Source of the DNA: Candidatus Aminicenantota bacterium
GTDB taxonomy: Bacteria > Acidobacteriota > Aminicenantia > Aminicenantales > Saccharicenantaceae
Length of the DNA: 64,000 nt
Direction of reading: 5' to 3'
Assembly: GCA_014360015.1 (NCBI GenBank)
Contig: JACIYJ010000009.1
Span: forward strand, 62,001 to 126,000
Positions 1 to 64,000 of this stretch are shown piece after piece. The first letter of the stretch is position 1; each line of letters starts with the position of its first letter. Below the pieces are notes generated by a model, which made no database searches, was not told the origin of the DNA, and saw only the letters and a program-made list of their open reading frames with translations. Position numbers and translations under genes: made by a program.

Positions 1-1548
1 AACAATCTGATAATACCCATTAGGAAGAACACGGAAAACATCCCCTGTCTTAAGCCAGTAATCTGAACCTGGACTTCCAGGAAGAGGAATCTCATCTCCG
101 GGACCTTTATCCTCAAGATAGCGGGCAATATAATGACCTCGGGCCAGAAGCTCTCCCTCTTTGCTCAATTTTAGTTCCACACCGGGAAGAGGAAGGCCCT
201 GGGTGTTATCTACATACTGCCCGGGTGGAGTCATGGTCAATCCGCCAGTGGCCTCAGTCAGTCCAAAGCCGCTGGTCAACATAACTCCGTGTTTTTCAAA
301 AAAATGAAAAACCTTCGGTTCAAGATAACCAGCAGCCGAAATCCCCCATCTCAGTCTTGAACCGACAACCTTTCGAATAGCCTCTCTTTTCTCCTCTTCA
401 GATTTTACTCCGCTTATAGCTTCCATACATCTTTCATAAATTTGCAGCCAGCGAATCGGGACACTGACCAAGCCAGTCGGATTGACCCTGGGGAATAGTG
501 CTAAAAGCGTATCGACCGAAGGATTCCCCGAAAAGACATAAGTCCCTCTCCAGAAAATTGATCCAAGCAATTCAAAATAGCGACCAAAAGTGTGATACAA
601 CGGCAAAAAACTCAGAAGAATTTCATCCTGGCCAACATCGGGCAAAGCGGCCGCCCTGGCGAATCTTTTGGAGATAAGATTGTATTCCGAAAAGGATACA
701 CCTTTCGGTGTGCCTGTACTGCCAGAGGTAAACATAACTGTGCAGACTTCGGTTAATGACCTCCTTCTTCTTTTTCTCAACACTTGGTCCACATCACCGG
801 GTTTTAAGCTTCTGACGTATTCACCTAAATATTTCCAGCCAGCCTCTGGCCTCTCGAATCTCTGGGAACAAAGAATATCAAATTTCCAGCTGGTTTTCTG
901 TTTGAGAGCTTCGAGTAACCTCAAGCGGTCCAGGGAATCCGTAATAACAATATTAATTTTCAGGAGGTCAAAAATCAGTTGAAGATTTTCGAGGTTAAAG
1001 TTCGGATTTAAGGGTGTGACCAGAATATCATAAAACAGACAGGCTAAATCGCAGCAAGCTGTATCGAAGTGATTTTCGCTGAAGATTGCTACTCGGGGCT
1101 CTCGGTTTCCAGAAAGCAGATAAAAACCTCCGGCCAGCAATTTCAAATAATTCGCTACTTCTGCATAAGTCCATTCCGGGGGGACCGGAAAAGACATATC
1201 ACGAAATAGAATACGTTCCCGGCATTCCTGGAGCCTGTCTTCAAACAGGTCCAGTAGATGGTAGTTGGCCTTCTGAATGAAGGAAAAAGCTGTTTCTGCC
1301 CACTCCCAGTTCTTCTGGGGATAAGAAAGTTTCTTAAGAAAATCCCGGGTGGAAGTTATTTTCAAGTAACTTCGAGCCAGAGAAGAATCAATTTCCGCGA
1401 TTCGACCTGAAGAAATAAGTCTCGAGGCTATCTTGATTATGTCTTCTGCCAGAAGGCAGGTTTGGTTTTTCTGATCAGTCTGCCAGGCATCTAAAAGTTT
1501 TTCCAGAAAAGATGAAAGTTCTTCACCGGAAGGATTATTATCTGACAT
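1..1548 (-). CDS. AMP-forming acyl-CoA synthetase, C-terminus cut by window edge
   Basis: This is an adenylate-forming ligase that would activate a fatty or other carboxylic acid with ATP and load it onto CoA. The minus-strand frame is open from ATG at 1548 to the window edge, giving 516 codons. The ATP-binding loop FTSGSTGTPKG lies at about residues 273-283 and the family motif GFGLTEATGG at about 427-436. A helical extension of about 100 residues precedes the adenylation domain. The upstream DNA is very AT-rich and the neighbouring genes do not suggest a pathway. The family is clear; the substrate is not, and a long-chain fatty acid is only a guess from length and motif style. The last 100 or so residues, with the catalytic lysine, lie outside the window. 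Confidence 0.85.
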   Translation of the reverse strand, partial: MSDNNPSGEELSSFLEKLLDAWQTDQKNQTCLLAEDIIKIASRLISSGRIAEIDSSLARSYLKITSTRDFLKKLSYPQKNWEWAETAFSFIQKANYHLLDLFEDRLQECRERILFRDMSFPVPPEWTYAEVANYLKLLAGGFYLLSGNREPRVAIFSENHFDTACCDLACLFYDILVTPLNPNFNLENLQLIFDLLKINIVITDSLDRLRLLEALKQKTSWKFDILCSQRFERPEAGWKYLGEYVRSLKPGDVDQVLRKRRRRSLTEVCTVMFTSGSTGTPKGVSFSEYNLISKRFARAAALPDVGQDEILLSFLPLYHTFGRYFELLGSIFWRGTYVFSGNPSVDTLLALFPRVNPTGLVSVPIRWLQIYERCMEAISGVKSEEEKREAIRKVVGSRLRWGISAAGYLEPKVFHFFEKHGVMLTSGFGLTEATGGLTMTPPGQYVDNTQGLPLPGVELKLSKEGELLARGHYIARYLEDKGPGDEIPLPGSPGSDYWLKTGDVFRVLPNGYYQIV

Positions 1549-1892
1549 TCAAGTAGTGCCTTTTATAAAATATTTTAATATTTTTCTTAGAATTTATTTT
1601 AATATTTAAAATGCACCCAGTCAAAATTCTGATGCTTCTTGAACCATCTGTTCGCGGGCTGTAACAAGAGCTATAAAATACAATAACAGGGTATTGGTTC
1701 AGATACAATGGTGACACCTGAGTATCTTTTCCTGTCCCAAATTAAACTACATCCTTCAGTGTATAAGAATTTTGTTTTTGCCCAATAGCTATCTTATTAT
1801 CAACTTGGTTGTTGGTTATTTCTAAGAAACATTGGATAGCTGGAAAAGTCCAGGGAAAAAGTGTCACTAAGGTGCTGGATCAGAACAATCCC
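1549..1892. other. AT-rich intergenic stretch without a recognisable gene
   Basis: This stretch separates the divergent acyl-CoA synthetase and tRNA-Val genes. Its first 60 bases are almost pure A/T and probably hold the synthetase promoter, though no convincing -35/-10 pair stands out. I see no conserved coding frame in the remainder. Confidence 0.4.
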
Positions 1893-1921
1893 TTGACAAA
1901 AAACTATCTTTCTCTTAAGTT
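1893..1921 (+). promoter_or_regulatory. Putative sigma70 promoter of tRNA-Val(UAC)
   Basis: A perfect TTGACA (1893-1898) is followed after 17 bases by TAAGTT (1916-1921). The predicted start, near 1928, is about 5 bases before the mature tRNA. The -10 is weak, so the call rests mainly on the -35 and the spacing. Confidence 0.5.
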
Positions 1922-1932
1922 AGATTTAAAAT

Positions 1933-2007
1933 GGGCGGTTAGCTCAGAGGCAGAGTGTCGGTCTTACAAACCGGAGGTCACTGGTTCGAACCCAGTACCG
2001 CCCACCA
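1933..2007 (+). tRNA. tRNA-Val (anticodon UAC), CCA encoded
   Basis: The sequence folds as a complete cloverleaf. The acceptor GGGCGGT pairs with ACCGCCC, the D stem is GCTC/GAGT, and the anticodon stem TCGGT/ACCGG closes loop CTTACAA with anticodon TAC. The T arm carries GGTTCGAACCC. The discriminator is A and CCA is encoded at 2005-2007. The other tRNA-Val in the window (58159) reads GAC and also encodes CCA, whereas the minus-strand pair at 4124-4275 does not. Confidence 0.95.
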
Positions 2008-2088
2008 TCATCGATTGTCTTATCTGTTCTTTTCCCACCACACCGAGCAGATAGCCAGAAACCCCGGTTATCAGGTGCTGAAAGCGAT

Positions 2089-2302
2089 GAACTCAGTGGA
2101 AAAGAGCTGCTGGTAGCCATAGAAACGGCTTTTTATAAACATCAGATTGAAGCCAGACTCAAAGATAAAAGATCCTGGCTGAAGATCCAGCATAACGGAT
2201 GGTCTTATTTTCACTGACCATGACGGAAAAATAAACTTCATCAACCCCATCAGTGAGCCGCTTTTAGGAAAAACTTACAACCAGGTAACCTGTGATTTTT
2301 AG
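2089..2302 (+). pseudogene. Decayed receiver-PAS fragment related to the downstream HD-GYP regulator
   Basis: Two frames together recreate the receiver-PAS junction of the intact gene at 2492. Frame 1 (2089 to about 2197) reads ELLVAIETAFYKHQ..ARLKDK..WLK, matching ELTIETALYKAK..LLKEK..WLS. After a +1 shift at about 2198 the DNA reads DGLIFTDHDGKINFINPIS and continues to a TAG at 2300-2302, matching DGIIVLNPEGKVSLINPVA. There is no start codon, a few residues are missing at the shift, and the frame is not open. It is the remnant of a duplicated or replaced two-component gene. The stretch 2041-2088 may hold more remnant (frame with NPGYQVLKAM), but I cannot assign it. From 2303 to 2440 I see no clear feature. 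Confidence 0.7.
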
Positions 2303-2440
2303 AAAAGGCCTTTTTCATCCAGAACGGACAAACCGGAAAAATAAATGGGATAACTATGGAGATAGTTTCGGTGGGCTTCCAGCCCGGAGTCAAGGGATGG
2401 GGAGAATCAAATCTTTTTTTACTCGCTGGTAATTTTTCGG

Positions 2441-2469
2441 TTGCAGGAAATCCAGTGAATTTATAAAAT
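2441..2469 (+). promoter_or_regulatory. Putative sigma70 promoter of the HD-GYP regulator
   Basis: TTGCAG (2441-2446), 17 bases, TAAAAT (2464-2469). The predicted start near 2476 leaves a leader of about 16 bases to the ATG at 2492, or 34 to the ATG at 2510. Confidence 0.5.
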
Positions 2470-2491
2470 AAAACAAAGGGTGTTTTAAAAA

Positions 2492-3898
2492 ATGGGGGTA
2501 TTTAAAAAAATGGGCAGAGCAAAAATCTTAATCGTCGAAGATGAGAATCTGGTTGCCCGTGATTTGGCTAACATGGTTAAAACCCTCGGTTATGAAGTCA
2601 CTGATGTCATTCAAACTGGAGAAGCTGTCCTAAAAAGCATTAATCAAAATCCACCAGATCTGGCTCTGATGGACATAGTTCTTAAGGGCAGCCTTGATGG
2701 CATCTCAGCGGCTTCTATTCTGTGGGAAGAACATTCTATTCCGGTTGTTTATATAACTTCCTTTGCCGACGACCTGACCTTTGAAAGAGCCAAGCTGACC
2801 GAACCCTTCGGCTATCTGATTAAACCTTTCGAAGAACGAGAACTGGAATTGACTATCGAGACCGCTCTTTACAAAGCTAAGATGCAGCTGCTGCTTAAAG
2901 AAAAAGAACAATGGCTATCTACTATCCTGAGAAGTATCGGTGATGGAATAATAGTTTTAAACCCGGAAGGAAAAGTTTCCCTCATCAATCCAGTGGCTCA
3001 GAAAATCACGGGCTGGAGTGAAAGAGAAGCTATCGGCCAGCCTTTAGACGAGGTTTTTAAATCAAAAGAAATCTCCACTCAAAATCAGATTCTTGAAGCT
3101 TCTGGACTCCATGAGACTGTATTAATCTCCAGGGATGGCCAAGAAATTCCTGTAGAACAGATAATCACTCCTCTACCTGAAGAAAAGGGCAAAGGCGCGG
3201 GTCAAGTCATCGTCTTCAGAGATATCAGTTTACGCAAAAAAGTTGAACAGGAGCTTAAGGAAAGCTGGGCCAGACTCCATCGCACCTTAGAAGGCACCAT
3301 TCAGGCCATCTCCACCACCATTGAAATGCGCGATCCTTACACCGCCGGTCACCAGCGCCGGGTAGCCAGGCTGGCTGAAGCCATCGCCAGAGAACTGCAG
3401 CTTTCGACCGCTCAGGTTGAAGGTATAAAGTTCGCTGCTGAAATTCATGACATCGGAAAAATCTATGTTCCGGCCGAAATCCTGAGCAAGCCTACCAAAC
3501 TGACCGAGCTGGAGTACACCATCATAAAAACTCATCCTCAGGCCGGCTATGAAATCCTGAAGAACATCGAATTCCCCTGGCCAATAGCCGAAATCGTTTT
3601 ACAGCATCACGAAAGAATAAACGGCTCTGGCTATCCACAGGCTCTTAAAAATGGGCAGATTTTGCTTGAAGCCAGGATACTGGCGGTAGCTGATGTAGTC
3701 GAGGCGATGTCTTCTCATCGACCCTACCGGCCATCGTTTGGAATCGACAAGGCCTTAGATGAGATTAAAGCCAATAAAGGAATTCTTTACGATTCTGAGG
3801 TGGTGGAAGCCTGTTTAAGGCTTTTTGCTGAGGCCAGGTTTTCTTTTGAGTCCCCCAATAGTAATAGATTTCAGCTTCACGGCGCCAAAAAAGCCTGA
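2492..3898 (+). CDS. Response regulator with receiver, PAS and HD-GYP domains
   Basis: The likely role is hydrolysis of cyclic di-GMP under phosphorylation control. A receiver domain comes first (residues about 9-125: acidic pair E16-D17, phospho-acceptor D61 in LALMDIVLKG). A PAS domain follows at about 140-245 (IGDGIIVLNPEGK). A C-terminal HD-GYP domain covers about 265-440 and keeps HDIGK near residue 319 and HHERINGSGYP near 372, so catalysis looks intact. Total length is 468 residues. Two starts are possible: ATG at 2492, with AAGGGTG ten bases upstream, and ATG at 2510 giving MGRAKILIVED, which matches most receivers better. No partner kinase is adjacent. A broken relative of the receiver-PAS part lies just upstream. 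Confidence 0.9.
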   Translation: MGVFKKMGRAKILIVEDENLVARDLANMVKTLGYEVTDVIQTGEAVLKSINQNPPDLALMDIVLKGSLDGISAASILWEEHSIPVVYITSFADDLTFERAKLTEPFGYLIKPFEERELELTIETALYKAKMQLLLKEKEQWLSTILRSIGDGIIVLNPEGKVSLINPVAQKITGWSEREAIGQPLDEVFKSKEISTQNQILEASGLHETVLISRDGQEIPVEQIITPLPEEKGKGAGQVIVFRDISLRKKVEQELKESWARLHRTLEGTIQAISTTIEMRDPYTAGHQRRVARLAEAIARELQLSTAQVEGIKFAAEIHDIGKIYVPAEILSKPTKLTELEYTIIKTHPQAGYEILKNIEFPWPIAEIVLQHHERINGSGYPQALKNGQILLEARILAVADVVEAMSSHRPYRPSFGIDKALDEIKANKGILYDSEVVEACLRLFAEARFSFESPNSNRFQLHGAKKA

Positions 3899-4123
3899 GA
3901 ATCACTGTGAGAATATTATAATTCCGTCTTCAGCCAATGATAGCCCTGATGAAATCGGACATAATTCCAGCAGATATTTGAATTATCTATAAGATAAAAG
4001 TCAGCTGATATTGATTTGCTTTAAGAAATCTTTATCCAAAGATTCAGAATGGTCGGTCTAATCGCTTGAATTTTTCAGAGCTATCCATCAAATAGCAAAA
4101 AATACATTGAATAAAAAAAATAG

Positions 4124-4198
4124 CGCCCCCGACGGGATTCGAACCCGTGTTGCCGCCTTGAAAGGGCGATGTCCTAGGCCGGGCTAGACGACAGGGGC
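4124..4198 (-). tRNA. tRNA-Glu (anticodon UUC)
   Basis: On the minus strand, acceptor GCCCCTG pairs with CGGGGGC, including one G-U. The anticodon stem CGCCC/GGGCG-like arm encloses loop CTTTCAA with anticodon TTC, and the T arm is ACGGG-TTCGAAT-CCCGT. The discriminator is G, usual for tRNA-Glu. CCA is not encoded. It lies 5 bases from tRNA-Lys on the same strand, so the two are probably co-transcribed. Confidence 0.92.
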
Positions 4199-4203
4199 GC
4201 AAA

Positions 4204-4275
4204 TGAGCCGTGCTGGACTCGAACCAGCGACACCCGGCTTAAAAGGCCGGTGCTCTCCCTCTGAGCTAACGGCCC
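4204..4275 (-). tRNA. tRNA-Lys (anticodon UUU)
   Basis: On the minus strand, acceptor GGGCCGT pairs with ACGGCTC with one G-U. The anticodon stem CCGGC/GCCGG closes loop CTTTTAA with anticodon TTT. The T arm is GCTGG-TTCGAGT-CCAGC. The discriminator is A and CCA is not encoded. It is upstream of tRNA-Glu in transcription order. Confidence 0.92.
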
Positions 4276-4365
4276 CTTTTCATTGACCGCATGAAAAGTT
4301 ATTTATAGCTGAAAATCGAAAAATGTCAATAAGGCCTTGCAATTTTTTCAGAGCTAATTCGCTGG

Positions 4366-5058
4366 TCAGCTTATAGGTTCAAATTTGACAATTATCCACC
4401 GGCCGTTGTATGGTTTACCAGCTTCATCTTTCAGCATGTATCTTCTCAGAAAGACCTTGTATTTCTTTTCAGCTCCGGCTTTGGTTTTCACACTGATAAC
4501 CAGGTCCTTGGAATGGATGTCACCACGCATCTCTCTGACGGTCGGGAGATTCTTGATTCCGAGAGAAAACAGAGTGATTTCTTCTTCCTTGGCCGCAGCT
4601 TCTTTGGCTTCAGTGTACTGTTTTTGGAGTTCTTTATGAGCATTGTATTCCTGGTCGTACTTGGCCTGAAGCTCTTCGACTTTCTTCTTTAAAGCCGCCC
4701 GAGCACCGGAGGTTCTGGCATTATCCAGCTCATCCTTGGCTGCATCCAGTTCGTCCTTAGCATCAACCACCGGACCAACATGGTCATCCATTTTCTTCTT
4801 GGCTTCAGCTTCTTTCTTATTCAGCTCCGGCAAAATCACTGGTTCAACTTTTTCCGGAGTGATGCTGACTATCTGATAGCTGGTGGCTTCAATCGCCAGG
4901 GGCTCAACCGCCATTGCTGCCATAGTCTGATTATCTTTCATCGACACTGCATGGAAATATTTATCCAGCAATGTTTTTTCTGGGGATGAGGAGCAAGCCG
5001 AATAAGCTAAGATAGCCAGAATAGTAAGACCAATCAACCAAAGGTTTTTATTTCTCAT
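4366..5058 (-). CDS. Putative exported lipoprotein with a central coiled coil, function unknown
   Basis: I do not recognise this 230-residue protein as a named family. The N-terminus MRNKNLWLIGLTILAILAYS has a short basic head and a hydrophobic core. Cys22 follows in the context YSAC|SSS, so lipid attachment is plausible although the lipobox is not ideal. Residues about 75-150 are rich in A, E, K and D with heptad-like spacing (KDELDAAKDELD), suggesting a coiled coil. The C-terminal 60 residues look like a small beta domain ending NGRWIIVKFEPIS, similar in style to DUF4878-like export domains. A strong AGGAGG lies just before the ATG. It is downstream of gatCA, 20 bases away, and could be read from the same transcript. 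Confidence 0.6.
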   Translation of the reverse strand: MRNKNLWLIGLTILAILAYSACSSSPEKTLLDKYFHAVSMKDNQTMAAMAVEPLAIEATSYQIVSITPEKVEPVILPELNKKEAEAKKKMDDHVGPVVDAKDELDAAKDELDNARTSGARAALKKKVEELQAKYDQEYNAHKELQKQYTEAKEAAAKEEEITLFSLGIKNLPTVREMRGDIHSKDLVISVKTKAGAEKKYKVFLRRYMLKDEAGKPYNGRWIIVKFEPIS

Positions 5059-5078
5059 TCTTCCTCCTTCCTCTGGTA

Positions 5079-6521
5079 TTAAATTTCACTCTTATTATTT
5101 TTTAAATTTATATTTTTTTCAAGTAAAAAAGCCAATCTAAATAATTCTGATTCAGAAAAAGCCCGTCCCAGCAATTGAACCCCCAGGGGCAGCCCGTCAG
5201 CAGTAAACCCAGAGGGAATAGATATACCCGGAATTCCGGCCAGGTTGGCAGCAACGGTAAAATAATCCTGAAGATACATAGAAATCGGGTCCTGTTTTTC
5301 TCCAAGCTTAAAAGCTGGTTCGGGTGTAGTCGGGGTCAGAATAAAATCAACCCGGTCAAAAGCCGCGGCAAATTCTCTGGTGATGACCTGACGGGCTTTA
5401 GCTGCTCTGGCATAATAAGCCTCATAATATCCCGAACTTAAAGCGAAGGTCCCAAGAAGAATTCGCCTTTTGACTTCACTGCCAAAACCCTGTGTTCTAG
5501 TCTTCAGGTACATTTCTGAGAGTTCTCTTGATTCAGCCCTGAAGCCATAACGCACCCCATCATATCTGGCCAAATTAGAGCTGGCTTCTGAAGGGGCAAT
5601 CACATAATAACAGGGCAGGGCATATTCCCAGGAGGGAAAAGTCATTCTCTGAATTTCAATCCCGAGCTCCTCGAGCAATCTCAGAATTGCTCGATAGTTG
5701 CTGGCAACTTCCTGGCTAACTCCATTCAAGGAAGACTCTTCCAGTGCTCCTACCCTGATTTTTGGAAGCGAAGTTTTCAACTCAGCCAGATAGTCAGGCA
5801 CAGGAAGCGGAGAAGAAGTGGAATCCTTGCGGTCAAAGCCAGCAATTACCGAGGTGACTAAGGCGCAATCTTCAACTGACCTGGCAAGTGGACCTATCTG
5901 GTCGAGCGAAGAAGCATAAGCTATTAGCCCATACCTTGAAACTCGGCCATAGGTTGGCTTCAGTCCGACAACCCCGCAGAAAGCTGCTGGCTGGCGCACA
6001 GAACCGCCTGTATCCGACCCTAAAGCCGCCACCGCTTCCAGGGCAGCCACAGCAGCTGCCGATCCTCCACTCGAGCCCCCAGGCACTCTTTCTGTGTCCC
6101 AGGGATTTCTGGTGGGGAAAAAAGCAGAATTTTCAGTAGACGAACCCATAGCGAACTCATCAAGGTTAGTCTTCCCGATGATTATCGCATCTTCAGCTTC
6201 CAGTCGGTCGATGACTGTAGCATTATAAGGTGGGATAAAATTTTCCAGGATTCTGGAAGCACAGGTAGTTCGGATCCCTTTAGTTACAATGTTATCCTTG
6301 ATGGCAATTATCGCTCCGGCTAATTTGCCTTTTTCCTTTTTTGAATCTATTTCTCTCGCCCTGGCCAGAGCTTTATCGAAAGCATAAGTCAGATAGGCTT
6401 TGATTTTTTGATCTTCCTGCTCGATGCGGGCAATATAATCTTCAACAATTTCAACTACCCGGACCTCACCTTTTCTAACCAAGCTAAGGATTTCTACTAA
6501 TCCGAACTCTATCAACTTCAT
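5079..6521 (-). CDS. gatA: Glutamyl/aspartyl-tRNA amidotransferase subunit A
   Basis: GatA releases ammonia from glutamine for conversion of misacylated Glu-tRNA(Gln) or Asp-tRNA(Asn) to the correct amide. It is an amidase-signature protein of 480 residues, normal for the family. The Ser-cisSer-Lys triad is readable: K75 in IIAIKDN, cis-Ser S150 in GGSSGGSAAA, and nucleophile S174 in GSDTGGSVRQP. The ATG overlaps the gatC stop by 4 bases (ATGA), showing translational coupling. gatB is not in the window and must lie elsewhere. A tRNA-Glu gene lies about 900 bases downstream on the same strand. Confidence 0.95.
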   Translation of the reverse strand: MKLIEFGLVEILSLVRKGEVRVVEIVEDYIARIEQEDQKIKAYLTYAFDKALARAREIDSKKEKGKLAGAIIAIKDNIVTKGIRTTCASRILENFIPPYNATVIDRLEAEDAIIIGKTNLDEFAMGSSTENSAFFPTRNPWDTERVPGGSSGGSAAAVAALEAVAALGSDTGGSVRQPAAFCGVVGLKPTYGRVSRYGLIAYASSLDQIGPLARSVEDCALVTSVIAGFDRKDSTSSPLPVPDYLAELKTSLPKIRVGALEESSLNGVSQEVASNYRAILRLLEELGIEIQRMTFPSWEYALPCYYVIAPSEASSNLARYDGVRYGFRAESRELSEMYLKTRTQGFGSEVKRRILLGTFALSSGYYEAYYARAAKARQVITREFAAAFDRVDFILTPTTPEPAFKLGEKQDPISMYLQDYFTVAANLAGIPGISIPSGFTADGLPLGVQLLGRAFSESELFRLAFLLEKNINLKNNKSEI

Positions 6522-6799
6522 TTTCCTTGAAGAACCTTAGGAACTTTGAGAAAATCGCCGTCTTTTTCCGGAGCCATGGCCAACACTTCTTCCTGAGACA
6601 GGGATTTCTCAATTTCATCCTCGTCCAGCCTTAAAGAAAAATCAATGGGTGTATATTTTTCTTCTTCATCTGTTTTCAGGCTGGCCAATTGTCCTACCCA
6701 GCCGATGATTTTTTCTATCTGACCAGGAAGAATTTTCTTTTCTTCTTCGGTCAACTCCAAGTTGGCCAGACGGCTGATATGTTCAAGATCAATTTTCAT
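6518..6799 (-). CDS. gatC: Glutamyl/aspartyl-tRNA amidotransferase subunit C
   Basis: This small subunit wraps around GatA and stabilises the GatCAB complex. The protein (93 residues, MKIDLEHISRLANLELTEEE) matches the family from its first residue; HISRLANLEL is the typical amphipathic start. Longer in-frame starts at 6808 and 6835 are unlikely, because a -10 hexamer TATAAT covers 6807-6812. That hexamer would place the 5' end of the RNA about one base before the ATG at 6799. There is no Shine-Dalgarno sequence before this ATG, which fits a leaderless message. Confidence 0.9.
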   Translation of the reverse strand: MKIDLEHISRLANLELTEEEKKILPGQIEKIIGWVGQLASLKTDEEEKYTPIDFSLRLDEDEIEKSLSQEEVLAMAPEKDGDFLKVPKVLQGK

Positions 6800-6806
6800 G
6801 TTAATC

Positions 6807-6835
6807 ATTATAGAAAATAACCCGAAATTTAACAA
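6807..6835 (-). promoter_or_regulatory. Putative leaderless promoter of gatCA
   Basis: On the minus strand, TTGTTA (6830-6835) is followed by 17 bases and TATAAT (6807-6812). Seven bases separate the -10 from the gatC ATG, so the transcript should begin 0-1 base before the start codon. The divergent hox promoter begins only 10 bases away. Confidence 0.6.
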
Positions 6836-6844
6836 GTTAAGTCT

Positions 6845-6872
6845 TTGTAAAAAGTCGTAATTATGGTATAAA
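6845..6872 (+). promoter_or_regulatory. Putative promoter of the hox operon
   Basis: TTGTAA (6845-6850), 16 bases, TATAAA (6867-6872). The predicted start near 6879 leaves a leader of about 20 bases to the preferred hoxF start, with AGGGG in between. It is arranged back to back with the gatC promoter. Confidence 0.5.
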
Positions 6873-6900
6873 TAATTCTAATTTTATGCAGGGGTTTCTT

Positions 6901-8703
6901 ATGGATATTATAAAGAGAATACTGCAAAAATACGGGAAAGATAGAACCAGACTGATTGACATCCTGAAAGAAATACAGGCTGGTCAGGGAATTATTTCAG
7001 ACAAAGCCATCGAATCGATCGCCAAGGAATTTAAAATTTCCAGAGCTGAAGTTGAAGGAGTCATCAGTTTTTATCATTTCCTGTCTGATAAGCCACTGGG
7101 TAAATATGTTGTTTATCTCAACAATTCCATAACTTCAGAAATGGCTGGACGGGAGAAAGTTGCTCGGGCTCTGGAAAAAGAAGCTGGCTGTGCTTTTGGC
7201 CAGACTTCCCCTGACGGGCTGATCACCTTATTCGAAACCTCCTGCATCGGGATGAATGACCAGGAACCGGCGGCAATCATTAACGGAGTAGTCTTTACCT
7301 GCCTAAATGAAGAAAAAGTTAAAAAAATCGTGGCCTGGATGAAAGAAGGTAAAGACGTCCAGGAAATGGTCGAAGAATTTGGCGATGGGGCCAATCAGCA
7401 CGAGTTGGTCAAGGCCATGGTCAAAAATAATATTCGAAAGCCCGGGCCAGTGCTATTTGGTGATTACACCGTCGGAAGTGCCATTACTAAAGCCTTAAAA
7501 ATGAGCCCGGAAGCAATCATCGAAGAAGTTAAAAAAGCCAACCTGCTCGGACGCGGAGGAGCCGGCTTTCCCACCGGACTGAAATGGGAATTTTGCCGCA
7601 AGGAAAAAAGCCCCGAGCATTATGTCATCTGCAATGCCGACGAAGGCGAACCCGGAACCTTCAAAGACCGAGTACTCCTGACTGAAAGACCGGAGATGGT
7701 TTTTGAAGGCATGGCTATCGCCGGTTATGCTGTTGGAGCCAGACTGGGAATCCTTTACCTGCGGCATGAATATAGCTACCTCAGAAATTACCTCCAACAT
7801 ATCCTGGAAAGGATGCGGCAGCAGGGATTTCTTGGGAAAAATATCGCCGATAAAAGCTTTGACTTTGACATCGAGATAAAATCAGGGGCTGGAGCTTACG
7901 TCTGCGGTGAAGAATCAGCCCTGATTGAATCAGCTGAAGGTAAACGAGGTGAGCCCCGGGACCGGCCTCCATTTCCGGTGCAGAAAGGTTTTCTCAACCA
8001 GCCGACCACGGTGAACAACGTCGAGACCTTAGCCACAGCCACCCAGATTATCATTCACGGCGCCGGCTGGTTCAGATCGATGGGGACTCCGGTTTCGGCC
8101 GGGACAAAGCTTCTCAGCGTTTCCGGAGACTGTGAGAGACCCGGTATTTATGAAGTGGAATTTGGCCTGACCATAAAAGAACTTCTGGAAATGGTCGGAG
8201 CTAAGGACACCTTAGCTGTCCAGGTAGGTGGCCCATCCGGCCAGTGTATTTCTGAATCCGGGTTCGGCCGCAAAATATGTTATTCTGACCTGGCTACCGG
8301 CGGTTCCATCATCATTTTCAACCGAAGCCGCGACCTTTTCTCCATTGTCCGGAATTTCCTTGACTTTTTTATCGAAGAATCTTGCGGCTGGTGTGTTCCC
8401 TGCAGAGCCGGTAATGTGCTGCTGAAGAAAAAATTCGAAAAGATTGCTTCAGGTCTTGGGACAAGGCAGGACCTGGCCGAGCTTGAAGCCTGGGGAAAAA
8501 TCATTAAGTCAATGAGCCGTTGCGGCCTCGGCCAGACTTCACCTAACCCGATTCTGACTACATTAACAAATTTCAGAGAACTATACGAAAGCCGAATAAA
8601 CAAAGAGGCCGATTTCATTCCGGAGTTTGACCTGACCCGGGCTGTAGCTGAAGCCTGTGTGCTCACCGGAAGAGAATTTCAGGAGGAAACCGAACATGCC
8701 TGA
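6901..8703 (+). CDS. hoxF: NAD-linked hydrogenase diaphorase subunit (fused NuoE-NuoF type)
   Basis: HoxF holds FMN and passes electrons between NAD(H) and the iron-sulfur chain of a bidirectional hydrogenase. The first 155 residues resemble NuoE, but only one of the four usual cluster cysteines remains (SCIGMND), so this domain probably binds no [2Fe-2S]. The NuoF part keeps the FMN/NADH loops GRGGAGFPTG (about residue 216) and CNADEGEPGTFKDR, then GAYVCGEESAL. The [4Fe-4S] ligands are ESCGWCVPC near 494 and SRCGLGQ near 540. I chose ATG 6901 (600 residues) because AGGGG precedes it by 6 bases; ATG 6886 would add five residues. The 3' end overlaps hoxU by 8 bases. The NuoE-NuoF fusion and the neighbours favour HoxF over a complex I or ferredoxin-linked subunit. 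Confidence 0.88.
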   Translation: MDIIKRILQKYGKDRTRLIDILKEIQAGQGIISDKAIESIAKEFKISRAEVEGVISFYHFLSDKPLGKYVVYLNNSITSEMAGREKVARALEKEAGCAFGQTSPDGLITLFETSCIGMNDQEPAAIINGVVFTCLNEEKVKKIVAWMKEGKDVQEMVEEFGDGANQHELVKAMVKNNIRKPGPVLFGDYTVGSAITKALKMSPEAIIEEVKKANLLGRGGAGFPTGLKWEFCRKEKSPEHYVICNADEGEPGTFKDRVLLTERPEMVFEGMAIAGYAVGARLGILYLRHEYSYLRNYLQHILERMRQQGFLGKNIADKSFDFDIEIKSGAGAYVCGEESALIESAEGKRGEPRDRPPFPVQKGFLNQPTTVNNVETLATATQIIIHGAGWFRSMGTPVSAGTKLLSVSGDCERPGIYEVEFGLTIKELLEMVGAKDTLAVQVGGPSGQCISESGFGRKICYSDLATGGSIIIFNRSRDLFSIVRNFLDFFIEESCGWCVPCRAGNVLLKKKFEKIASGLGTRQDLAELEAWGKIIKSMSRCGLGQTSPNPILTTLTNFRELYESRINKEADFIPEFDLTRAVAEACVLTGREFQEETEHA

Positions 8704-9394
8704 TAAAATAAAATTCACCATAGATGGTAAAGAATGCTTAGCTGAACCCGGACAGACTATCTACGAAGCTGCCAGGGCCAACGGTGTTTATATCCCCGTT
8801 CTCTGCCATTATGAAGGACTCAAGCCGGTCGGCAGCTGCCGTATCTGTTCAGTCCGGGTCAACGGTCGCTGGATGGCTTCCTGCACCCAACCGGTAACTG
8901 AAGGCATGGTTATCGAAAACGCGGTGCCGGAAGTTGAAGAGTTCAGAAAAGCTATCATTGAAATGCTGTTGGTCGAAGGTAATCATTTCTGCCCGACCTG
9001 TGAGAAAAGCGGTAACTGCGAGCTTCAGGCATTAGCTTACCGCTATCAGATCATGGTGCCGCAGTTCCCCTATCTTTTTCCGAAACGAGAGATTGAAGCT
9101 TTCCCTGGATTTTTGCTCGAGCACAATCGGTGCATTCAGTGTCAGCGCTGTGTTCGGGCTATTCAGACCAGAGATGGCCAGAAAATATTTACCATGAAAA
9201 ACCGTTCAAAAGATGTCCGGGTCAATGTCGATAGAAAGCTGGCAGCTAAAATGAGCGAAGACCAGATTCAGAAAGCTATGGATATCTGCCCGGTGGGCGC
9301 AATTTTGAAAAAAGAAGTTGGCTTTCGTCTTCCGATCGGAAAACGTAAATATGACCACAGGCCCATTGGGAGTGAAATAGAAGAGAAAAAGTGA
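8696..9394 (+). CDS. hoxU: NAD-linked hydrogenase iron-sulfur subunit (NuoG N-terminal type)
   Basis: HoxU wires the diaphorase to the hydrogenase through iron-sulfur clusters. The 232-residue protein keeps three complete ligand sets: C37, C48, C51 and C63 for a [2Fe-2S]; H97, C99, C102 and C108 for the His-Cys3 [4Fe-4S]; and C146, C149, C152 and C198 for a further [4Fe-4S]. ATG 8696 is preferred over the longer frame from 8657, because AGGAGG lies just before it and homology starts at MPDKIKFTIDG. The start lies inside the hoxF stop region. The large NuoG C-terminal domain is absent, as expected for HoxU. Confidence 0.9.
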   Translation: MPDKIKFTIDGKECLAEPGQTIYEAARANGVYIPVLCHYEGLKPVGSCRICSVRVNGRWMASCTQPVTEGMVIENAVPEVEEFRKAIIEMLLVEGNHFCPTCEKSGNCELQALAYRYQIMVPQFPYLFPKREIEAFPGFLLEHNRCIQCQRCVRAIQTRDGQKIFTMKNRSKDVRVNVDRKLAAKMSEDQIQKAMDICPVGAILKKEVGFRLPIGKRKYDHRPIGSEIEEKK

Positions 9395-9403
9395 GGTTAG
9401 AAG

Positions 9404-9949
9404 ATGAGTAAACCGGTAATCGCTACCGCTTCCTTAGCCGGTTGTTTCGGCTGTCATATGTCTTTTCTGGATATTGACGAAAGAATATTAGAGCTCGTCG
9501 AATTGGTGGAGTTTGACAAATCGCCTATCGATGATCTGAAAAAATTTACCCGTCCGGTTGATATTGGTCTGATTGAAGGCGGCTGCTGCAATGTGGAAAA
9601 CGTGGAAGTTCTTCGTTATTTCCGGAAAAACTGCCGGATTCTGGTTTCAGTTGGTGAATGCGCGGTTATGGGTGGATTGCCCGCTATGCGCAACACCATT
9701 CCCCTTAAAGAATGCTTAGAAGAAGCTTATCTGAATTCACTAACCGTAGCTCCAGAGGATCGATTGATCCCAAATGATGAAGAGCTGCCGCTTCTTCTTG
9801 ACCGAGTTTATCCCTGCCATGAGATTGTCAGAATAGACTATTTTCTACCTGGCTGTCCGCCATCGGCTGATCTTATCTGGGAAGCCCTAACCGCTCTTAT
9901 TCAAGGAAGGCCGATGAAACTTGATTATCCGCTGATTAAATACGACTGA
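9404..9949 (+). CDS. hoxY: [NiFe] hydrogenase small subunit, HoxY type
   Basis: The small subunit carries the [4Fe-4S] cluster nearest the NiFe site. The protein is 181 residues, typical of the short HoxY class without a Tat signal, so the enzyme should be cytoplasmic. Cluster ligands C14 and C17 (GCFGCHMS), C86 (GECAVMGG) and C151 (LPGCPPS) are all present. It starts 9 bases after hoxU and ends 13 bases before hoxH. Only one cluster can be bound, as in group 3d enzymes. Confidence 0.92.
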   Translation: MSKPVIATASLAGCFGCHMSFLDIDERILELVELVEFDKSPIDDLKKFTRPVDIGLIEGGCCNVENVEVLRYFRKNCRILVSVGECAVMGGLPAMRNTIPLKECLEEAYLNSLTVAPEDRLIPNDEELPLLLDRVYPCHEIVRIDYFLPGCPPSADLIWEALTALIQGRPMKLDYPLIKYD

Positions 9950-9962
9950 AGGATGTAAGACA

Positions 9963-11411
9963 ATGGCCAGAAAAATAACCATTGAACCAGTAACCAGAGT
10001 TGAAGGACACGGAAAGGTAACGATTCATCTTGATGATAACGGCCGGGTGGTCGAATCGCGTTTTCACGTAGTTGAATTCAGGGGATTTGAACGCTTTGTT
10101 CAGGGCCGGCCCTATTGGGAGATTCCGGTCCTTGTTCAGCGCCTATGCGGAATTTGTCCGGTCAGCCATCATCTGGCTGGAGCCAAGGCGATGGATATCA
10201 TCGTGGGTGTTTCTCCAGAGAAACTGCCGCCGACAGCCGAGAAAATCAGAAGGCTGATGCATTACGGCCAGATGCTTCAATCCCACGCTCTGCATTTCTT
10301 CCACTTAGCTTCGCCCGATCTGCTTTTTGGCTTTGATGCCGACCCGGCCGTCAGAAACATCATCGGTGTGGCTAAATTCCACAAAGAAATCGCTATCCGC
10401 GGGGTCATCCTGAGAAAATTCGGCCAGGAAATAATCAAAGCCACAGCCGGAAAGAAAATCCACGGCACGGGAGCCATTCCCGGCGGCGTCAACAAAAGCC
10501 TGACTCCGGAAGAAAGAGATTATTTTCTCAAATCTCCTGACCCCTACAATATCGATAAAATGATTGAATGGGCTCAGGAAGCTATCGATATTTTTAAGAA
10601 AATCCACAAAGAGAACAAAGACCTGCTCGACAATTTTGCCAATTTCCCCTCCAATCATCTGAGCTTAGTCCGGAAAGATGGCGCTCTGGACTTTTACCAT
10701 GGCGTGCTCCGGGCAGTTGATGCTGAAGGCCGAAAAATCCTGAACGATGTGGATTACCAGGACTACTTAGAATACATTGGCGAAGAAGTCAGGCCCTGGA
10801 GCTATATGAAGTTCCCTTATCTTAAAAAATTGGGCAAAGAGAAAGGCTGGTACCGGGTGGGCCCGATTGCCAGGTTAAACACCTGTGATTATATCCCGAG
10901 TCCGCGAGCTCAGAAAGAGTTTGAGGAATACAAAGCTTATACCGATGGCAAACCCAATAATATGACTCTTCACAGCCACTGGGCCAGGTTGATTGAGCTA
11001 CTTCATGCGGCTGAAGTGATCAAAGAACTGCTCCATGATAAAGATATTATCGGAGATAAGCTGGTCAGGAAAGGCAAGAAGAGAAAAGAAGGTGTCGGAC
11101 TGATTGAAGCTCCTCGGGGTACACTCTTCCACCATTACCGGATAAACGACGACGACCAGGTGGTCATGGCCAATTTAATCGTTTCCACCACCAACAATAA
11201 TGAAGCTTTCAACCAGGCGGTTAACTGGGTTGCTCAGAAGTTTATTTCCGAAAAGCCAGAAATAACTGAAGGAATGCTCAACCGGGTGGAGGTGGCTATT
11301 CGAGCCTATGACCCCTGCCTGAGCTGTGCCACTCATGCCCTCGGTCAGATGCCATTGGAAGTCGACCTTTATGATTCTAAAGGCAATCTTTTAGACAGAA
11401 AGAGGAAATAG
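9963..11411 (+). CDS. hoxH: [NiFe] hydrogenase large subunit, HoxH type (group 3d)
   Basis: HoxH holds the Ni-Fe centre that oxidises or evolves H2. Both metal-binding cysteine pairs are intact: C62 and C65 in RLCGICPVSH, and C452 and C455 in DPCLSCATH. The C-terminus continues 24 residues past H458 (ALGQMPLEVDL...), the peptide removed by the maturation protease, encoded immediately downstream. The opening IEPVTRVEGHGKV and FHVVEFRGFERF are characteristic of bidirectional Hox enzymes. Length is 482 residues. Together with hoxFUY it should form a soluble NAD(H)-coupled hydrogenase. Confidence 0.93.
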   Translation: MARKITIEPVTRVEGHGKVTIHLDDNGRVVESRFHVVEFRGFERFVQGRPYWEIPVLVQRLCGICPVSHHLAGAKAMDIIVGVSPEKLPPTAEKIRRLMHYGQMLQSHALHFFHLASPDLLFGFDADPAVRNIIGVAKFHKEIAIRGVILRKFGQEIIKATAGKKIHGTGAIPGGVNKSLTPEERDYFLKSPDPYNIDKMIEWAQEAIDIFKKIHKENKDLLDNFANFPSNHLSLVRKDGALDFYHGVLRAVDAEGRKILNDVDYQDYLEYIGEEVRPWSYMKFPYLKKLGKEKGWYRVGPIARLNTCDYIPSPRAQKEFEEYKAYTDGKPNNMTLHSHWARLIELLHAAEVIKELLHDKDIIGDKLVRKGKKRKEGVGLIEAPRGTLFHHYRINDDDQVVMANLIVSTTNNNEAFNQAVNWVAQKFISEKPEITEGMLNRVEVAIRAYDPCLSCATHALGQMPLEVDLYDSKGNLLDRKRK

Positions 11412-11413
11412 CC

Positions 11414-11941
11414 ACGAAGCCTGAGGCCAAAAAGAAAATTCTGGTTTATGGAATCGGCAACCCGGGACGTCAGGATGATGGCCTGGGACCTGCTTTTATC
11501 TCTGCTCTGGAAAGGAAGAAAATCCCCGGACTGACTATAGAAGCCGATTACCAGCTTCAAGTGGAAGATGCGATTCTTTTCTCCGAGCATGAAGCGGTTG
11601 TGGTTGTTGATGCCTTGAAAACAGGAGAGGAGCCTTTTATTTTCAAAAAAATAAAGCCGATTAAAAATTTCAGCTTCACCACTCATGCTGTTTCTCCTGA
11701 AGCTGTGGCTTATCTCTGCCGAACTCTGTATCGGAAAAGCCCTGAACTTTACATTCTGGGCCTCCGTGGGTACAATTTTGAAGTGGGAGAGAATTTAAGT
11801 CCGAAGGCCCAGCAGAATCTTAAAGAAGCCCTCTCTTTTTTTGTGAAGATTTTAAAAAACGTAACACCAGATAGAAAAATTTCTGCTATAATAAAATATC
11901 TCAAGGAAAAAAGTCTAAAAAAAGAGAAGAGAGAAAATCCC
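11414..11941 (+). CDS. Hydrogenase maturation protease (HoxW/HycI-like) without a standard start codon
   Basis: This endopeptidase should clip the HoxH C-terminus after nickel insertion. The frame reads VYGIGNPGRQDDGLGPA, then VVVVDAL and FTTHAVSPE. Counting from ACG 11414, these supply D21/D22, D66 and H91, the three metal-site positions of the family. No ATG, GTG or TTG precedes them: the frame opens at 11381 after a TAA, and the first GTG (11561) is beyond the catalytic Asp. AGAGGAAA lies 5-12 bases before ACG 11414, suggesting that an ATG mutated to ACG or that a rare start is used. ATA 11408, overlapping the hoxH stop, is another possibility. There is no stop before hypB, so the product may be a protease-HypB fusion through a Lys/Glu-rich linker. 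Confidence 0.7.
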
Positions 11942-12619
11942 ATGGAAAAAAGCAAAAAAGAAGTTCTGGTGCTTGAGGATATCCTTGGCTCTAACAAGAA
12001 AGTCGCCACCTCCATCAGGAAGAAGCTGGAAGAGCACGGCATCCTGGCAGTCAATCTGCTGAGCTCACCAGGGTCGGGCAAGACTACTCTGCTGGAAAAA
12101 ATTGGTCTCAGGCTTAAAGAAAAATACAGAATTGGAGTGATCGAAGGCGACATCGAAACAGAAAGAGACGCCGAGCGAATTCGGAAGCTTGGACTTCCAG
12201 CCTGGCAGATTACCACTCATGGTGCCTGCCATCTCGAAGCCAAGATGCTGGCTAAAATTTTCGACCAGATTCCGGCCGACCTGGATTTCCTCTTCATAGA
12301 AAACGTGGGTAACTTGGTCTGTCCAGCCAGCTTTGACTTAGGTGAGACCCTGCGCTTTGTCCTTCTCTCTGTGCCTGAGGGAGACGACAAACCCAAAAAA
12401 TATCCTGAAGCTTTTATCACTTCCCAGGTTTTTGTGCTGACTAAATGCGACCTGCTGCCCTATCTGCCCTTTAATGTGGAAAGAGTAGTTAAAGAAGCCT
12501 TAGAAATTAACCCAAAGCTCAAAGTCTTTAAGTCCTCAGCACTAAACGGGGAAGGAATCGAAGAACTCTGCTCATTTTTAGAATCAGAGCTTGAACAGAG
12601 GCGAGCTAAAAATGCATGA
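11942..12619 (+). CDS. hypB: Hydrogenase nickel incorporation GTPase HypB
   Basis: HypB uses GTP to deliver nickel to the hydrogenase large subunit with HypA. It shows the P-loop SSPGSGKTTL, the switch-like EGDIETERDAERI, the nickel-site HGACHLEAKM, ENVGNLVCPASFDLG, and the guanine-specificity motif TKCD. There is no N-terminal histidine-rich stretch, so it should not store nickel. ATG 11942 (225 residues) is preceded by a purine-rich AAGAGAGAAA. The same frame is open upstream through the protease domain with no stop, so HypB may be made both as an internal-start product and as the C-terminal half of a fusion. It overlaps hypA by 8 bases. Confidence 0.88.
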   Translation: MEKSKKEVLVLEDILGSNKKVATSIRKKLEEHGILAVNLLSSPGSGKTTLLEKIGLRLKEKYRIGVIEGDIETERDAERIRKLGLPAWQITTHGACHLEAKMLAKIFDQIPADLDFLFIENVGNLVCPASFDLGETLRFVLLSVPEGDDKPKKYPEAFITSQVFVLTKCDLLPYLPFNVERVVKEALEINPKLKVFKSSALNGEGIEELCSFLESELEQRRAKNA

Positions 12620-12974
12620 GATGTCCATTGTGGCCGACCTTTTTACCATAATTGAAGAACAAGCCCAGCAGACCGGAGCAAAAAAAGTAACCAAAGTCAA
12701 AGTCCTGATTGGCGAACTTTCGGGAGTGGTGCCGGAGCTGTTTCGCTCGGCCTTCCACAGCTATAAGAAGGGAACTATTGCCGACAAGGCCAAGCTGGAA
12801 ATAAAGGTCACCAGAATAAAATTCAAATGTCACAACTGCGGGAAGGAGATTAAGTCAAAAGACATTTCCTCTCCCGATTTTTCCTATGCCTGCCCCTTCT
12901 GTGGCTCAAAGGAGGTGGAGCTTACGAGCGGCCGCGAGATTTATTTAGAAAAACTGGAAATAGAAACCTCTTAA
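12612..12974 (+). CDS. hypA: Hydrogenase nickel chaperone HypA
   Basis: HypA binds nickel through its N-terminus and passes it on with HypB. The 120-residue protein begins MHEMSIV, with the nickel-binding H2 and following E3, and carries a zinc site from C73, C76, C94 and C97 (CHNCG, CPFCG). ATG 12612 is chosen because H2 must directly follow the initiator; an earlier ATG at 12591 would bury it. It overlaps the hypB stop. The remaining hyp genes (C, D, E, F) are not here and must be supplied from another locus. Confidence 0.92.
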   Translation: MHEMSIVADLFTIIEEQAQQTGAKKVTKVKVLIGELSGVVPELFRSAFHSYKKGTIADKAKLEIKVTRIKFKCHNCGKEIKSKDISSPDFSYACPFCGSKEVELTSGREIYLEKLEIETS

Positions 12975-13133
12975 ATTCTCTGCCCTGCCTTGAAAATGAT
13001 TTGTTGCCTGACAAGAAAATCTTTGTTAACATTTATTTCATCATAGGGGCCCGAGTCTAAATTTAATGATTTTATGAATGGCCTCGATTAATTTCTAATG
13101 TGAATATGGTGCAAATCGCCCGTTTTCCGGCCG

Positions 13134-13162
13134 TTGAAACGACTCCAGCGCTCTGCTAAAAT
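13134..13162 (+). promoter_or_regulatory. Putative leaderless promoter of guaA
   Basis: TTGAAA (13134-13139), 17 bases, TAAAAT (13157-13162). Six bases then precede the ATG, so +1 should be the A of the start codon. No Shine-Dalgarno-like sequence precedes the ATG. Confidence 0.6.
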
Positions 13163-13168
13163 CTGTCT

Positions 13169-14701
13169 ATGAATAAAGCCCTGATACTGGATTTCGGGTC
13201 GCAGTATACCCAGCTAATCGCCCGCAAGGTGCGCGAGCTCGGGGTTTACTCGGAAATTCATCCCTTTAACATCTCCTTAAAAAAGATAAAAAGCCTGCAG
13301 CCGGGCGCCATCATCTTCTCCGGCGGGCCGAAGAGTGTCTACGAGCCAGATTCCCCGCATCCCGACCCGGAAATTTTTGAGCTGGGAATTCCCATCCTGG
13401 GCATCTGCTACGGGTTACAGCTCATAGCCCATCATCTGGGCGGCCGGGTGCAGAAAGCGCCGGAAAGGGAATATGGATTTGCTTCGCTGCATATACTTGA
13501 CCGAAGCGGCTTGCTTCACGGCCTTAAAGACAGAACCCAGGTCTGGATGAGCCACGGCGACCGCCTTGAAGCTATCCCACAAGGCTTCGCCATTACCGGC
13601 AAAACCGCTAATTCTAAAGCTGCGGTAATTGAGAATCGCGAGCGCCGAATCTACGGGGTTCAGTTCCACCCGGAAGTGGCTCACACCCAAGAAGGCAAAA
13701 AAGTCCTGGCCAATTTTCTCTTCCGCTTGGCCGGCCTTAAAGCTGACTGGAACATGAGTTCCTTTATCCAGGACAAGGTCAAGGAAATCAGACAACTCGT
13801 AGGAAAAGAAAAGGTCATCTGCGGTCTGAGCGGCGGGATTGATTCCCTGGTGACTTCGCTCATCATCCAGAAAGCCATAGGCCGTCAGCTTCACTGCATC
13901 TTTGTCAACAACGGATTGCTGCGCAAGGGCGAGTATGAAAGTCTCCTTGAAGAATTTCGCCAAAAGTTCGCGCTCCAGGTCATCGGGGTTGAAGCCGAAA
14001 ACCAGTTCTTAGAAAAACTGAAAGGCGTGACCTCGCCCGAAAAGAAACGCAAAATCATCGGCCAGGTGTTCATAGAAATTTTTGAAGAACAAGCCAGGAA
14101 ACTGGGCGACGTTAAATTCTTAGCCCAGGGCACTATCTACCCTGATGTCATAGAAAGCACCTCAGTCAAAGGGCCTTCCCACCGCATCAAATCTCACCAT
14201 AACGTGGGCGGACTGCCTGAAAAACTCAATTTCAAACTGGTTGAGCCGCTGCGAGAACTTTTTAAAGATGAAGTGCGCGCTTTAGCTCTCGAGCTGGGCG
14301 TCAGCCACGAGTTTATCCAGCAGCATCCCTTCCCAGGGCCAGGACTGGCCGTGAGAATCATCGGTGAGGTAAACAAAGAAAGTTTGCGCATGGTGAGAGA
14401 AGCAGACGCTATTCTTTTAGAAGAAGTGAAAAAAGCCCGAATTTACAATAAATTATGGCAGGCGTTTGCGGTCCTGCTGCCGGTCCGTTCAGTCGGGGTT
14501 ATGGGCGACCAGAGAACTTACCAGCAGGTGGTAGCCATCCGCATGGTTCAGAGCACCGACGGCATGACTGCCAACTGGTATCCAGCTTCCCCGAAACTTC
14601 TGGCGCGAATTGCCACCAGAATCGTCAATGAAGTTGACGGCGTCAACCGGGTAGTTTACGATATCACCTCCAAGCCACCCGGAACGATTGAATGGGAATG
14701 A
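13169..14701 (+). CDS. guaA: GMP synthase (glutamine-hydrolysing)
   Basis: GuaA converts XMP to GMP with ATP and glutamine-derived ammonia. The class I glutaminase domain comes first, with nucleophile C80 in ILGICYGLQ and the His-Glu pair in QFHPEVAHT near residue 167. The PP-loop ATP pyrophosphatase (SGGIDSLV near residue 220) and the C-terminal dimerisation domain follow, ending KPPGTIEWE. Length is 510 residues, standard for the bacterial enzyme. The start fits the leaderless promoter immediately upstream. dnaE follows after 34 bases and is probably co-transcribed. Confidence 0.96.
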
Positions 14702-14735
14702 CGGCATTTTCTTTAAGGCTCAAGGGTTGGTAAAT

Positions 14736-17700
14736 ATGGATAATTCTTTCATTCATCTCCACGTCCACACTGAATACAGCATTCTCGACGGCTGTCTGAG
14801 AATTTCCGATCTGATTGAGACTGCCTACCAGTTCAACATGCCAGCCGTGGCTTTAACCGACCACGGCAACATCTTCGGTGCCATTGAATTTTTTAAAGCA
14901 GCCAGGAGCAAAGGCATTAAACCCATCCTTGGTTGCGAAGTTTACATGGCGCCCAAATCCAGGTTTGAAAAGAAGCCAGGAAACGGAGATGAGGCCAGCA
15001 ATTACCATCTGATTCTGCTGGTTAAAGACGAGAAAGGCTACCGGAATCTCTGCCGCCTCATCACCAGCTCTTATCTTGAAGGCTTTTACTACCGGCCGCG
15101 CCTCGATAAAGAAATCCTGAGAGAGCACGCCGCCGGCCTGATTGCCCTCTCCAGCTGCCTTAAAGGTGAGGTCAACGACTTTCTGGTAAAGGACATGGAT
15201 GATAAAGCCGAAGCGGCCGCCCGGGAATACTTAGAAATTTTTGGCGAAGAAAATTTCTATCTGGAAATTCAGGACCATGGCCTTCCCGAGCAGAAAAAAA
15301 TTCTACCTAAAATAGTTGAGCTGTCCCGAAAACTGGGAATCCCTTTGGTCGCCACCAACGACGTTCACTTCCTCAAACAGGAAGATGCCCAAATTCAAGA
15401 TGTTTTGCTGTGCATTCAGACCAATAAAAAGTTATCCGATCCTGATAGACTGCATTTTTCCAGCGACCAGTTCTACCTCAAATCTTCAGCCGAGATGCAC
15501 CAGCTGTTTAAAGATTACCCTGAAGCCTTAGAAAATACCCGGCACATTGCCGCCAAATGCAATTTTGAGTTTCCTTTCAGCGGGCATTTCCTCCCGCATT
15601 TCAAACCTCCAGATGGTAAGAATCTCAGAGATTATTTCGAAGAAGTCGTCCGTCAGGGCTTTAACCAGCGTCTGCCCCAGATTCAGGAAAAAATAAACAA
15701 GGGATTGAACAGCCACACCCTGGAAGAATACCGGCAAAGACTGGAGCGGGAAATCAAGCTCATCGAGCAGATGGGTTTTGAAGGATATTTCTTAATCGTC
15801 TGGGATATGATCAAAGCAGCCAGAGACCGGGGCATACCGGTAGGACCTGGCCGTGGTTCAGCTGCCGGCAGCTTCATCGCCTATTGCCTGGGAATTACCC
15901 AGATTGACCCAATCGAATACGACCTTCTTTTCGAACGCTTTTTAAACCCGGAAAGAATCAGCCTCCCTGATATCGACATCGATTTTTGCGGCCGACGTCG
16001 CCAGGAAGTGATCAATTACGTCACCGAAAAATACGGCCAGGAAAACGTCTGCCAGATTATCACTTTCGGTACCATGGCTGCCCGCCAGGCCATCAGAGAT
16101 GTCGGCCGGGTGATGGATATTCCTCTCAATGAAGTGGACCGGGTAGCCAAGATGATCCCAGCCATGGGGCCGGACTCCACCATCGAAGGCGCTTTAAAGA
16201 ACATTCCGGAACTTAAAGAAATCTATCAGAAAAACGAGCGAATCGCCAGGATGTTGGACGTTGCTCGCAAACTCGAAGGTCAGGTCCGGCACCCGTCCAT
16301 TCACGCCGCTGGCATTGTCATCACCCCCAGACCTCTGGTCGAATTCATCCCGCTCTATCAGTCAACCAAGGGTGAAATCACGACAATGTTCCCTATGGGC
16401 GACATCGAAGCCATCGGCTTGCTCAAGATGGACCTGCTCGGGCTGCGCAACCTGACGGTCATCAGAGATGCCTTAGAGTTGATTGAAAAAGACACCGGCC
16501 AGAAGATTGATCTGGATAAAATCCCCCTCGACGACCCAAAGACCTTCGAAGTCTTCCAGCAGGGCAACACCGACGGCGTCTTCCAGTTTGAAAGTTATGG
16601 GATGAAAGAGTTACTCCGGCACTTCAAGCCAGAAGAATTTCGCGACCTCATCGCCTTAAATGCCCTTTATCGCCCGGGTCCGCTCAAAAGCGGCATGACC
16701 GAAGAATTCGTCCAGCGAAAACATCATCCCGAGCGAATTTCCTATGAGCTGCCCCAGCTCGAACCCATCCTTAAAGAGACCCGTGGCATCATCGTTTATC
16801 AGGAACAGGTCATGCGAATCGCCACTGACCTGGCCGGCTTCACCATGGCTGAAGCTGATGTCCTGCGCAAGGCCATGGGCAAAAAAGTCAAAGAAATGAT
16901 GAAAGCCCAGAGGGAGCGGTTCGTCCAGGGTGCCAAAAAAAAGGGAATCCATCAGTCGAAGGCTGAAAAAATCTTTGACCAGATTGCTCAGTTTGCTGAG
17001 TATGGCTTCAACAAGTCCCACAGCGCTGCTTACGCCTATTTAGCCTACCAGACCGCCTATCTCAAAGCTCATTACCCCGTTCATTTTCTGGCCGCCCTCC
17101 TGACTTCAGAAGCAGAAAAAGGCGACACCTCTCAAATCGTTAAATACATCAACGAATGCCGGGAACTGGGAATTTCGGTTCTGCCCCCTGACATCAACCA
17201 CAGCCATTATCATTTTACAGTTGAAGGCAACAACATCAGAATGGGTCTTTCGGCCATCAAAAATGTCGGTGAAAACACCATTCATGAGCTCATAGCTTTA
17301 AGAGAAAAACGAGGTGGGTTTAAAAATCTATTTGACTTATTTGAAGACTATGATTCCCGGATTTTAAACCGCAAGGCCTTGGAAAGTCTGATCAAAGCCG
17401 GAGCCTTAGATTCTCTCGGTTGGAAACGTTCCCAGCTCTACCATCTGATAGACGTGCTCATTGAATATGGCCATCAAAAGCAGAAAGCCCGGGAAGAAAA
17501 AGCCGTCTCTCTTTTCGGAGAAGACTACATCCGAACTCCAGAAATTCCGGCCGATGTCCTGGCTATGAACGAATGGGACGAACAAATACTTTTGGCCTAC
17601 GAAAAAGAAGTCTTAGGCACCTATCTTTCCAGCCACCCGTTAGCTCGTTACAGGAAAAGGCTGTCCAACCTTATCAGCCATTCAGTTGAAGCTCTTGACC

Positions 17701-18218
17701 CGGAGCAGGATTTTGATCGCGAAGTCCGCCTGGCTGGAATAATCGTCTCGGTTAAACTCTTAAAAACCAAAAAAGAAGAGCGGATGGCCACTTTTGTCCT
17801 GGAAGACCTTAGCGGCCAGGTGGATGTCACGGTTTTCCCCGAGGCTTACAATAAGTTCAACCTTTACCTTAAAGAAGGTCAACTCGTCTGGCTCAAAGGT
17901 AAGATGGCCGCCGACAGCTTCGAATCGCGGAAAATCATCGTCTCCCAGATTATGCCGCTCTCAGAAGCTTTAGAAAAGCTGGCCAGAAAGACCATCATTC
18001 GCATCCCGATGGAAGCGATGGAAGAAGAAGATATCCAGCAAATGAAACAAATTTTCGAAGCCTTCCCTGGGGAATGCCCGCTTTACCTTCAGTTGGAAAA
18101 CTCAGCCGCAACCTATCTGATTCAGTCAGCCGAAGTTCAAACCATCAGCCCTTCAGAAGAATTCATCGAAAGAATAGAACATCTCTTCGGCCAGGACTCT
18201 GTCCTCATAGAATACTGA
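14736..18218 (+). CDS. dnaE: DNA polymerase III alpha subunit
   Basis: This is the replicative polymerase catalytic subunit. The order of domains is normal: PHP domain at the N-terminus (FIHLHVHTEYSILDG), polymerase core with GPGRGSAAGS and the catalytic aspartates in PDIDIDFCGRRR, then a helix-hairpin-helix region and an OB fold (VRLAGIIVSVK..EERMATFVLED) near residue 1000. The C-terminal tail is short. Length is 1160 residues, as expected for DnaE1, and no intein interrupts it. I start at ATG 14736, since homology begins at once. The longer frame from 14688 overlaps guaA and has no signal. Confidence 0.96.
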   Translation: MDNSFIHLHVHTEYSILDGCLRISDLIETAYQFNMPAVALTDHGNIFGAIEFFKAARSKGIKPILGCEVYMAPKSRFEKKPGNGDEASNYHLILLVKDEKGYRNLCRLITSSYLEGFYYRPRLDKEILREHAAGLIALSSCLKGEVNDFLVKDMDDKAEAAAREYLEIFGEENFYLEIQDHGLPEQKKILPKIVELSRKLGIPLVATNDVHFLKQEDAQIQDVLLCIQTNKKLSDPDRLHFSSDQFYLKSSAEMHQLFKDYPEALENTRHIAAKCNFEFPFSGHFLPHFKPPDGKNLRDYFEEVVRQGFNQRLPQIQEKINKGLNSHTLEEYRQRLEREIKLIEQMGFEGYFLIVWDMIKAARDRGIPVGPGRGSAAGSFIAYCLGITQIDPIEYDLLFERFLNPERISLPDIDIDFCGRRRQEVINYVTEKYGQENVCQIITFGTMAARQAIRDVGRVMDIPLNEVDRVAKMIPAMGPDSTIEGALKNIPELKEIYQKNERIARMLDVARKLEGQVRHPSIHAAGIVITPRPLVEFIPLYQSTKGEITTMFPMGDIEAIGLLKMDLLGLRNLTVIRDALELIEKDTGQKIDLDKIPLDDPKTFEVFQQGNTDGVFQFESYGMKELLRHFKPEEFRDLIALNALYRPGPLKSGMTEEFVQRKHHPERISYELPQLEPILKETRGIIVYQEQVMRIATDLAGFTMAEADVLRKAMGKKVKEMMKAQRERFVQGAKKKGIHQSKAEKIFDQIAQFAEYGFNKSHSAAYAYLAYQTAYLKAHYPVHFLAALLTSEAEKGDTSQIVKYINECRELGISVLPPDINHSHYHFTVEGNNIRMGLSAIKNVGENTIHELIALREKRGGFKNLFDLFEDYDSRILNRKALESLIKAGALDSLGWKRSQLYHLIDVLIEYGHQKQKAREEKAVSLFGEDYIRTPEIPADVLAMNEWDEQILLAYEKEVLGTYLSSHPLARYRKRLSNLISHSVEALDPEQDFDREVRLAGIIVSVKLLKTKKEERMATFVLEDLSGQVDVTVFPEAYNKFNLYLKEGQLVWLKGKMAADSFESRKIIVSQIMPLSEALEKLARKTIIRIPMEAMEEEDIQQMKQIFEAFPGECPLYLQLENSAATYLIQSAEVQTISPSEEFIERIEHLFGQDSVLIEY

Positions 18219-18229
18219 TCTTTACTGAT

Positions 18230-18257
18230 TGACAGAAACAGGCTAAAAATGTAGAGT
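18230..18257 (+). promoter_or_regulatory. Putative promoter upstream of the receiver-like gene and valS
   Basis: TTGACA (18230-18235), 16 bases, TAGAGT (18252-18257). The predicted start near 18264 leaves a leader of about 42 bases with AGAGG before the GTG start codon. Confidence 0.5.
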
Positions 18258-18305
18258 AAATTATCTGTTTTCTGATTATTAACTGTCTGTTGCCAGAGGA
18301 TTAAA

Positions 18306-18923
18306 GTGGCTTACAACTTAATCGTGGCCGACTCAAGCTCAGCCATAAAAAAACTCTGCCAATCTGTCTTTCCGGAAGCCACTTACAACCTTCATTTCGT
18401 TGCAAATTTAGAAGAACTCAATCTATTGCTGGATAATCTGATCCCTGAAGCTATTATTTTAAGTTCGACAATTCTGGAATCCTTAGAAAGCCTTCTGCAA
18501 TTCAACAGCAAACTGTCTACTCTTGGCCGGATTCCAGTTTTTCTGATCGGAGGGACCTTTGAGCCTTTGCCACAGGAGTATCTGCAGTCGATTAAGCCTG
18601 AAAAGATCTTTTTAAAGCCATTTTATTCAGAAAGCTTGGCTGAAGCCGTTAAGGAAGCCATTGAGAAGCGTCGAGTTCCTGACACCCTGCCTGAAGAACT
18701 GCCTGACAGCCTGCCAGCTGAGAATAGCTCCGGCTCAACTACCATCTCGCCTTCTTTGCTGCGAGAAGTTCGACTTCTGATTCAGCAGGAAGTCCTGGAA
18801 ACTGAACGAGAACTGGAAAAAAGACTGCGCTCTAACCTTCTCCATGAACTTAAGACCATGATGATTCGGGAGAAGGCTGGAGCTCAGGAAAATAGATTGG
18901 ATGATAACCGGAGAAAGGGTTGA
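18306..18923 (+). CDS. Degenerate receiver-domain protein, function unknown
   Basis: The first 120 residues have the layout of a CheY-like receiver: the opening strand YNLIVADSS, a second strand PEAIILSS, and KIFLKPF with the conserved Lys-Pro. The position that should be the phospho-accepting Asp reads Ser (AIILSSTIL), and only one of the two early acidic residues remains. It probably cannot be phosphorylated in the normal way and may bind a partner constitutively. Residues about 125-205 form a charged helix (LRLLIQQEVLETEREL-type), probably a coiled coil. The start is GTG with AGAGG upstream. valS follows after 7 bases. Similar pseudo-receivers are used in adaptation or motility regulators, but no such genes are nearby. 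Confidence 0.6.
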   Translation: MAYNLIVADSSSAIKKLCQSVFPEATYNLHFVANLEELNLLLDNLIPEAIILSSTILESLESLLQFNSKLSTLGRIPVFLIGGTFEPLPQEYLQSIKPEKIFLKPFYSESLAEAVKEAIEKRRVPDTLPEELPDSLPAENSSGSTTISPSLLREVRLLIQQEVLETERELEKRLRSNLLHELKTMMIREKAGAQENRLDDNRRKG

Positions 18924-18930
18924 AACAGCC

Positions 18931-21561
18931 ATGAGAGAAAAGAAATTGCTGGACAAAGCTTATGACCCCGGCCCGGTGGAAGCCCGCTGGTCTAAATTCT
19001 GGCTGGACGAAAAATTATTTGTGGCTGACGTCAAATCTGAGAAGCCCAAGTTTTCCATGGTCCTGCCGCCACCAAATGTCACCGGCGTGCTGCATATGGG
19101 ACATGCTCTGTGTTTTACTCTGCCTGATATCATCGTCCGCTGGAAAAAAATGCAGGGCTACAACACCATGTGGCTTCCGGGAACCGATCACGCATCGATC
19201 GCCGTGCATAATGTCATCGAGCAGAGCTTAGCGGAGAAAGGCCTGAGCCGGGAAAAAGTCGGCCGGGAAGAGTTTCTGCGGATAGCCTGGGAATGGAAAA
19301 ACAAGTACGGAGGAGTCATCACCGAACAGCTGAAACGTCTGGGCTGCTCACTTGATTGGTCGCGCCAGCGATTTACCATGGATGAAGGCTTTTCCCGGGC
19401 AGTTAAATATGTGTTTGTCTCGCTCTACCGTGAAGGTCTGATTTACCGGGATTATTATCTGGTCAACCGCTGCCCGCGCTGTCAGACCGTTCTTTCCGAT
19501 ATCGAAATCGAGCACAAAGAAGTTCAGGGAAAACTCTGGTACATAAAATATCCCATCCCTGGCACTGATGATGGCATCGTGGTGGCCACCACCCGGCCGG
19601 AAACCATGCTGGGCGATACTGCGGTCGCTGTTCATCCTGATGACGAACGCTATACCAAATATCATGGTCAGAAAGTTTTGCTACCGCTTCAGAATCGCCT
19701 GATTCCGGTCATCACCGACGAGAGGGTGGAAAAAGACTTCGGCACTGGCGCGGTCAAGGTCACTCCGGCTCATGACCCGGTGGACTTTGACCTGGGTAAA
19801 AAGCATAACCTGGAACAAATAATTGTCATCGACGGCAGCGGCAAGATGACCGAAGCCGCTGGCGAAGAATTCAAGGGCCTGGACCGTTTTGCCTGCCGGG
19901 AAAAAGTAGTGGAAAAGCTTAAAGAACTCGGCTACTTAGTCAAGGTCGAAGACTATACCCACGCCGTGGGACACTGCTATCGCTGCAAGACAGTCATCGA
20001 GCCCTATCTTTCCTGGCAGTGGTTCGTCAAAATCGAGCCCTTAGCTAAGGAAGCTATCAAAGCAGTTGAAGATAAAAAAATCGTCTTCATTCCTGAGAAC
20101 TGGACCAAGACCTATTTTGAATGGATGTACAAAATCCACGACTGGTGCATTTCCAGACAGTTGTGGTGGGGCCACCGCATCCCGGCTTATTACTGCCAGA
20201 ACTGCGGCCACATCATGGTGGAAATGGATGAACCGAAGGCTTGTGAAAAATGCGGCGGACAGGTGGTCCAGGATGAAGATGTTCTTGATACCTGGTTCTC
20301 ATCTGCTCTCTGGCCCTTTGCCACCATGGGCTGGCCAGACGAGACCGAAGACCTCAAAGTTTTTTATCCCACTGACCTTCTGGCCACCGGCTTCGATATC
20401 ATCTTCTTCTGGGTGGCCAGGATGATCATGATGGGCTTGAAATTTATGAAGGATATTCCTTTCAGGGAAGTCTTCATAAATGGCCTGGTCCGGGATATGA
20501 AAAAGCGCAAGATGAGTAAGTCTGAAGGGAATATCATCGACCCGCTCGAAATGATTGAAAAATACGGCACCGACGCTTTGCGCTTTACCTTAGCCTCCTT
20601 GGCTGTTCCCGGTATGGACATTGCTCTCTCTGAAGAAAGGATGGCCGGCTACCGGGCTTTTGCCAACAAAATCTGGAATGCTTCCCGCTTTGTCTTGATG
20701 AACCTGAGCGAAGAACCGGTTAAGGTGGACCAAAAATCTCTGACTTTACCCAACCGCTGGATTCGCAGCCGCCTGACCAAGGTTATCCAGCAGCTCAACG
20801 CTTCACTTAAGGATTACAAATTTTATGAAGCAGCTGAAACCATCTACCATTTTATCTGGCATGAGTTCTGCGATTGGTACATCGAATTCATCAAGCCCGA
20901 GCTCCGTCAGGGGAATAAAAATACTCAGGCGGTGATGGAAGATACTCTGGAAAAAATATTGCGGCTGCTGCATCCATTTATGCCCTTTATCACCGAAGAA
21001 ATCTGGCATCACCTGCCGGAGACAGGAAAATCTCTGCTGAACACCAACTGGCCCGAACCTCAACCCGACTGGCTGGATGAAGAGGCTGAATCAACCATGA
21101 AATTCTTACAGGAAGTCATCTCCGAGGTCCGGACCATTCGAGCTGAAAACCGTCTGCCGGTCAAAGAAAAGGTCAACCTCTGGATTGCTGGTGGCGAAAA
21201 GAACAGAAAGGTTGCCGAACCTTACGAAGCGGCCATTCAGCTACTGGCTGGCGTTGAAAAAATAGAATATGTGGACGAACTACCGGCTGAGAAAAAGCTG
21301 CTCAAAGGTGTGGCTGGAACCACAGAAATTGGACTGCTGATAACCAAATCCATTGACCTCCGTCAGGAAAAAGAAAGACTGGAAAAAGAACTGTCTAAGG
21401 TTGAAGAAGATATCAACAAGCTGGAAATTAGGCTGAACAACCCGGATTTCTTGAAAAAGGCGCCGCAACCTGTGGTTAATGAACACCAGCAGCGCCTGGC
21501 CGAGCTGAAATTGAAGAAAGACAAGCTGGAAAAAAGCTTGGCCGACCTGCGACAGGAATAA
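18931..21561 (+). CDS. valS: Valyl-tRNA synthetase
   Basis: ValS charges tRNA-Val; two tRNA-Val genes (UAC and GAC) lie in this window. The class I signatures are readable: PPPNVTGVLHMGHAL near residue 50-60 (HIGH variant HMGH) and KMSKSEGN near 525. The editing domain in between has TTRPETMLGDTAV. A C-terminal coiled coil (residues about 805-876, rich in K/E/L) matches the ValS tRNA-binding arm. Length is 876 residues. I prefer ATG 18931, with GGAGAAAGGG upstream and no overlap. ATG 18901 would overlap the previous gene by 23 bases. Confidence 0.96.
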   Translation: MREKKLLDKAYDPGPVEARWSKFWLDEKLFVADVKSEKPKFSMVLPPPNVTGVLHMGHALCFTLPDIIVRWKKMQGYNTMWLPGTDHASIAVHNVIEQSLAEKGLSREKVGREEFLRIAWEWKNKYGGVITEQLKRLGCSLDWSRQRFTMDEGFSRAVKYVFVSLYREGLIYRDYYLVNRCPRCQTVLSDIEIEHKEVQGKLWYIKYPIPGTDDGIVVATTRPETMLGDTAVAVHPDDERYTKYHGQKVLLPLQNRLIPVITDERVEKDFGTGAVKVTPAHDPVDFDLGKKHNLEQIIVIDGSGKMTEAAGEEFKGLDRFACREKVVEKLKELGYLVKVEDYTHAVGHCYRCKTVIEPYLSWQWFVKIEPLAKEAIKAVEDKKIVFIPENWTKTYFEWMYKIHDWCISRQLWWGHRIPAYYCQNCGHIMVEMDEPKACEKCGGQVVQDEDVLDTWFSSALWPFATMGWPDETEDLKVFYPTDLLATGFDIIFFWVARMIMMGLKFMKDIPFREVFINGLVRDMKKRKMSKSEGNIIDPLEMIEKYGTDALRFTLASLAVPGMDIALSEERMAGYRAFANKIWNASRFVLMNLSEEPVKVDQKSLTLPNRWIRSRLTKVIQQLNASLKDYKFYEAAETIYHFIWHEFCDWYIEFIKPELRQGNKNTQAVMEDTLEKILRLLHPFMPFITEEIWHHLPETGKSLLNTNWPEPQPDWLDEEAESTMKFLQEVISEVRTIRAENRLPVKEKVNLWIAGGEKNRKVAEPYEAAIQLLAGVEKIEYVDELPAEKKLLKGVAGTTEIGLLITKSIDLRQEKERLEKELSKVEEDINKLEIRLNNPDFLKKAPQPVVNEHQQRLAELKLKKDKLEKSLADLRQE

Positions 21562-21583
21562 ATCGCTTCTGAAAGACCTTGGG

Positions 21584-22348
21584 ATGTTCGAACTATCAGA
21601 AAAAATAAATTTTGGCAACCTCACTTTCAGGTTCACCCGGCTGGCCTCAACCATGGATTTTGCCCGACGGCTGGCTGAGCTAAATTTTCCGGAAGGAACG
21701 GCTGTCCTGGCCGACGAGCAGACCGCTGGTCGAGGCACCAAAGGACGTTCCTGGCATTCAGCTCATGGGAAAGGCCTTTATGTCTCATTCCTTTTGAGAC
21801 CATCTCTGGCCTCTCTGAATCTGCTGCCGTTAACTATCGGTCTGGCTTCTGCCGAAGCTATTTTCAATCTTTCCGGAATTGATATTCGATTAAAATGGCC
21901 GAACGACCTGGTCTTCGAAGGGAAAAAACTCGGGGGTATTCTCTGTGAAGCCGGAACTTCAGGTCAGAAATCCGCATACACCATTGCCGGAATCGGTATT
22001 AACCTTAATCACAGTCCAGAAGATTTTCCGCCTGAACTTTCATCTCTGGCCACTTCCTTATTCATCATCACCGGAAAAACTTTTGAAAAAGAGAGTTTAT
22101 TTGAGCTGCTTTCTAAGAGCCTCCAGTTCTGGTATAATAATTTAAAAGAAGGGCAGGCCAGCTCGATAACCGACCAGTATCAGCGAAAACTCTCATTCAC
22201 CCCGGGACAGAGATTAATCCTCAGGAGTCAGGAAGGGGAAATTGAGGGTCAGTTTCAGGGAATTGACCAAAATGGAGGCCTGAGGCTGAAGCTCGGTCAG
22301 GAAATAAAAACTTTTCACGCTTCAGAAATCATCAGGGTATTATCATAG
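21584..22348 (+). CDS. birA: Biotin--[acetyl-CoA-carboxylase] ligase, monofunctional
   Basis: This enzyme attaches biotin to carboxyl-carrier proteins via biotinyl-AMP. The signature GRGTKGRSWHSA, with the flexible biotinyl-AMP loop, is followed by KWPNDL and GIGINLN. A small C-terminal SH3-like domain ends the 254-residue protein. There is no N-terminal winged helix, so unlike the E. coli enzyme it should not act as a repressor. It sits between valS and coaX in a tight same-strand run, 20 bases from coaX. Confidence 0.92.
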   Translation: MFELSEKINFGNLTFRFTRLASTMDFARRLAELNFPEGTAVLADEQTAGRGTKGRSWHSAHGKGLYVSFLLRPSLASLNLLPLTIGLASAEAIFNLSGIDIRLKWPNDLVFEGKKLGGILCEAGTSGQKSAYTIAGIGINLNHSPEDFPPELSSLATSLFIITGKTFEKESLFELLSKSLQFWYNNLKEGQASSITDQYQRKLSFTPGQRLILRSQEGEIEGQFQGIDQNGGLRLKLGQEIKTFHASEIIRVLS

Positions 22349-22368
22349 ACCTGTCACAGGAGTGAAAT

Positions 22369-23148
22369 ATGCTTATTGTGTTTGATATCGGAAATACAAC
22401 TATTGGATTAGGTATATTCCAGGGAAAAAAGCTTCTGGCTGACTGGAAGATAAAAAGCGACCGCGAAAGCACGGCGGATGAATATGGAATTATTCTCTGC
22501 AACCTTCTAAGCCACCACAATCTTTCCTGCCAGAAAATCAAAGGAGCTATTATCTCTTCTGTTGTTCCGCCCCTGACCCCGATCATCCAGACTGCCTGTG
22601 AAAAATTCTTCGGTGTCAAACCGCTGCTGGTCGGACCCGGCCTCAAAACCGGTATTCCCATCCTCTACGAAAATCCAGCTGAAGTCGGTTCTGACCGGAT
22701 CGTGGCCGCCTGTGCGGCTTATGAAAAATACGGCGGCCCCTGCTTAGTGGTCGATTTCGGAACGGCCACGACTTTTGACGCCATCTCGGCCGCCGGAGAG
22801 TATCTCGGTGGAGCCATCGCTCCGGGCATTCAGATTTCGGCTGAAGCTCTTTATCTGAGGACGGCTAAACTGCCCAGGATTGAAGTCAGAAAGCCAAAGT
22901 CGGCCATTGGCCGGACCACGGTTTCCAGCATGCAATCCGGTCTCTACTTTGGCTATATCGGTCTGGTCAGCAACATCATCGCTGAGATTTCTAAGGAGCT
23001 GGGAATAAAACCGAAAGTGGTTGCTACCGGCGGCTTTGCCGAATTGATCGCTTCTGAAATTCCAGCCATAGACTTTCAGGAACCCAACCTGGTGCTGGAA
23101 GGTCTGCGAATCATCTACGAAAAGAACAAACGTCCGGAGAAAAAATGA
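22369..23148 (+). CDS. coaX: Type III pantothenate kinase
   Basis: CoaX makes 4'-phosphopantothenate, the first step of CoA synthesis, and is resistant to CoA feedback. The ASKHA-fold phosphate loop FDIGNTTIGLG opens the protein. VVDFGTATTFDAI with the catalytic Asp lies near residue 128, and GGAIAPGIQIS and ATGGFAELI follow. Length is 259 residues. An AGGAG site precedes the ATG by 8 bases. Its end overlaps the next gene by 4 bases. The birA-coaX pairing is common in bacteria. Confidence 0.94.
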   Translation: MLIVFDIGNTTIGLGIFQGKKLLADWKIKSDRESTADEYGIILCNLLSHHNLSCQKIKGAIISSVVPPLTPIIQTACEKFFGVKPLLVGPGLKTGIPILYENPAEVGSDRIVAACAAYEKYGGPCLVVDFGTATTFDAISAAGEYLGGAIAPGIQISAEALYLRTAKLPRIEVRKPKSAIGRTTVSSMQSGLYFGYIGLVSNIIAEISKELGIKPKVVATGGFAELIASEIPAIDFQEPNLVLEGLRIIYEKNKRPEKK

Positions 23149-23783
23149 AAGAAGACTGGTCCTCCCGTCAGGACTATTATCAGAAAATTGCCCGGGCTTT
23201 CCTAAAGCATCAGACTTCTATGTTTTTTCTGCCGCCGCGCGATTTAGCCCTGATCGCTGAATGGGAAAGACTCAATATCCCGCTCGAGGCCATCATCGAA
23301 GGTATTGAAAGAACTTTTGCCCGGCAGCTTTCCAGAAAAAGGAAAAAGAACATTTTTTCTCTGAGCCTTTGCGAGAAAGAAATTCTCAGAGCCTATGCTC
23401 AGTATCAGGAAAGACTGGTCGGTCAGGCCGCTCCGCGGATTGACCGGGTTGAAAAAATAGAAAAAGTCAGAACTGAGATAAAGAATTTTCTGGAAAATCT
23501 TCGGCCAGAATTTCAGGCCCTCAAGGAATATTTTGAGAAAGCCTTAGCGGTTCTGAACGAGAACTCACCTGATGAATCCCTGCTCGAACAGCTGGACGAA
23601 GATGTTGACCAGGCTATCTGGCTGCTGAGTTCAGAGCAAGAGAAAATTGCCAGTCTGGAAGAAGCCAAAAATGATTACCCGGGTAAATCTGAAAGCCAGC
23701 TGGCTGAAATCCAGCGAACCCGTCTGATTAAAAACAAACGGCAGGCTTATAAGATTCCTTATGTGTCGCTGTTTTATTACTGA
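23145..23783 (+). CDS. Conserved-looking helical protein of unknown function
   Basis: I cannot name this 212-residue protein. An N-terminal segment FLPPRDLALIAEWERLNIPL followed by EAIIEGIERTF looks like a small domain also seen in hypothetical proteins of Acidobacteria-like and deltaproteobacterial genomes; this is from memory and unverified. The rest is predicted largely helical and charged. There is no signal peptide or membrane segment. It is translationally coupled to coaX (ATGA overlap) and followed after 43 bases by rnr, so it belongs to the same operon. Confidence 0.6.
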   Translation: MKEDWSSRQDYYQKIARAFLKHQTSMFFLPPRDLALIAEWERLNIPLEAIIEGIERTFARQLSRKRKKNIFSLSLCEKEILRAYAQYQERLVGQAAPRIDRVEKIEKVRTEIKNFLENLRPEFQALKEYFEKALAVLNENSPDESLLEQLDEDVDQAIWLLSSEQEKIASLEEAKNDYPGKSESQLAEIQRTRLIKNKRQAYKIPYVSLFYY

Positions 23784-23826
23784 ATGAAAGTATATTAAAT
23801 TAAAACTGAATTAAAAGGGAAAAAAT

Positions 23827-25890
23827 ATGGAAAAGAAAATAAAAGAATATCTGGAAAAAAACAAAAAGCCTGTCAGCTTGAACCGGCTGATAAAGGCCCT
23901 CAATCTCAACAAAAAAGAAAGAAGAAAATTAGCCGGAACCTTAAATTATCTGGAGAAAAAAGGAATCCTGAAAATCATGGGAGACAGGATACTCAGAGTA
24001 TCTCAAGCTCAGCTGTTAAGGGGTACCTTCTCTCTGAATCCACGGGGATTCGGTTTTGTCACTCCAGAGACTCCTGACTACGGCTCTCAGGACATCTTCA
24101 TCCCGCCCCATCAGACCGCCGGCGCGGTTACCGGCGACCTGGTCGAAGTCTTAATCAGAGAAAAGGGTCGTCAGGGCAAGCCCGAAGGTCGGATAGTCAG
24201 AATCCTGAAAAAAGCCAGGACCTCACTCTACGGAGTTTTTCTGGAAATCAATTATCAACCATATGCCTTGCCCATGGACACTCTGTTTGAAGAACCGCTG
24301 CCCATTAAACTCAAGGCCCGGAAAAAACCAAAACCCGGGCAAATTGTGGAAATCGACCGGACTTCCTTAGAGCTCGTCCGGGTACTCGGTTATCAGGACG
24401 AACCAGGAGTGGACCTGAAAGTGGTTATCAACCAGCATAACTTGCCTGATGAATTTTCAAAGGAAGCTCTGGAAGAAGCAGCTTCTATGCCAGATGAACC
24501 CCAACCTGAGGACCTTCAGGACCGAGTTGATTACCGAAACTGGACCACCGTAACCATTGATGGAGAAAAAGCCCAGGACTTCGACGATGCCGTCAGCATC
24601 AAGAAACTATCAAACGGCAATTTTCTCCTTGGCGTCCACATCGCCGATGTTTCGCATTATGTGCGGCCGGGTTCAGCTTTAGACCGAGATGCCTATCTTC
24701 GAGGGACAAGCGTCTATTTCCCGGACCTGACCCTGCCGATGCTCCCTGAAAAGCTGTCCAACAATCTTTGCAGCCTTAGGCCAAGGGTCCCGAGGCTGAC
24801 CGTGTCAGTCATAATGGAGATTGACCGGAAAGGAAATGTGGTTAAAGCCAATTTTCATCCATCGGTCATCAAGACCGTGGAACGCCTGACTTATACCTCG
24901 GTCTTCAAGATTTTTCAGGGCGACTCTGAAGAGCAGAAGCGGTATCAGCACATCCTATCCGACCTGTTCACTATGAGAGAACTGGCCCAGATTCTTAAAG
25001 CCCGGCGCTTGAAACAGGGCAGCCTGGATTTTGACCTTTTAGAGCCGGAACTTGTTTATCAGGAAGGTCTGCTGACGGCAGTCATGCCATCTGAACGCAA
25101 TGAAGCTCATTGTCTGATTGAAGAGTTCATGCTGGCAGCCAATGTGGCTGTAGCCAATTATCTCACCGACTTAAACTATCCCTGTCTTTACCGGGTGCAC
25201 CCGGCACCGGCTCGCTCAGATTTAGAAAAACTCAGAAACCTGCTGGTGCATTTCGGGATCCAGCTCCCCAGGGCCAGCCAGATTAAGTCCTCCGACCTGC
25301 AAAAGGTCATCGAAAGTTTTAAAGGTCAGCCCGAAGAAAAATTCATCACCATTCAGGTGTTGAGGTCTTTAAAGCTGGCCGTTTATTCAGAAGAAAATTG
25401 TGGCCATTTTGGATTAGCTCAGACTGCCTACACCCATTTTACTTCACCCATCAGACGTTATCCTGATCTGGTGATTCACCGGCTGCTGAAAAGAGCCCTG
25501 GCTGGAAGAAAGCCCAGGCCGCTACCCTTAGCTGAAATTGCCCTGCATTGTTCTCAGCGGGAGCGAATCGCTGATGAAGCCGAAAGATCCCTCATCGAAT
25601 GGCGGATTCTGCGGCTCCTTAAGAATAAGCTTGGCGAAGAGTTTAGCGGGATGATTACTGACATTAACCGGGCCGGGCTGGTGGTGGAACTGGATGATTA
25701 TTTTATTGATGGTCTTATTCCCTATTCGGCTCTTGGAGATGATTATTTTCTCAAAAAAAACGAGAAAACCCTCCGGGGCCGGAAAACAGGCGCTACTTTC
25801 TCCTTAGGCGATAAAGTCAGGGTGGTGCTGGTCAGTTGCAACCCGATCCTGAAAAAAGTTGAATTTGTTCTTGGAAATCAGGCAGATTAA
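23827..25890 (+). CDS. rnr: Ribonuclease R (RNB-family 3'-5' exoribonuclease)
   Basis: RNase R degrades structured RNA from the 3' end. The 687-residue protein starts with a winged-helix segment (KPVSLNRLIKAL). Cold-shock-type domains follow (GFGFVTPETPDYGSQDIFIP). The RNB catalytic core keeps its metal-binding aspartates in GEKAQDFDDAVSI and includes YTHFTSPIRRYPDLVIHR. An S1 domain ends the protein, without the long basic tail of E. coli RNase R. AAAAGGG lies just upstream of the ATG. The next gene begins 22 bases after the stop. Confidence 0.93.
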   Translation: MEKKIKEYLEKNKKPVSLNRLIKALNLNKKERRKLAGTLNYLEKKGILKIMGDRILRVSQAQLLRGTFSLNPRGFGFVTPETPDYGSQDIFIPPHQTAGAVTGDLVEVLIREKGRQGKPEGRIVRILKKARTSLYGVFLEINYQPYALPMDTLFEEPLPIKLKARKKPKPGQIVEIDRTSLELVRVLGYQDEPGVDLKVVINQHNLPDEFSKEALEEAASMPDEPQPEDLQDRVDYRNWTTVTIDGEKAQDFDDAVSIKKLSNGNFLLGVHIADVSHYVRPGSALDRDAYLRGTSVYFPDLTLPMLPEKLSNNLCSLRPRVPRLTVSVIMEIDRKGNVVKANFHPSVIKTVERLTYTSVFKIFQGDSEEQKRYQHILSDLFTMRELAQILKARRLKQGSLDFDLLEPELVYQEGLLTAVMPSERNEAHCLIEEFMLAANVAVANYLTDLNYPCLYRVHPAPARSDLEKLRNLLVHFGIQLPRASQIKSSDLQKVIESFKGQPEEKFITIQVLRSLKLAVYSEENCGHFGLAQTAYTHFTSPIRRYPDLVIHRLLKRALAGRKPRPLPLAEIALHCSQRERIADEAERSLIEWRILRLLKNKLGEEFSGMITDINRAGLVVELDDYFIDGLIPYSALGDDYFLKKNEKTLRGRKTGATFSLGDKVRVVLVSCNPILKKVEFVLGNQAD

Positions 25891-25912
25891 ATCCGATGAG
25901 CTGAGGTCAGAA

Positions 25913-27007
25913 ATGAAGCTATACGAAACCAACTTTTTTGCCCTGGCCGATAAATCTATTCTGTCACCCGGAAAACAATCAGAAGGCTTTATCAAAATTT
26001 CTGGCAGAAAATACCCGGCCAGTTTAAGATCGACCAGAATAATCTCCCGGATTCATAACTGCCCTTATCTTTCAGTTAAAGCCTGCTTACCTCGGGAAGT
26101 CCGATGGAGTGAAAGACTGACAGTCCAGCTTGAAAATTCGGAGCCGGATTTTGAGCTGAGGGTGGTCTATCCTGAAGCCGACAGGCTCAAAAAACAGAAA
26201 GAGGAAAAACTCGTGGTTCTGCTTGATAGATTTTCGGGGTCAGCTGAACAGATGCTCCTGGCTCTCACCGATGAAGCCGGAATAAGAGGGGTGCGTCAGG
26301 AAGAGATTCTTCAATTCTGCCAGCTCAAACCGGATGAGCTGCAAAAGCTGGCCATGAACTTGGAAAAGGAAGGTCAGCTCTACATTCTGGAATTTTCACC
26401 CCTTTTTCTGCTCAGCCAGAGGAGCTTTGAATTCTTAACCCAGAAGATACTCAATTATCTCCAGAGTTATCATCAAAAGAGACCCCAGGAACTCGGGGTT
26501 CCTATTAAAAAGCTTAAAGACCGATTTTCTCTGCCGAAGCAGATTTTGCTCCTGGCTCTAAATCGCCTGGCAAAGGCCGGGCAGGTGGTGTTCGATGAGG
26601 AAACGGCAGCCTTAGCCGGCTTTCAGACAAAACTTTCCACTGAAGAAGATGAAGTGATGAAGGCTATCGAAAAATTATTGCTAGAAGAAAAATTTTCTTC
26701 CTCTTCCTTTGATGAACTGGTTAAAAAATTTAAAATCCATCCCACCCGGCTGAACACTATGCTCGACCTGCTGCTTCAAAAAAAGAAAATCGTCCAGAGT
26801 AAAGATGGCTTCATTCTTCACTCTGAATGGCTGGAACATTTGAAGAATCAGCTGGCTGAGATGAAGAGAAAAGGCAAGACCGAGCTGACGGTCGGGGAAT
26901 TCAAAAAGATGACCGGCCTGACTCGAAAATTCGCCATTCCGCTTCTGGAATTTCTGGATGAATTAGGCCTGACTAAGAGACTGGGACCGAAAAGACTAAT
27001 CCTTTGA
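25913..27007 (+). CDS. SelB-type C-terminal winged-helix protein lacking the GTPase domain
   Basis: In normal SelB, four C-terminal winged helices bind the SECIS hairpin of selenoprotein mRNA while an N-terminal EF-Tu-like GTPase carries Sec-tRNA. This 364-residue protein has only the second half. Residues about 110-170 look like winged helix 1, 185-245 like winged helix 2 (SYHQKRPQELGVP resembles the family's yH..P...G), 255-310 like 3, and 320-364 are a clear winged helix 4 (GLTRKFAIPLLEFLDELG, then TKRLGPKR). Residues 1-105 may form a beta-barrel; no GTP-binding motif is present. ATG 25913 has GAGG 8 bases upstream; a longer frame from 25859 overlaps rnr. It could be a split SelB subunit or a repurposed RNA-binding paralogue. 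Confidence 0.75.
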   Translation: MKLYETNFFALADKSILSPGKQSEGFIKISGRKYPASLRSTRIISRIHNCPYLSVKACLPREVRWSERLTVQLENSEPDFELRVVYPEADRLKKQKEEKLVVLLDRFSGSAEQMLLALTDEAGIRGVRQEEILQFCQLKPDELQKLAMNLEKEGQLYILEFSPLFLLSQRSFEFLTQKILNYLQSYHQKRPQELGVPIKKLKDRFSLPKQILLLALNRLAKAGQVVFDEETAALAGFQTKLSTEEDEVMKAIEKLLLEEKFSSSSFDELVKKFKIHPTRLNTMLDLLLQKKKIVQSKDGFILHSEWLEHLKNQLAEMKRKGKTELTVGEFKKMTGLTRKFAIPLLEFLDELGLTKRLGPKRLIL

Positions 27008-27051
27008 GCCGGATAAGCCTGCCAGAAATTACCGACTCCCGTTTTTAATCC

Positions 27052-27076
27052 AATTCCTACTAATTTAGTAGGAATT
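27052..27076. terminator. Perfect 11-bp hairpin between convergent genes
   Basis: AATTCCTACTA (27052-27062) is followed by loop ATT and a perfect complement (27066-27076). It lies between the ends of the SelB-like gene and the minus-strand 708-residue gene, where a bidirectional terminator is expected. Neither side has a clean run of T directly after the stem, so intrinsic termination is uncertain. Confidence 0.35.
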
Positions 27077-27092
27077 AGCTGATCACGGTCTT

Positions 27093-29219
27093 TTATTTCT
27101 TTTCTTCCTTCTCTTCTTCTTTCTGTTCTTCTTTCTGTTCAGGCTTCTTTTTGCTCAAAGCTGATTTCAGCATTTCGGCAAAGAAACCGAACTTGGGTTC
27201 TTCTTTGGTCGCTTCGAGCTCGACATGAATGGCTTCTTCTTCTACTTCGCCACCTTCTTCCAGCTCTTCTTCCTGAGCCTTCAGGGCTTCCAGGGCCTCT
27301 ATTTCCGATTCTTCTTCGACAATCTTCTCTTCTATCACCCGCCGTTCACTTTTCCGCGGCTTGGGACCCTTTTCCTCGCCTTTGCCTTTTTTCTTTTTGG
27401 GCGGTTTTTCCTTCTCTTTCTCTTTTTCTTTTTTGAGAGGCTCAAGTTTGACCTGAATTTCCGGTTCCGGCTCTTCTCTCTTAACTTCTTCTTCAACTGC
27501 TTCCTCGATTTTTTCCTGTTCAGGCAGTTCGACTCCCGGAGTTTCAGCCTGAGTTTCTTCGGCCTGAGCTTCGGCAGTCTCAGTCTCACCCGCGGCCAGT
27601 TGTTCGGCCAGAGATTCCAGCAGTGAGATTTCAACCTTTTCCGCTTCTTCTGCTGGAACTTCTTTTGGTTCTAAGGCTTCTTGATAGATGAACAGACCTT
27701 CTTTCTTTTCAGATGCTATGAATTCGGGCGCATTGTTTAGAATGTACTCGACATCTTCCGCTGTGGTGGCTTTAAGCAGGTCGGCCATATGATAGGCTCT
27801 CATGAAGTGGAGAGATTTGGTATTCCCTGTAAGCTCGGGAGTCTTAAACAGTTTCACTAGAAGCTGCCTCAGGTCAAGTTTCTCACAGTCTTCATAAAGG
27901 GTCAGAAGTTTTTCCACCACTTCCCGTTCCAGGTAGATGCTCTTATTGGGCATGGCTAAAGTGAAAGCTTCTTCCGGGCTCAACTGAAATCGGCCACGGC
28001 TCGAGTCATACTCCAATTTTATGGTAGCGATTTTCTTTTTGGACTTTTTAATCCAGAAGGTGAATTGCTCTGGCCCCTTTTTATCCAGGGTCAGGCTGGT
28101 GCCCTGGGGAATATTGTTGGTCCTGAAATAATCAGCCAGGCCCAGGAGATAATTCCCCTCAGGATAGTAATAGACGGTATAGACTTTTCCGTCTTCATCA
28201 TCTACCAGCTGATATTCACGAGAATCAAATTCCCGAGTCAAGCTTTTTGGGATGCGGACCGCGCCGGATAGAATTTCCCGCCAGGTCAGATAAACTTTAA
28301 CCGGGAAATTATCGACTCTGGTATACTGTAACCCCTCAGCTTCACCGAGGTCAGGCACAGGAGCTAACGGACTGGAGATCGGCAGACCTTCGGGCAGGCT
28401 ATTCAACACACTCTTGAGATGCCATTTGCCCCAGTCCTTGGTCGACAGACAGATGAATTCTTTCCGATATTTCTTTTCCAGAATGAAGCTCAGGCTGAGA
28501 CAGTAAAGCTCAAACAGGTCCGAAGAAGGTTCCAGGTTGAAATGTCTTCTGACCAGGTTTTGAGTTGATTCAGAAGCAGTGGAAGCTGAAAGCTCCTGAG
28601 AAATCTCTTTAATCTTCTCTTCCGGAATTTCAACTCTCTTTGAACTCAGCTGCCAGTAATCATTCCAGCTAAAGAAGTTGGGCGAACTGGAGAGAGATTT
28701 CCGCAGATTTCTCTCCAGAGTTTTCAGGTCCTTTTCAGTCATCGGCAGTTCGGTCAGCCGTGGATCCTGCTCCTGTTCAAGAACTTTTGGCTCCAGACCT
28801 TTGCCTTCAAGGTTGGATGGCAACAGAACCTGAGTCCTGGTCTTCTTCATATAGTCGACGTACCGGCGAAAAACTCCTCCGCCTGAATAATCCACTTCGA
28901 GCATTTCACAGTTGAAGCTTGGATAATTGATTTTGTTAATTACCTTTAAGACCACTCCACCCTGAAAATGCTCGGTGACTTTGCTGCCTACTTGGAGGTT
29001 TTCATCATATTCTTTGTAAATATAATCTCCAACCTCATAGCGGGCGTAGGGATCATAGATCTTCACCGGCTGGTTGCGCTGGCTGGCTGTCTTCTCGAAA
29101 GCCAGCTTTTCAGCCAGCTCAGCTGTGGATAGAGGACGGTTAGTCCGAATTAATTCCTGTTCAACTACAGCCATATCTTCAGGAGTTATGGCTGTAATTT
29201 TTAAATTCTCTCTTTCCAT
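27093..29219 (-). CDS. Large protein of unknown function with Glu/Lys-rich C-terminal third
   Basis: I do not recognise this 708-residue protein. Residues about 12-45 (VEQELIRTNRPLSTAELAEK) resemble a helix-turn-helix of the HARE type. Residues about 58-130 (YEVGDYIYKEYDENLQVGSK, FQGGVVLKV) resemble a small beta-barrel like those in CarD/KOW or Tudor-like domains. A folded middle region runs to about residue 500. From about 510 onward the chain is low complexity, dominated by E, K, P and A, with basic blocks such as KKKKGKGEEKG, and is probably disordered. The start lies 3 bases after the ornithine carbamoyltransferase stop, so it is the last gene of that operon. A nucleic-acid-binding role is an inference from composition only. 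Confidence 0.65.
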   Translation of the reverse strand: MERENLKITAITPEDMAVVEQELIRTNRPLSTAELAEKLAFEKTASQRNQPVKIYDPYARYEVGDYIYKEYDENLQVGSKVTEHFQGGVVLKVINKINYPSFNCEMLEVDYSGGGVFRRYVDYMKKTRTQVLLPSNLEGKGLEPKVLEQEQDPRLTELPMTEKDLKTLERNLRKSLSSSPNFFSWNDYWQLSSKRVEIPEEKIKEISQELSASTASESTQNLVRRHFNLEPSSDLFELYCLSLSFILEKKYRKEFICLSTKDWGKWHLKSVLNSLPEGLPISSPLAPVPDLGEAEGLQYTRVDNFPVKVYLTWREILSGAVRIPKSLTREFDSREYQLVDDEDGKVYTVYYYPEGNYLLGLADYFRTNNIPQGTSLTLDKKGPEQFTFWIKKSKKKIATIKLEYDSSRGRFQLSPEEAFTLAMPNKSIYLEREVVEKLLTLYEDCEKLDLRQLLVKLFKTPELTGNTKSLHFMRAYHMADLLKATTAEDVEYILNNAPEFIASEKKEGLFIYQEALEPKEVPAEEAEKVEISLLESLAEQLAAGETETAEAQAEETQAETPGVELPEQEKIEEAVEEEVKREEPEPEIQVKLEPLKKEKEKEKEKPPKKKKGKGEEKGPKPRKSERRVIEEKIVEEESEIEALEALKAQEEELEEGGEVEEEAIHVELEATKEEPKFGFFAEMLKSALSKKKPEQKEEQKEEEKEEKK

Positions 29220-29222
29220 TGC

Positions 29223-30143
29223 TTACTTTTTCCTCATCAAAAGCATCATTATAACTTTCTGAACATGCAACCTGTTTTCTGCCTGGTCATAGACTATGGA
29301 ATTTGGCGAATCGATGACTTCATCGGTCACCTCTTCACCTCTATGAGCCGGCAGACAGTGCATGAAATAGGCATCGGCCTTGGCCTTAGAGAAAAGCTCC
29401 TTGTTGACCTGGTAAGGAGCGAAAATTTTCTTCCGGATTTCTTTCTCGGCTTCCTGGCCCATCGAAGCCCAGACATCAGTATACACTGCATCTGCTCCGC
29501 TGACTGCTTCTACCGGGTCGTTGGTAATCGTCAGTTCAAAGCCCGTATCTTTGCCATCTTCTTTAGCCCAGGCCACAATCTCAGGCTTTGGTTCATAACC
29601 GGCCGGAGTAGCCACGGCCATTTTTATCCCGGCCTTAGCTGCGGCCAGCATCAGGCTGTGGCAAACATTGTTGCCATCGCCGACATAAGCCAGCTTCAAC
29701 CCGGAGAAGCTGCCTCTTTTTTCCCTCAGGGTGAAAAAATCAGCCATGGCCTGACAGGGATGGAGCAGGTCAGTCAGAGCATTGATTACCGGAATTCTGG
29801 TGCTTTCAGCCAGTTCCAGAACGATGTTATGGCCAAAAGTTCTGATCATAATCCCATCAACCCAGCGTTCCAGATTTTTACCGATATCGCGGACTCCTTC
29901 TCTTGTACCCATCTGGATGTCGGAAGGAGCTAAGTAAACAGCTTCGCCACCGAGTTGGAGCATGCCGACTTCAAAAGTCATCCTGGTGCGGAGGGATGGC
30001 TTCTGGAAAATCATGGCCAGAATTTTATCTTTAAGGACTTTTCGGTATTTGCCCGGGTTTTTCTTCATCTTTTCAGTCATGTCCATGATTTCATGGAACT
30101 CATAGACTGTCAGGTCATGAATGGTGATGAAATCTTTTTTCAT
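29223..30143 (-). CDS. argF: Ornithine carbamoyltransferase
   Basis: This enzyme interconverts ornithine plus carbamoyl phosphate with citrulline plus phosphate. Motifs in order: carbamoyl-phosphate loop KPSLRTRMTFE (Leu where Thr is usual), HPCQAMADFFT, the ornithine-binding VWASMGQE, and MHCLPAHRGEEV. The length of 306 residues is normal. Its ATG overlaps the carbamate kinase stop by 4 bases, so the two are coupled. With carbamate kinase next door and no other arg genes, a catabolic role (arcB-like, making ATP from citrulline) is more likely than arginine synthesis, but the sequence alone does not decide this. Confidence 0.92.
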   Translation of the reverse strand: MKKDFITIHDLTVYEFHEIMDMTEKMKKNPGKYRKVLKDKILAMIFQKPSLRTRMTFEVGMLQLGGEAVYLAPSDIQMGTREGVRDIGKNLERWVDGIMIRTFGHNIVLELAESTRIPVINALTDLLHPCQAMADFFTLREKRGSFSGLKLAYVGDGNNVCHSLMLAAAKAGIKMAVATPAGYEPKPEIVAWAKEDGKDTGFELTITNDPVEAVSGADAVYTDVWASMGQEAEKEIRKKIFAPYQVNKELFSKAKADAYFMHCLPAHRGEEVTDEVIDSPNSIVYDQAENRLHVQKVIMMLLMRKK

Positions 30144-31126
30144 GCTTGTCCTCCAATTTCTATGATTGGTTTTTCTGACACCCCGGCCACTATCCGCGTT
30201 CCGGAGCGATTAATCAGCGCCGCTTTCAGATGGCTGGCCGAGGTGATGAGAACTTCTTTCCCGCCGGCTTCGATGTATTCGATGGCAGCTTTGATTTTTG
30301 GTCCCATCGAACCCGGCGGAAACTGGCCTTCAGCTAAGTATTTTTTGGCTTCCTCCACGGTGATTATCGGGAGAGGCTTCTGGTCAGGTTTGCCAAAATT
30401 GTAATAGACCCTATCTATTCCAGTCAGGATGATGAAAAGCTCAGCTCCAACTTCCCTGGCCAGCAAGCTGGCGGCATAATCTTTGTCAATAACCGCTTCC
30501 ACTCCTTCATAAAGACCGCGGCTGTTGATAATTACAGGGATACCACCACCGCCGGCAGCGATCACCACCCGCCCCGACATTACCAGATCGCGAATAATCC
30601 ATTTGGGGACAATGTCGATGGGCTTGGGTGATGGCACCACTTTACGATAACCGCGGCCCGCATCTTCCACCATCGTCCACTTTTTTTGCCGCATCAATTG
30701 CTGTGCCCGAAACTTCGGATAGAAAGGTCCAACCGGCTTGGTTGGCTTCTGGAAAGCCGGGTCATCTTTATCCACCACTACCTGGGTGATGACCGTGGCT
30801 ACATCTTTATCAATAGAGTTACGGCGCAGCTCATTGATGATGGCTTTCTCCAGCATGAAACCCATGCTGCCTTCGGTCATGGCATCGCAGACATCCAGAG
30901 TAAAGGGCGGAATCTTATTGGAAGCTTCTTCCATCTGAATCAGCAGGTTGCCCACCTGAGGGCCATTGCCGTGGACGACAATCAGTTCATAGCCCTTCTT
31001 GATGATCTGGACCATCATCTCGGCGGCTTTCTGGGCATTGCGCATCTGTTCTTCCTGCAGACCTTTCTGGTTCTCAGGCAGGATGGCGTTGCCGCCGAAA
31101 GCAATCAGGGCTACTCTCGTTCTCAT
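30140..31126 (-). CDS. arcC: Carbamate kinase
   Basis: Carbamate kinase makes ATP from carbamoyl phosphate and ADP and releases ammonia and CO2. The amino-acid-kinase fold is clear: ALIAFGGNAIL at the start, VVHGNGPQVGNLL near residue 50, AAGGGGIPV near 190, and KDYAASLLA and ILTGIDRVYYNF in the nucleotide-binding half. The length of 328 residues is typical for arcC. It is the middle gene of an operon with the COG2403 protein upstream and ornithine carbamoyltransferase downstream. No arginine deiminase is present here, so citrulline would have to arise another way, or the pathway runs from another carbamoyl donor. Confidence 0.94.
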   Translation of the reverse strand: MRTRVALIAFGGNAILPENQKGLQEEQMRNAQKAAEMMVQIIKKGYELIVVHGNGPQVGNLLIQMEEASNKIPPFTLDVCDAMTEGSMGFMLEKAIINELRRNSIDKDVATVITQVVVDKDDPAFQKPTKPVGPFYPKFRAQQLMRQKKWTMVEDAGRGYRKVVPSPKPIDIVPKWIIRDLVMSGRVVIAAGGGGIPVIINSRGLYEGVEAVIDKDYAASLLAREVGAELFIILTGIDRVYYNFGKPDQKPLPIITVEEAKKYLAEGQFPPGSMGPKIKAAIEYIEAGGKEVLITSASHLKAALINRSGTRIVAGVSEKPIIEIGGQA

Positions 31127-31178
31127 TTTTACCTTTTATTCGTTTCTCTTATTTCTTGACTTTTAATTTAATTTCTGA

Positions 31179-32483
31179 TCAAAAATCTTTCAACACAGTT
31201 TTCAGATTGGGGGTGCCAATCTCCTCAAGCTCATAGCGAACTCTGAGCATCGGCTTGTTAACTTTGATTACCCGGTTCAGGTCGATCGGGGTGGCGCTGA
31301 CTACCAGATCACAGTCAATCTTGTTGATAGTAGCAGCCAGCTCTTTCATCTGTTTTTCACCGTAACCCATAGCCGGTAGAACTTTGTCCAGATGGTCGTA
31401 CTTCTCAAAAGTCTTCTTGATGCTGCCCACGGCGTAGGGTCTGGGGTCGATGATTTCGGCGGCGCCGTATTTCTGAGCAGCCACGATGCCGGCCCCATAG
31501 CGCATACCACCGTGGGTCAGAGTTGGACCATCCTCGATCACCAGCACTCTCTTGCCGGTAATCTGTGAACCATCTTCCACGATGATGGGCGAATTAGCTT
31601 TGATGACTTTAGCCTTAGGATTAATCTTCTTGATGTTGTCCATGACTAATTTGACTTTTTCTTCGTCAGCAGTATCCAGCTTGTTGACCACATAGACATC
31701 AGCCCGCCGGAAGTTAGTCTCGCCCGGATGATAGGTGAGTTCATGTCCGGCCCGATGCGGATCAACCACTACGATTTCCAGGTCTGATTTGTAGAACGGA
31801 AAATCGTTGTTACCACCATCCCAGATAATAACATCCGCTTCTTTTTCAGCCTGTTTCAGGATGGCACCGTAGTCAACTCCAGCGTAGACCACGATGCCGT
31901 TGTCGATGTGCGGTTCGTACTCTTCTCTTTCCTCAATGGTGCATTCATAACGGTCGAGGTCTTCATAGGTGGCAAATCGTTGGACCTTTTGCTTGACCAG
32001 GTCGCCATAGGGCATAGGATGTCTGACGACCACCACCCGGTGACCCTTGGCTTTCAGGGTCAGGGCAACTTTTCTGGTAGTCTGACTCTTTCCTGAACCC
32101 GTCCTTACCGCACAAATGGAAACAACCGGTTTGCGGCTCTTAATCATGGTGTCGTTGGGTCCGAGCAGGACAAAATTGGCTCCAGCCGCCAGGACCTGTG
32201 AGGCTTTATGCATGACATACTCATGGGAAACATCGCTGTAAGCAAAGTGAACTTCGTCCACTTTGTAAGTCTTGATGAGATCGGTCAGCTCTTCTTCTGA
32301 ATAGATGGGGATTCCTTTAGGATAGAGCTTTCCAGCTAAGGCAGCAGGATACTTCCGGCCTTCAATGTCAGGGATCTGAGTGGCAGTGAAAGCTACTACT
32401 TTATAATTGGCATTGTCCCGGAAATAGACGTTAAAATTGTGGAAATCTCTCCCAGCCGCTCCCATGATGATAACTTTCTTCAT
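31179..32483 (-). CDS. COG2403-type P-loop protein (cyclic 2,3-diphosphoglycerate synthetase-like)
   Basis: This 434-residue protein has an N-terminal Rossmann-like part (KKVIIMGAAGRDFHNFN) and a P-loop NTPase core with ICAVRTGSGKSQTTRK near residue 130 and VIIWDGGNNDFPF near 210. NKLD near 263 resembles a G4 motif. It matches a family annotated as predicted GTPase or cyclic 2,3-diphosphoglycerate synthetase in COG2403. Members often sit beside carbamate kinase and ornithine carbamoyltransferase, as here, which argues that the bacterial versions work in carbamoyl phosphate or ureido metabolism rather than in diphosphoglycerate synthesis. That is inference. AAAGGAGAAAGAGG precedes the ATG. Confidence 0.8.
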   Translation of the reverse strand: MKKVIIMGAAGRDFHNFNVYFRDNANYKVVAFTATQIPDIEGRKYPAALAGKLYPKGIPIYSEEELTDLIKTYKVDEVHFAYSDVSHEYVMHKASQVLAAGANFVLLGPNDTMIKSRKPVVSICAVRTGSGKSQTTRKVALTLKAKGHRVVVVRHPMPYGDLVKQKVQRFATYEDLDRYECTIEEREEYEPHIDNGIVVYAGVDYGAILKQAEKEADVIIWDGGNNDFPFYKSDLEIVVVDPHRAGHELTYHPGETNFRRADVYVVNKLDTADEEKVKLVMDNIKKINPKAKVIKANSPIIVEDGSQITGKRVLVIEDGPTLTHGGMRYGAGIVAAQKYGAAEIIDPRPYAVGSIKKTFEKYDHLDKVLPAMGYGEKQMKELAATINKIDCDLVVSATPIDLNRVIKVNKPMLRVRYELEEIGTPNLKTVLKDF

Positions 32484-32541
32484 TCCTCTTTCTCCTTTAA
32501 ATTAGATTTCTATATTAGCCAAAACTAAAAAATAAGATATA

Positions 32542-32571
32542 AGTATAGCAAAAAAAGGTGGTTAAAGTCTA
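32542..32571 (-). promoter_or_regulatory. Possible promoter of the COG2403-arcC-argF operon
   Basis: On the minus strand, TAGACT (32566-32571) is followed by 18 bases and TATACT (32542-32547). This is the best pair in the AT-rich stretch before the operon; the predicted leader is about 50 bases. Spacing and -35 are both imperfect. Confidence 0.35.
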
Positions 32572-33032
32572 ATAAATGGGTATCAAGATAGCAGTCGAAC
32601 TGTGTAAGAAGTATTGATTACCAGCTGGCGGCTGCGATAGAGAGGACTGCTGGCGGGTAATAGAGATACTTTAAGCAGAGTGCTGGGGTATTTTAGCCCC
32701 TCTTACCGGAAACCTTTTTCCCCGACTTTCGCTTTTTAAGCCAATCAGGCCGGGGCTTGACATCTTGTCCAGGAGTGACTGATTGACCCGCCTTTCGAAG
32801 GGGCAACCAGCCAGGCTTCTGCCTGTTGCCAATATTTTTCATCCGGCAACTCCTTAATTGTCTACCTGATTTTTAGTATTTAATTGTTGCCTTATCTTAA
32901 ATCTCTAAAAACGCTATATTCCATTGCCAAACTATGCGTCTTTATGAGTCTCAAGATCATTTTCCTATCATTCTCCTCATTCTTCCCGTCCCAGGGCTTT
33001 AATCACGACTGTCAGAACTAATCCGGGCTCTC
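32572..33032. other. 460-bp intergenic region, no gene recognised
   Basis: This stretch lies between the start of the COG2403 gene and the end of the phosphoesterase gene. It contains GC-rich patches able to pair locally (GGGGTATTTTAGCCCC at about 32684-32700; pieces of 32745-32820), but I see no coding frame and no match to tmRNA, RNase P or SRP RNA core motifs that I know. It could hold a small RNA or decayed gene. Confidence 0.4.
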
Positions 33033-33506
33033 TCATAAAATAATCACATCAACTACTAAGGTCTTCGGGTCGAGGACAGCCACGGTGCTGACACCTTTTA
33101 CCCAGCCCCCGGTTTCCCCGGGGTTGACCACTAGAAAATTACCGTCGCGATTGACCTGGGAGCGGTGGGTATGTCCGAAGACTACCACATCGACTTTTTT
33201 TGACTTCGGGTCTTCCACTGGATGATGAGATAGCCAGAAGCGAAGATTCGCATGGGTAAACTTAAGAGGAGCCTGGCTGATTTCTCCAATCTCCTGAAAA
33301 ACTCTGACTAGTCCATCTTTTTCACCGTCGCAGTTTCCAAAAACCGCCTTTACCGGACAGCGCAGGTTTCTGAGCTCCTGAGCAGCGAATGGGGCAACGA
33401 CATCTCCCGCATGCAGCACCAGTGAACACGAGAGCTTATTGAATATTTCTACTGCTTTCCTTATGGCTGTGAGGTTATCGTGCGAATCCGCCATTATTCC
33501 AATCAT
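33033..33506 (-). CDS. YfcE/MJ0936-type metallophosphoesterase
   Basis: This is a small calcineurin-like phosphodiesterase with a two-metal site. The motifs are MIGIMADSHDN (D-x-H), LHAGDVV, FGNCDGE (GNxD), LSHHPVED and VFGHTHRSQ (GHTH), all in family order. From ATG 33506 the protein is 157 residues, typical of the YfcE group, whose natural substrate is usually unknown. An in-frame extension to 33593 is unlikely because a near-consensus promoter overlaps it. There is no Shine-Dalgarno before 33506, consistent with a leaderless transcript. The gene sits alone just left of the old end of the CRISPR array. Confidence 0.9.
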   Translation of the reverse strand: MIGIMADSHDNLTAIRKAVEIFNKLSCSLVLHAGDVVAPFAAQELRNLRCPVKAVFGNCDGEKDGLVRVFQEIGEISQAPLKFTHANLRFWLSHHPVEDPKSKKVDVVVFGHTHRSQVNRDGNFLVVNPGETGGWVKGVSTVAVLDPKTLVVDVIIL

Positions 33507-33512
33507 GTTTTT

Positions 33513-33541
33513 ATTATAACTTAATATAAGCGAGTTGTCAG
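33513..33541 (-). promoter_or_regulatory. Strong putative leaderless promoter of the phosphoesterase gene
   Basis: On the minus strand, CTGACA (33536-33541) is followed by exactly 17 bases and a perfect TATAAT (33513-33518). Six bases then precede the ATG, so transcription should start at its A. Confidence 0.7.
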
Positions 33542-33725
33542 GAACACAGGCAGAAAAATAAATCTTGTACCTCTTTTTTCTTTTTGGCTGCAAATTTTTT
33601 AAACTTCAACCACAAAGGCATTTAGCAGCCTGTCTATATAACGACGAGCGGATTTGCCTTAATATCAAATCAAGATTAATTCACCCAATCTAAGCTGTAA
33701 ATAAGAATAGAACCTTGAAATTCTG

Positions 33726-36700
33726 GTTTCAATCCTTGTTTTACTGGAAGCTCCTCTCAAACACGGCAGAATGTCCTGAAGGCTTCTGGCTTCCGGTGGT
33801 TTCAATCCTTGTTTTACTGGAAGCTCCTCTCAAACCGTGTTGTTGTTTCTGAGTGGATGGAAGCAGCTCTGTTTCAATCCTTGTTTTACTGGAAGCTCCT
33901 CTCAAACAAAAAGAATAGCCAGGACAGAACTGGCATCTGCATAGTTTCAATCCTTGTTTTACTGGAAGCTCCTCTCAAACAGGAAAAAAGGACGCTCATC
34001 GTCCAGGCTCTCAAGCGTTTCAATCCTTGTTTTACTGGAAGCTCCTCTCAAACGATGGCCGAGCCTCCGGAGAGGAAAGATGTCAATACGTTTCAATCCT
34101 TGTTTTACTGGAAGCTCCTCTCAAACCTGAAAGTGGCAAGCCGATGGGCGGATACCCGATATTGTTTCAATCCTTGTTTTACTGGAAGCTCCTCTCAAAC
34201 GATTTCCACAGGCCCCCGTTTGCTTGCAATTATTGGTTTCAATCCTTGTTTTACTGGAAGCTCCTCTCAAACCGCCAGTCGTGACACCGGCGAGGTCAAA
34301 ATCGACAGGTTTCAATCCTTGTTTTACTGGAAGCTCCTCTCAAACTGGCCGAGGTGGTGGAGCCCTACCACACGACCTGGTAGTTTCAATCCTTGTTTTA
34401 CTGGAAGCTCCTCTCAAACACCGAGCTTTGGGAATGTCAGCGAAAGTTAAACGCGTTTCAATCCTTGTTTTACTGGAAGCTCCTCTCAAACCTGCTGGCT
34501 GCCCGCAGGGGTATGATCGAGATCGGGTTTCAATCCTTGTTTTACTGGAAGCTCCTCTCAAACCTCGGGTTCGCGGCCCATGGCCTGGCAGTGGCCGCGT
34601 TTCAATCCTTGTTTTACTGGAAGCTCCTCTCAAACCGGGGGAAAAATATATCGAGAGGAGGTAAAAATGTAGTTTCAATCCTTGTTTTACTGGAAGCTCC
34701 TCTCAAACATTTGAACCACTTAGGACGCTTGCCTGTTGCCCTAGTTTCAATCCTTGTTTTACTGGAAGCTCCTCTCAAACTGCCTTGGGGATCCAGATCC
34801 TCGGTCCTGTTAGCGGTTTCAATCCTTGTTTTACTGGAAGCTCCTCTCAAACCCCTCAACAACCTCATCGGTCTCGGGGTGAATTATCTGTTTCAATCCT
34901 TGTTTTACTGGAAGCTCCTCTCAAACCTGGTCAATATGGGTGGCCTGGAAATAAAAGCCAGAGGTTTCAATCCTTGTTTTACTGGAAGCTCCTCTCAAAC
35001 TGGGATGGAACCCGCTACTCCTGGCACCCCAGGCGTTTCAATCCTTGTTTTACTGGAAACTCCTCTCAAACGTCACCGGGGTCAGGGTCGCACTATCAAC
35101 TGTCGCAGTTTCAATCCTTGTTTTACTGGAAGCTCCTCTCAAACTCACGGGGCAATTGAGGAATCCATCGAGGCGGAGAGAGGTTTCAATCCTTGTTTTA
35201 CTGGAAGCTCCTCTCAAACATCCGCCTTGATTGGAATAATAATAGCAATTATTAGTTTCAATCCTTGTTTTACTGGAAGCTCCTCTCAAACTCTTATACC
35301 TAATAATTTTTCTTATCAAAAAGTTATTGTTTCAATCCTTGTTTTACTGGAAGCTCCTCTCAAACTGGATTATATTAAAAGTGAGAGCGAAAGCTCTGAA
35401 ACGTTTCAATCCTTGTTTTACTGGAAGCTCCTCTCAAACAAAAATTCAAAAATTTGAATTAAATTTTGATAACAAGTTTCAATCCTTGTTTTACTGGAAG
35501 CTCCTCTCAAACTCTTCAAGGTTCCAGCGGGAAATATCGTCCATCGCAGTTTCAATCCTTGTTTTACTGGAAGCTCCTCTCAAACCTGAAAAATTTTCAT
35601 TTTTTTCGTAAATTATTGAAAAGTTTCAATCCTTGTTTTACTGGAAGCTCCTCTCAAACTATTATCAAGGTTTGGGCGATGCCGGACGGGAGCGTGTTTC
35701 AATCCTTGTTTTACTGGAAGCTCCTCTCAAACTGATATTAATATCGCCATATGGCGTGGTAATTATATCGTTTCAATCCTTGTTTTACTGGAAGCTCCTC
35801 TCAAACCACCGTGGTTACAGAGGGGACTTCAGTCCCGTCTTTGTTTCAATCCTTGTTTTACTGGAAGCTCCTCTCAAACTCTATCCTTGTATCCCTTGTC
35901 TGTGGCAATGGACATGTTTCAATCCTTGTTTTACTGGAAGCTCCTCTCAAACCAGAGGAGAACCAGCCAGACCTGATAGACGAACTAAGTTTCAATCCTT
36001 GTTTTACTGGAAGCTCCTCTCAAACTGAGGGTTAAGCCATATAGCAGAAAGCGGAGCCAGTTTCAATCCTTGTTTTACTGGAAGCTCCTCTCAAACTCAG
36101 ATAGACTGGAGTTTGACTAGAAAGCCCGGCAGTTTCAATCCTTGTTTTACTGGAAGCTCCTCTCAAACCTGAAAGGGATTAATCGGATTAAAATCGCGGA
36201 TATGTTTCAATCCTTGTTTTACTGGAAGCTCCTCTCAAACACTGATGATATGGATTACAGCTCATTCATTGCCTAGTTTCAATCCTTGTTTTACTGGAAG
36301 CTCCTCTCAAACCTTTTTCAAGCTCTTCTTCCTCTAACTCTTCTACATAGTTTCAATCCTTGTTTTACTGGAAGCTCCTCTCAAACCGATTATATTGAGT
36401 CTGTCGTCAATCTCGAGTACAGTTTCAATCCTTGTTTTACTGGAAGCTCCTCTCAAACTGAATCTCGCCTTTGGGGCGACGCCGTATTTGGGTTTCAATC
36501 CTTGTTTTACTGGAAGCTCCTCTCAAACCCATCGGTTTTCACCTCCTATATTTACACTAATTATGGTTTCAATCCTTGTTTTACTGGAAGCTCCTCTCAA
36601 ACAGAAACAGGAGAAGTGGAAAAAGAAAATGGCCAAGGGTTTCAATCCTTGTTTTACTGGAAGCTCCTCTCAAACTCCGGCTGAATTCAAGGAATATTCT

Positions 36701-39700
36701 GAAAAGCTCGAGTTTCAATCCTTGTTTTACTGGAAGCTCCTCTCAAACAAAGATAGACTGGAGTTTGGCTAGAAATCCCGGCAGTTTCAATCCTTGTTTT
36801 ACTGGAAGCTCCTCTCAAACAAAGATTATTTGGCATTTAAGGAATGGGCATTGGGTTTCAATCCTTGTTTTACTGGAAGCTCATCTCAAACAGGCCGTTA
36901 AGGCCGAGGCCGAGGCCGGGGAATAGGAGTTTCAATCCTTGTTTTACTGGAAGCTCCTCTCAAACTTGACAAAAAATCAATTGTCAATTGACACTTTTAT
37001 TTGTTTCAATCCTTGTTTTACTGGAAGCTCCTCTCAAACCCATAGGTTGCTTCATCATGATATTCCGCATAATCGTTTCAATCCTTGTTTTACTGGAAGC
37101 TCCTCTCAAACAATGGGTCTCCGGCCACAAAGCCAAATGTTACATCAGTTTCAATCCTTGTTTTACTGGAAGCTCCTCTCAAACTGGATTTTCGTTTTAA
37201 GGGCAAGAAGCTTTACTTCTTGTTTCAATCCTTGTTTTACTGGAAGCTCCTCTCAAACAAAGCTCCACGCCAGGGCCAAGGGGAAGGGGTTCCAGTTTCA
37301 ATCCTTGTTTTACTGGAAGCTCCTCTCAAACCGAAATGGTCAGAAGAGAAGGCTGGCTCAAGCACAAGTTTCAATCCTTGTTTTACTGGAAGCTCCTCTC
37401 AAACATCCTGATGGCTATATTGAAATCGGCCAGATATGGCGTTTCAATCCTTGTTTTACTGGAAGCTCCTCTCAAACATGGACTTAATCCAAATTCTTCT
37501 TATACCTACAAGATGTTTCAATCCTTGTTTTACTGGAAGCTCCTCTCAAACTTTGGTTATTTTTTCGACGTCCTCTTTGGTCTCTTTGTTTCAATCCTTG
37601 TTTTACTGGAAGCTCCTCTCAAACACGGGAGTCGCTGTGGTTCCAGTATTTACTTCCACGGTTTCAATCCTTGTTTTACTGGAAGCTCCTCTCAAACCAA
37701 AAACCCGCCTGACCATTAATCCACCACCTCCAGTTTCAATCCTTGTTTTACTGGAAGCTCCTCTCAAACAAGACTAAAAAAGAGAAACAAGAAATATCTT
37801 AATAGTTTCAATCCTTGTTTTACTGGAAGCTCCTCTCAAACTCTCATTCTTTTTCCCATCAGATGAAAAGAAGGTAAGTTTCAATCCTTGTTTTACTGGA
37901 AGCTCCTCTCAAACATAATATGGAAGGATTAATTCAACACCAAGACCTTTCGAGTTTCAATCCTTGTTTTACTGGAAGCTCCTCTCAAACTGTCTACCTG
38001 ATTCTGCGCGATGGCGCCTACAGCCCGTTTCAATCCTTGTTTTACTGGAAGCTCCTCTCAAACGAGATTGACCACGCTCTCGATATAATCGTCAGGAAGT
38101 CCGTTTCAATCCTTGTTTTACTGGAAGCTCCTCTCAAACTATGCCGAAAAGATATTACAAGGTTGTATATACCATGTTTCAATCCTTGTTTTACTGGAAG
38201 CTCCTCTCAAACAGAGATTACCGGCGATGGAGCTCCGTATTGCTGAACTAGTTTCAATCCTTGTTTTACTGGAAGCTCCTCTCAAACGTCAGATAGACTG
38301 GAGTTTGATTAGAAAGCCCAGCAGTTTCAATCCTTGTTTTACTGGAAGCTCCTCTCAAACTGGTCAGAGCTGAATGCCTTCCCGGCCTATTCAATGTTTC
38401 AATCCTTGTTTTACTGGAAGCTCCTCTCAAACCTGGCAAGACGACCCAAAACTCGCCATTAGCTTTACCGTTTCAATCCTTGTTTTACTGGAAGCTCCTC
38501 TCAAACTTGGTGTTGGTAATAGCATGATTTGATATTGCCGAGTTTCAATCCTTGTTTTACTGGAAGCTCCTCTCAAACCATTAATTGCAGGGTAGTTTGT
38601 CTTCTGGCTTGAAGTTTCAATCCTTGTTTTACTGGAAGCTCCTCTCAAACTAATATAGAGAATATTAGTAAGATAGCTTCGACGCCGTTTCAATCCTTGT
38701 TTTACTGGAAGCTCCTCTCAAACCCTTAAGCCTTCATAGCCCTTGCCAGCGTTCTCAAGTTTCAATCCTTGTTTTACTGGAAGCTCCTCTCAAACTTTGT
38801 TCGGCGTATTCCAGCACCTCGTCGTTTAGTTGTTTCAATCCTTGTTTTACTGGAAGCTCCTCTCAAACAGGGGTTTTGAAGGAAAGGCTCTCAATGATGA
38901 GCTGTTTCAATCCTTGTTTTACTGGAAGCTCCTCTCAAACTCAGATAGACTGGAGTTTGATTAGAAAGCCCAGCAGTTTCAATCCTTGTTTTACTGGAAG
39001 CTCCTCTCAAACTATGCCGAAAAGATATTACAAGGTTGTATATACTATGTTTCAATCCTTGTTTTACTGGAAGCTCCTCTCAAACACCTTCGGTTGTAAC
39101 TTTCGGTTGTAACTTTTCATTGGTTTCAATCCTTGTTTTACTGGAAGCTCCTCTCAAACCCTTAAGCCTTCATAGCCCTTGCCAGCGTTCTCAAGTTTCA
39201 ATCCTTGTTTTACTGGAAGCTCCTCTCAAACTAGAACCTGGTTGGATAAGGCTTCGGTTATGGCATGTTTCAATCCTTGTTTTACTGGAAGCTCCTCTCA
39301 AACTCGGCGGTGATTATGTATTTGATATCAGCCATTGCGTTTCAATCCTTGTTTTACTGGAAGCTCCTCTCAAACTCAGAACGGTATCTCGAAGGGAACC
39401 AAAGAAAAAAGTTTCAATCCTTGTTTTACTGGAAGCTCCTCTCAAACTGATATTCTGATTACTCTTCGTGCAGCCTTGAAACTGTTTCAATCCTTGTTTT
39501 ACTGGAAGCTCCTCTCAAACAAAAAGACCGAAGCGAGAAGAAAAGCAGCAAAAGAGGTTTCAATCCTTGTTTTACTGGAAGCTCCTCTCAAACAGAAGAG
39601 GAAGAATATTGCGCGGGAAGAAAGATGATGTTTCAATCCTTGTTTTACTGGAAGCTCCTCTCAAACTCCGAATTGTTCCACCCCTGTCCTGAATTCCTGC

Positions 39701-39800
39701 AGTTTCAATCCTTGTTTTACTGGAAGCTCCTCTCAAACTCTTTCATTTTCTTTTCTCCTTTTGGGTATTTTTCCGTTTCAATCCTTGTTTTACTGGAAGC
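33726..39800 (-). CRISPR. CRISPR array, leader-distal part (83 full repeats plus a split one)
   Basis: A 37-bp direct repeat recurs every 70-76 bases with unique 33-39-bp spacers. On the plus strand it begins GTTTCAATCC, continues TTGTTTTACTGGAAG, and ends CTCTCAAAC. I count 83 intact copies starting at 33726 and ending with the one at 39702, then positions 1-26 of another at 39775-39800, interrupted by the IS. The reverse complement ends ATTGAAAC, the common 5' handle of type I crRNAs, so the array should be read on the minus strand and this is the oldest end. Two repeats carry substitutions: 35035 (position 25, G to A) and 36855 (position 29, C to A). Several spacers here are near-duplicates. 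Confidence 0.98.
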
Positions 39801-39822
39801 TGTTGTTGTCAAGCAAAAAGTT

Positions 39823-39843
39823 CCAGAAATGGCAAAGAAAATG
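39823..39843 (+). repeat. Left 21-bp inverted repeat of the IS21 element
   Basis: It begins CCAGAAATGGCAAAGAAA and matches the reverse complement of 42231-42251 without a mismatch. IS21-type elements carry such subterminal repeats as transposase-binding sites. Confidence 0.85.
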
Positions 39844-39885
39844 ACCCACCCCTTATTGGGCCCGGAAGGCCGGCATTTTAGAAGA

Positions 39886-40647
39886 TTATTTATCCGAATC
39901 ATTTTCTGTTTTTGCTCTTTTCTGTTTATAATTTTGCATTCGGTAACTATCTCCCTTGATGACGATTATTCGGCAATGATGGATAATCCGGTCGATAATT
40001 GCTGTAGCCAGCACCGGATCCCAGAACACTTCGCCCCATTCCTCGAAGCTCTTGTTGGAGGTGATTATGAGGGAGCCTTTTTCATAACGACGGGAGACGA
40101 TTTCATAAAACTCATCGACGGTTTGCTGGTTTAACCTTTTGAAGCCTAACTCATCTAATATCAACAGGTTAGGTGCAAGATAATACCTCATTTTTAGATG
40201 ATAGGTGTTATCGGCCTTAGAGGCAACGAGGGAGTTAATCATCTCGTTGACTGTGGTGAAGAGAACTTTATAGCCTTGCTCCAAAGCTTTCATCCCTAAG
40301 GCGGTGGCCAGATGAGTCTTTCCCACGCCGGGGGGCCCGATGAAGAGAAGATTTTCTCGTTTTCGGATAAACTCGCAAGTAGCACAGTCAAAAATCAGCC
40401 GTTTATTCAGCTGCGGTTGGAATCGAAAATCAAACTCCTCCAGAGTCTTTGGGGAAGGAAAATGCGCCCGGCTCAGGCGTTTTCGGTAGCCATTATCGCG
40501 GCGAGAGGAGAGCTCATCCTCTAAAAGCAGAGAGAGAAAATCCAGGAAGGAAAGCCTCTCCGACAAGGCATACTCATTGCGGACCTCCAGCGCTTTGGCC
40601 ATCCCGGGAAGCTTTAACTCAATGAGCTGGCGTTTTATGGTTTCCAT
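39886..40647 (-). CDS. istB: IS21-family helper ATPase IstB
   Basis: IstB is the AAA+ ATPase that loads onto target DNA and stimulates the IstA transposase. The Walker A motif GPPGVGKTHLA and Walker B LLILDELGF are present, with sensor-like LIITSNK later. I start at ATG 40647 (253 residues, METIKRQLIELK), with GAGGAG just upstream; this leaves 7 bases to the istA stop. The ATG at 40674 would overlap istA and lacks that signal. The frame is intact. Confidence 0.93.
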   Translation of the reverse strand: METIKRQLIELKLPGMAKALEVRNEYALSERLSFLDFLSLLLEDELSSRRDNGYRKRLSRAHFPSPKTLEEFDFRFQPQLNKRLIFDCATCEFIRKRENLLFIGPPGVGKTHLATALGMKALEQGYKVLFTTVNEMINSLVASKADNTYHLKMRYYLAPNLLILDELGFKRLNQQTVDEFYEIVSRRYEKGSLIITSNKSFEEWGEVFWDPVLATAIIDRIIHHCRIIVIKGDSYRMQNYKQKRAKTENDSDK

Positions 40648-40654
40648 GGTCTCC

Positions 40655-42124
40655 TCAATCCAACAAGCTCTCATAATCGGAAAGCGGCCTGGCCATCTTG
40701 CTGGTTTCCACTGTTTTCTGAGCTTCTGGCTCTTCCCATTCCACCTGATGCAGTCTTTTCTCCAGAATGTTCTTAATCACCCGATACCCATAGGCCTCAT
40801 AAAAAAGCGCCCGTTTACAGGCCAGGTTCACAGACTCCGAACCATACTTTTTGGCTAAATATAGAATCCCATAAATGACCTTGGCCCAGTAGCCTTCCTG
40901 ACGTCGCACAATCTCCTGAAAATAGCGTTCCGCAAAGGGACCGATCTCGGCCATCCTCTGGCGATACTTCTCTTGATACTCTGTTTTCGAAACTAACTTC
41001 CAGGAAGGATAATGGGCGCTGTTTGTCTGGAACTTCCCTTGCCCTTTAAGTCGTGGATGAGTACAGAGGAGTTTCCCTTCTTCTTGGCTCAGGGGATTAA
41101 TCCCATCATAGACCTTGACCAAGCTCTCCGTAACCTGCAAAGTCACTTCTTTCCCGCAGTAAGCGTAGGGAACCGAATAATAATTATTTTCAAAGACCAG
41201 GTGGCAGTTCAGTCCCACCTTCCTCCGTAACCATAGGCTCATATCATAATCCTCTGCCGGAAGAACCTGAAGCCTGGGCCTCTCCTCTTGCTCAAAAAGC
41301 TCCCGAGGTTGCCTTTTCGTCGTGCCATGAATCCTTTCGTGTGATACTCTCTCCGTCCATTCCCGAAGCTGTCGGTTACAATCGTTAATGTCTTCAAACT
41401 CCCGTCCCCTAAAAAAGTTTGACTTCACATATTTCACCCTTGACTCAGCCTGGGCATTATCCGTCGGCGTTCGTACTCTCGAGGGAGAGGGTGAAAAACC
41501 ATAATGACGAGAGAACAGCAAATAATCACGCTGATACTCGGGTTCATAAAAATGAGCCTTAAGCACTGCCGACTTTAAATTATCAATCTTGATTATCCGG
41601 GGCACCCCGCCAAAATACCGGAAAGCATGGATGTGACAGTTTAGAAACGACTGGACCTCCTGAGAGAAAACCACCTCATAATAATCAATCTTCGAAAAAG
41701 AAAAACCATAGCAGAAGACCCAGGCCTTCCTCAACCGACCCTCTGAATCACTAAGTCGGCCGGCATATCCAAAGTCAACCTGGGCTTCTTCTCCCGGGAG
41801 CGAAACATTATGCATATACACCGGCTGGCTGTCTTTCTTGATCTTCCGCACCAATAACTTGACTGTGCTGTAAGAACCTTTATAAGAAGTCTCTTTCACC
41901 AGATCCTGATGAATCCTCACCGCAGTCAGCCCCTGGGCGACTTTCGCCCGAACAATCTCTTCATATGCGTCTATAATCGATGGAACGGTCTTGCGCCTCA
42001 GTTCCTGGCCCTCGTCAACCCTCTTCAAGACCCGCCGCACAGCCTTCCGGCTACATCCAACTATCTTGGCAATCTGGGTCTTGTTATACCCCTTCTCAAA
42101 GAGCGTTTTAATAGTTATATGCAT
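40655..42124 (-). CDS. istA: IS21-family transposase IstA
   Basis: IstA is a DDE transposase. An N-terminal helix-turn-helix (YNKTQIAKIVGCSRKAVRRV) precedes the integrase core. The catalytic acids are likely D in EAQVDFGYAG, D in KIDNLKSAV and E in DNAQAESRVKY. The C-terminal half contains the Mu-transposase-like small domain (NYYSVPYAYCGKEVTLQV). ATG 42124 is preferred, with AGGAG 7 bases upstream; ATG 42139 would add five residues. There are about 489 residues with no disruption. Confidence 0.93.
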   Translation of the reverse strand: MHITIKTLFEKGYNKTQIAKIVGCSRKAVRRVLKRVDEGQELRRKTVPSIIDAYEEIVRAKVAQGLTAVRIHQDLVKETSYKGSYSTVKLLVRKIKKDSQPVYMHNVSLPGEEAQVDFGYAGRLSDSEGRLRKAWVFCYGFSFSKIDYYEVVFSQEVQSFLNCHIHAFRYFGGVPRIIKIDNLKSAVLKAHFYEPEYQRDYLLFSRHYGFSPSPSRVRTPTDNAQAESRVKYVKSNFFRGREFEDINDCNRQLREWTERVSHERIHGTTKRQPRELFEQEERPRLQVLPAEDYDMSLWLRRKVGLNCHLVFENNYYSVPYAYCGKEVTLQVTESLVKVYDGINPLSQEEGKLLCTHPRLKGQGKFQTNSAHYPSWKLVSKTEYQEKYRQRMAEIGPFAERYFQEIVRRQEGYWAKVIYGILYLAKKYGSESVNLACKRALFYEAYGYRVIKNILEKRLHQVEWEEPEAQKTVETSKMARPLSDYESLLD

Positions 42125-42230
42125 CGCCACTCCTAACATTCCAGTCCCTCCTAAAAAACTTCTCGGAAGAACTGGATTCTATCGCTTCCCCTCCCTCAAA
42201 ACCATAAACTTCTCCCTTGAAAAAGTGGGC

Positions 42231-42251
42231 CATTTTCTTTGCCATTTCTGG
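42231..42251 (-). repeat. Right 21-bp inverted repeat of the IS21 element
   Basis: It is the exact reverse complement of 39823-39843 and lies 22 bases inside the right end. A partial additional copy (CAATGGCAAAATAA on the minus strand) lies between it and the tip. Confidence 0.85.
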
Positions 42252-42273
42252 ATACTTTATTTTGCCATTGGCA

Positions 42274-45200
42274 GAAGCTCCTCTCAAACTTCGGTGATAT
42301 TTTCCCAAGAGCATGTTTCAAAATGTTTCAATCCTTGTTTTACTGGAAGCTCCTCTCAAACCAAGGTTTTGGCGGCGGCGATAATCTATCAGGCCGGGTT
42401 TCAATCCTTGTTTTACTGGAAGCTCCTCTCAAACGTAATAATAGCCAGAAATAGAATGAAGGGCTTCCCTGTTTCAATCCTTGTTTTACTGGAAGCTCCT
42501 CTCAAACTCAACCAGCTGTCAAGCCTATTTTCAATATTCCAACGGTTTCAATCCTTGTTTTACTGGAAGCTCCTCTCAAACTATTGAGAGTGCAGCCGAG
42601 GCGGAGAAAAAAGCACTGTTTCAATCCTTGTTTTACTGGAAGCTCCTCTCAAACACGAAATGGACTGAAGAGAAGGCTGGCTCAAGCACAGTTTCAATCC
42701 TTGTTTTACTGGAAGCTCCTCTCAAACTCTATGTTAAGAATAAGTAGCGCTATCAATTAAGGGGTTTCAATCCTTGTTTTACTGGAAGCTCCTCTCAAAC
42801 GCAAGACCCGGAGCTTTTCGACCGGTTCAGACGAAGTTTCAATCCTTGTTTTACTGGAAGCTCCTCTCAAACCTTGAACGAAAATAATCGGCCGGCCATC
42901 ACGAATAGGTTTCAATCCTTGTTTTACTGGAAGCTCCTCTCAAACATGGGAATCGTCATGTAGCCGAATATCATATTTCCGTTTCAATCCTTGTTTTACT
43001 GGAAGCTCCTCTCAAACTTTGAAATATGGGAAATCGAAGTGGATGGTATTCAGTTTCAATCCTTGTTTTACTGGAAGCTCCTCTCAAACCCTTTTCTTTT
43101 TTGGATGTTGAAAAATATATCAAGGTTTCAATCCTTGTTTTACTGGAAGCTCCTCTCAAACCAGACGAACAAAAGACGGGAAACTTTTCAACCGAATGTT
43201 TCAATCCTTGTTTTACTGGAAGCTCCTCTCAAACTATTGCTGGACCTCGGACCCACACCCCGCCTTCGAGTTTCAATCCTTGTTTTACTGGAAGCTCCTC
43301 TCAAACCCTGGCCGATATGCAAGATCATAGCCAGGAGAGGATGTTTCAATCCTTGTTTTACTGGAAGCTCCTCTCAAACTAAGCAACATTAATTCGCACG
43401 GCTTTAGGAAAAATTGTTTCAATCCTTGTTTTACTGGAAGCTCCTCTCAAACCTGAAGTCCTCGAAACAATATCACGGAGGTAAGAATGTTTCAATCCTT
43501 GTTTTACTGGAAGCTCCTCTCAAACCTTGTATCACCACCACCATCTTTGTTTATACTTTGTTGTTTCAATCCTTGTTTTACTGGAAGCTCCTCTCAAACT
43601 AAAAAGATGGGAAACAAAAAGGAATGCGATTGCGCAGTTTCAATCCTTGTTTTACTGGAAGCTCCTCTCAAACTCGGCCCCGAGTTTTTTAGCCCTTCCT
43701 TTTTCGAGTTTCAATCCTTGTTTTACTGGAAGCTCCTCTCAAACTCATGATATTTTCTCCGCTTTTGTTTTTGTTTCCTGTTTCAATCCTTGTTTTACTG
43801 GAAGCTCCTCTCAAACGCTATTTCATCAATGCGATATTTCTTTTTGATGAGTTTCAATCCTTGTTTTACTGGAAGCTCCTCTCAAACTAGTTTTGTTCCC
43901 GTTACCAAAACCGGAATCATTTTGTTTCAATCCTTGTTTTACTGGAAGCTCCTCTCAAACAACAAACACATAGGTTTTCATGCTAATTTCTCCTGTTTCA
44001 ATCCTTGTTTTACTGGAAGCTCCTCTCAAACACTGATGGGACAAGGCCTGGCTCAAGAAAAAATAGAGTTTCAATCCTTGTTTTACTGGAAGCTCCTCTC
44101 AAACATATCCAAATTTCCTGCGTGGCGAAAACTTCTCCTAGTTTCAATCCTTGTTTTACTGGAAGCTCCTCTCAAACCGTTGCGAACACTTCGGTTATTA
44201 TAGGGGTTAAGCAAGTTTCAATCCTTGTTTTACTGGAAGCTCCTCTCAAACACGAACATCAGACACAGTGCGGACAACACCCAAACCAGTTTCAATCCTT
44301 GTTTTACTGGAAGCTCCTCTCAAACTCTGTCTGAAATCCTTTCCGGAAAGAGGACTCCATCGTTTCAATCCTTGTTTTACTGGAAGCTCCTCTCAAACTC
44401 CTGAATATTTTCAGAAAAAGGAGGAAAAATGATGTTTCAATCCTTGTTTTACTGGAAGCTCCTCTCAAACTTGGTGTGTCCATCTTGTTCAACCCTCACT
44501 TGGATAGTTTCAATCCTTGTTTTACTGGAAGCTCCTCTCAAACCCAGGTTTCCATTTTCATCTTTTTCAAATTGATACTGTTTCAATCCTTGTTTTACTG
44601 GAAGCTCCTCTCAAACCCGATTTCTTGTGTGGCCGCATAGAGCTGGTCGGGTTTCAATCCTTGTTTTACTGGAAGCTCCTCTCAAACTTGGCACACCCTA
44701 TCACGTCGGCGATACCGAGCATTAGTTTCAATCCTTGTTTTACTGGAAGCTCCTCTCAAACAAAAAAGTGGGAAACAAAAAGAAACGCTCTTGCCTAGTT
44801 TCAATCCTTGTTTTACTGGAAGCTCCTCTCAAACCCATAATCACCGATACCGAGACGTTTTGCGTGCGCTATGTTTCAATCCTTGTTTTACTGGAAGCTC
44901 CTCTCAAACAAATCTTGAAAATGCTGAAGGAGGGGCAATGAGCTAGTTTCAATCCTTGTTTTACTGGAAGCTCCTCTCAAACTTGTAGGTACCGGGTGTA
45001 TTGGCGGTGGCGTCCCTAGTTTCAATCCTTGTTTTACTGGAAGCTCCTCTCAAACAAATATATCCAGGGAAAAGATGTAATTCCGATCTGTTTCAATCCT
45101 TGTTTTACTGGAAGCTCCTCTCAAACTCTAAGAAACATGATAAAAACCGGCAGACCGTCGAAGCGTTTCAATCCTTGTTTTACTGGAAGCTCCTCTCAAA

Positions 45201-47171
45201 CTCTTTCACCGAATGGAAAAATGAACGAGCTGCTGTTGTTTCAATCCTTGTTTTACTGGAAGCTCCTCTCAAACCGTTTTCCGATCCGTTCTCGTTGCTC
45301 GAGCAGGACATGTTTCAATCCTTGTTTTACTGGAAGCTCCTCTCAAACTTTTGAAAAATCTTCGCTCTACGGGCCTCTGAAGGCGTTTCAATCCTTGTTT
45401 TACTGGAAGCTCCTCTCAAACACTGGGTCGACATGGAGAATAATATGGAATTTCATGTTTCAATCCTTGTTTTACTGGAAGCTCCTCTCAAACGCAATGA
45501 TAGAATCTGTTTCTTTCAGCTTTGCCTCGTTTCAATCCTTGTTTTACTGGAAGCTCCTCTCAAACAGGTTGACAATGAGCTTGTAATCAAGGTCGTCGAG
45601 GGTTTCAATCCTTGTTTTACTGGAAGCTCCTCTCAAACATGGTATCAGGTAGACGGGCAGGAATACGGATACATGTTTCAATCCTTGTTTTACTGGAAGC
45701 TCCTCTCAAACTTGAACCGCCTCACCATTCTGGAAGTCCGGCTCTGTTTCAATCCTTGTTTTACTGGAAGCTCCTCTCAAACTTTTTGAAAAGCAAAATT
45801 CCATATTCGGAATTAGACAGTTTCAATCCTTGTTTTACTGGAAGCTCCTCTCAAACCTGTATCGTCAGGACAAAAATGGAAAAGAAGAAATGTTTCAATC
45901 CTTGTTTTACTGGAAGCTCCTCTCAAACATATCTTTTTCAAGGAGAGCATATGCTTCCTGGACGGGTTTCAATCCTTGTTTTACTGGAAGCTCCTCTCAA
46001 ACTGGCCTGGATGGGCGGGATTGCGGCAGTCCAGGGATGTTTCAATCCTTGTTTTACTGGAAGCTCCTCTCAAACTGTATTGTTTGGTTCCGTAAGTGAT
46101 ACCAATTTGGGTGTTTCAATCCTTGTTTTACTGGAAGCTCCTCTCAAACAGCGACGGCCGTATGAGATAGAAGCCTATAGAATTAGTTTCAATCCTTGTT
46201 TTACTGGAAGCTCCTCTCAAACTCATTCCCGCCGGAGCAGTATCAGCGACAAGACCACGGTTTCAATCCTTGTTTTACTGGAAGCTCCTCTCAAACCTCA
46301 GAGCGGATGATCTGGCGCAGCTTGTTTTCTGGGTTTCAATCCTTGTTTTACTGGAAGCTCCTCTCAAACACAGGTTCTTGCCGGTCTGCGTATGATTGCG
46401 TCAGGTTTCAATCCTTGTTTTACTGGAAGCTCCTCTCAAACCAGGGGAAACGGCTACCAGGACCGCCACGACCGGTTGTTTCAATCCTTGTTTTACTGGA
46501 AGCTCCTCTCAAACTTAGTTCGTCTGGCGCACTGACCGTCACAACATCGGTTTCAATCCTTGTTTTACTGGAAGCTCCTCTCAAACTGATTGATGTTCCA
46601 TTCTCGCCGCTTCGGGAAATCAGTTTCAATCCTTGTTTTACTGGAAGCTCCTCTCAAACTTACCGCCTCCTGTCCGGAATCCTTGAGATAATCCAGTTTC
46701 AATCCTTGTTTTACTGGAAGCTCCTCTCAAACCCTGACCAAGCTGGCCTATGATATGGCGAGCTTCTAGTTTCAATCCTTGTTTTACTGGAAGCTCCTCT
46801 CAAACCCCTCATATAGAATGCTTCCATCATCCCATTTCCGTAGTTTCAATCCTTGTTTTACTGGAAGCTCCTCTCAAACTCCGCCGTTTTGAAATAAGGG
46901 GGACGACAATGGTTTGTTTCAATCCTTGTTTTACTGGAAGCTCCTCTCAAACTGGCTGCTCAAGCCCTATTGCTTCAGATGACAAGATGTTTCAATCCTT
47001 GTTTTACTGGAAGCTCCTCTCAAACCTCACCCATCACCCGCCCCCTTTTGCCAAGTCTACCCGTTTCAATCCTTGTTTTACTGGAAGCTCCTCTCAAACT
47101 CATATCGGTTAGCCGCCTCTATATGCTCATCCCTGTTTCAATCCTTGTTTTACTGGAAGCTCCTCTCAAAC
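42274..47171 (-). CRISPR. CRISPR array, leader-proximal part (67 full repeats plus the other half of the split one)
   Basis: The first element (42274-42289) is positions 22-37 of the repeat broken by the IS. It is followed by a 35-bp spacer and then 67 intact 37-bp repeats from 42325 to 47135-47171. Every repeat I read here matches the consensus. With the left part this gives 151 repeats and 150 spacers, one of the larger arrays I know of. On the predicted minus-strand transcript this part is read first, so it holds the newest spacers. Immediately to the right are an AT-rich leader and the adaptation genes cas4, cas2 and cas1. Confidence 0.98.
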
Positions 47172-47467
47172 AATATTTTCACACTTACTTATTAATTTAC
47201 AATAAGTTAAATAATTTTTACTCGAACTATTTATTGGCACTTTTAAGCCAAAGAAGACACATTTTTTAATAATTTTTTTTACATTTGGCATCGCTGTTTC
47301 GAAGTTATTATATTGATTATCAATAAAATACAGAACCTCAGGAAAATCTTGGCAATAAATTCTTCTCATTAGTCTTTCTGTGGGCGTAAAAATGCACTTC
47401 CTTTTATTCGATAGTTCATATAAGCACATACTTTTTAGCATCTCTGTAACCTGTCTATTATCAATAA
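47172..47467 (-). promoter_or_regulatory. CRISPR leader
   Basis: This roughly 295-bp AT-rich, gene-free stretch lies between the last repeat and cas4, on the side indicated by repeat orientation. The motif ATTATCAATAAA occurs twice (47316-47327 and 47457-47468), 141 bases apart, and may bind an integration host or Cas protein. A 91-residue frame crosses it and enters the first repeat; I regard that as chance. Confidence 0.7.
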
Positions 47468-47496
47468 ATTATACACAAATATTGCGATAACAACAA
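47468..47496 (-). promoter_or_regulatory. Putative pre-crRNA promoter at the end of cas4
   Basis: On the minus strand, TTGTTG (47491-47496), 17 bases, TATAAT (47468-47473). It overlaps the last codons of cas4 and would start RNA near 47461, about 290 bases before the first repeat. Confidence 0.45.
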
Positions 47497-48167
47497 TCTA
47501 TGCATCGGTTCTGCCAGGCAGTCTTTTTGGGGTAATACCCTTTTACAATTATATCAAAAATCTCGGTAATCATCTCCCTGGCAAAATTAAAATCATTTTG
47601 GCTATAAATAATCTCCTTAATTCGGTTCCTTCCCCTAACGTAGCAAATAAAGCCTTTCTTAACTGTCTGCCTATAATTCTCCATTATAAGCAAAGCATAG
47701 ACGGTAGACTGGACTCGGTGAGTCCTAAAAATAAAATCATTGTACTCTGCATATTTATAATCGAGGGGCGCCAAAGTGCCATCGGATAAATAAAGAACTT
47801 CATCGATTATCCCTCTTACACCTAACCTTTTTGAAGCGATATAAACTGAAATTTCTTTTTTGACACAGCCGAGCCTTTTTCTGAGATAGTCAATGTTGGT
47901 CTTCTCCTTATTCTCATGCAGCTCTCTACCTTTCAAAACTTTGTACCTTAATTCTTCATGCTGAGGGATGTTCAAACAGTTCATAAAATAGGTATACCTG
48001 GGGCAAAAAAGATGTTCTATTATTTCTGAAGGAGTAATCATAGGAGTCGTTTCGGTATCAAACTCAAAATCCATTGCAGAAAAAACCGAGCAAGGATTTT
48101 CTTCCAGGATTATTTCCTGCTCTCCAGCTCCCTGATTTCCCTCTTTTTGATCTCTTATAATATTCAT
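47469..48167 (-). CDS. cas4: CRISPR adaptation nuclease Cas4
   Basis: Cas4 trims and orients prespacers by PAM before integration. It is a RecB-like nuclease with a first iron-sulfur cysteine in LFCPRYTYF and three more in the C-terminal CIDCCYRNIC. Nuclease residues are in GIIDEVL, LAPLDYKYAEY and the following helix with Q (RVQSTVYALL). The annotated 232 residues include about 40 before the usual start; MITPSEIIEHLFCPR at internal Met43 is a plausible alternative. It is the last gene of the cas operon and directly borders the leader, in a position suited to coupling with new-spacer insertion. Confidence 0.9.
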   Translation of the reverse strand: MNIIRDQKEGNQGAGEQEIILEENPCSVFSAMDFEFDTETTPMITPSEIIEHLFCPRYTYFMNCLNIPQHEELRYKVLKGRELHENKEKTNIDYLRKRLGCVKKEISVYIASKRLGVRGIIDEVLYLSDGTLAPLDYKYAEYNDFIFRTHRVQSTVYALLIMENYRQTVKKGFICYVRGRNRIKEIIYSQNDFNFAREMITEIFDIIVKGYYPKKTAWQNRCIDCCYRNICV

Positions 48168-48176
48168 TTAATTCTC

Positions 48177-49456
<1,280 letters not shown>

Positions 49457-49462
49457 TTTTTA

Positions 49463-50128
49463 TTATCCAATCTTCTTAACTGTCCCAAAACCTCTGGAAA
49501 CAGATTTGCCAATGCCCCAATAATCGGGAATCTCAAAATTAACAGCGAACGTGCCCAGAAAGCCAATCATGGGGACATCTTTTAGCTTTGCGCTTACCTC
49601 CTTGAAATTTTTGATTTCTGCTCTAATGGGTTCAGTGACTGTATATCCAAGACTTTTGGACATAGAGAGGATGTTGCCAACAAGAATGCTTTCCAGCAGT
49701 TCTTTTCTTTTAGACCAGCTCCCGAACTTCTGGTATTTTTCATAATTCTTTTCATTCAAAGCCAGCCAGGGAGTAAGGAAGGAATAGGTCACTTGATTAG
49801 AAACTAATAAAAATGATGATTTATAACTTTCCAACCCTTTAACTAAAATTTCTTCCCATCTTCCATTGATATTCAGAGCTTTCAATTCATTAAAAGTTTT
49901 TTTAACAATTTCAATGCCTTCGTTAAAGCCAATTAAAAAACATGCCCCTTCAATGACTTTGTATTGAATACAGGGGTACCGATAAACAAAACTTCCGTCA
50001 GATTGGTGCTGATGAGCATAAGGGTTATCCCAAAACAGATGTCCAAAAAAGCCTCTTATCTTTATAGCATCTGATATTGAAAGTTTGTTATCCACTTCAA
50101 TAGTAAGTTTGATTATTTCTATTTCCAC
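49463..50128 (-). CDS. cas6: CRISPR RNA endonuclease Cas6
   Basis: Cas6 cuts pre-crRNA in the repeats and leaves the 8-base handle ATTGAAAC. The 221-residue protein begins MEIEIIKLTIEV and ends with the family's glycine-rich loop GIGKSVSRGFGTVKK. H39 and H41 (AHQHQ) are candidates for the general acid. The segment GFFGHLFWDNPYAH resembles a Cas6 subgroup from thermophile-type I-B loci. It lies between cas3 (4 bases) and cas1 (6 bases), rather than at the operon start where I-B cas6 is usually found. Confidence 0.8.
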   Translation of the reverse strand: MEIEIIKLTIEVDNKLSISDAIKIRGFFGHLFWDNPYAHQHQSDGSFVYRYPCIQYKVIEGACFLIGFNEGIEIVKKTFNELKALNINGRWEEILVKGLESYKSSFLLVSNQVTYSFLTPWLALNEKNYEKYQKFGSWSKRKELLESILVGNILSMSKSLGYTVTEPIRAEIKNFKEVSAKLKDVPMIGFLGTFAVNFEIPDYWGIGKSVSRGFGTVKKIG

Positions 50129-50132
50129 GATA

Positions 50133-52478
50133 TCACCAAATAACTACTGATTTCTCATCTTTTATCTTAAACCCAGTATCTTTATCATAATAATCATCAA
50201 GAAGGGACCTCTTTACATATCCAATTCCTCCAATTATCTCTGGCATATTTTGGGCGTTTTGGGGAATTGATATTACATAACTATAGAAATTTGACTTGAT
50301 AGCATCGAAGGCCTGCTTTTTTTGAAATCTGTCTTTGATGTTTATTATAGATTTAAATTCATTCCAGATTTTTTCTGCTTCTTCATCAATTTCAATAAAA
50401 ATATCTATCTTAGGATAATCTTCTTCGATAAGACTAAAATCTGATACAGATAGGTTCCTCTCATCGTCTTCATCTCTGTCATATCTTAATCTACAAACTG
50501 CTTCTAAAATCTCTTTTGAATCTGCTTTAGTTGTTTTTTCGTGGATCATAAAATAATATTCCTCGAGGAGTTTCAAAAACTCTTTCTCTTGAATCTCTTG
50601 CTTTTTTGATAATATCTTTTCTGTTATATCGAGTAAAACAGGATCATAAATATAAGAAGCATATTTTTTTCCTTTAGAATCCGTTAGGGCTACTATTAAG
50701 ACCAGGCCCTTTCCGTTGCCATTTCTGTTACACCTCCCTGCAGATTGGTTAAGAGAGTCAAGTGGGGCAAAATCTCTTACCACGACGTCGAAATCTATGT
50801 CAACACCCGCTTCAACTAATTGCGTGGAAACCACTATCTTATATTTTCCTTTTTTTATATCATCGATTCGTTGGTGCCTTTCTTTTGGCGTGATGTGAGA
50901 TGAAAGGTAGCCTAAACATCGTCCATTTTCTTCTTTAATCTTTCGGTAAAACTCTCGGGCCGAGGAAATTGTATTAAAAATAAAAAGATATGTTTTATCA
51001 TCATCAATAGTGATCGATTCTTTCAGTTCATCCAGCGTAAGGGATTTATCTAATTTAGGGATTAGAGAAATTCTATTTAGCGAATTAAAATAGGTTTCCC
51101 TATTAACTAAACTTAAAACTTGATCTTTCTCGAAGATGAAAGGCTCTGTTGCGGTAGAGATGATTATGTGGGCATTGAGCATTTCTTTAATTTTATTAAA
51201 TATCTCCCTCACCAAAAACCAGTATCTTGTTGGGATAGACTGGACTTCGTCTAATATGATTATTGAATTTGCCAATCTGTGGAATTTTCTGATACTCCTA
51301 TTTTTATTCGTAATAAGTGTATGAAATAACTGTATAAATGTGGTAACAATAATCTCAGAATTCCAGCCTTCAATTAGAATTTTAGCTTCGTCAGGTTCAA
51401 GCTCATCTTCTTCAATTTTATAATAAATTTCTGACAAATGATGATGCTTTAGCAATAATTTTGAATCTGGCAAAAAACCGTTTGCTTTGATTACGGCTTC
51501 GAATATTTTTGAATTCTGATCGATAATACTTAAAAAAGGCAAAGCATAAACTATTCGTGGATTTATACCTGTCTGCTTTAATTTATCTTTTAGTTTTAAA
51601 GCGAAAGATAAGCTAATAAGAGTCTTTCCTAAACCAGTAGGCAGATTAAGTGAATAAATTTTTTTTGAAAGATCTATTTCTTTATTCATTGCCTCCTCAT
51701 AGGCAGTTTGTCTCATCTCATTAATAGGCGATGGCGGGAAACGAGTAGCCTTTTTATAGAAATCAACCCAATTTCTATCTTCATAGAATTTTCTTTCAAA
51801 GATTGAAATTTCTTTGATCACAACATCATTTTTGTCGGCATCAAGGAGCAAAGAATAAAGCAGATTTAGTTTTATGTAGTATTCGAGGTTCAAATTTAGG
51901 TTTCTTATAATTTTTCTAAAAGACTTTATTTCCCCGTTGAAACTGTTAATCCATTGAAAAATGATGTTCTTATCTAATCTAATAGGAAGACCGGCTCTTA
52001 AGAGTTTATCAGCAACAATTCCAAAGGCATTATCATCTATGCTTTCAAGTTGTTTATTAAGTAAATTAATATCTTTATCGTCAAAAATTGAAACTTCATC
52101 TAAAATATTTATTAAATCACTATGATGTCTTCTTACGGTCACATAAGCAAAAAGAGGATAAATATCGCTAATGCCCGACATTTGTTTAGTAAGATAAAAA
52201 GCGCATACTGCAGAAAAGAGACTATGATGTGTCTCTTTTGATTTTAGTTTTTCTTTTTCATCATCAGCAGCAAATAGATACCTTTGAAAATAATGGGTCG
52301 CCTTACCAAGGTCATGGCTAAGAGCAATTATCCGTGCAGTTTCGAACAACTCATTTTCTATGCACTTGGGCTTTTCAGAAAGAAACAAATTTATCAGATT
52401 TGATGTACCTATAAGATGATCTTCAAGGAGTCTGTCAGGATGAGAAAAAAGTTTAGAAGAAGGTAATATATTCTCCAT
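50133..52478 (-). CDS. cas3: CRISPR nuclease-helicase Cas3 (HD plus helicase)
   Basis: Cas3 is recruited to Cascade-bound target DNA, unwinds it and degrades it. The N-terminal HD nuclease shows H55-D56 in ALSHDLGKATHYF and ETHHSLFSAV. The SF2 helicase has Walker A LPTGLGKTLIS, a DExH-box variant ILDEVQSIP, STATEP, and motif VI SAGRCNRNG. I start at ATG 52478 (781 residues), because family proteins begin near LFSHPDRLLEDHL; the ATG at 52535 lies deep inside cas5. Either way it overlaps the cas5 end. A second, HD-less Cas3-like helicase is encoded at 56375. Confidence 0.92.
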   Translation of the reverse strand: MENILPSSKLFSHPDRLLEDHLIGTSNLINLFLSEKPKCIENELFETARIIALSHDLGKATHYFQRYLFAADDEKEKLKSKETHHSLFSAVCAFYLTKQMSGISDIYPLFAYVTVRRHHSDLINILDEVSIFDDKDINLLNKQLESIDDNAFGIVADKLLRAGLPIRLDKNIIFQWINSFNGEIKSFRKIIRNLNLNLEYYIKLNLLYSLLLDADKNDVVIKEISIFERKFYEDRNWVDFYKKATRFPPSPINEMRQTAYEEAMNKEIDLSKKIYSLNLPTGLGKTLISLSFALKLKDKLKQTGINPRIVYALPFLSIIDQNSKIFEAVIKANGFLPDSKLLLKHHHLSEIYYKIEEDELEPDEAKILIEGWNSEIIVTTFIQLFHTLITNKNRSIRKFHRLANSIIILDEVQSIPTRYWFLVREIFNKIKEMLNAHIIISTATEPFIFEKDQVLSLVNRETYFNSLNRISLIPKLDKSLTLDELKESITIDDDKTYLFIFNTISSAREFYRKIKEENGRCLGYLSSHITPKERHQRIDDIKKGKYKIVVSTQLVEAGVDIDFDVVVRDFAPLDSLNQSAGRCNRNGNGKGLVLIVALTDSKGKKYASYIYDPVLLDITEKILSKKQEIQEKEFLKLLEEYYFMIHEKTTKADSKEILEAVCRLRYDRDEDDERNLSVSDFSLIEEDYPKIDIFIEIDEEAEKIWNEFKSIINIKDRFQKKQAFDAIKSNFYSYVISIPQNAQNMPEIIGGIGYVKRSLLDDYYDKDTGFKIKDEKSVVIW

Positions 52479-53169
52479 TTTCAAGTTTATAACAGGTCTT
52501 AACCCGTGCTTTAATTGTTTGCCCATCGGGTTCATATATTACATCATCATAAAGTTCCACCACTCTATCCGGATTCATTTTAATAGGCATTTTTTCTTTG
52601 AAATATTTCTTGCCCTGCTCTATGGTAATTTCGGAATCTATTAAATTACCAGCTACAATTGGGGTTGATATTTCTGTAAATATATCTTTTAATTCTTTTG
52701 CTTCAAGAACTCCTACGTATTTAAAGTCTGCCAATAATTCGCTTAGCCCGAGAGAAATTGAATATACACATTTATGTTCTCTTACATTCTGCTCAAGAAC
52801 CTTAAATATCCCCCTATCTTCATGAGAAACATAAATCCTGAAATATGGATCCTTAAGAAACTCTGTTCGGATCTGGGTTCTTGGTTCATGGTGTTTGGTT
52901 TGAATAGGTTGCCAGTTAAAATCCTTTGTATTAATTAAGTTCATTCCCATCCTTACTTTTTTTACTGGTGAGGCAATCTTTAAACCTATTTTGCAGGTTT
53001 CAAATGAAAACACTTTTAGATACTCATTCTTGTTAAAGCCACAGATGGCACCTAAAATACCTGCAATAGTAGATGGAGGGGGAAAAGAAAAGGTAAGTGG
53101 AGAACTGGTGGTAAAAAACTTTCTAAAATGCCCATAATCACCCCAAATATCAAAAACCAATACCTTCAT
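52453..53169 (-). CDS. cas5: Cascade subunit Cas5 (type I-B)
   Basis: Cas5 caps the 5' handle of crRNA in Cascade. The 238-residue protein starts with the RAMP strand KVLVFDIWGDYGHFRK, followed by PLTFSFPPPSTIAGILGA, the Cas5 signature in I-B systems. It starts 8 bases after cas7 and runs into cas3. Cas6, not Cas5, should be the processing enzyme here. Confidence 0.9.
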   Translation of the reverse strand: MKVLVFDIWGDYGHFRKFFTTSSPLTFSFPPPSTIAGILGAICGFNKNEYLKVFSFETCKIGLKIASPVKKVRMGMNLINTKDFNWQPIQTKHHEPRTQIRTEFLKDPYFRIYVSHEDRGIFKVLEQNVREHKCVYSISLGLSELLADFKYVGVLEAKELKDIFTEISTPIVAGNLIDSEITIEQGKKYFKEKMPIKMNPDRVVELYDDVIYEPDGQTIKARVKTCYKLENGEYITFF

Positions 53170-53177
53170 GGTAGCCC

Positions 53178-54089
53178 TTAAAAAACCAACTCTGTTACAG
53201 GTAATTTGATCAAGGCTTTCCTTATATCTATATCATTATTATCTTTTACAAAGGTGATTCTTTCATCAACTTTAAGTCTTATGTTTTCAACCTTGGCCAA
53301 GTTCTCTTCCAGCCTATTAACAAGGGCTGTTATATCAATTTTTAAATCTGTAATATCCCTGATAGTCTCATCAACTTTATCAGAACGCATAGAAATTAGT
53401 TTATCAAGTTCTCCAATGTGAAAATCCTGCCCTTCTTTATAGACGACCTGCATAAGCAGCCGGGGCATCTGACCGAATTTTGAACCAGAAATAAGGTTTT
53501 TAGTCCCATTCCACATGGCCTCAAGCATTAGGTCAATGTCAGATTCAGTCAAAGGTATGTTCTGATTTTTCGCAGCATTTTCATTCACGATTCCATAAAA
53601 GGCAATAAGAGAATAAGGAAGGATATACCGCTCTGTAAAAGTACCCTGTTTCCTTTCAGCTCCTGATGGCATAACAGTAGTACCTTTTATATAAGTTAAG
53701 TCAACCTTATGTAATGACCGGCCGTATTTAAACTGGACAGGACCAGTGTATACAATTGTCCTATTTTCAACCGCTGTGGTAGAGCCAAAGAGTCTGATAT
53801 CTATACACTTTTCAACAATTGACTCGCCATCAAAATCATTAAGTCTCTCCTCTTTGGTTTTTAAATTGCCATCCTCTTTTCTTATTTCACGGATAAAAAT
53901 TTCCTGTCCTTTGTGCTCATATAGATAATCCCTGATAGTCCTTTTTAGCCTTACATCAGTAACTATATTTACTCCTGATTCCTCATCTATTCTCGGCTTG
54001 TTTTCATCAACAGGGTCTCCGTTAGGATTGGCATCCTTCACGTCATAAAGAAACAGAATTTCAGAACGATTTTTAATTATTTTAGACAT
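53178..54089 (-). CDS. cas7: Cascade backbone subunit Cas7 (Csh2 type)
   Basis: Cas7 coats the spacer part of crRNA in multiple copies. The 303-residue protein has the Csh2/DevR signature FLYDVKDANPNGDP near the start and VTDVRLKRTIRDYL, then typical AVENRTIVYTGPVQFKYG and ERYILPYSLIAFYG. It follows cas8b after 3 bases and precedes cas5 by 8. All motifs seen are intact. Confidence 0.93.
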   Translation of the reverse strand: MSKIIKNRSEILFLYDVKDANPNGDPVDENKPRIDEESGVNIVTDVRLKRTIRDYLYEHKGQEIFIREIRKEDGNLKTKEERLNDFDGESIVEKCIDIRLFGSTTAVENRTIVYTGPVQFKYGRSLHKVDLTYIKGTTVMPSGAERKQGTFTERYILPYSLIAFYGIVNENAAKNQNIPLTESDIDLMLEAMWNGTKNLISGSKFGQMPRLLMQVVYKEGQDFHIGELDKLISMRSDKVDETIRDITDLKIDITALVNRLEENLAKVENIRLKVDERITFVKDNNDIDIRKALIKLPVTELVF

Positions 54090-54092
54090 AGC

Positions 54093-55814
54093 TTATTCCT
54101 CCTTTTTATATGCGATTGATGCAATTTCATTACAAAGATTCATACCGCAGGCAAAATAAAAATTTATTTCATCAATTGACATCTTCCAATTTTCACCGGC
54201 CATAAGTAGATATCTTGAGGCTTCTTCTGCAATTAACCTTTTCCCCTTGTCAAAAGAATCATATTCCTCAAGCTTGTTCTGAACTTGTGGCAATAGAGCC
54301 TTGATATCCTTCTCCTCCATTTTTAGGCTCTTTAGTTTCTTCATAAATGGTTTGGCACCCCTATCTGCTTGCTGCTTATTCAAAAGTAGCTGAGTTAACA
54401 CACCCAATAAAACCAGACCCCTCTTTTCAGGTGTAGCAAGAGACTTACCATAGCGGCTGAAAACTTGTTCAAAAATACTATTATCCATGTCCATCACCTC
54501 CTGAAAGTTTATCACTCTAAGTTTTTCCAAAAACATATTACTCATCATAGCGTCTCTAATAAAAAAATAGGTCTTTCCTTCTTTTCTTGCGTCTTTAATG
54601 AATTCTCTTCTAATTGCAGCCATATAAAACTTGGCCAAAAAGGCAAAACTTAGCTTTTTACCTCTAAACACAGCGTCCACTATTTCCAGAAAATATTTAT
54701 CTAAATCTCTTTCCTTTTTTGCTTCGTCAGATTTCAAAAAGAATTGTCTTATCTTGCCAAAATTAAAATTCTCTTCAAATATCTTGTCGACCTTGTCTTT
54801 TGTTTCAAAAATTGTCCTTATTCTTGAAGGAAAAATATCCTCAATATATAGGAGTATTCTTTCGGCACTCTGTTGCTTTTGTAAAAAGAGGAAGTTCAGA
54901 GTGAGAACATCATTAGCTTTACTCAACAATTCTAATATTTCCTCCTCGTCACTGGTTATGGCAGCTTTTCTCTTCTCCCCTAATGAAACTGATTGAGAAG
55001 CATTAGCAAGGATATTTATAACATCTTCCAAAACTTTTTTGTCACCAACAAGAAGCTTTGGAACCAGTAAATAATTCAGTCCATAAAATTTAAAATTTAG
55101 TTTAGAATTTATATATTCTTTGCCTTTTTCAAGCATAGCTTTGCAATCAGAACAAACCGGGAAGTTTTTCCAAGCTGATGATTTATCAAAACCACCAGTT
55201 ATGAAGCCAGGCTTATCAATGGTATAAAATTTATAGACATCTGTTATACCTGACACTTCATCTCTTTGACGGCCACAAACAGAGCAGATTTTATCATTTG
55301 CGAGCGAGCCTCCTCTTTTTCTATCTTCGAAATAAGACAGAGCCTTTCTAAAAACAGGATAATCTCCTAGATATTTCTTGTCACCATCAAGTTTAATAGT
55401 AAGAAATTTTTTTTCTTTTTTTGATAATTCATTAAATTTAGTTTTTAAACTTTCTTCAATCAAAGATTCACTTTTTACAAAAGCCTCGTTAATCTTCTTG
55501 ATAAGCTCCAGATCTGTATTTGAAATATCAGGAATATTTTGGCAATCAACAAGCCATTTTCTCACCTTTTTATTAAAAGTTTTAACAGGTTCTGTTATTT
55601 GCGCTATAGGTGCAGGCTTATTGCCTTTTGAGGCTCCTTCCTTATAAAGATAACGATTTGTTTTTTCAATATCAAAATCCTCTATGCCTATCTCTTGAAA
55701 GGTTGAATTTTTTTCATCGAGAACAACAGAAAGAATCTTACCTTCTATCTGCCTTTTAATGGATAAATCTCTTGAAGAAACAAAATATCCTAAATCTTTA
55801 ATAGCAGAAAGCAT
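54093..55814 (-). CDS. cas8b: Cascade large subunit Cas8b (Csh1/TM1802 type)
   Basis: Cas8b recognises the PAM and holds the Cascade complex together. The 573-residue protein starts MLSAIKDLGYFVSS and carries a zinc-finger-like set in the middle (CSVCGRQ and FPVCSDC), as in the Csh1/TM1802 family that defines type I-B. A good AGGAGG lies before the ATG. It is the first gene of the main cas transcript, about 120 bases downstream of its promoter. Confidence 0.88.
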   Translation of the reverse strand: MLSAIKDLGYFVSSRDLSIKRQIEGKILSVVLDEKNSTFQEIGIEDFDIEKTNRYLYKEGASKGNKPAPIAQITEPVKTFNKKVRKWLVDCQNIPDISNTDLELIKKINEAFVKSESLIEESLKTKFNELSKKEKKFLTIKLDGDKKYLGDYPVFRKALSYFEDRKRGGSLANDKICSVCGRQRDEVSGITDVYKFYTIDKPGFITGGFDKSSAWKNFPVCSDCKAMLEKGKEYINSKLNFKFYGLNYLLVPKLLVGDKKVLEDVINILANASQSVSLGEKRKAAITSDEEEILELLSKANDVLTLNFLFLQKQQSAERILLYIEDIFPSRIRTIFETKDKVDKIFEENFNFGKIRQFFLKSDEAKKERDLDKYFLEIVDAVFRGKKLSFAFLAKFYMAAIRREFIKDARKEGKTYFFIRDAMMSNMFLEKLRVINFQEVMDMDNSIFEQVFSRYGKSLATPEKRGLVLLGVLTQLLLNKQQADRGAKPFMKKLKSLKMEEKDIKALLPQVQNKLEEYDSFDKGKRLIAEEASRYLLMAGENWKMSIDEINFYFACGMNLCNEIASIAYKKEE

Positions 55815-55943
55815 CTATCTTCCTCCGATGTTTACAAATTACCCCTCTTCATTAAAGCCTCCGCCGAAGGCTAATTAGCTAAGATTAGAGCAATTTTTAG
55901 AGGGAATTTTATTCCCCTATGCCTGACCTTAATCATCGATAAT

Positions 55944-55971
55944 ATGATACAAAATTATTTATTAAATTCAA
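55944..55971 (-). promoter_or_regulatory. Putative promoter P2 of the cas8b-cas4 operon
   Basis: On the minus strand, TTGAAT (55966-55971), 16 bases, TATCAT (55944-55949), preceded by TTTTTGC. The block closely resembles P1 at 57848. GTATCATAT overlapping the -10 recurs about 67 bases upstream (about 56010-56018). The leader contains two small inverted repeats, GGGAAT/ATTCCC (55902-55916) and AGCCT/AGGCT (about 55857-55873). The rest of 55815-56069 holds no gene. Confidence 0.55.
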
Positions 55972-56069
55972 GCAAAAATTGTACGCTTTGAAAGGCACGG
56001 AATTTTTGATATGATACGATTGAGTAATTTCCCATATTTTTCATAGAATAATACCTATAATATTATCTT

Positions 56070-56360
56070 TTAGACATAAATAACCTCAGCCAAAATATTC
56101 TCTTTTATTTTATCCTTTATAGTGTTTTTTATTACTAAATCAACTTTCTTATCCAAAAGTTTTTCCAAAAAAAACTTCAGCTCCATATAATTATCAAATG
56201 TTTCGCCTTCTTTTTCAAACTCGACAAGGATATCAATATCGCTTCTTTTTCTTGCTTTCCCCTTGATTTGAGAACCAAATATCCCAATTTCTTTTATCCT
56301 GAATTTTTTCTTTATTTCAGAAGAATATTTTTTAAGAGTTTGTGTTGCCTCATCAACCAT
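56070..56360 (-). CDS. MNT-type minimal nucleotidyltransferase
   Basis: The 96-residue protein has the polymerase-beta superfamily signature GSQIKGKARKRSDIDILVEF (Gly-Ser, then Asp-x-Asp) and a third acidic position in KVDLVIKN. MNT proteins usually pair with a HEPN RNase as the antitoxin that AMPylates it, but no HEPN-like gene is beside it. It starts 14 bases after the Cas3-like helicase stop and so shares its transcript. It is not a standard part of type I-B loci; it may be a leftover toxin-antitoxin half or an accessory that modifies a protein or RNA of the system. Confidence 0.85.
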   Translation of the reverse strand: MVDEATQTLKKYSSEIKKKFRIKEIGIFGSQIKGKARKRSDIDILVEFEKEGETFDNYMELKFFLEKLLDKKVDLVIKNTIKDKIKENILAEVIYV

Positions 56361-56374
56361 TATGCACTCCCTGC

Positions 56375-57754
56375 TTATGGAAATGAGAAGTAAAGGGGTA
56401 CCGATTTGCCATCCCGCAATTGAATATTAGACCGTTTATCATCAAAATAAAAAACAAACTCATAAAAGTCAACCAACCTATCTCTCGCCTCATAATCATT
56501 AGCTCGATAATCCAGAGTCTCATTCACAAACTTGCAGACTTCTTCAAATTTTTTTAAGTTAAATTCTCTATTATTTTGAAGCCAATAAAGAGCATTTGTT
56601 AGGTGTTCCTTCTTATATGGCAAATAACCCTTTTCCTCTTCCACAGGGAAAATAATCATTTCACCTTCTTCGCCTTCGTATCTGGCACATCTTCCAGCCC
56701 TCTGGATTAAAGAATCAGCAGGCGCCAGCTCAGTCAACAGTAATTCAGCAGAAAAGTCTATGCCGGCCTCAAGAACCTGGGTGGATACAACAATGCCAGT
56801 ATTTTTTGGAATGACTAATCCCCCGTTTTCTTTATGAGGTAATAGAGAAAGCGCTTTCTCTTCATGCGCTCTTCTATCTTTCCGCGTAAATCGAGAATGC
56901 AGCAGCACTATACTTGAATCATTGAGATTAAGCGAGTCCTTTATATAGCTATAAATTTTCTGAGCACGTTTTACCTGATTCACAACTATCAGGGTTTTCT
57001 TATTTTTAATTTTATCTAATATTTCATTACTAATATAAACATTGCCATTTTCATATAATGCAGTTTGCTCAATAGAAGTCCGGATTTGCGCCCCCGTTTT
57101 AACATCTCCAATTATCTTTTGATTATCTGAGAGAGGAATGTTTTCGAAAAGACTTCTTTCGAGACTTTCTGGAATTGTGGCACTCATTAAAACAAAGGGC
57201 ACATTACTCTGATGTAGAATTTCCATCAAAGCTCTCATAATAGAAAAGGTGAACTCATCTCGATACATATGAGCTTCATCGAAGACCACGAGAGAAGAAG
57301 CTATTGAACCGGCAGGAATATCTATATGATGGCCTACTTGATGGCTGGCTCGGGCAAAACCATATAAAAACTGGTCAAGAGTGGTAACGACAATATCGGA
57401 CAAGAAGAATGGAGAGTCTGGAACGTCGCCATGTTGAATCTTAACAGAAATATGGGGAGAAATCTGCTGCGCATAATTCTGAATCCTTTCAGCAATATTG
57501 TTCACAAGAACCCTCATAGGCAAGACATAAATTAACCTCGGAGCAATATAAAATTTACTTTCGACAAATTGTGATAAAAACGGAGCAAGAACGGCCTCTG
57601 TTTTTCCCGAGCCAGCAGGAGCTTTTAATAAAATTGGAAACTCTAAAGCTCTAATTTTTTCCCACAGATCTAGTTGATGCTTATAAGGAGAATCAATTTT
57701 GAAATATCTTTTGTAAAAGTCAAAAGCCGAAATCTGCCTGCTTTCAGAATACAT
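56375..57754 (-). CDS. Cas3-like SF2 helicase without HD domain
   Basis: The 459-residue protein is a COG1203-like helicase. Walker A is LKAPAGSGKTEAV, the DEAH box is VVFDEAHMYRDE, then VLMSATIPESL, STQVLEAGIDF and QRAGRCARYEG. No HD motif occurs at either end, and it stops soon after the helicase core (KSVPLYFSFP), whereas related Cas3' proteins are usually longer. It may be truncated at the 3' end or may work with the HD domain of the other Cas3. It is the first gene of a two-gene unit with the nucleotidyltransferase and has its own promoter. Confidence 0.85.
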   Translation of the reverse strand: MYSESRQISAFDFYKRYFKIDSPYKHQLDLWEKIRALEFPILLKAPAGSGKTEAVLAPFLSQFVESKFYIAPRLIYVLPMRVLVNNIAERIQNYAQQISPHISVKIQHGDVPDSPFFLSDIVVTTLDQFLYGFARASHQVGHHIDIPAGSIASSLVVFDEAHMYRDEFTFSIMRALMEILHQSNVPFVLMSATIPESLERSLFENIPLSDNQKIIGDVKTGAQIRTSIEQTALYENGNVYISNEILDKIKNKKTLIVVNQVKRAQKIYSYIKDSLNLNDSSIVLLHSRFTRKDRRAHEEKALSLLPHKENGGLVIPKNTGIVVSTQVLEAGIDFSAELLLTELAPADSLIQRAGRCARYEGEEGEMIIFPVEEEKGYLPYKKEHLTNALYWLQNNREFNLKKFEEVCKFVNETLDYRANDYEARDRLVDFYEFVFYFDDKRSNIQLRDGKSVPLYFSFP

Positions 57755-57847
57755 AACTACTTAATCCTTCTCATGGTTCGATTAGGTCCCTTGCCTACCT
57801 TAGGCATAAAACTCTTCCCCTTTTGTCAAATATCCATTGCATCTAAT

Positions 57848-57876
57848 TTGATACCAAACTAATTTTTTAATTTCAA
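57848..57876 (-). promoter_or_regulatory. Putative promoter P1 of the helicase-nucleotidyltransferase unit
   Basis: On the minus strand, TTGAAA (57871-57876), 17 bases, TATCAA (57848-57853), preceded by TTTTTGC. The whole block resembles P2 before cas8b. The predicted leader is about 88 bases. Confidence 0.55.
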
Positions 57877-58103
57877 GCAAAAAATTTAGAAAAAACTCAA
57901 ATCGAGGGCCTGTGCCATAAGCCAGCTTGAGGTCTGGTAGATAAAGTTATCCATTTCCCTGTTTTATCAAGGCTGACCCGCTATAGGGATTACTTAATTC
58001 AAATCTCCAAACCGTTGTATTTAAGCTTATCCCACAGGTGGTTCACCATATTATCTGCCAAATCTGCTATTATTAGCATGTATATTCGGAAAGAAAACCC
58101 AGC
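57877..58103. other. Intergenic region between the cas locus and the tRNA-Val gene
   Basis: I see no coding frame and no repeat here. The composition returns from AT-rich to that of the core genome, marking the right border of the CRISPR-Cas locus. Confidence 0.4.
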
Positions 58104-58133
58104 TTGACAGGTAAGCCTGGATTTAATTAATAT
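58104..58133 (+). promoter_or_regulatory. Putative promoter of tRNA-Val(GAC)
   Basis: TTGACA (58104-58109), 18 bases, TAATAT (58128-58133). The predicted start near 58140 lies about 19 bases before the tRNA. A perfect TTGACA also precedes the other tRNA-Val gene. Confidence 0.5.
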
Positions 58134-58158
58134 ATAGAAGCTTAAAAAAGCGTTAGGC

Positions 58159-58233
58159 AGGCGCGTAGCTCAGTGGGAGAGCGCTTCCTTGACGCGGAAG
58201 AGGTCGTGGGTTCAATCCCCTCCGCGCCTACCA
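58159..58233 (+). tRNA. tRNA-Val (anticodon GAC), CCA encoded
   Basis: Acceptor AGGCGCG pairs fully with CGCGCCT. The anticodon stem CTTCC/GGAAG closes loop TTGACGC with anticodon GAC. The T stem GTGGG/CCCTC has one T-T mismatch. CCA is encoded at 58231-58233. It lies upstream of the thrS operon. Confidence 0.93.
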
Positions 58234-58311
58234 TTTTTCTAATTTTTATCTCCTGAAGATAAAAGTTAGCCCTGATTGTGGTAAGATAAAGATAAGAATT
58301 GAATTGAGTAG

Positions 58312-60234
58312 ATGGAAGAACTAATCAGAATTAAGGTTGAGGACTCTATTTTTTTTATAAAAAAGGGGACCCCTCTGTCCCAAATCCTGTCGGAGTTACC
58401 AATAAGCGAAAAACCCATTCTGTTTCGAAGCGAAGGCGTACTTCTTGACCTCAGCTATCCGGCTGACCGGGAAAGAGAGCTGTCTTTGGTCTTTGCTGGA
58501 GACCCCGAAGCTTTAGAAGTACTCAGGCACAGCGCTTCGCATCTTCTGGCTCATGCTGTCACTGACCTTTTCCCTGGAATCCAGGTTGGTATTGGGCCGG
58601 CAATAGAAAATGGCTTTTACTACGACTTTCTCCGCGAAACACCTTTCACCCCTGAAGACCTTGAAGTCATCGAAAAGCGGATGCGAGAAATTGCCGAACA
58701 GGATCAGCCCATCAATCGGTTGATTCTGAACAAAGAAGAAGCCATCAGGATTTTTAAAGAACGCGGTCAGGACCTTAAAGTTGAGTTGATTCAGGAAAAA
58801 GGTGGCTCTGAAGTTTCCTGTTACCAGCAGGGTAATTTTATTGATTTTTGTCTTGGACCGCATTTGCCTTCCACCGGCCATATCAAGCACTTCAAGCTTC
58901 TATCGGTCTCAGGTGCTTACTGGAAGGGTGACGAACGGGGGCCTCAACTTCAGAGAATCTACGGCACCGCCTTTTTCACCCAGAAAGAGCTGGATGATTA
59001 TCTTAACTTCCTGGAAGAGGCTAAAAAACGTGACCATCGTCGTCTTGGTCAGGAACTCGAGCTTTACAGCACCAATGAAGACCTGGGCGCCGGGCTGATC
59101 ATCTGGCATCCGAAGGGCGCCATTATCCGGCATTTAATTGAAACTTTCTGGAAAGAAGAACATCTTAAAGACGGTTACGATTTCATCTATTCTCCCCATA
59201 TTGCCAAGCTTGACCTCTGGAAAAGAAGTGGGCACACTGAATTTTATGACGCTATGTTCCCGCCCCTCGAGTTTGAAGGCTTCAAATACCAGCTCAAACC
59301 GATGAACTGTCCCTTCCACATCATGGCTTATAAATCCAGACAGAGGTCCTATCGGGAATTACCACTTCGCTGGGCCGAGCTCGGAACAGTCTATCGCTAT
59401 GAGCGAAGCGGAGTCCTCCATGGTCTGCTTCGGGTTCGTGGTTTTACCCAGGATGATGCTCATATTTTCTGCCGCGGTGACCAGTTAGAAGATGAAATAA
59501 AAGGGGTCATCCGCTTAGCCACCAAGCTCCTGAAAGCCTTTGGTTTTGAGAATTATCAGGTTTATTTAGCTACCAGACCGGAAAAATATGTTGGCCGGCT
59601 CGAAGACTGGAACAAAGCCGAAAAAGCTCTGGAAGAAGCTCTGAAAAGCTCAGGTCTTTCCTATCAGATAGATGAAGGCGAGGGTGTTTTCTACGGACCA
59701 AAAATTGATATAAAGATAAAAGACGCCATCGGACGTCTCTGGCAGTGCACAACCGTTCAGCTGGATTTCAATCTGGCGGAAAGGTTTGACCTGACCTATG
59801 TCGGAGAAGACGGCAATTTCCACCGACCCTTCCTGATTCACCGAGCCCTGCTCGGTTCAATGGAGCGCTTCTTTGGAGTGCTTATCGAACACTACAAGGG
59901 AAATTTCCCCCTGTGGCTGGCGCCAGTTCAGATGGTTATTCTGCCGATTGCTGAAAGGCATGAAGCTTATGCTCGAGAACTTCAGTCTGTGTTCAGGGCG
60001 GAAGGCCTCAGAGTCCAGGTTGACGATTCACGAGAGAAAGTCAACAAGAAAATCCGCGAAGCTGAACTGCAGAAGATACCTTTGATTGCCGTGGTCGGGG
60101 ATAAAGAAATCAGCAACCGCAGTATTTCTCTCAGAATCCACGGCCAGGGAGATCGCGGTCAGATTGAAGTTGAGTCTCTCATCCCTAAGGTTAAAACTTT
60201 AATCCAGAATAAATCTTTAGATATCAATTTTTAA
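58312..60234 (+). CDS. thrS: Threonyl-tRNA synthetase
   Basis: ThrRS charges tRNA-Thr and edits Ser-tRNA-Thr. The 640-residue enzyme has the N-terminal TGS domain, then the editing domain with the zinc-type motif HSASHLLAHA near residue 72. The class II catalytic core carries LKPMNCPFHIMAY, and motif 2 is YRYERSGVLHGLLRVRGFTQ. The C-terminal anticodon-binding domain (PVQMVILPIAERHEAYA) is complete. It is the first gene of the thrS-infC-rpmI-rplT-pheST cluster. No T-box leader is visible in the 78 bases after the tRNA-Val gene. Confidence 0.96.
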   Translation: MEELIRIKVEDSIFFIKKGTPLSQILSELPISEKPILFRSEGVLLDLSYPADRERELSLVFAGDPEALEVLRHSASHLLAHAVTDLFPGIQVGIGPAIENGFYYDFLRETPFTPEDLEVIEKRMREIAEQDQPINRLILNKEEAIRIFKERGQDLKVELIQEKGGSEVSCYQQGNFIDFCLGPHLPSTGHIKHFKLLSVSGAYWKGDERGPQLQRIYGTAFFTQKELDDYLNFLEEAKKRDHRRLGQELELYSTNEDLGAGLIIWHPKGAIIRHLIETFWKEEHLKDGYDFIYSPHIAKLDLWKRSGHTEFYDAMFPPLEFEGFKYQLKPMNCPFHIMAYKSRQRSYRELPLRWAELGTVYRYERSGVLHGLLRVRGFTQDDAHIFCRGDQLEDEIKGVIRLATKLLKAFGFENYQVYLATRPEKYVGRLEDWNKAEKALEEALKSSGLSYQIDEGEGVFYGPKIDIKIKDAIGRLWQCTTVQLDFNLAERFDLTYVGEDGNFHRPFLIHRALLGSMERFFGVLIEHYKGNFPLWLAPVQMVILPIAERHEAYARELQSVFRAEGLRVQVDDSREKVNKKIREAELQKIPLIAVVGDKEISNRSISLRIHGQGDRGQIEVESLIPKVKTLIQNKSLDINF

Positions 60235-60245
60235 GGAGGTTGACT

Positions 60246-60905
60246 ATTTTTCATCGAGAGCCTTATCGCCCTGCCAAAGCCAAAGAAAAACCACACAGGA
60301 TTAACGAAATGATTCAGGCCAGAGAAATCAGAGTCATTGACGAGGACAAAAACCAGCTGGGGATTATGCCAGTTTCTCAGGCCTTAGCCTTAGCCAGAGA
60401 AAAAGGGCTGGACCTGGTGGAAATTGCTCCTCAGGCTAATCCGCCTGTTTGCCGCATCATGGACTACGGCAAATTTCTCTATGAGCTGCACAAAAAAGAG
60501 CATGAAGCCAAGAAGCATCAGAAGCAGATCCAGATTAAAGAAGTTAAATTCCGGCCTAAAATCAGCATCCATGATTACAACTTCAAGCTCAAACATATTC
60601 GCCGGTTCATCGAAGAAGGCAATAAGGTCAAGATAACCATCATGGTTAGAGGTAGAGAAAGGTCACATCCCGAGATGGCCCAGCAAATCTTAGACAGGAT
60701 CCTGTCGGATGTCTCCGATATCGCCCGACAGGATGGCGAAGTCAAAATGCAGGATTGGGCCAGCACGGTGTTGATAGTTCCGATAAAAACAGGAGGTAAA
60801 GATGCCAAAACTAAAAACCAACAAGGCAGCCAAAAAGAGGTTCAAAATAACAGCCAACAAAAAAGTGCTCCACAAAAAAGCCAACAAGAGCCACATTCTG
60901 ACTAA
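60246..60905 (+). CDS. infC: Translation initiation factor IF-3, probable AUU start
   Basis: IF-3 binds the 30S subunit and rejects wrong start codons. The core runs INEMIQAREIRVIDEDKNQL through ASTVLIVP. AAGGAGG at about 60233-60239 is followed after 6 bases by ATT (60246), whereas the in-frame TTG at 60240 touches the Shine-Dalgarno itself. AUU start with IF-3 autoregulation is established in E. coli infC. Counting from ATT there are 219 residues; the last 35 or so (KTKNQQGSQKEVQNNSQQ..) are Gln/Lys/Ser-rich, beyond the usual end, and encoded over the start of rpmI. Confidence 0.92.
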   Translation: MFHREPYRPAKAKEKPHRINEMIQAREIRVIDEDKNQLGIMPVSQALALAREKGLDLVEIAPQANPPVCRIMDYGKFLYELHKKEHEAKKHQKQIQIKEVKFRPKISIHDYNFKLKHIRRFIEEGNKVKITIMVRGRERSHPEMAQQILDRILSDVSDIARQDGEVKMQDWASTVLIVPIKTGGKDAKTKNQQGSQKEVQNNSQQKSAPQKSQQEPHSD

Positions 60906-61002
60906 AAAATCTGCCAAGAGAATCAGACAGCTTGGCAAACAGACTGAGTTGAGCCCGGCTGACCGCAGAGTCGTCAAAAAAATGCTGCCCTATGATTTCT
61001 AA
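60802..61002 (+). CDS. rpmI: 50S ribosomal protein L35
   Basis: The 66-residue basic protein MPKLKTNKAAKKRFKITANK is a full-length L35. Its ATG has GGAGG 5 bases upstream, but both lie inside the infC frame, so 104 bases are read in two frames. It is followed by rplT after 51 bases. The order infC-rpmI-rplT is conserved in most bacteria. Confidence 0.95.
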   Translation: MPKLKTNKAAKKRFKITANKKVLHKKANKSHILTKKSAKRIRQLGKQTELSPADRRVVKKMLPYDF

Positions 61003-61053
61003 GCGGCGGCTCCCTATTGCTCGTGATAAAACTATTCAGAAAGGAGAGAAAAC

Positions 61054-61410
61054 ATGCCCAGAGTAAAAAGAAGCTCCAAGAAGAGAAATAGAAGAAAAAA
61101 AATATTAAAATTAGCCAAAGGCTACTGGGGAACCAAGAAAAGCAATTACCGGACAGCCAAGGAAGCGGTGGAAAAGGCTCTGCAGTATGCTTATCGTGAT
61201 CGTCGAGCTAAAAAAAGAGACTTTCGCCGTCTGTGGATTATCAGAATCAAAGCTGCGGCTGAAGCCAACGGCATTTCTTACAGCCGATTCATCAAAGGTT
61301 TGAAAACTTTGAACATTGAGCTCGACCGGAAAATCCTGGCTGAAATCGCTGTTTCCGCTCCCCAGACCTTTGCTTTTCTGGTAGACAAAGTCAAACAAGC
61401 CCAGGCCTGA
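61054..61410 (+). CDS. rplT: 50S ribosomal protein L20
   Basis: L20 nucleates 50S assembly and represses its own operon in several bacteria. The 118-residue protein begins [20 protein letters not shown] and carries [17 protein letters not shown] and the globular C-terminal half. GGAGAG precedes the ATG. pheS starts 8 bases after its stop. Confidence 0.96.
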
Positions 61411-61418
61411 TCAGGGAC

Positions 61419-62453
61419 ATGAGCACCCTGCAAGATAAGATAAAAGAATATCGGCAGCTCTTTACCGACCTGGCTTCTAAGGTTAAAGAAGCTAAGGAAG
61501 CGGAAGAGCTGCGACAGCTATTTCTGGGACGGAAAAAGGGTCATCTAACTCTTCTTTTTGAAGAGCTCAAGAATCTCCCGCTTGAAGAAAAAAAGGCCGC
61601 GGGTAAAGCCCTGAATGAATTCAAAGAAGAAATCCAGAAGCTTATGACCGAGCTTGAACAAAAATGCCAGACCCGCAAACCAGAGAGATTGATTGATGAT
61701 TTAACTCAGCCAGGAAGAAAGCTTTACTGGGGTTCACCGCATCCAATTACTCTTTTTCAGAGAGAAATAGAAAGAATTTTCATCTCCATGGGCTTTTCGG
61801 TGGAAGAAGGACCGGAAATCGAAACAGATTATTACAATTTTGAAGCTCTGAACTTTCCACCTCATCATCCGGCCCGGGATAGTTGGGACACTCTTTACAT
61901 CAACGATAAACTGCTTCTACGGACCCACACTTCTCCCGTTCAGATCAGGGTGATGGAAAAGAAAAAACCACCTATCAGGATAATCATCCCCGGTAAAGTT
62001 TTCAGGCGAGAGACCCCTGACCCGACTCACCTGCCGATGTTCTACCAGGTGGAAGGCCTGGTGGTCGACAAAGGGATTACCTTTGCTCACCTGAAAGGGA
62101 CGCTGGAATATTTCATCAAAGCTCTGTTCGGTGAAAAAATCAAGCTGCGCTTCCGGCCGAGTTTTTTTCCATTCACCGAACCTTCAGCTGAGGTGGATAT
62201 AGAATGTATCGTCTGCCACGGTCAGGACCCTCATTGCCGGGTTTGCGGCGGAAGTGGCTGGAAAGAAATTCTCGGTGCTGGGATGGTTGACCCACAGGTT
62301 TTCAAAAACGTCAACATCGACCCAGAAAAATATTCTGGCTGGGCTTTCGGTCTGGGAATCGACCGAATGGCCATGTTTGCTTTTCAGATTCCAGAAATCC
62401 GTTATTTTTACGAAAACGATTTAAGATTTTTAAGGCAATTTAACCGAAAATGA
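61419..62453 (+). CDS. pheS: Phenylalanyl-tRNA synthetase alpha subunit
   Basis: PheS is the catalytic half of the heterotetrameric PheRS. The 344-residue protein has an N-terminal coiled coil and class II motifs: motif 1 around HPITLFQREIERIF, motif 2 GKVFRRETPDPTHLP with MFYQVEGLVVD, and motif 3 GWAFGLGIDRMAMF. An internal Cys cluster (IECIVCHGQDPHCRVCGGSG) is typical. It overlaps pheT by 4 bases. Confidence 0.96.
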   Translation: MSTLQDKIKEYRQLFTDLASKVKEAKEAEELRQLFLGRKKGHLTLLFEELKNLPLEEKKAAGKALNEFKEEIQKLMTELEQKCQTRKPERLIDDLTQPGRKLYWGSPHPITLFQREIERIFISMGFSVEEGPEIETDYYNFEALNFPPHHPARDSWDTLYINDKLLLRTHTSPVQIRVMEKKKPPIRIIIPGKVFRRETPDPTHLPMFYQVEGLVVDKGITFAHLKGTLEYFIKALFGEKIKLRFRPSFFPFTEPSAEVDIECIVCHGQDPHCRVCGGSGWKEILGAGMVDPQVFKNVNIDPEKYSGWAFGLGIDRMAMFAFQIPEIRYFYENDLRFLRQFNRK

Positions 62454-64000
62454 AAATATCATACGACTGGCTTAAAGAATTTGTCGACCTAACCATTTCT
62501 CCTGAAGAGCTGGCTCATTGTTTCAATCAAATCGGGTTAATGGTCGAGTCGGTGGAAAAGATTGATGGCGACACAGTTTACGAGATAGAAACTTATGCCA
62601 ACCGCCCTGACACTCTCGGCCATTTAGGTGTAGCCAGGGAAATAGCTACTCTTCTTGATCTGCCTCTCAAGACAAAAAATTGGCCCCTGGTTGAACTCTC
62701 TCAGGTGACTTCAGATTTCATTGATATCCAGATTATGGACAGCCAGCTCTGCCCGCGTTATTGTGGCCTGGTGGTAAAGGGAGTAAAGGTTGGCCCTTCT
62801 CCTGACTGGCTGAGAAAAAGAATCGAAGCTGTCGGTTTGAGGCCGATTAATAACGTGGTTGATGTCAGCAACTACGTCTGCTTTTCGCTAGGTCAACCTA
62901 TCCACACCTTCGACCTCAACAAGCTCGGCGGAGCCAGGATTATTGTCAGAAAAGCCCGGAAAGGTGAAACCATTCGCACTCTGGAAGGCAGCCTGGTGGA
63001 GCTGAGCCCCGAAATGCTGGTCATTGCCGATGAAACCAGACCGGTGGCTATAGCCGGAGTCATCGGAGGTGAAGAATCGGGAATTACAGAAGAGACCAGC
63101 GATGTCTTCATCGAAAGCGCCAACTTTGACCCGGTTTCTATTCGCCTGACAGCTAAAAAGCTGGGCCTCAGCACCGATGCTTCTTACCGGTTTGAGCGGG
63201 GCGTTGACATCAACGCTGCTCCCCTGGCCGCCACCATGGCTGCTTCTCTCCTGTGCGCTTTTGGCGGAAAAGTTTCTAAGGGATTGCTTGACGTCTATCC
63301 CAATCAGAAAAAGTCCAGGACAGTTCCTCTCCGGCTGAAGAGGATCGCCGAGCTTCTGGGTGTAGAGATTCCAGCTGAATTTGTGGTCAAGACTCTGACT
63401 GGTCTTGGACTGAAACTCAAGGAACATAAAAAAAATGTCTGGGCAGTAGAAATTCCCAGCTTCCGGGTGGACCTGGAGCGAGAAGCAGACCTGATAGAAG
63501 AGATTGCCAGGTTCTATGGCTATGATAAGATTCCGAGTGAAGTCACCCCGGTCAAATCTTTTGAACTGCCTTCTGATAGAAAAAGAGAAAAAATCTGGCG
63601 GCTAAAAGAAGTTCTCTTCCATCATGGTTTTGATGAAGTCATCAACTTCAGTTTTGCCGACCCGGAGAAAGAAAAAATTTGGCAGACCGGACGACAGCCA
63701 ATTCAACTGCAGAACCCGATTTCTTCCAGGTCTTCTATCCTGAGAACTTCTCTCTTGCCCGGTCTGATAGAAAACGCGGTCTGGAATTTTAACCGGGAAG
63801 CTGAGGGTGTCCATATTTTCGAAGTGGGTAATGTTTATTTCTGGGTAGAAGATGATGTCCACGAGGAAAACTTGTGTCTGGGAATTCTGACTACGGGTCT
63901 AAGAGAACCGCAGACCTGGAATGAGCCGAAGAAGGAAACTGACTTTTTTATCCTGAAGGGAGCCATAGAAGACCTGTTTTGCTATCTCGGATTTGATTCT
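62450..64000 (+). CDS. pheT: Phenylalanyl-tRNA synthetase beta subunit, 3' end beyond window
   Basis: PheT forms the structural and editing half of PheRS. The frame starts at ATG 62450, coupled to pheS, and is open for 517 codons to the edge. It reads MKISYDWLKEFVDLTISPEE, then NRPDTLGHLGVAREIA, LRPINNVVDVSNYV and the editing region IAGVIGGEESGI. The OB-fold (EMAP-like) tRNA-binding domain normally found at about residues 40-150 is missing: the N-terminal strand passes directly to the following domain. This short form is complete otherwise as far as visible. Confidence 0.93.
   Translation, partial: MKISYDWLKEFVDLTISPEELAHCFNQIGLMVESVEKIDGDTVYEIETYANRPDTLGHLGVAREIATLLDLPLKTKNWPLVELSQVTSDFIDIQIMDSQLCPRYCGLVVKGVKVGPSPDWLRKRIEAVGLRPINNVVDVSNYVCFSLGQPIHTFDLNKLGGARIIVRKARKGETIRTLEGSLVELSPEMLVIADETRPVAIAGVIGGEESGITEETSDVFIESANFDPVSIRLTAKKLGLSTDASYRFERGVDINAAPLAATMAASLLCAFGGKVSKGLLDVYPNQKKSRTVPLRLKRIAELLGVEIPAEFVVKTLTGLGLKLKEHKKNVWAVEIPSFRVDLEREADLIEEIARFYGYDKIPSEVTPVKSFELPSDRKREKIWRLKEVLFHHGFDEVINFSFADPEKEKIWQTGRQPIQLQNPISSRSSILRTSLLPGLIENAVWNFNREAEGVHIFEVGNVYFWVEDDVHEENLCLGILTTGLREPQTWNEPKKETDFFILKGAIEDLFCYLGFDS

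What the first reader, a model, noticed from the sequence alone, without database searches (positions are those of the whole stretch)
36097..38975. Four variant spacers from one protospacer
Spacers at about 36097-36131, 36749-36783, 38288-38323 and 38941-38975 share GATAGACTGGAGTTTG and differ by a few substitutions (for example GACTAG, GGCTAG, GATTAG). They are interspersed with unrelated spacers, so array duplication is unlikely. This looks like the same viral site sampled repeatedly as the virus changed.
Basis: partly seen in the sequence, partly recalled or inferred. Interest (0 to 1): 0.65.

Follow-up and report, generated by a model that had tools for sequence, protein, structure and literature searches.

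The report
One phage site re-sampled by CRISPR
A bacterium's CRISPR memory bank holds four near-copies of the same 35-base snippet, apparently captured at least four separate times from one spot in a changing family of invaders; this is a clear, well-documented case of a known behaviour, although the invader carrying that exact spot has not been found.

Summary
In detail: four spacers at the stated coordinates of a 149-spacer type I-B array share one 35-nt core. There are three distinct sequences, not four: 38288 and 38941 are identical except for one extra PAM-distal base. Five more related groups exist (38140/39013, 38724/39160, 37332/42655, 43600/44762, 36387/38064).

Re-acquisition fits best. 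No flanking spacers are duplicated in order. All four share the same PAM-side edge to the base; length differs only at the PAM-distal end. In 43600/44762, both spacers start right after the same TTCA in a phage terminase small-subunit gene found in three related phages. In 36387/38064, overlapping spacers encode an identical peptide through synonymous differences only. So the differences look mostly like ordinary divergence within a phage family, not escape; they do not cluster in the seed (P = 0.26).

The target of the four-spacer group was not found in IMG/VR, GenBank phages, plasmids or about 200 related genomes, so 'viral' is inferred there. Crossover between sibling arrays is the main untested rival. 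Re-acquisition is known but rarely reconstructed (8 of 24,090 spacers in one survey); four hits on one site in one array is unusual, not a new kind.

The parts
36097..36131 (-). G-group spacer (index 32); crRNA sense is the minus strand, PAM-proximal end at 36131
36749..36783 (-). G-group spacer (index 41); differs from 36097 at 4 of 35 positions
38288..38323 (-). G-group spacer (index 62), 36 nt; one extra base at the PAM-distal end relative to 38941
38941..38975 (-). G-group spacer (index 71), 35 nt; otherwise identical to 38288
38140..38175 (-). T-group spacer (index 60); pair of 39013, one difference at crRNA position 3, synonymous in the frame MPKRYYKVVYT
39013..39048 (-). T-group spacer (index 72)
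38724..38758 (-). C-group spacer (index 68), identical to 39160
39160..39194 (-). C-group spacer (index 74)
37332..37367 (-). S-group spacer (index 49); pair of 42655, two differences, whole frame shifted by one base
42655..42690 (-). S-group spacer (index 87)
43600..43636 (-). W-group spacer (index 100); targets phage terminase small-subunit gene just after TTCA
44762..44797 (-). W-group spacer (index 116); same PAM site of the same gene from a diverged phage
36387..36421 (-). D-group spacer (index 36); overlaps the target of 38064 on the other strand; shared peptide DYIESVVNL with only synonymous differences
38064..38102 (-). D-group spacer (index 59)
33726..39811 (-). older (leader-distal) part of the CRISPR array, 37-nt repeats GTTTCAATCCTTGTTTTACTGGAAGCTCCTCTCAAAC as written on +; last repeat cut by the insertion sequence
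39802..42273 (-). IS21-type insertion sequence (istB 39886-40674, istA 40655-42139) inside a CRISPR repeat, with GAAGCT repeated on both sides
42274..47171 (-). newer (leader-proximal) part of the CRISPR array
47172..47468 (-). putative AT-rich leader between cas4 and the first repeat
   Evidence: inferred from position and from the side on which PAMs lie
47469..49456 (-). adaptation genes cas4 (47469-48167), cas2 (48177-48482), cas1 (48479-49456)
49463..55814 (-). type I-B effector genes cas6b, cas3, cas5b, cas7 (Csh2), cas8b (TM1802)

Best explanation
The array belongs to a complete type I-B CRISPR-Cas locus with Cas1, Cas2 and Cas4. Its adaptation complex captured the same protospacer position at least four times over the growth of the array (36097 oldest, then 36749, 38288, 38941). 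Each time it started from the same PAM and cut the far end with about one base of slack. The sources were relatives of one invading element, most likely a phage family that this host met repeatedly, whose copies differ by mostly synonymous or conservative substitutions. Shown: same PAM-side edge, one-base far-end wobble, no in-order duplication of flanks, and for a sister pair the phage gene and the shared PAM. Inferred: that the source of the four is a phage, and that the captures happened in one cell lineage. Likely but unproven: the exact re-capture (38288/38941) reflects a preferred site fed by Cas3-made fragments (primed or interference-driven adaptation).
For: Six related-spacer groups far above chance. 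Neighbours within three positions of paired spacers are not duplicated in order; the order in the dense stretch is T-x-G-x5-C-x-x-G-T-x-C. Type I-B cas genes all on the minus strand next to the leader side. Spacers with phage matches have a PAM of mostly YYA (TTA, TCA, CCA, CTA) at the right end on +, which fixes polarity and the seed end. In the 43600/44762 pair both spacers begin directly after the same TTCA in the terminase small-subunit gene of L044, L050 and L051. In the 36387/38064 pair the shared peptide is identical while the DNA differs. One-base PAM-distal wobble and PAM slipping are measured features of type I acquisition (PMC5059440). Under uniform sampling of PAM sites in one 35-kb phage, a site hit four times has P about 0.0005 or less, so a preferred site or smaller source is needed.
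Against: No protospacer for the four-spacer group was found anywhere searched. The reading frame used to call changes synonymous is a best guess for this group. Crossover between sibling arrays that had each captured the site is not excluded. Re-acquisition is rare in surveys (8 of 24,090 spacers, against 695 duplications; PMC11472070).
Confidence: 0.74

Rival explanations
1. Crossover between sibling arrays: related cells each captured the site on their own during the same outbreak, and later recombination at the repeats joined their arrays into one.
For: Three groups (G, T, C) recur within 15 neighbouring spacers, P = 0.001 if placed at random, as if two records of one outbreak had been joined between positions 70 and 71.
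Against: Does not explain 36097 and 36749, which lie 21-39 spacers away; recombination between arrays is judged rare (PMC11472070). It still needs independent capture of the site.
Confidence: 0.12
2. Duplication inside the array followed by mutation of the copies.
For: Simple duplications are the commonest cause of repeated spacers (86% of complex events, PMC11472070). 38724/39160 are identical and could be one.
Against: No flanking spacers are copied in order; the repeats next to them are unchanged while spacers differ by up to 6 of 35 bases; a base is added exactly at a spacer edge; the 37332/42655 pair is shifted by one base at both ends.
Confidence: 0.07
3. The site belongs to a multi-copy or widespread element (plasmid, transposon or repeated gene) with coexisting divergent copies, so variants were taken from one genome or from unrelated elements rather than from a changing virus.
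For: The source was not found among phages. Small or multi-copy elements offer fewer PAM sites and would give repeats more easily.
Against: No match in 72,556 plasmids for this site, none in the host genome outside the array or in 198 relatives. Other spacers on both sides match a tailed phage family.
Confidence: 0.1
4. Escape series: each variant is an escape mutant of one phage selected by the previous spacer, then re-captured.
For: Differences at crRNA positions 4 and 8 (G) and 3 (T) lie in or near the type I seed.
Against: Only 3 of 9 differences lie in the seed, P = 0.26; the most diverged copy (36749) has changes spread over the spacer and at the far end; 38288 and 38941 are identical so no escape lies between them.
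Confidence: 0.15

Closest known systems
Spacer re-acquisition events as classified by SpacerPlacer (PMC11472070)
   Same: The same or nearly the same spacer enters an array more than once by separate insertion.
   Different: There it is rare (8 of 24,090 spacers) and mostly single repeats of identical spacers; here one site recurs four times with sequence change, beside five other groups.
Interference-driven and primed adaptation in type I systems (Pectobacterium atrosepticum I-F, PMC5059440)
   Same: PAM-anchored capture, PAM-distal length wobble, one-base slipping, repeated use of preferred sites.
   Different: Shown there by experiment on plasmids; here read from a natural I-B array of an uncultured bacterium, mechanism inferred.
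Viral variants with silent or conservative changes under Synechococcus spacers (PMC2612747)
   Same: Copies of one protospacer differ mainly by silent or conservative changes.
   Different: There the variants were seen in the virome against one spacer; here the host array itself holds the variants.
Clostridioides difficile type I-B adaptation (PMC8406132)
   Same: I-B system with Cas1-2-4, 5' PAM, spacers of 34-40 bp, uneven use of sites.
   Different: PAM there is YCN/CCN; here mostly YYA by the matches found.

Membership tests
Type I-B CRISPR-Cas | Cas8b, Cas7 (Csh2), Cas5b, Cas3, Cas6b in one operon | tested here: met
Type I-B CRISPR-Cas | Adaptation module Cas1, Cas2, Cas4 next to the array | tested here: met
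Type I-B CRISPR-Cas | 5' PAM next to protospacers | tested here: met
   mostly YYA upstream of protospacers in crRNA sense, with exceptions for spacers 52, 106, 128 and 143
Type I-B CRISPR-Cas | Active interference and adaptation | not testable with these tools
   genes look intact; expression not known; the older half of the array lies behind an insertion sequence
Repeated independent acquisition of one protospacer | Same PAM-side edge in all copies | tested here: met
   all four G spacers, T and C pairs
Repeated independent acquisition of one protospacer | Flanking spacers not duplicated in order | tested here: met
Repeated independent acquisition of one protospacer | Protospacer with PAM found in invader genomes | tested here: inconclusive
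   met for the 43600/44762 pair; not found for the four-spacer group
Seed or PAM escape series | Differences concentrated in the seed | tested here: not met
   3 of 9 in seed positions, P = 0.26
Tandem or segmental array duplication | Copied block of consecutive spacers | tested here: not met

The most novel reading that the evidence does not exclude
The site is an extreme acquisition hotspot: the host kept re-capturing it, even when it already carried a perfectly matching spacer (38288 then 38941; 38724 then 39160), which would mean that in this natural I-B system immunity itself feeds repeated capture of the same fragment, and the array keeps a time series of one viral site.
Probability: 0.25. 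Interest if true: 0.55.

Novelty: new member of a known kind. Interest (0 to 1): 0.4.

Why it matters
Arrays are usually read as lists of different targets. An array that samples one site again and again gives ordered snapshots of one invader locus, so divergence of the invader, choice of site and the value of redundant memory can be read from a single genome. It also shows that nearly identical spacers should not be collapsed as duplicates without checking their edges.

Tried and rejected
Six searches for the four-spacer site or its sister pairs in IMG/VR by degenerate patterns in three candidate reading frames and as plain DNA, plus start-of-gene and ENAGKGYEGLR patterns: no hits. An early-gene query from the matching phage found no relatives in IMG/VR. 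A 20/21-base match to Lactobacillus phage mv4 ORF 272 has E = 1 and reads in a frame that is stopped by TAG in the spacers; treated as chance. The BLAST match of spacer 33908 to an ftsA gene of a relative (7 mismatches) was set aside because the same spacer encodes KRIARTELASA, close to KRIARTELCSA of a phage head-morphogenesis protein. A diversity-generating retroelement as source was considered because in one frame all changes are non-synonymous; nothing supports it and another frame gives three synonymous and two conservative changes. The idea that the insertion sequence silenced old spacers and so caused re-capture was considered: only one pair (37332/42655) straddles it, so it explains little.

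Full report
Observation. The window holds one CRISPR array of 149 spacers with a 37-nt repeat, cut once by an IS21-type element. Three sequences are distinct; 38288 and 38941 agree over 35 bases and differ only by one extra base at the left end of 38288. Spacer-to-spacer alignment scores for the group are 46-70 against at most 28 in shuffled sets. The same comparison gives five further groups, and a peptide-level comparison gives no more.

Polarity. The cas genes are cas8b, cas7, cas5b, cas3, cas6b, cas1, cas2, cas4, all on the minus strand and ending just right of the array. An AT-rich stretch (47172-47468) separates cas4 from the array. Protospacers found in phages have a PAM, mostly YYA, on the side that corresponds to the right end of the spacers on +. 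So the leader is inferred on the right, the newest spacers are on the right, and the seed is at the right end of each spacer as written on +. The four spacers therefore run from oldest (36097) to youngest (38941).

What the other spacers hit. A search of 198 related genomes with nearly all spacers found matches in a 34.8-kb contig of a relative (G042:C54, JARYMI010000029.1, Clostridiales bacterium isolate A05DMB-I-28) and in a few short contigs. The contig carries an integrase-like gene, terminase, portal, capsid and tape-measure genes, so it is a tailed phage or prophage. Three IMG/VR contigs (L049-L051) encode its closest terminase relatives (77-88% identical), and L050 and L051 are also hit by spacers. 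Eighteen spacers have DNA or peptide support in this family, 13 of the 66 on the leader side of the insertion sequence and 5 of the 83 beyond it (P = 0.02); the list of 18 was drawn up by hand.

A proven sister case. Spacers 43600 and 44762 encode KRWETKRNAIA and KKWETKRNALA. In phage contigs L044, L050 and L051 the matching site lies in the terminase small-subunit gene, and both spacers begin directly after the same TTCA. This is one PAM site captured twice from diverged phages. Spacers 36387 and 38064 overlap on opposite strands and share the peptide DYIESVVNL although the DNA differs. Spacers 38140 and 39013 differ at one base, synonymous if the frame MPKRYYKVVYT is right.

The four-spacer group. 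All four share the PAM-side edge exactly. The length difference is at the PAM-distal end, where type I acquisition is known to be imprecise (PMC5059440). Differences lie at crRNA positions 4, 8, 15, 16, 34 and 35. In the frame AGLSSQTPVYL three of five assignable changes are synonymous and two are conservative (L/I, S/N); the other open frames give only or mostly replacements. Frame choice is an inference. Pooling G, T and S, 3 of 9 differences are in seed positions, which is not more than expected (P = 0.26).

Duplication or re-acquisition. The neighbours of the copies are not duplicated in order. In the stretch from 38140 to 39194 three groups recur within 15 spacers, more than random placement would give (P = 0.001), but in different order and with base and length differences. 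In-array duplication does not fit; crossover between sibling arrays that had each recorded the same outbreak remains possible. Under uniform choice among the PAM sites of one 35-kb phage a fourfold hit has a probability of 0.0005 or less, so the site is a preferred one, or the source is small, or the source was met very often.

Target search. The site was not found in IMG/VR by six patterns (two of them for sister pairs), in GenBank phages, in PLSDB plasmids, or in 198 related genomes with up to three mismatches; the host genome has it only in the array. The source is therefore unknown and its viral nature rests on analogy.

Comparison with what is known. Re-acquisition of a spacer is a recognised but rare class in a survey of arrays (PMC11472070), primed and interference-driven capture explain repeated sampling of the same invader (PMC5059440), and silent variation under a spacer has been seen in a virome (PMC2612747). 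This case is a rich example of these, not a new kind of system.

Verdict. Observation confirmed; interpretation partly supported: repeated capture yes, escape not shown, source unidentified.

Noticed in passing
38140-39194: Three separate groups of repeated spacers fall within 15 neighbouring spacers in scrambled order, more than expected by chance; could mark one long outbreak or a crossover of sibling arrays.
   Followed up: partly
39802-42273: IS21-type insertion sequence inside a CRISPR repeat, with GAAGCT on both sides; it separates 83 older spacers from the leader and may change their transcription.
   Followed up: partly
56375-57754: A second Cas3-like helicase (459 aa) upstream of cas8b; matches Cas3 helicase models, no HD nuclease domain reported by Pfam.
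   Followed up: no
34636-34671, 43453-43488, 44399-44433, 44910-44945: Several spacers contain what look like ribosome-binding sites followed by ATG, so protospacers at gene starts may be common; not counted against expectation.
   Followed up: no
L044, L045 (G042:C54, 34.8 kb): Tailed phage or prophage in a relative hit by many spacers, one with no mismatch (45712); likely representative of the phage family this host meets most.
   Followed up: yes
35035-35071 and 36855-36891: Two repeats in the array each carry one changed base; all others are identical apart from the one cut by the insertion sequence.
   Followed up: no
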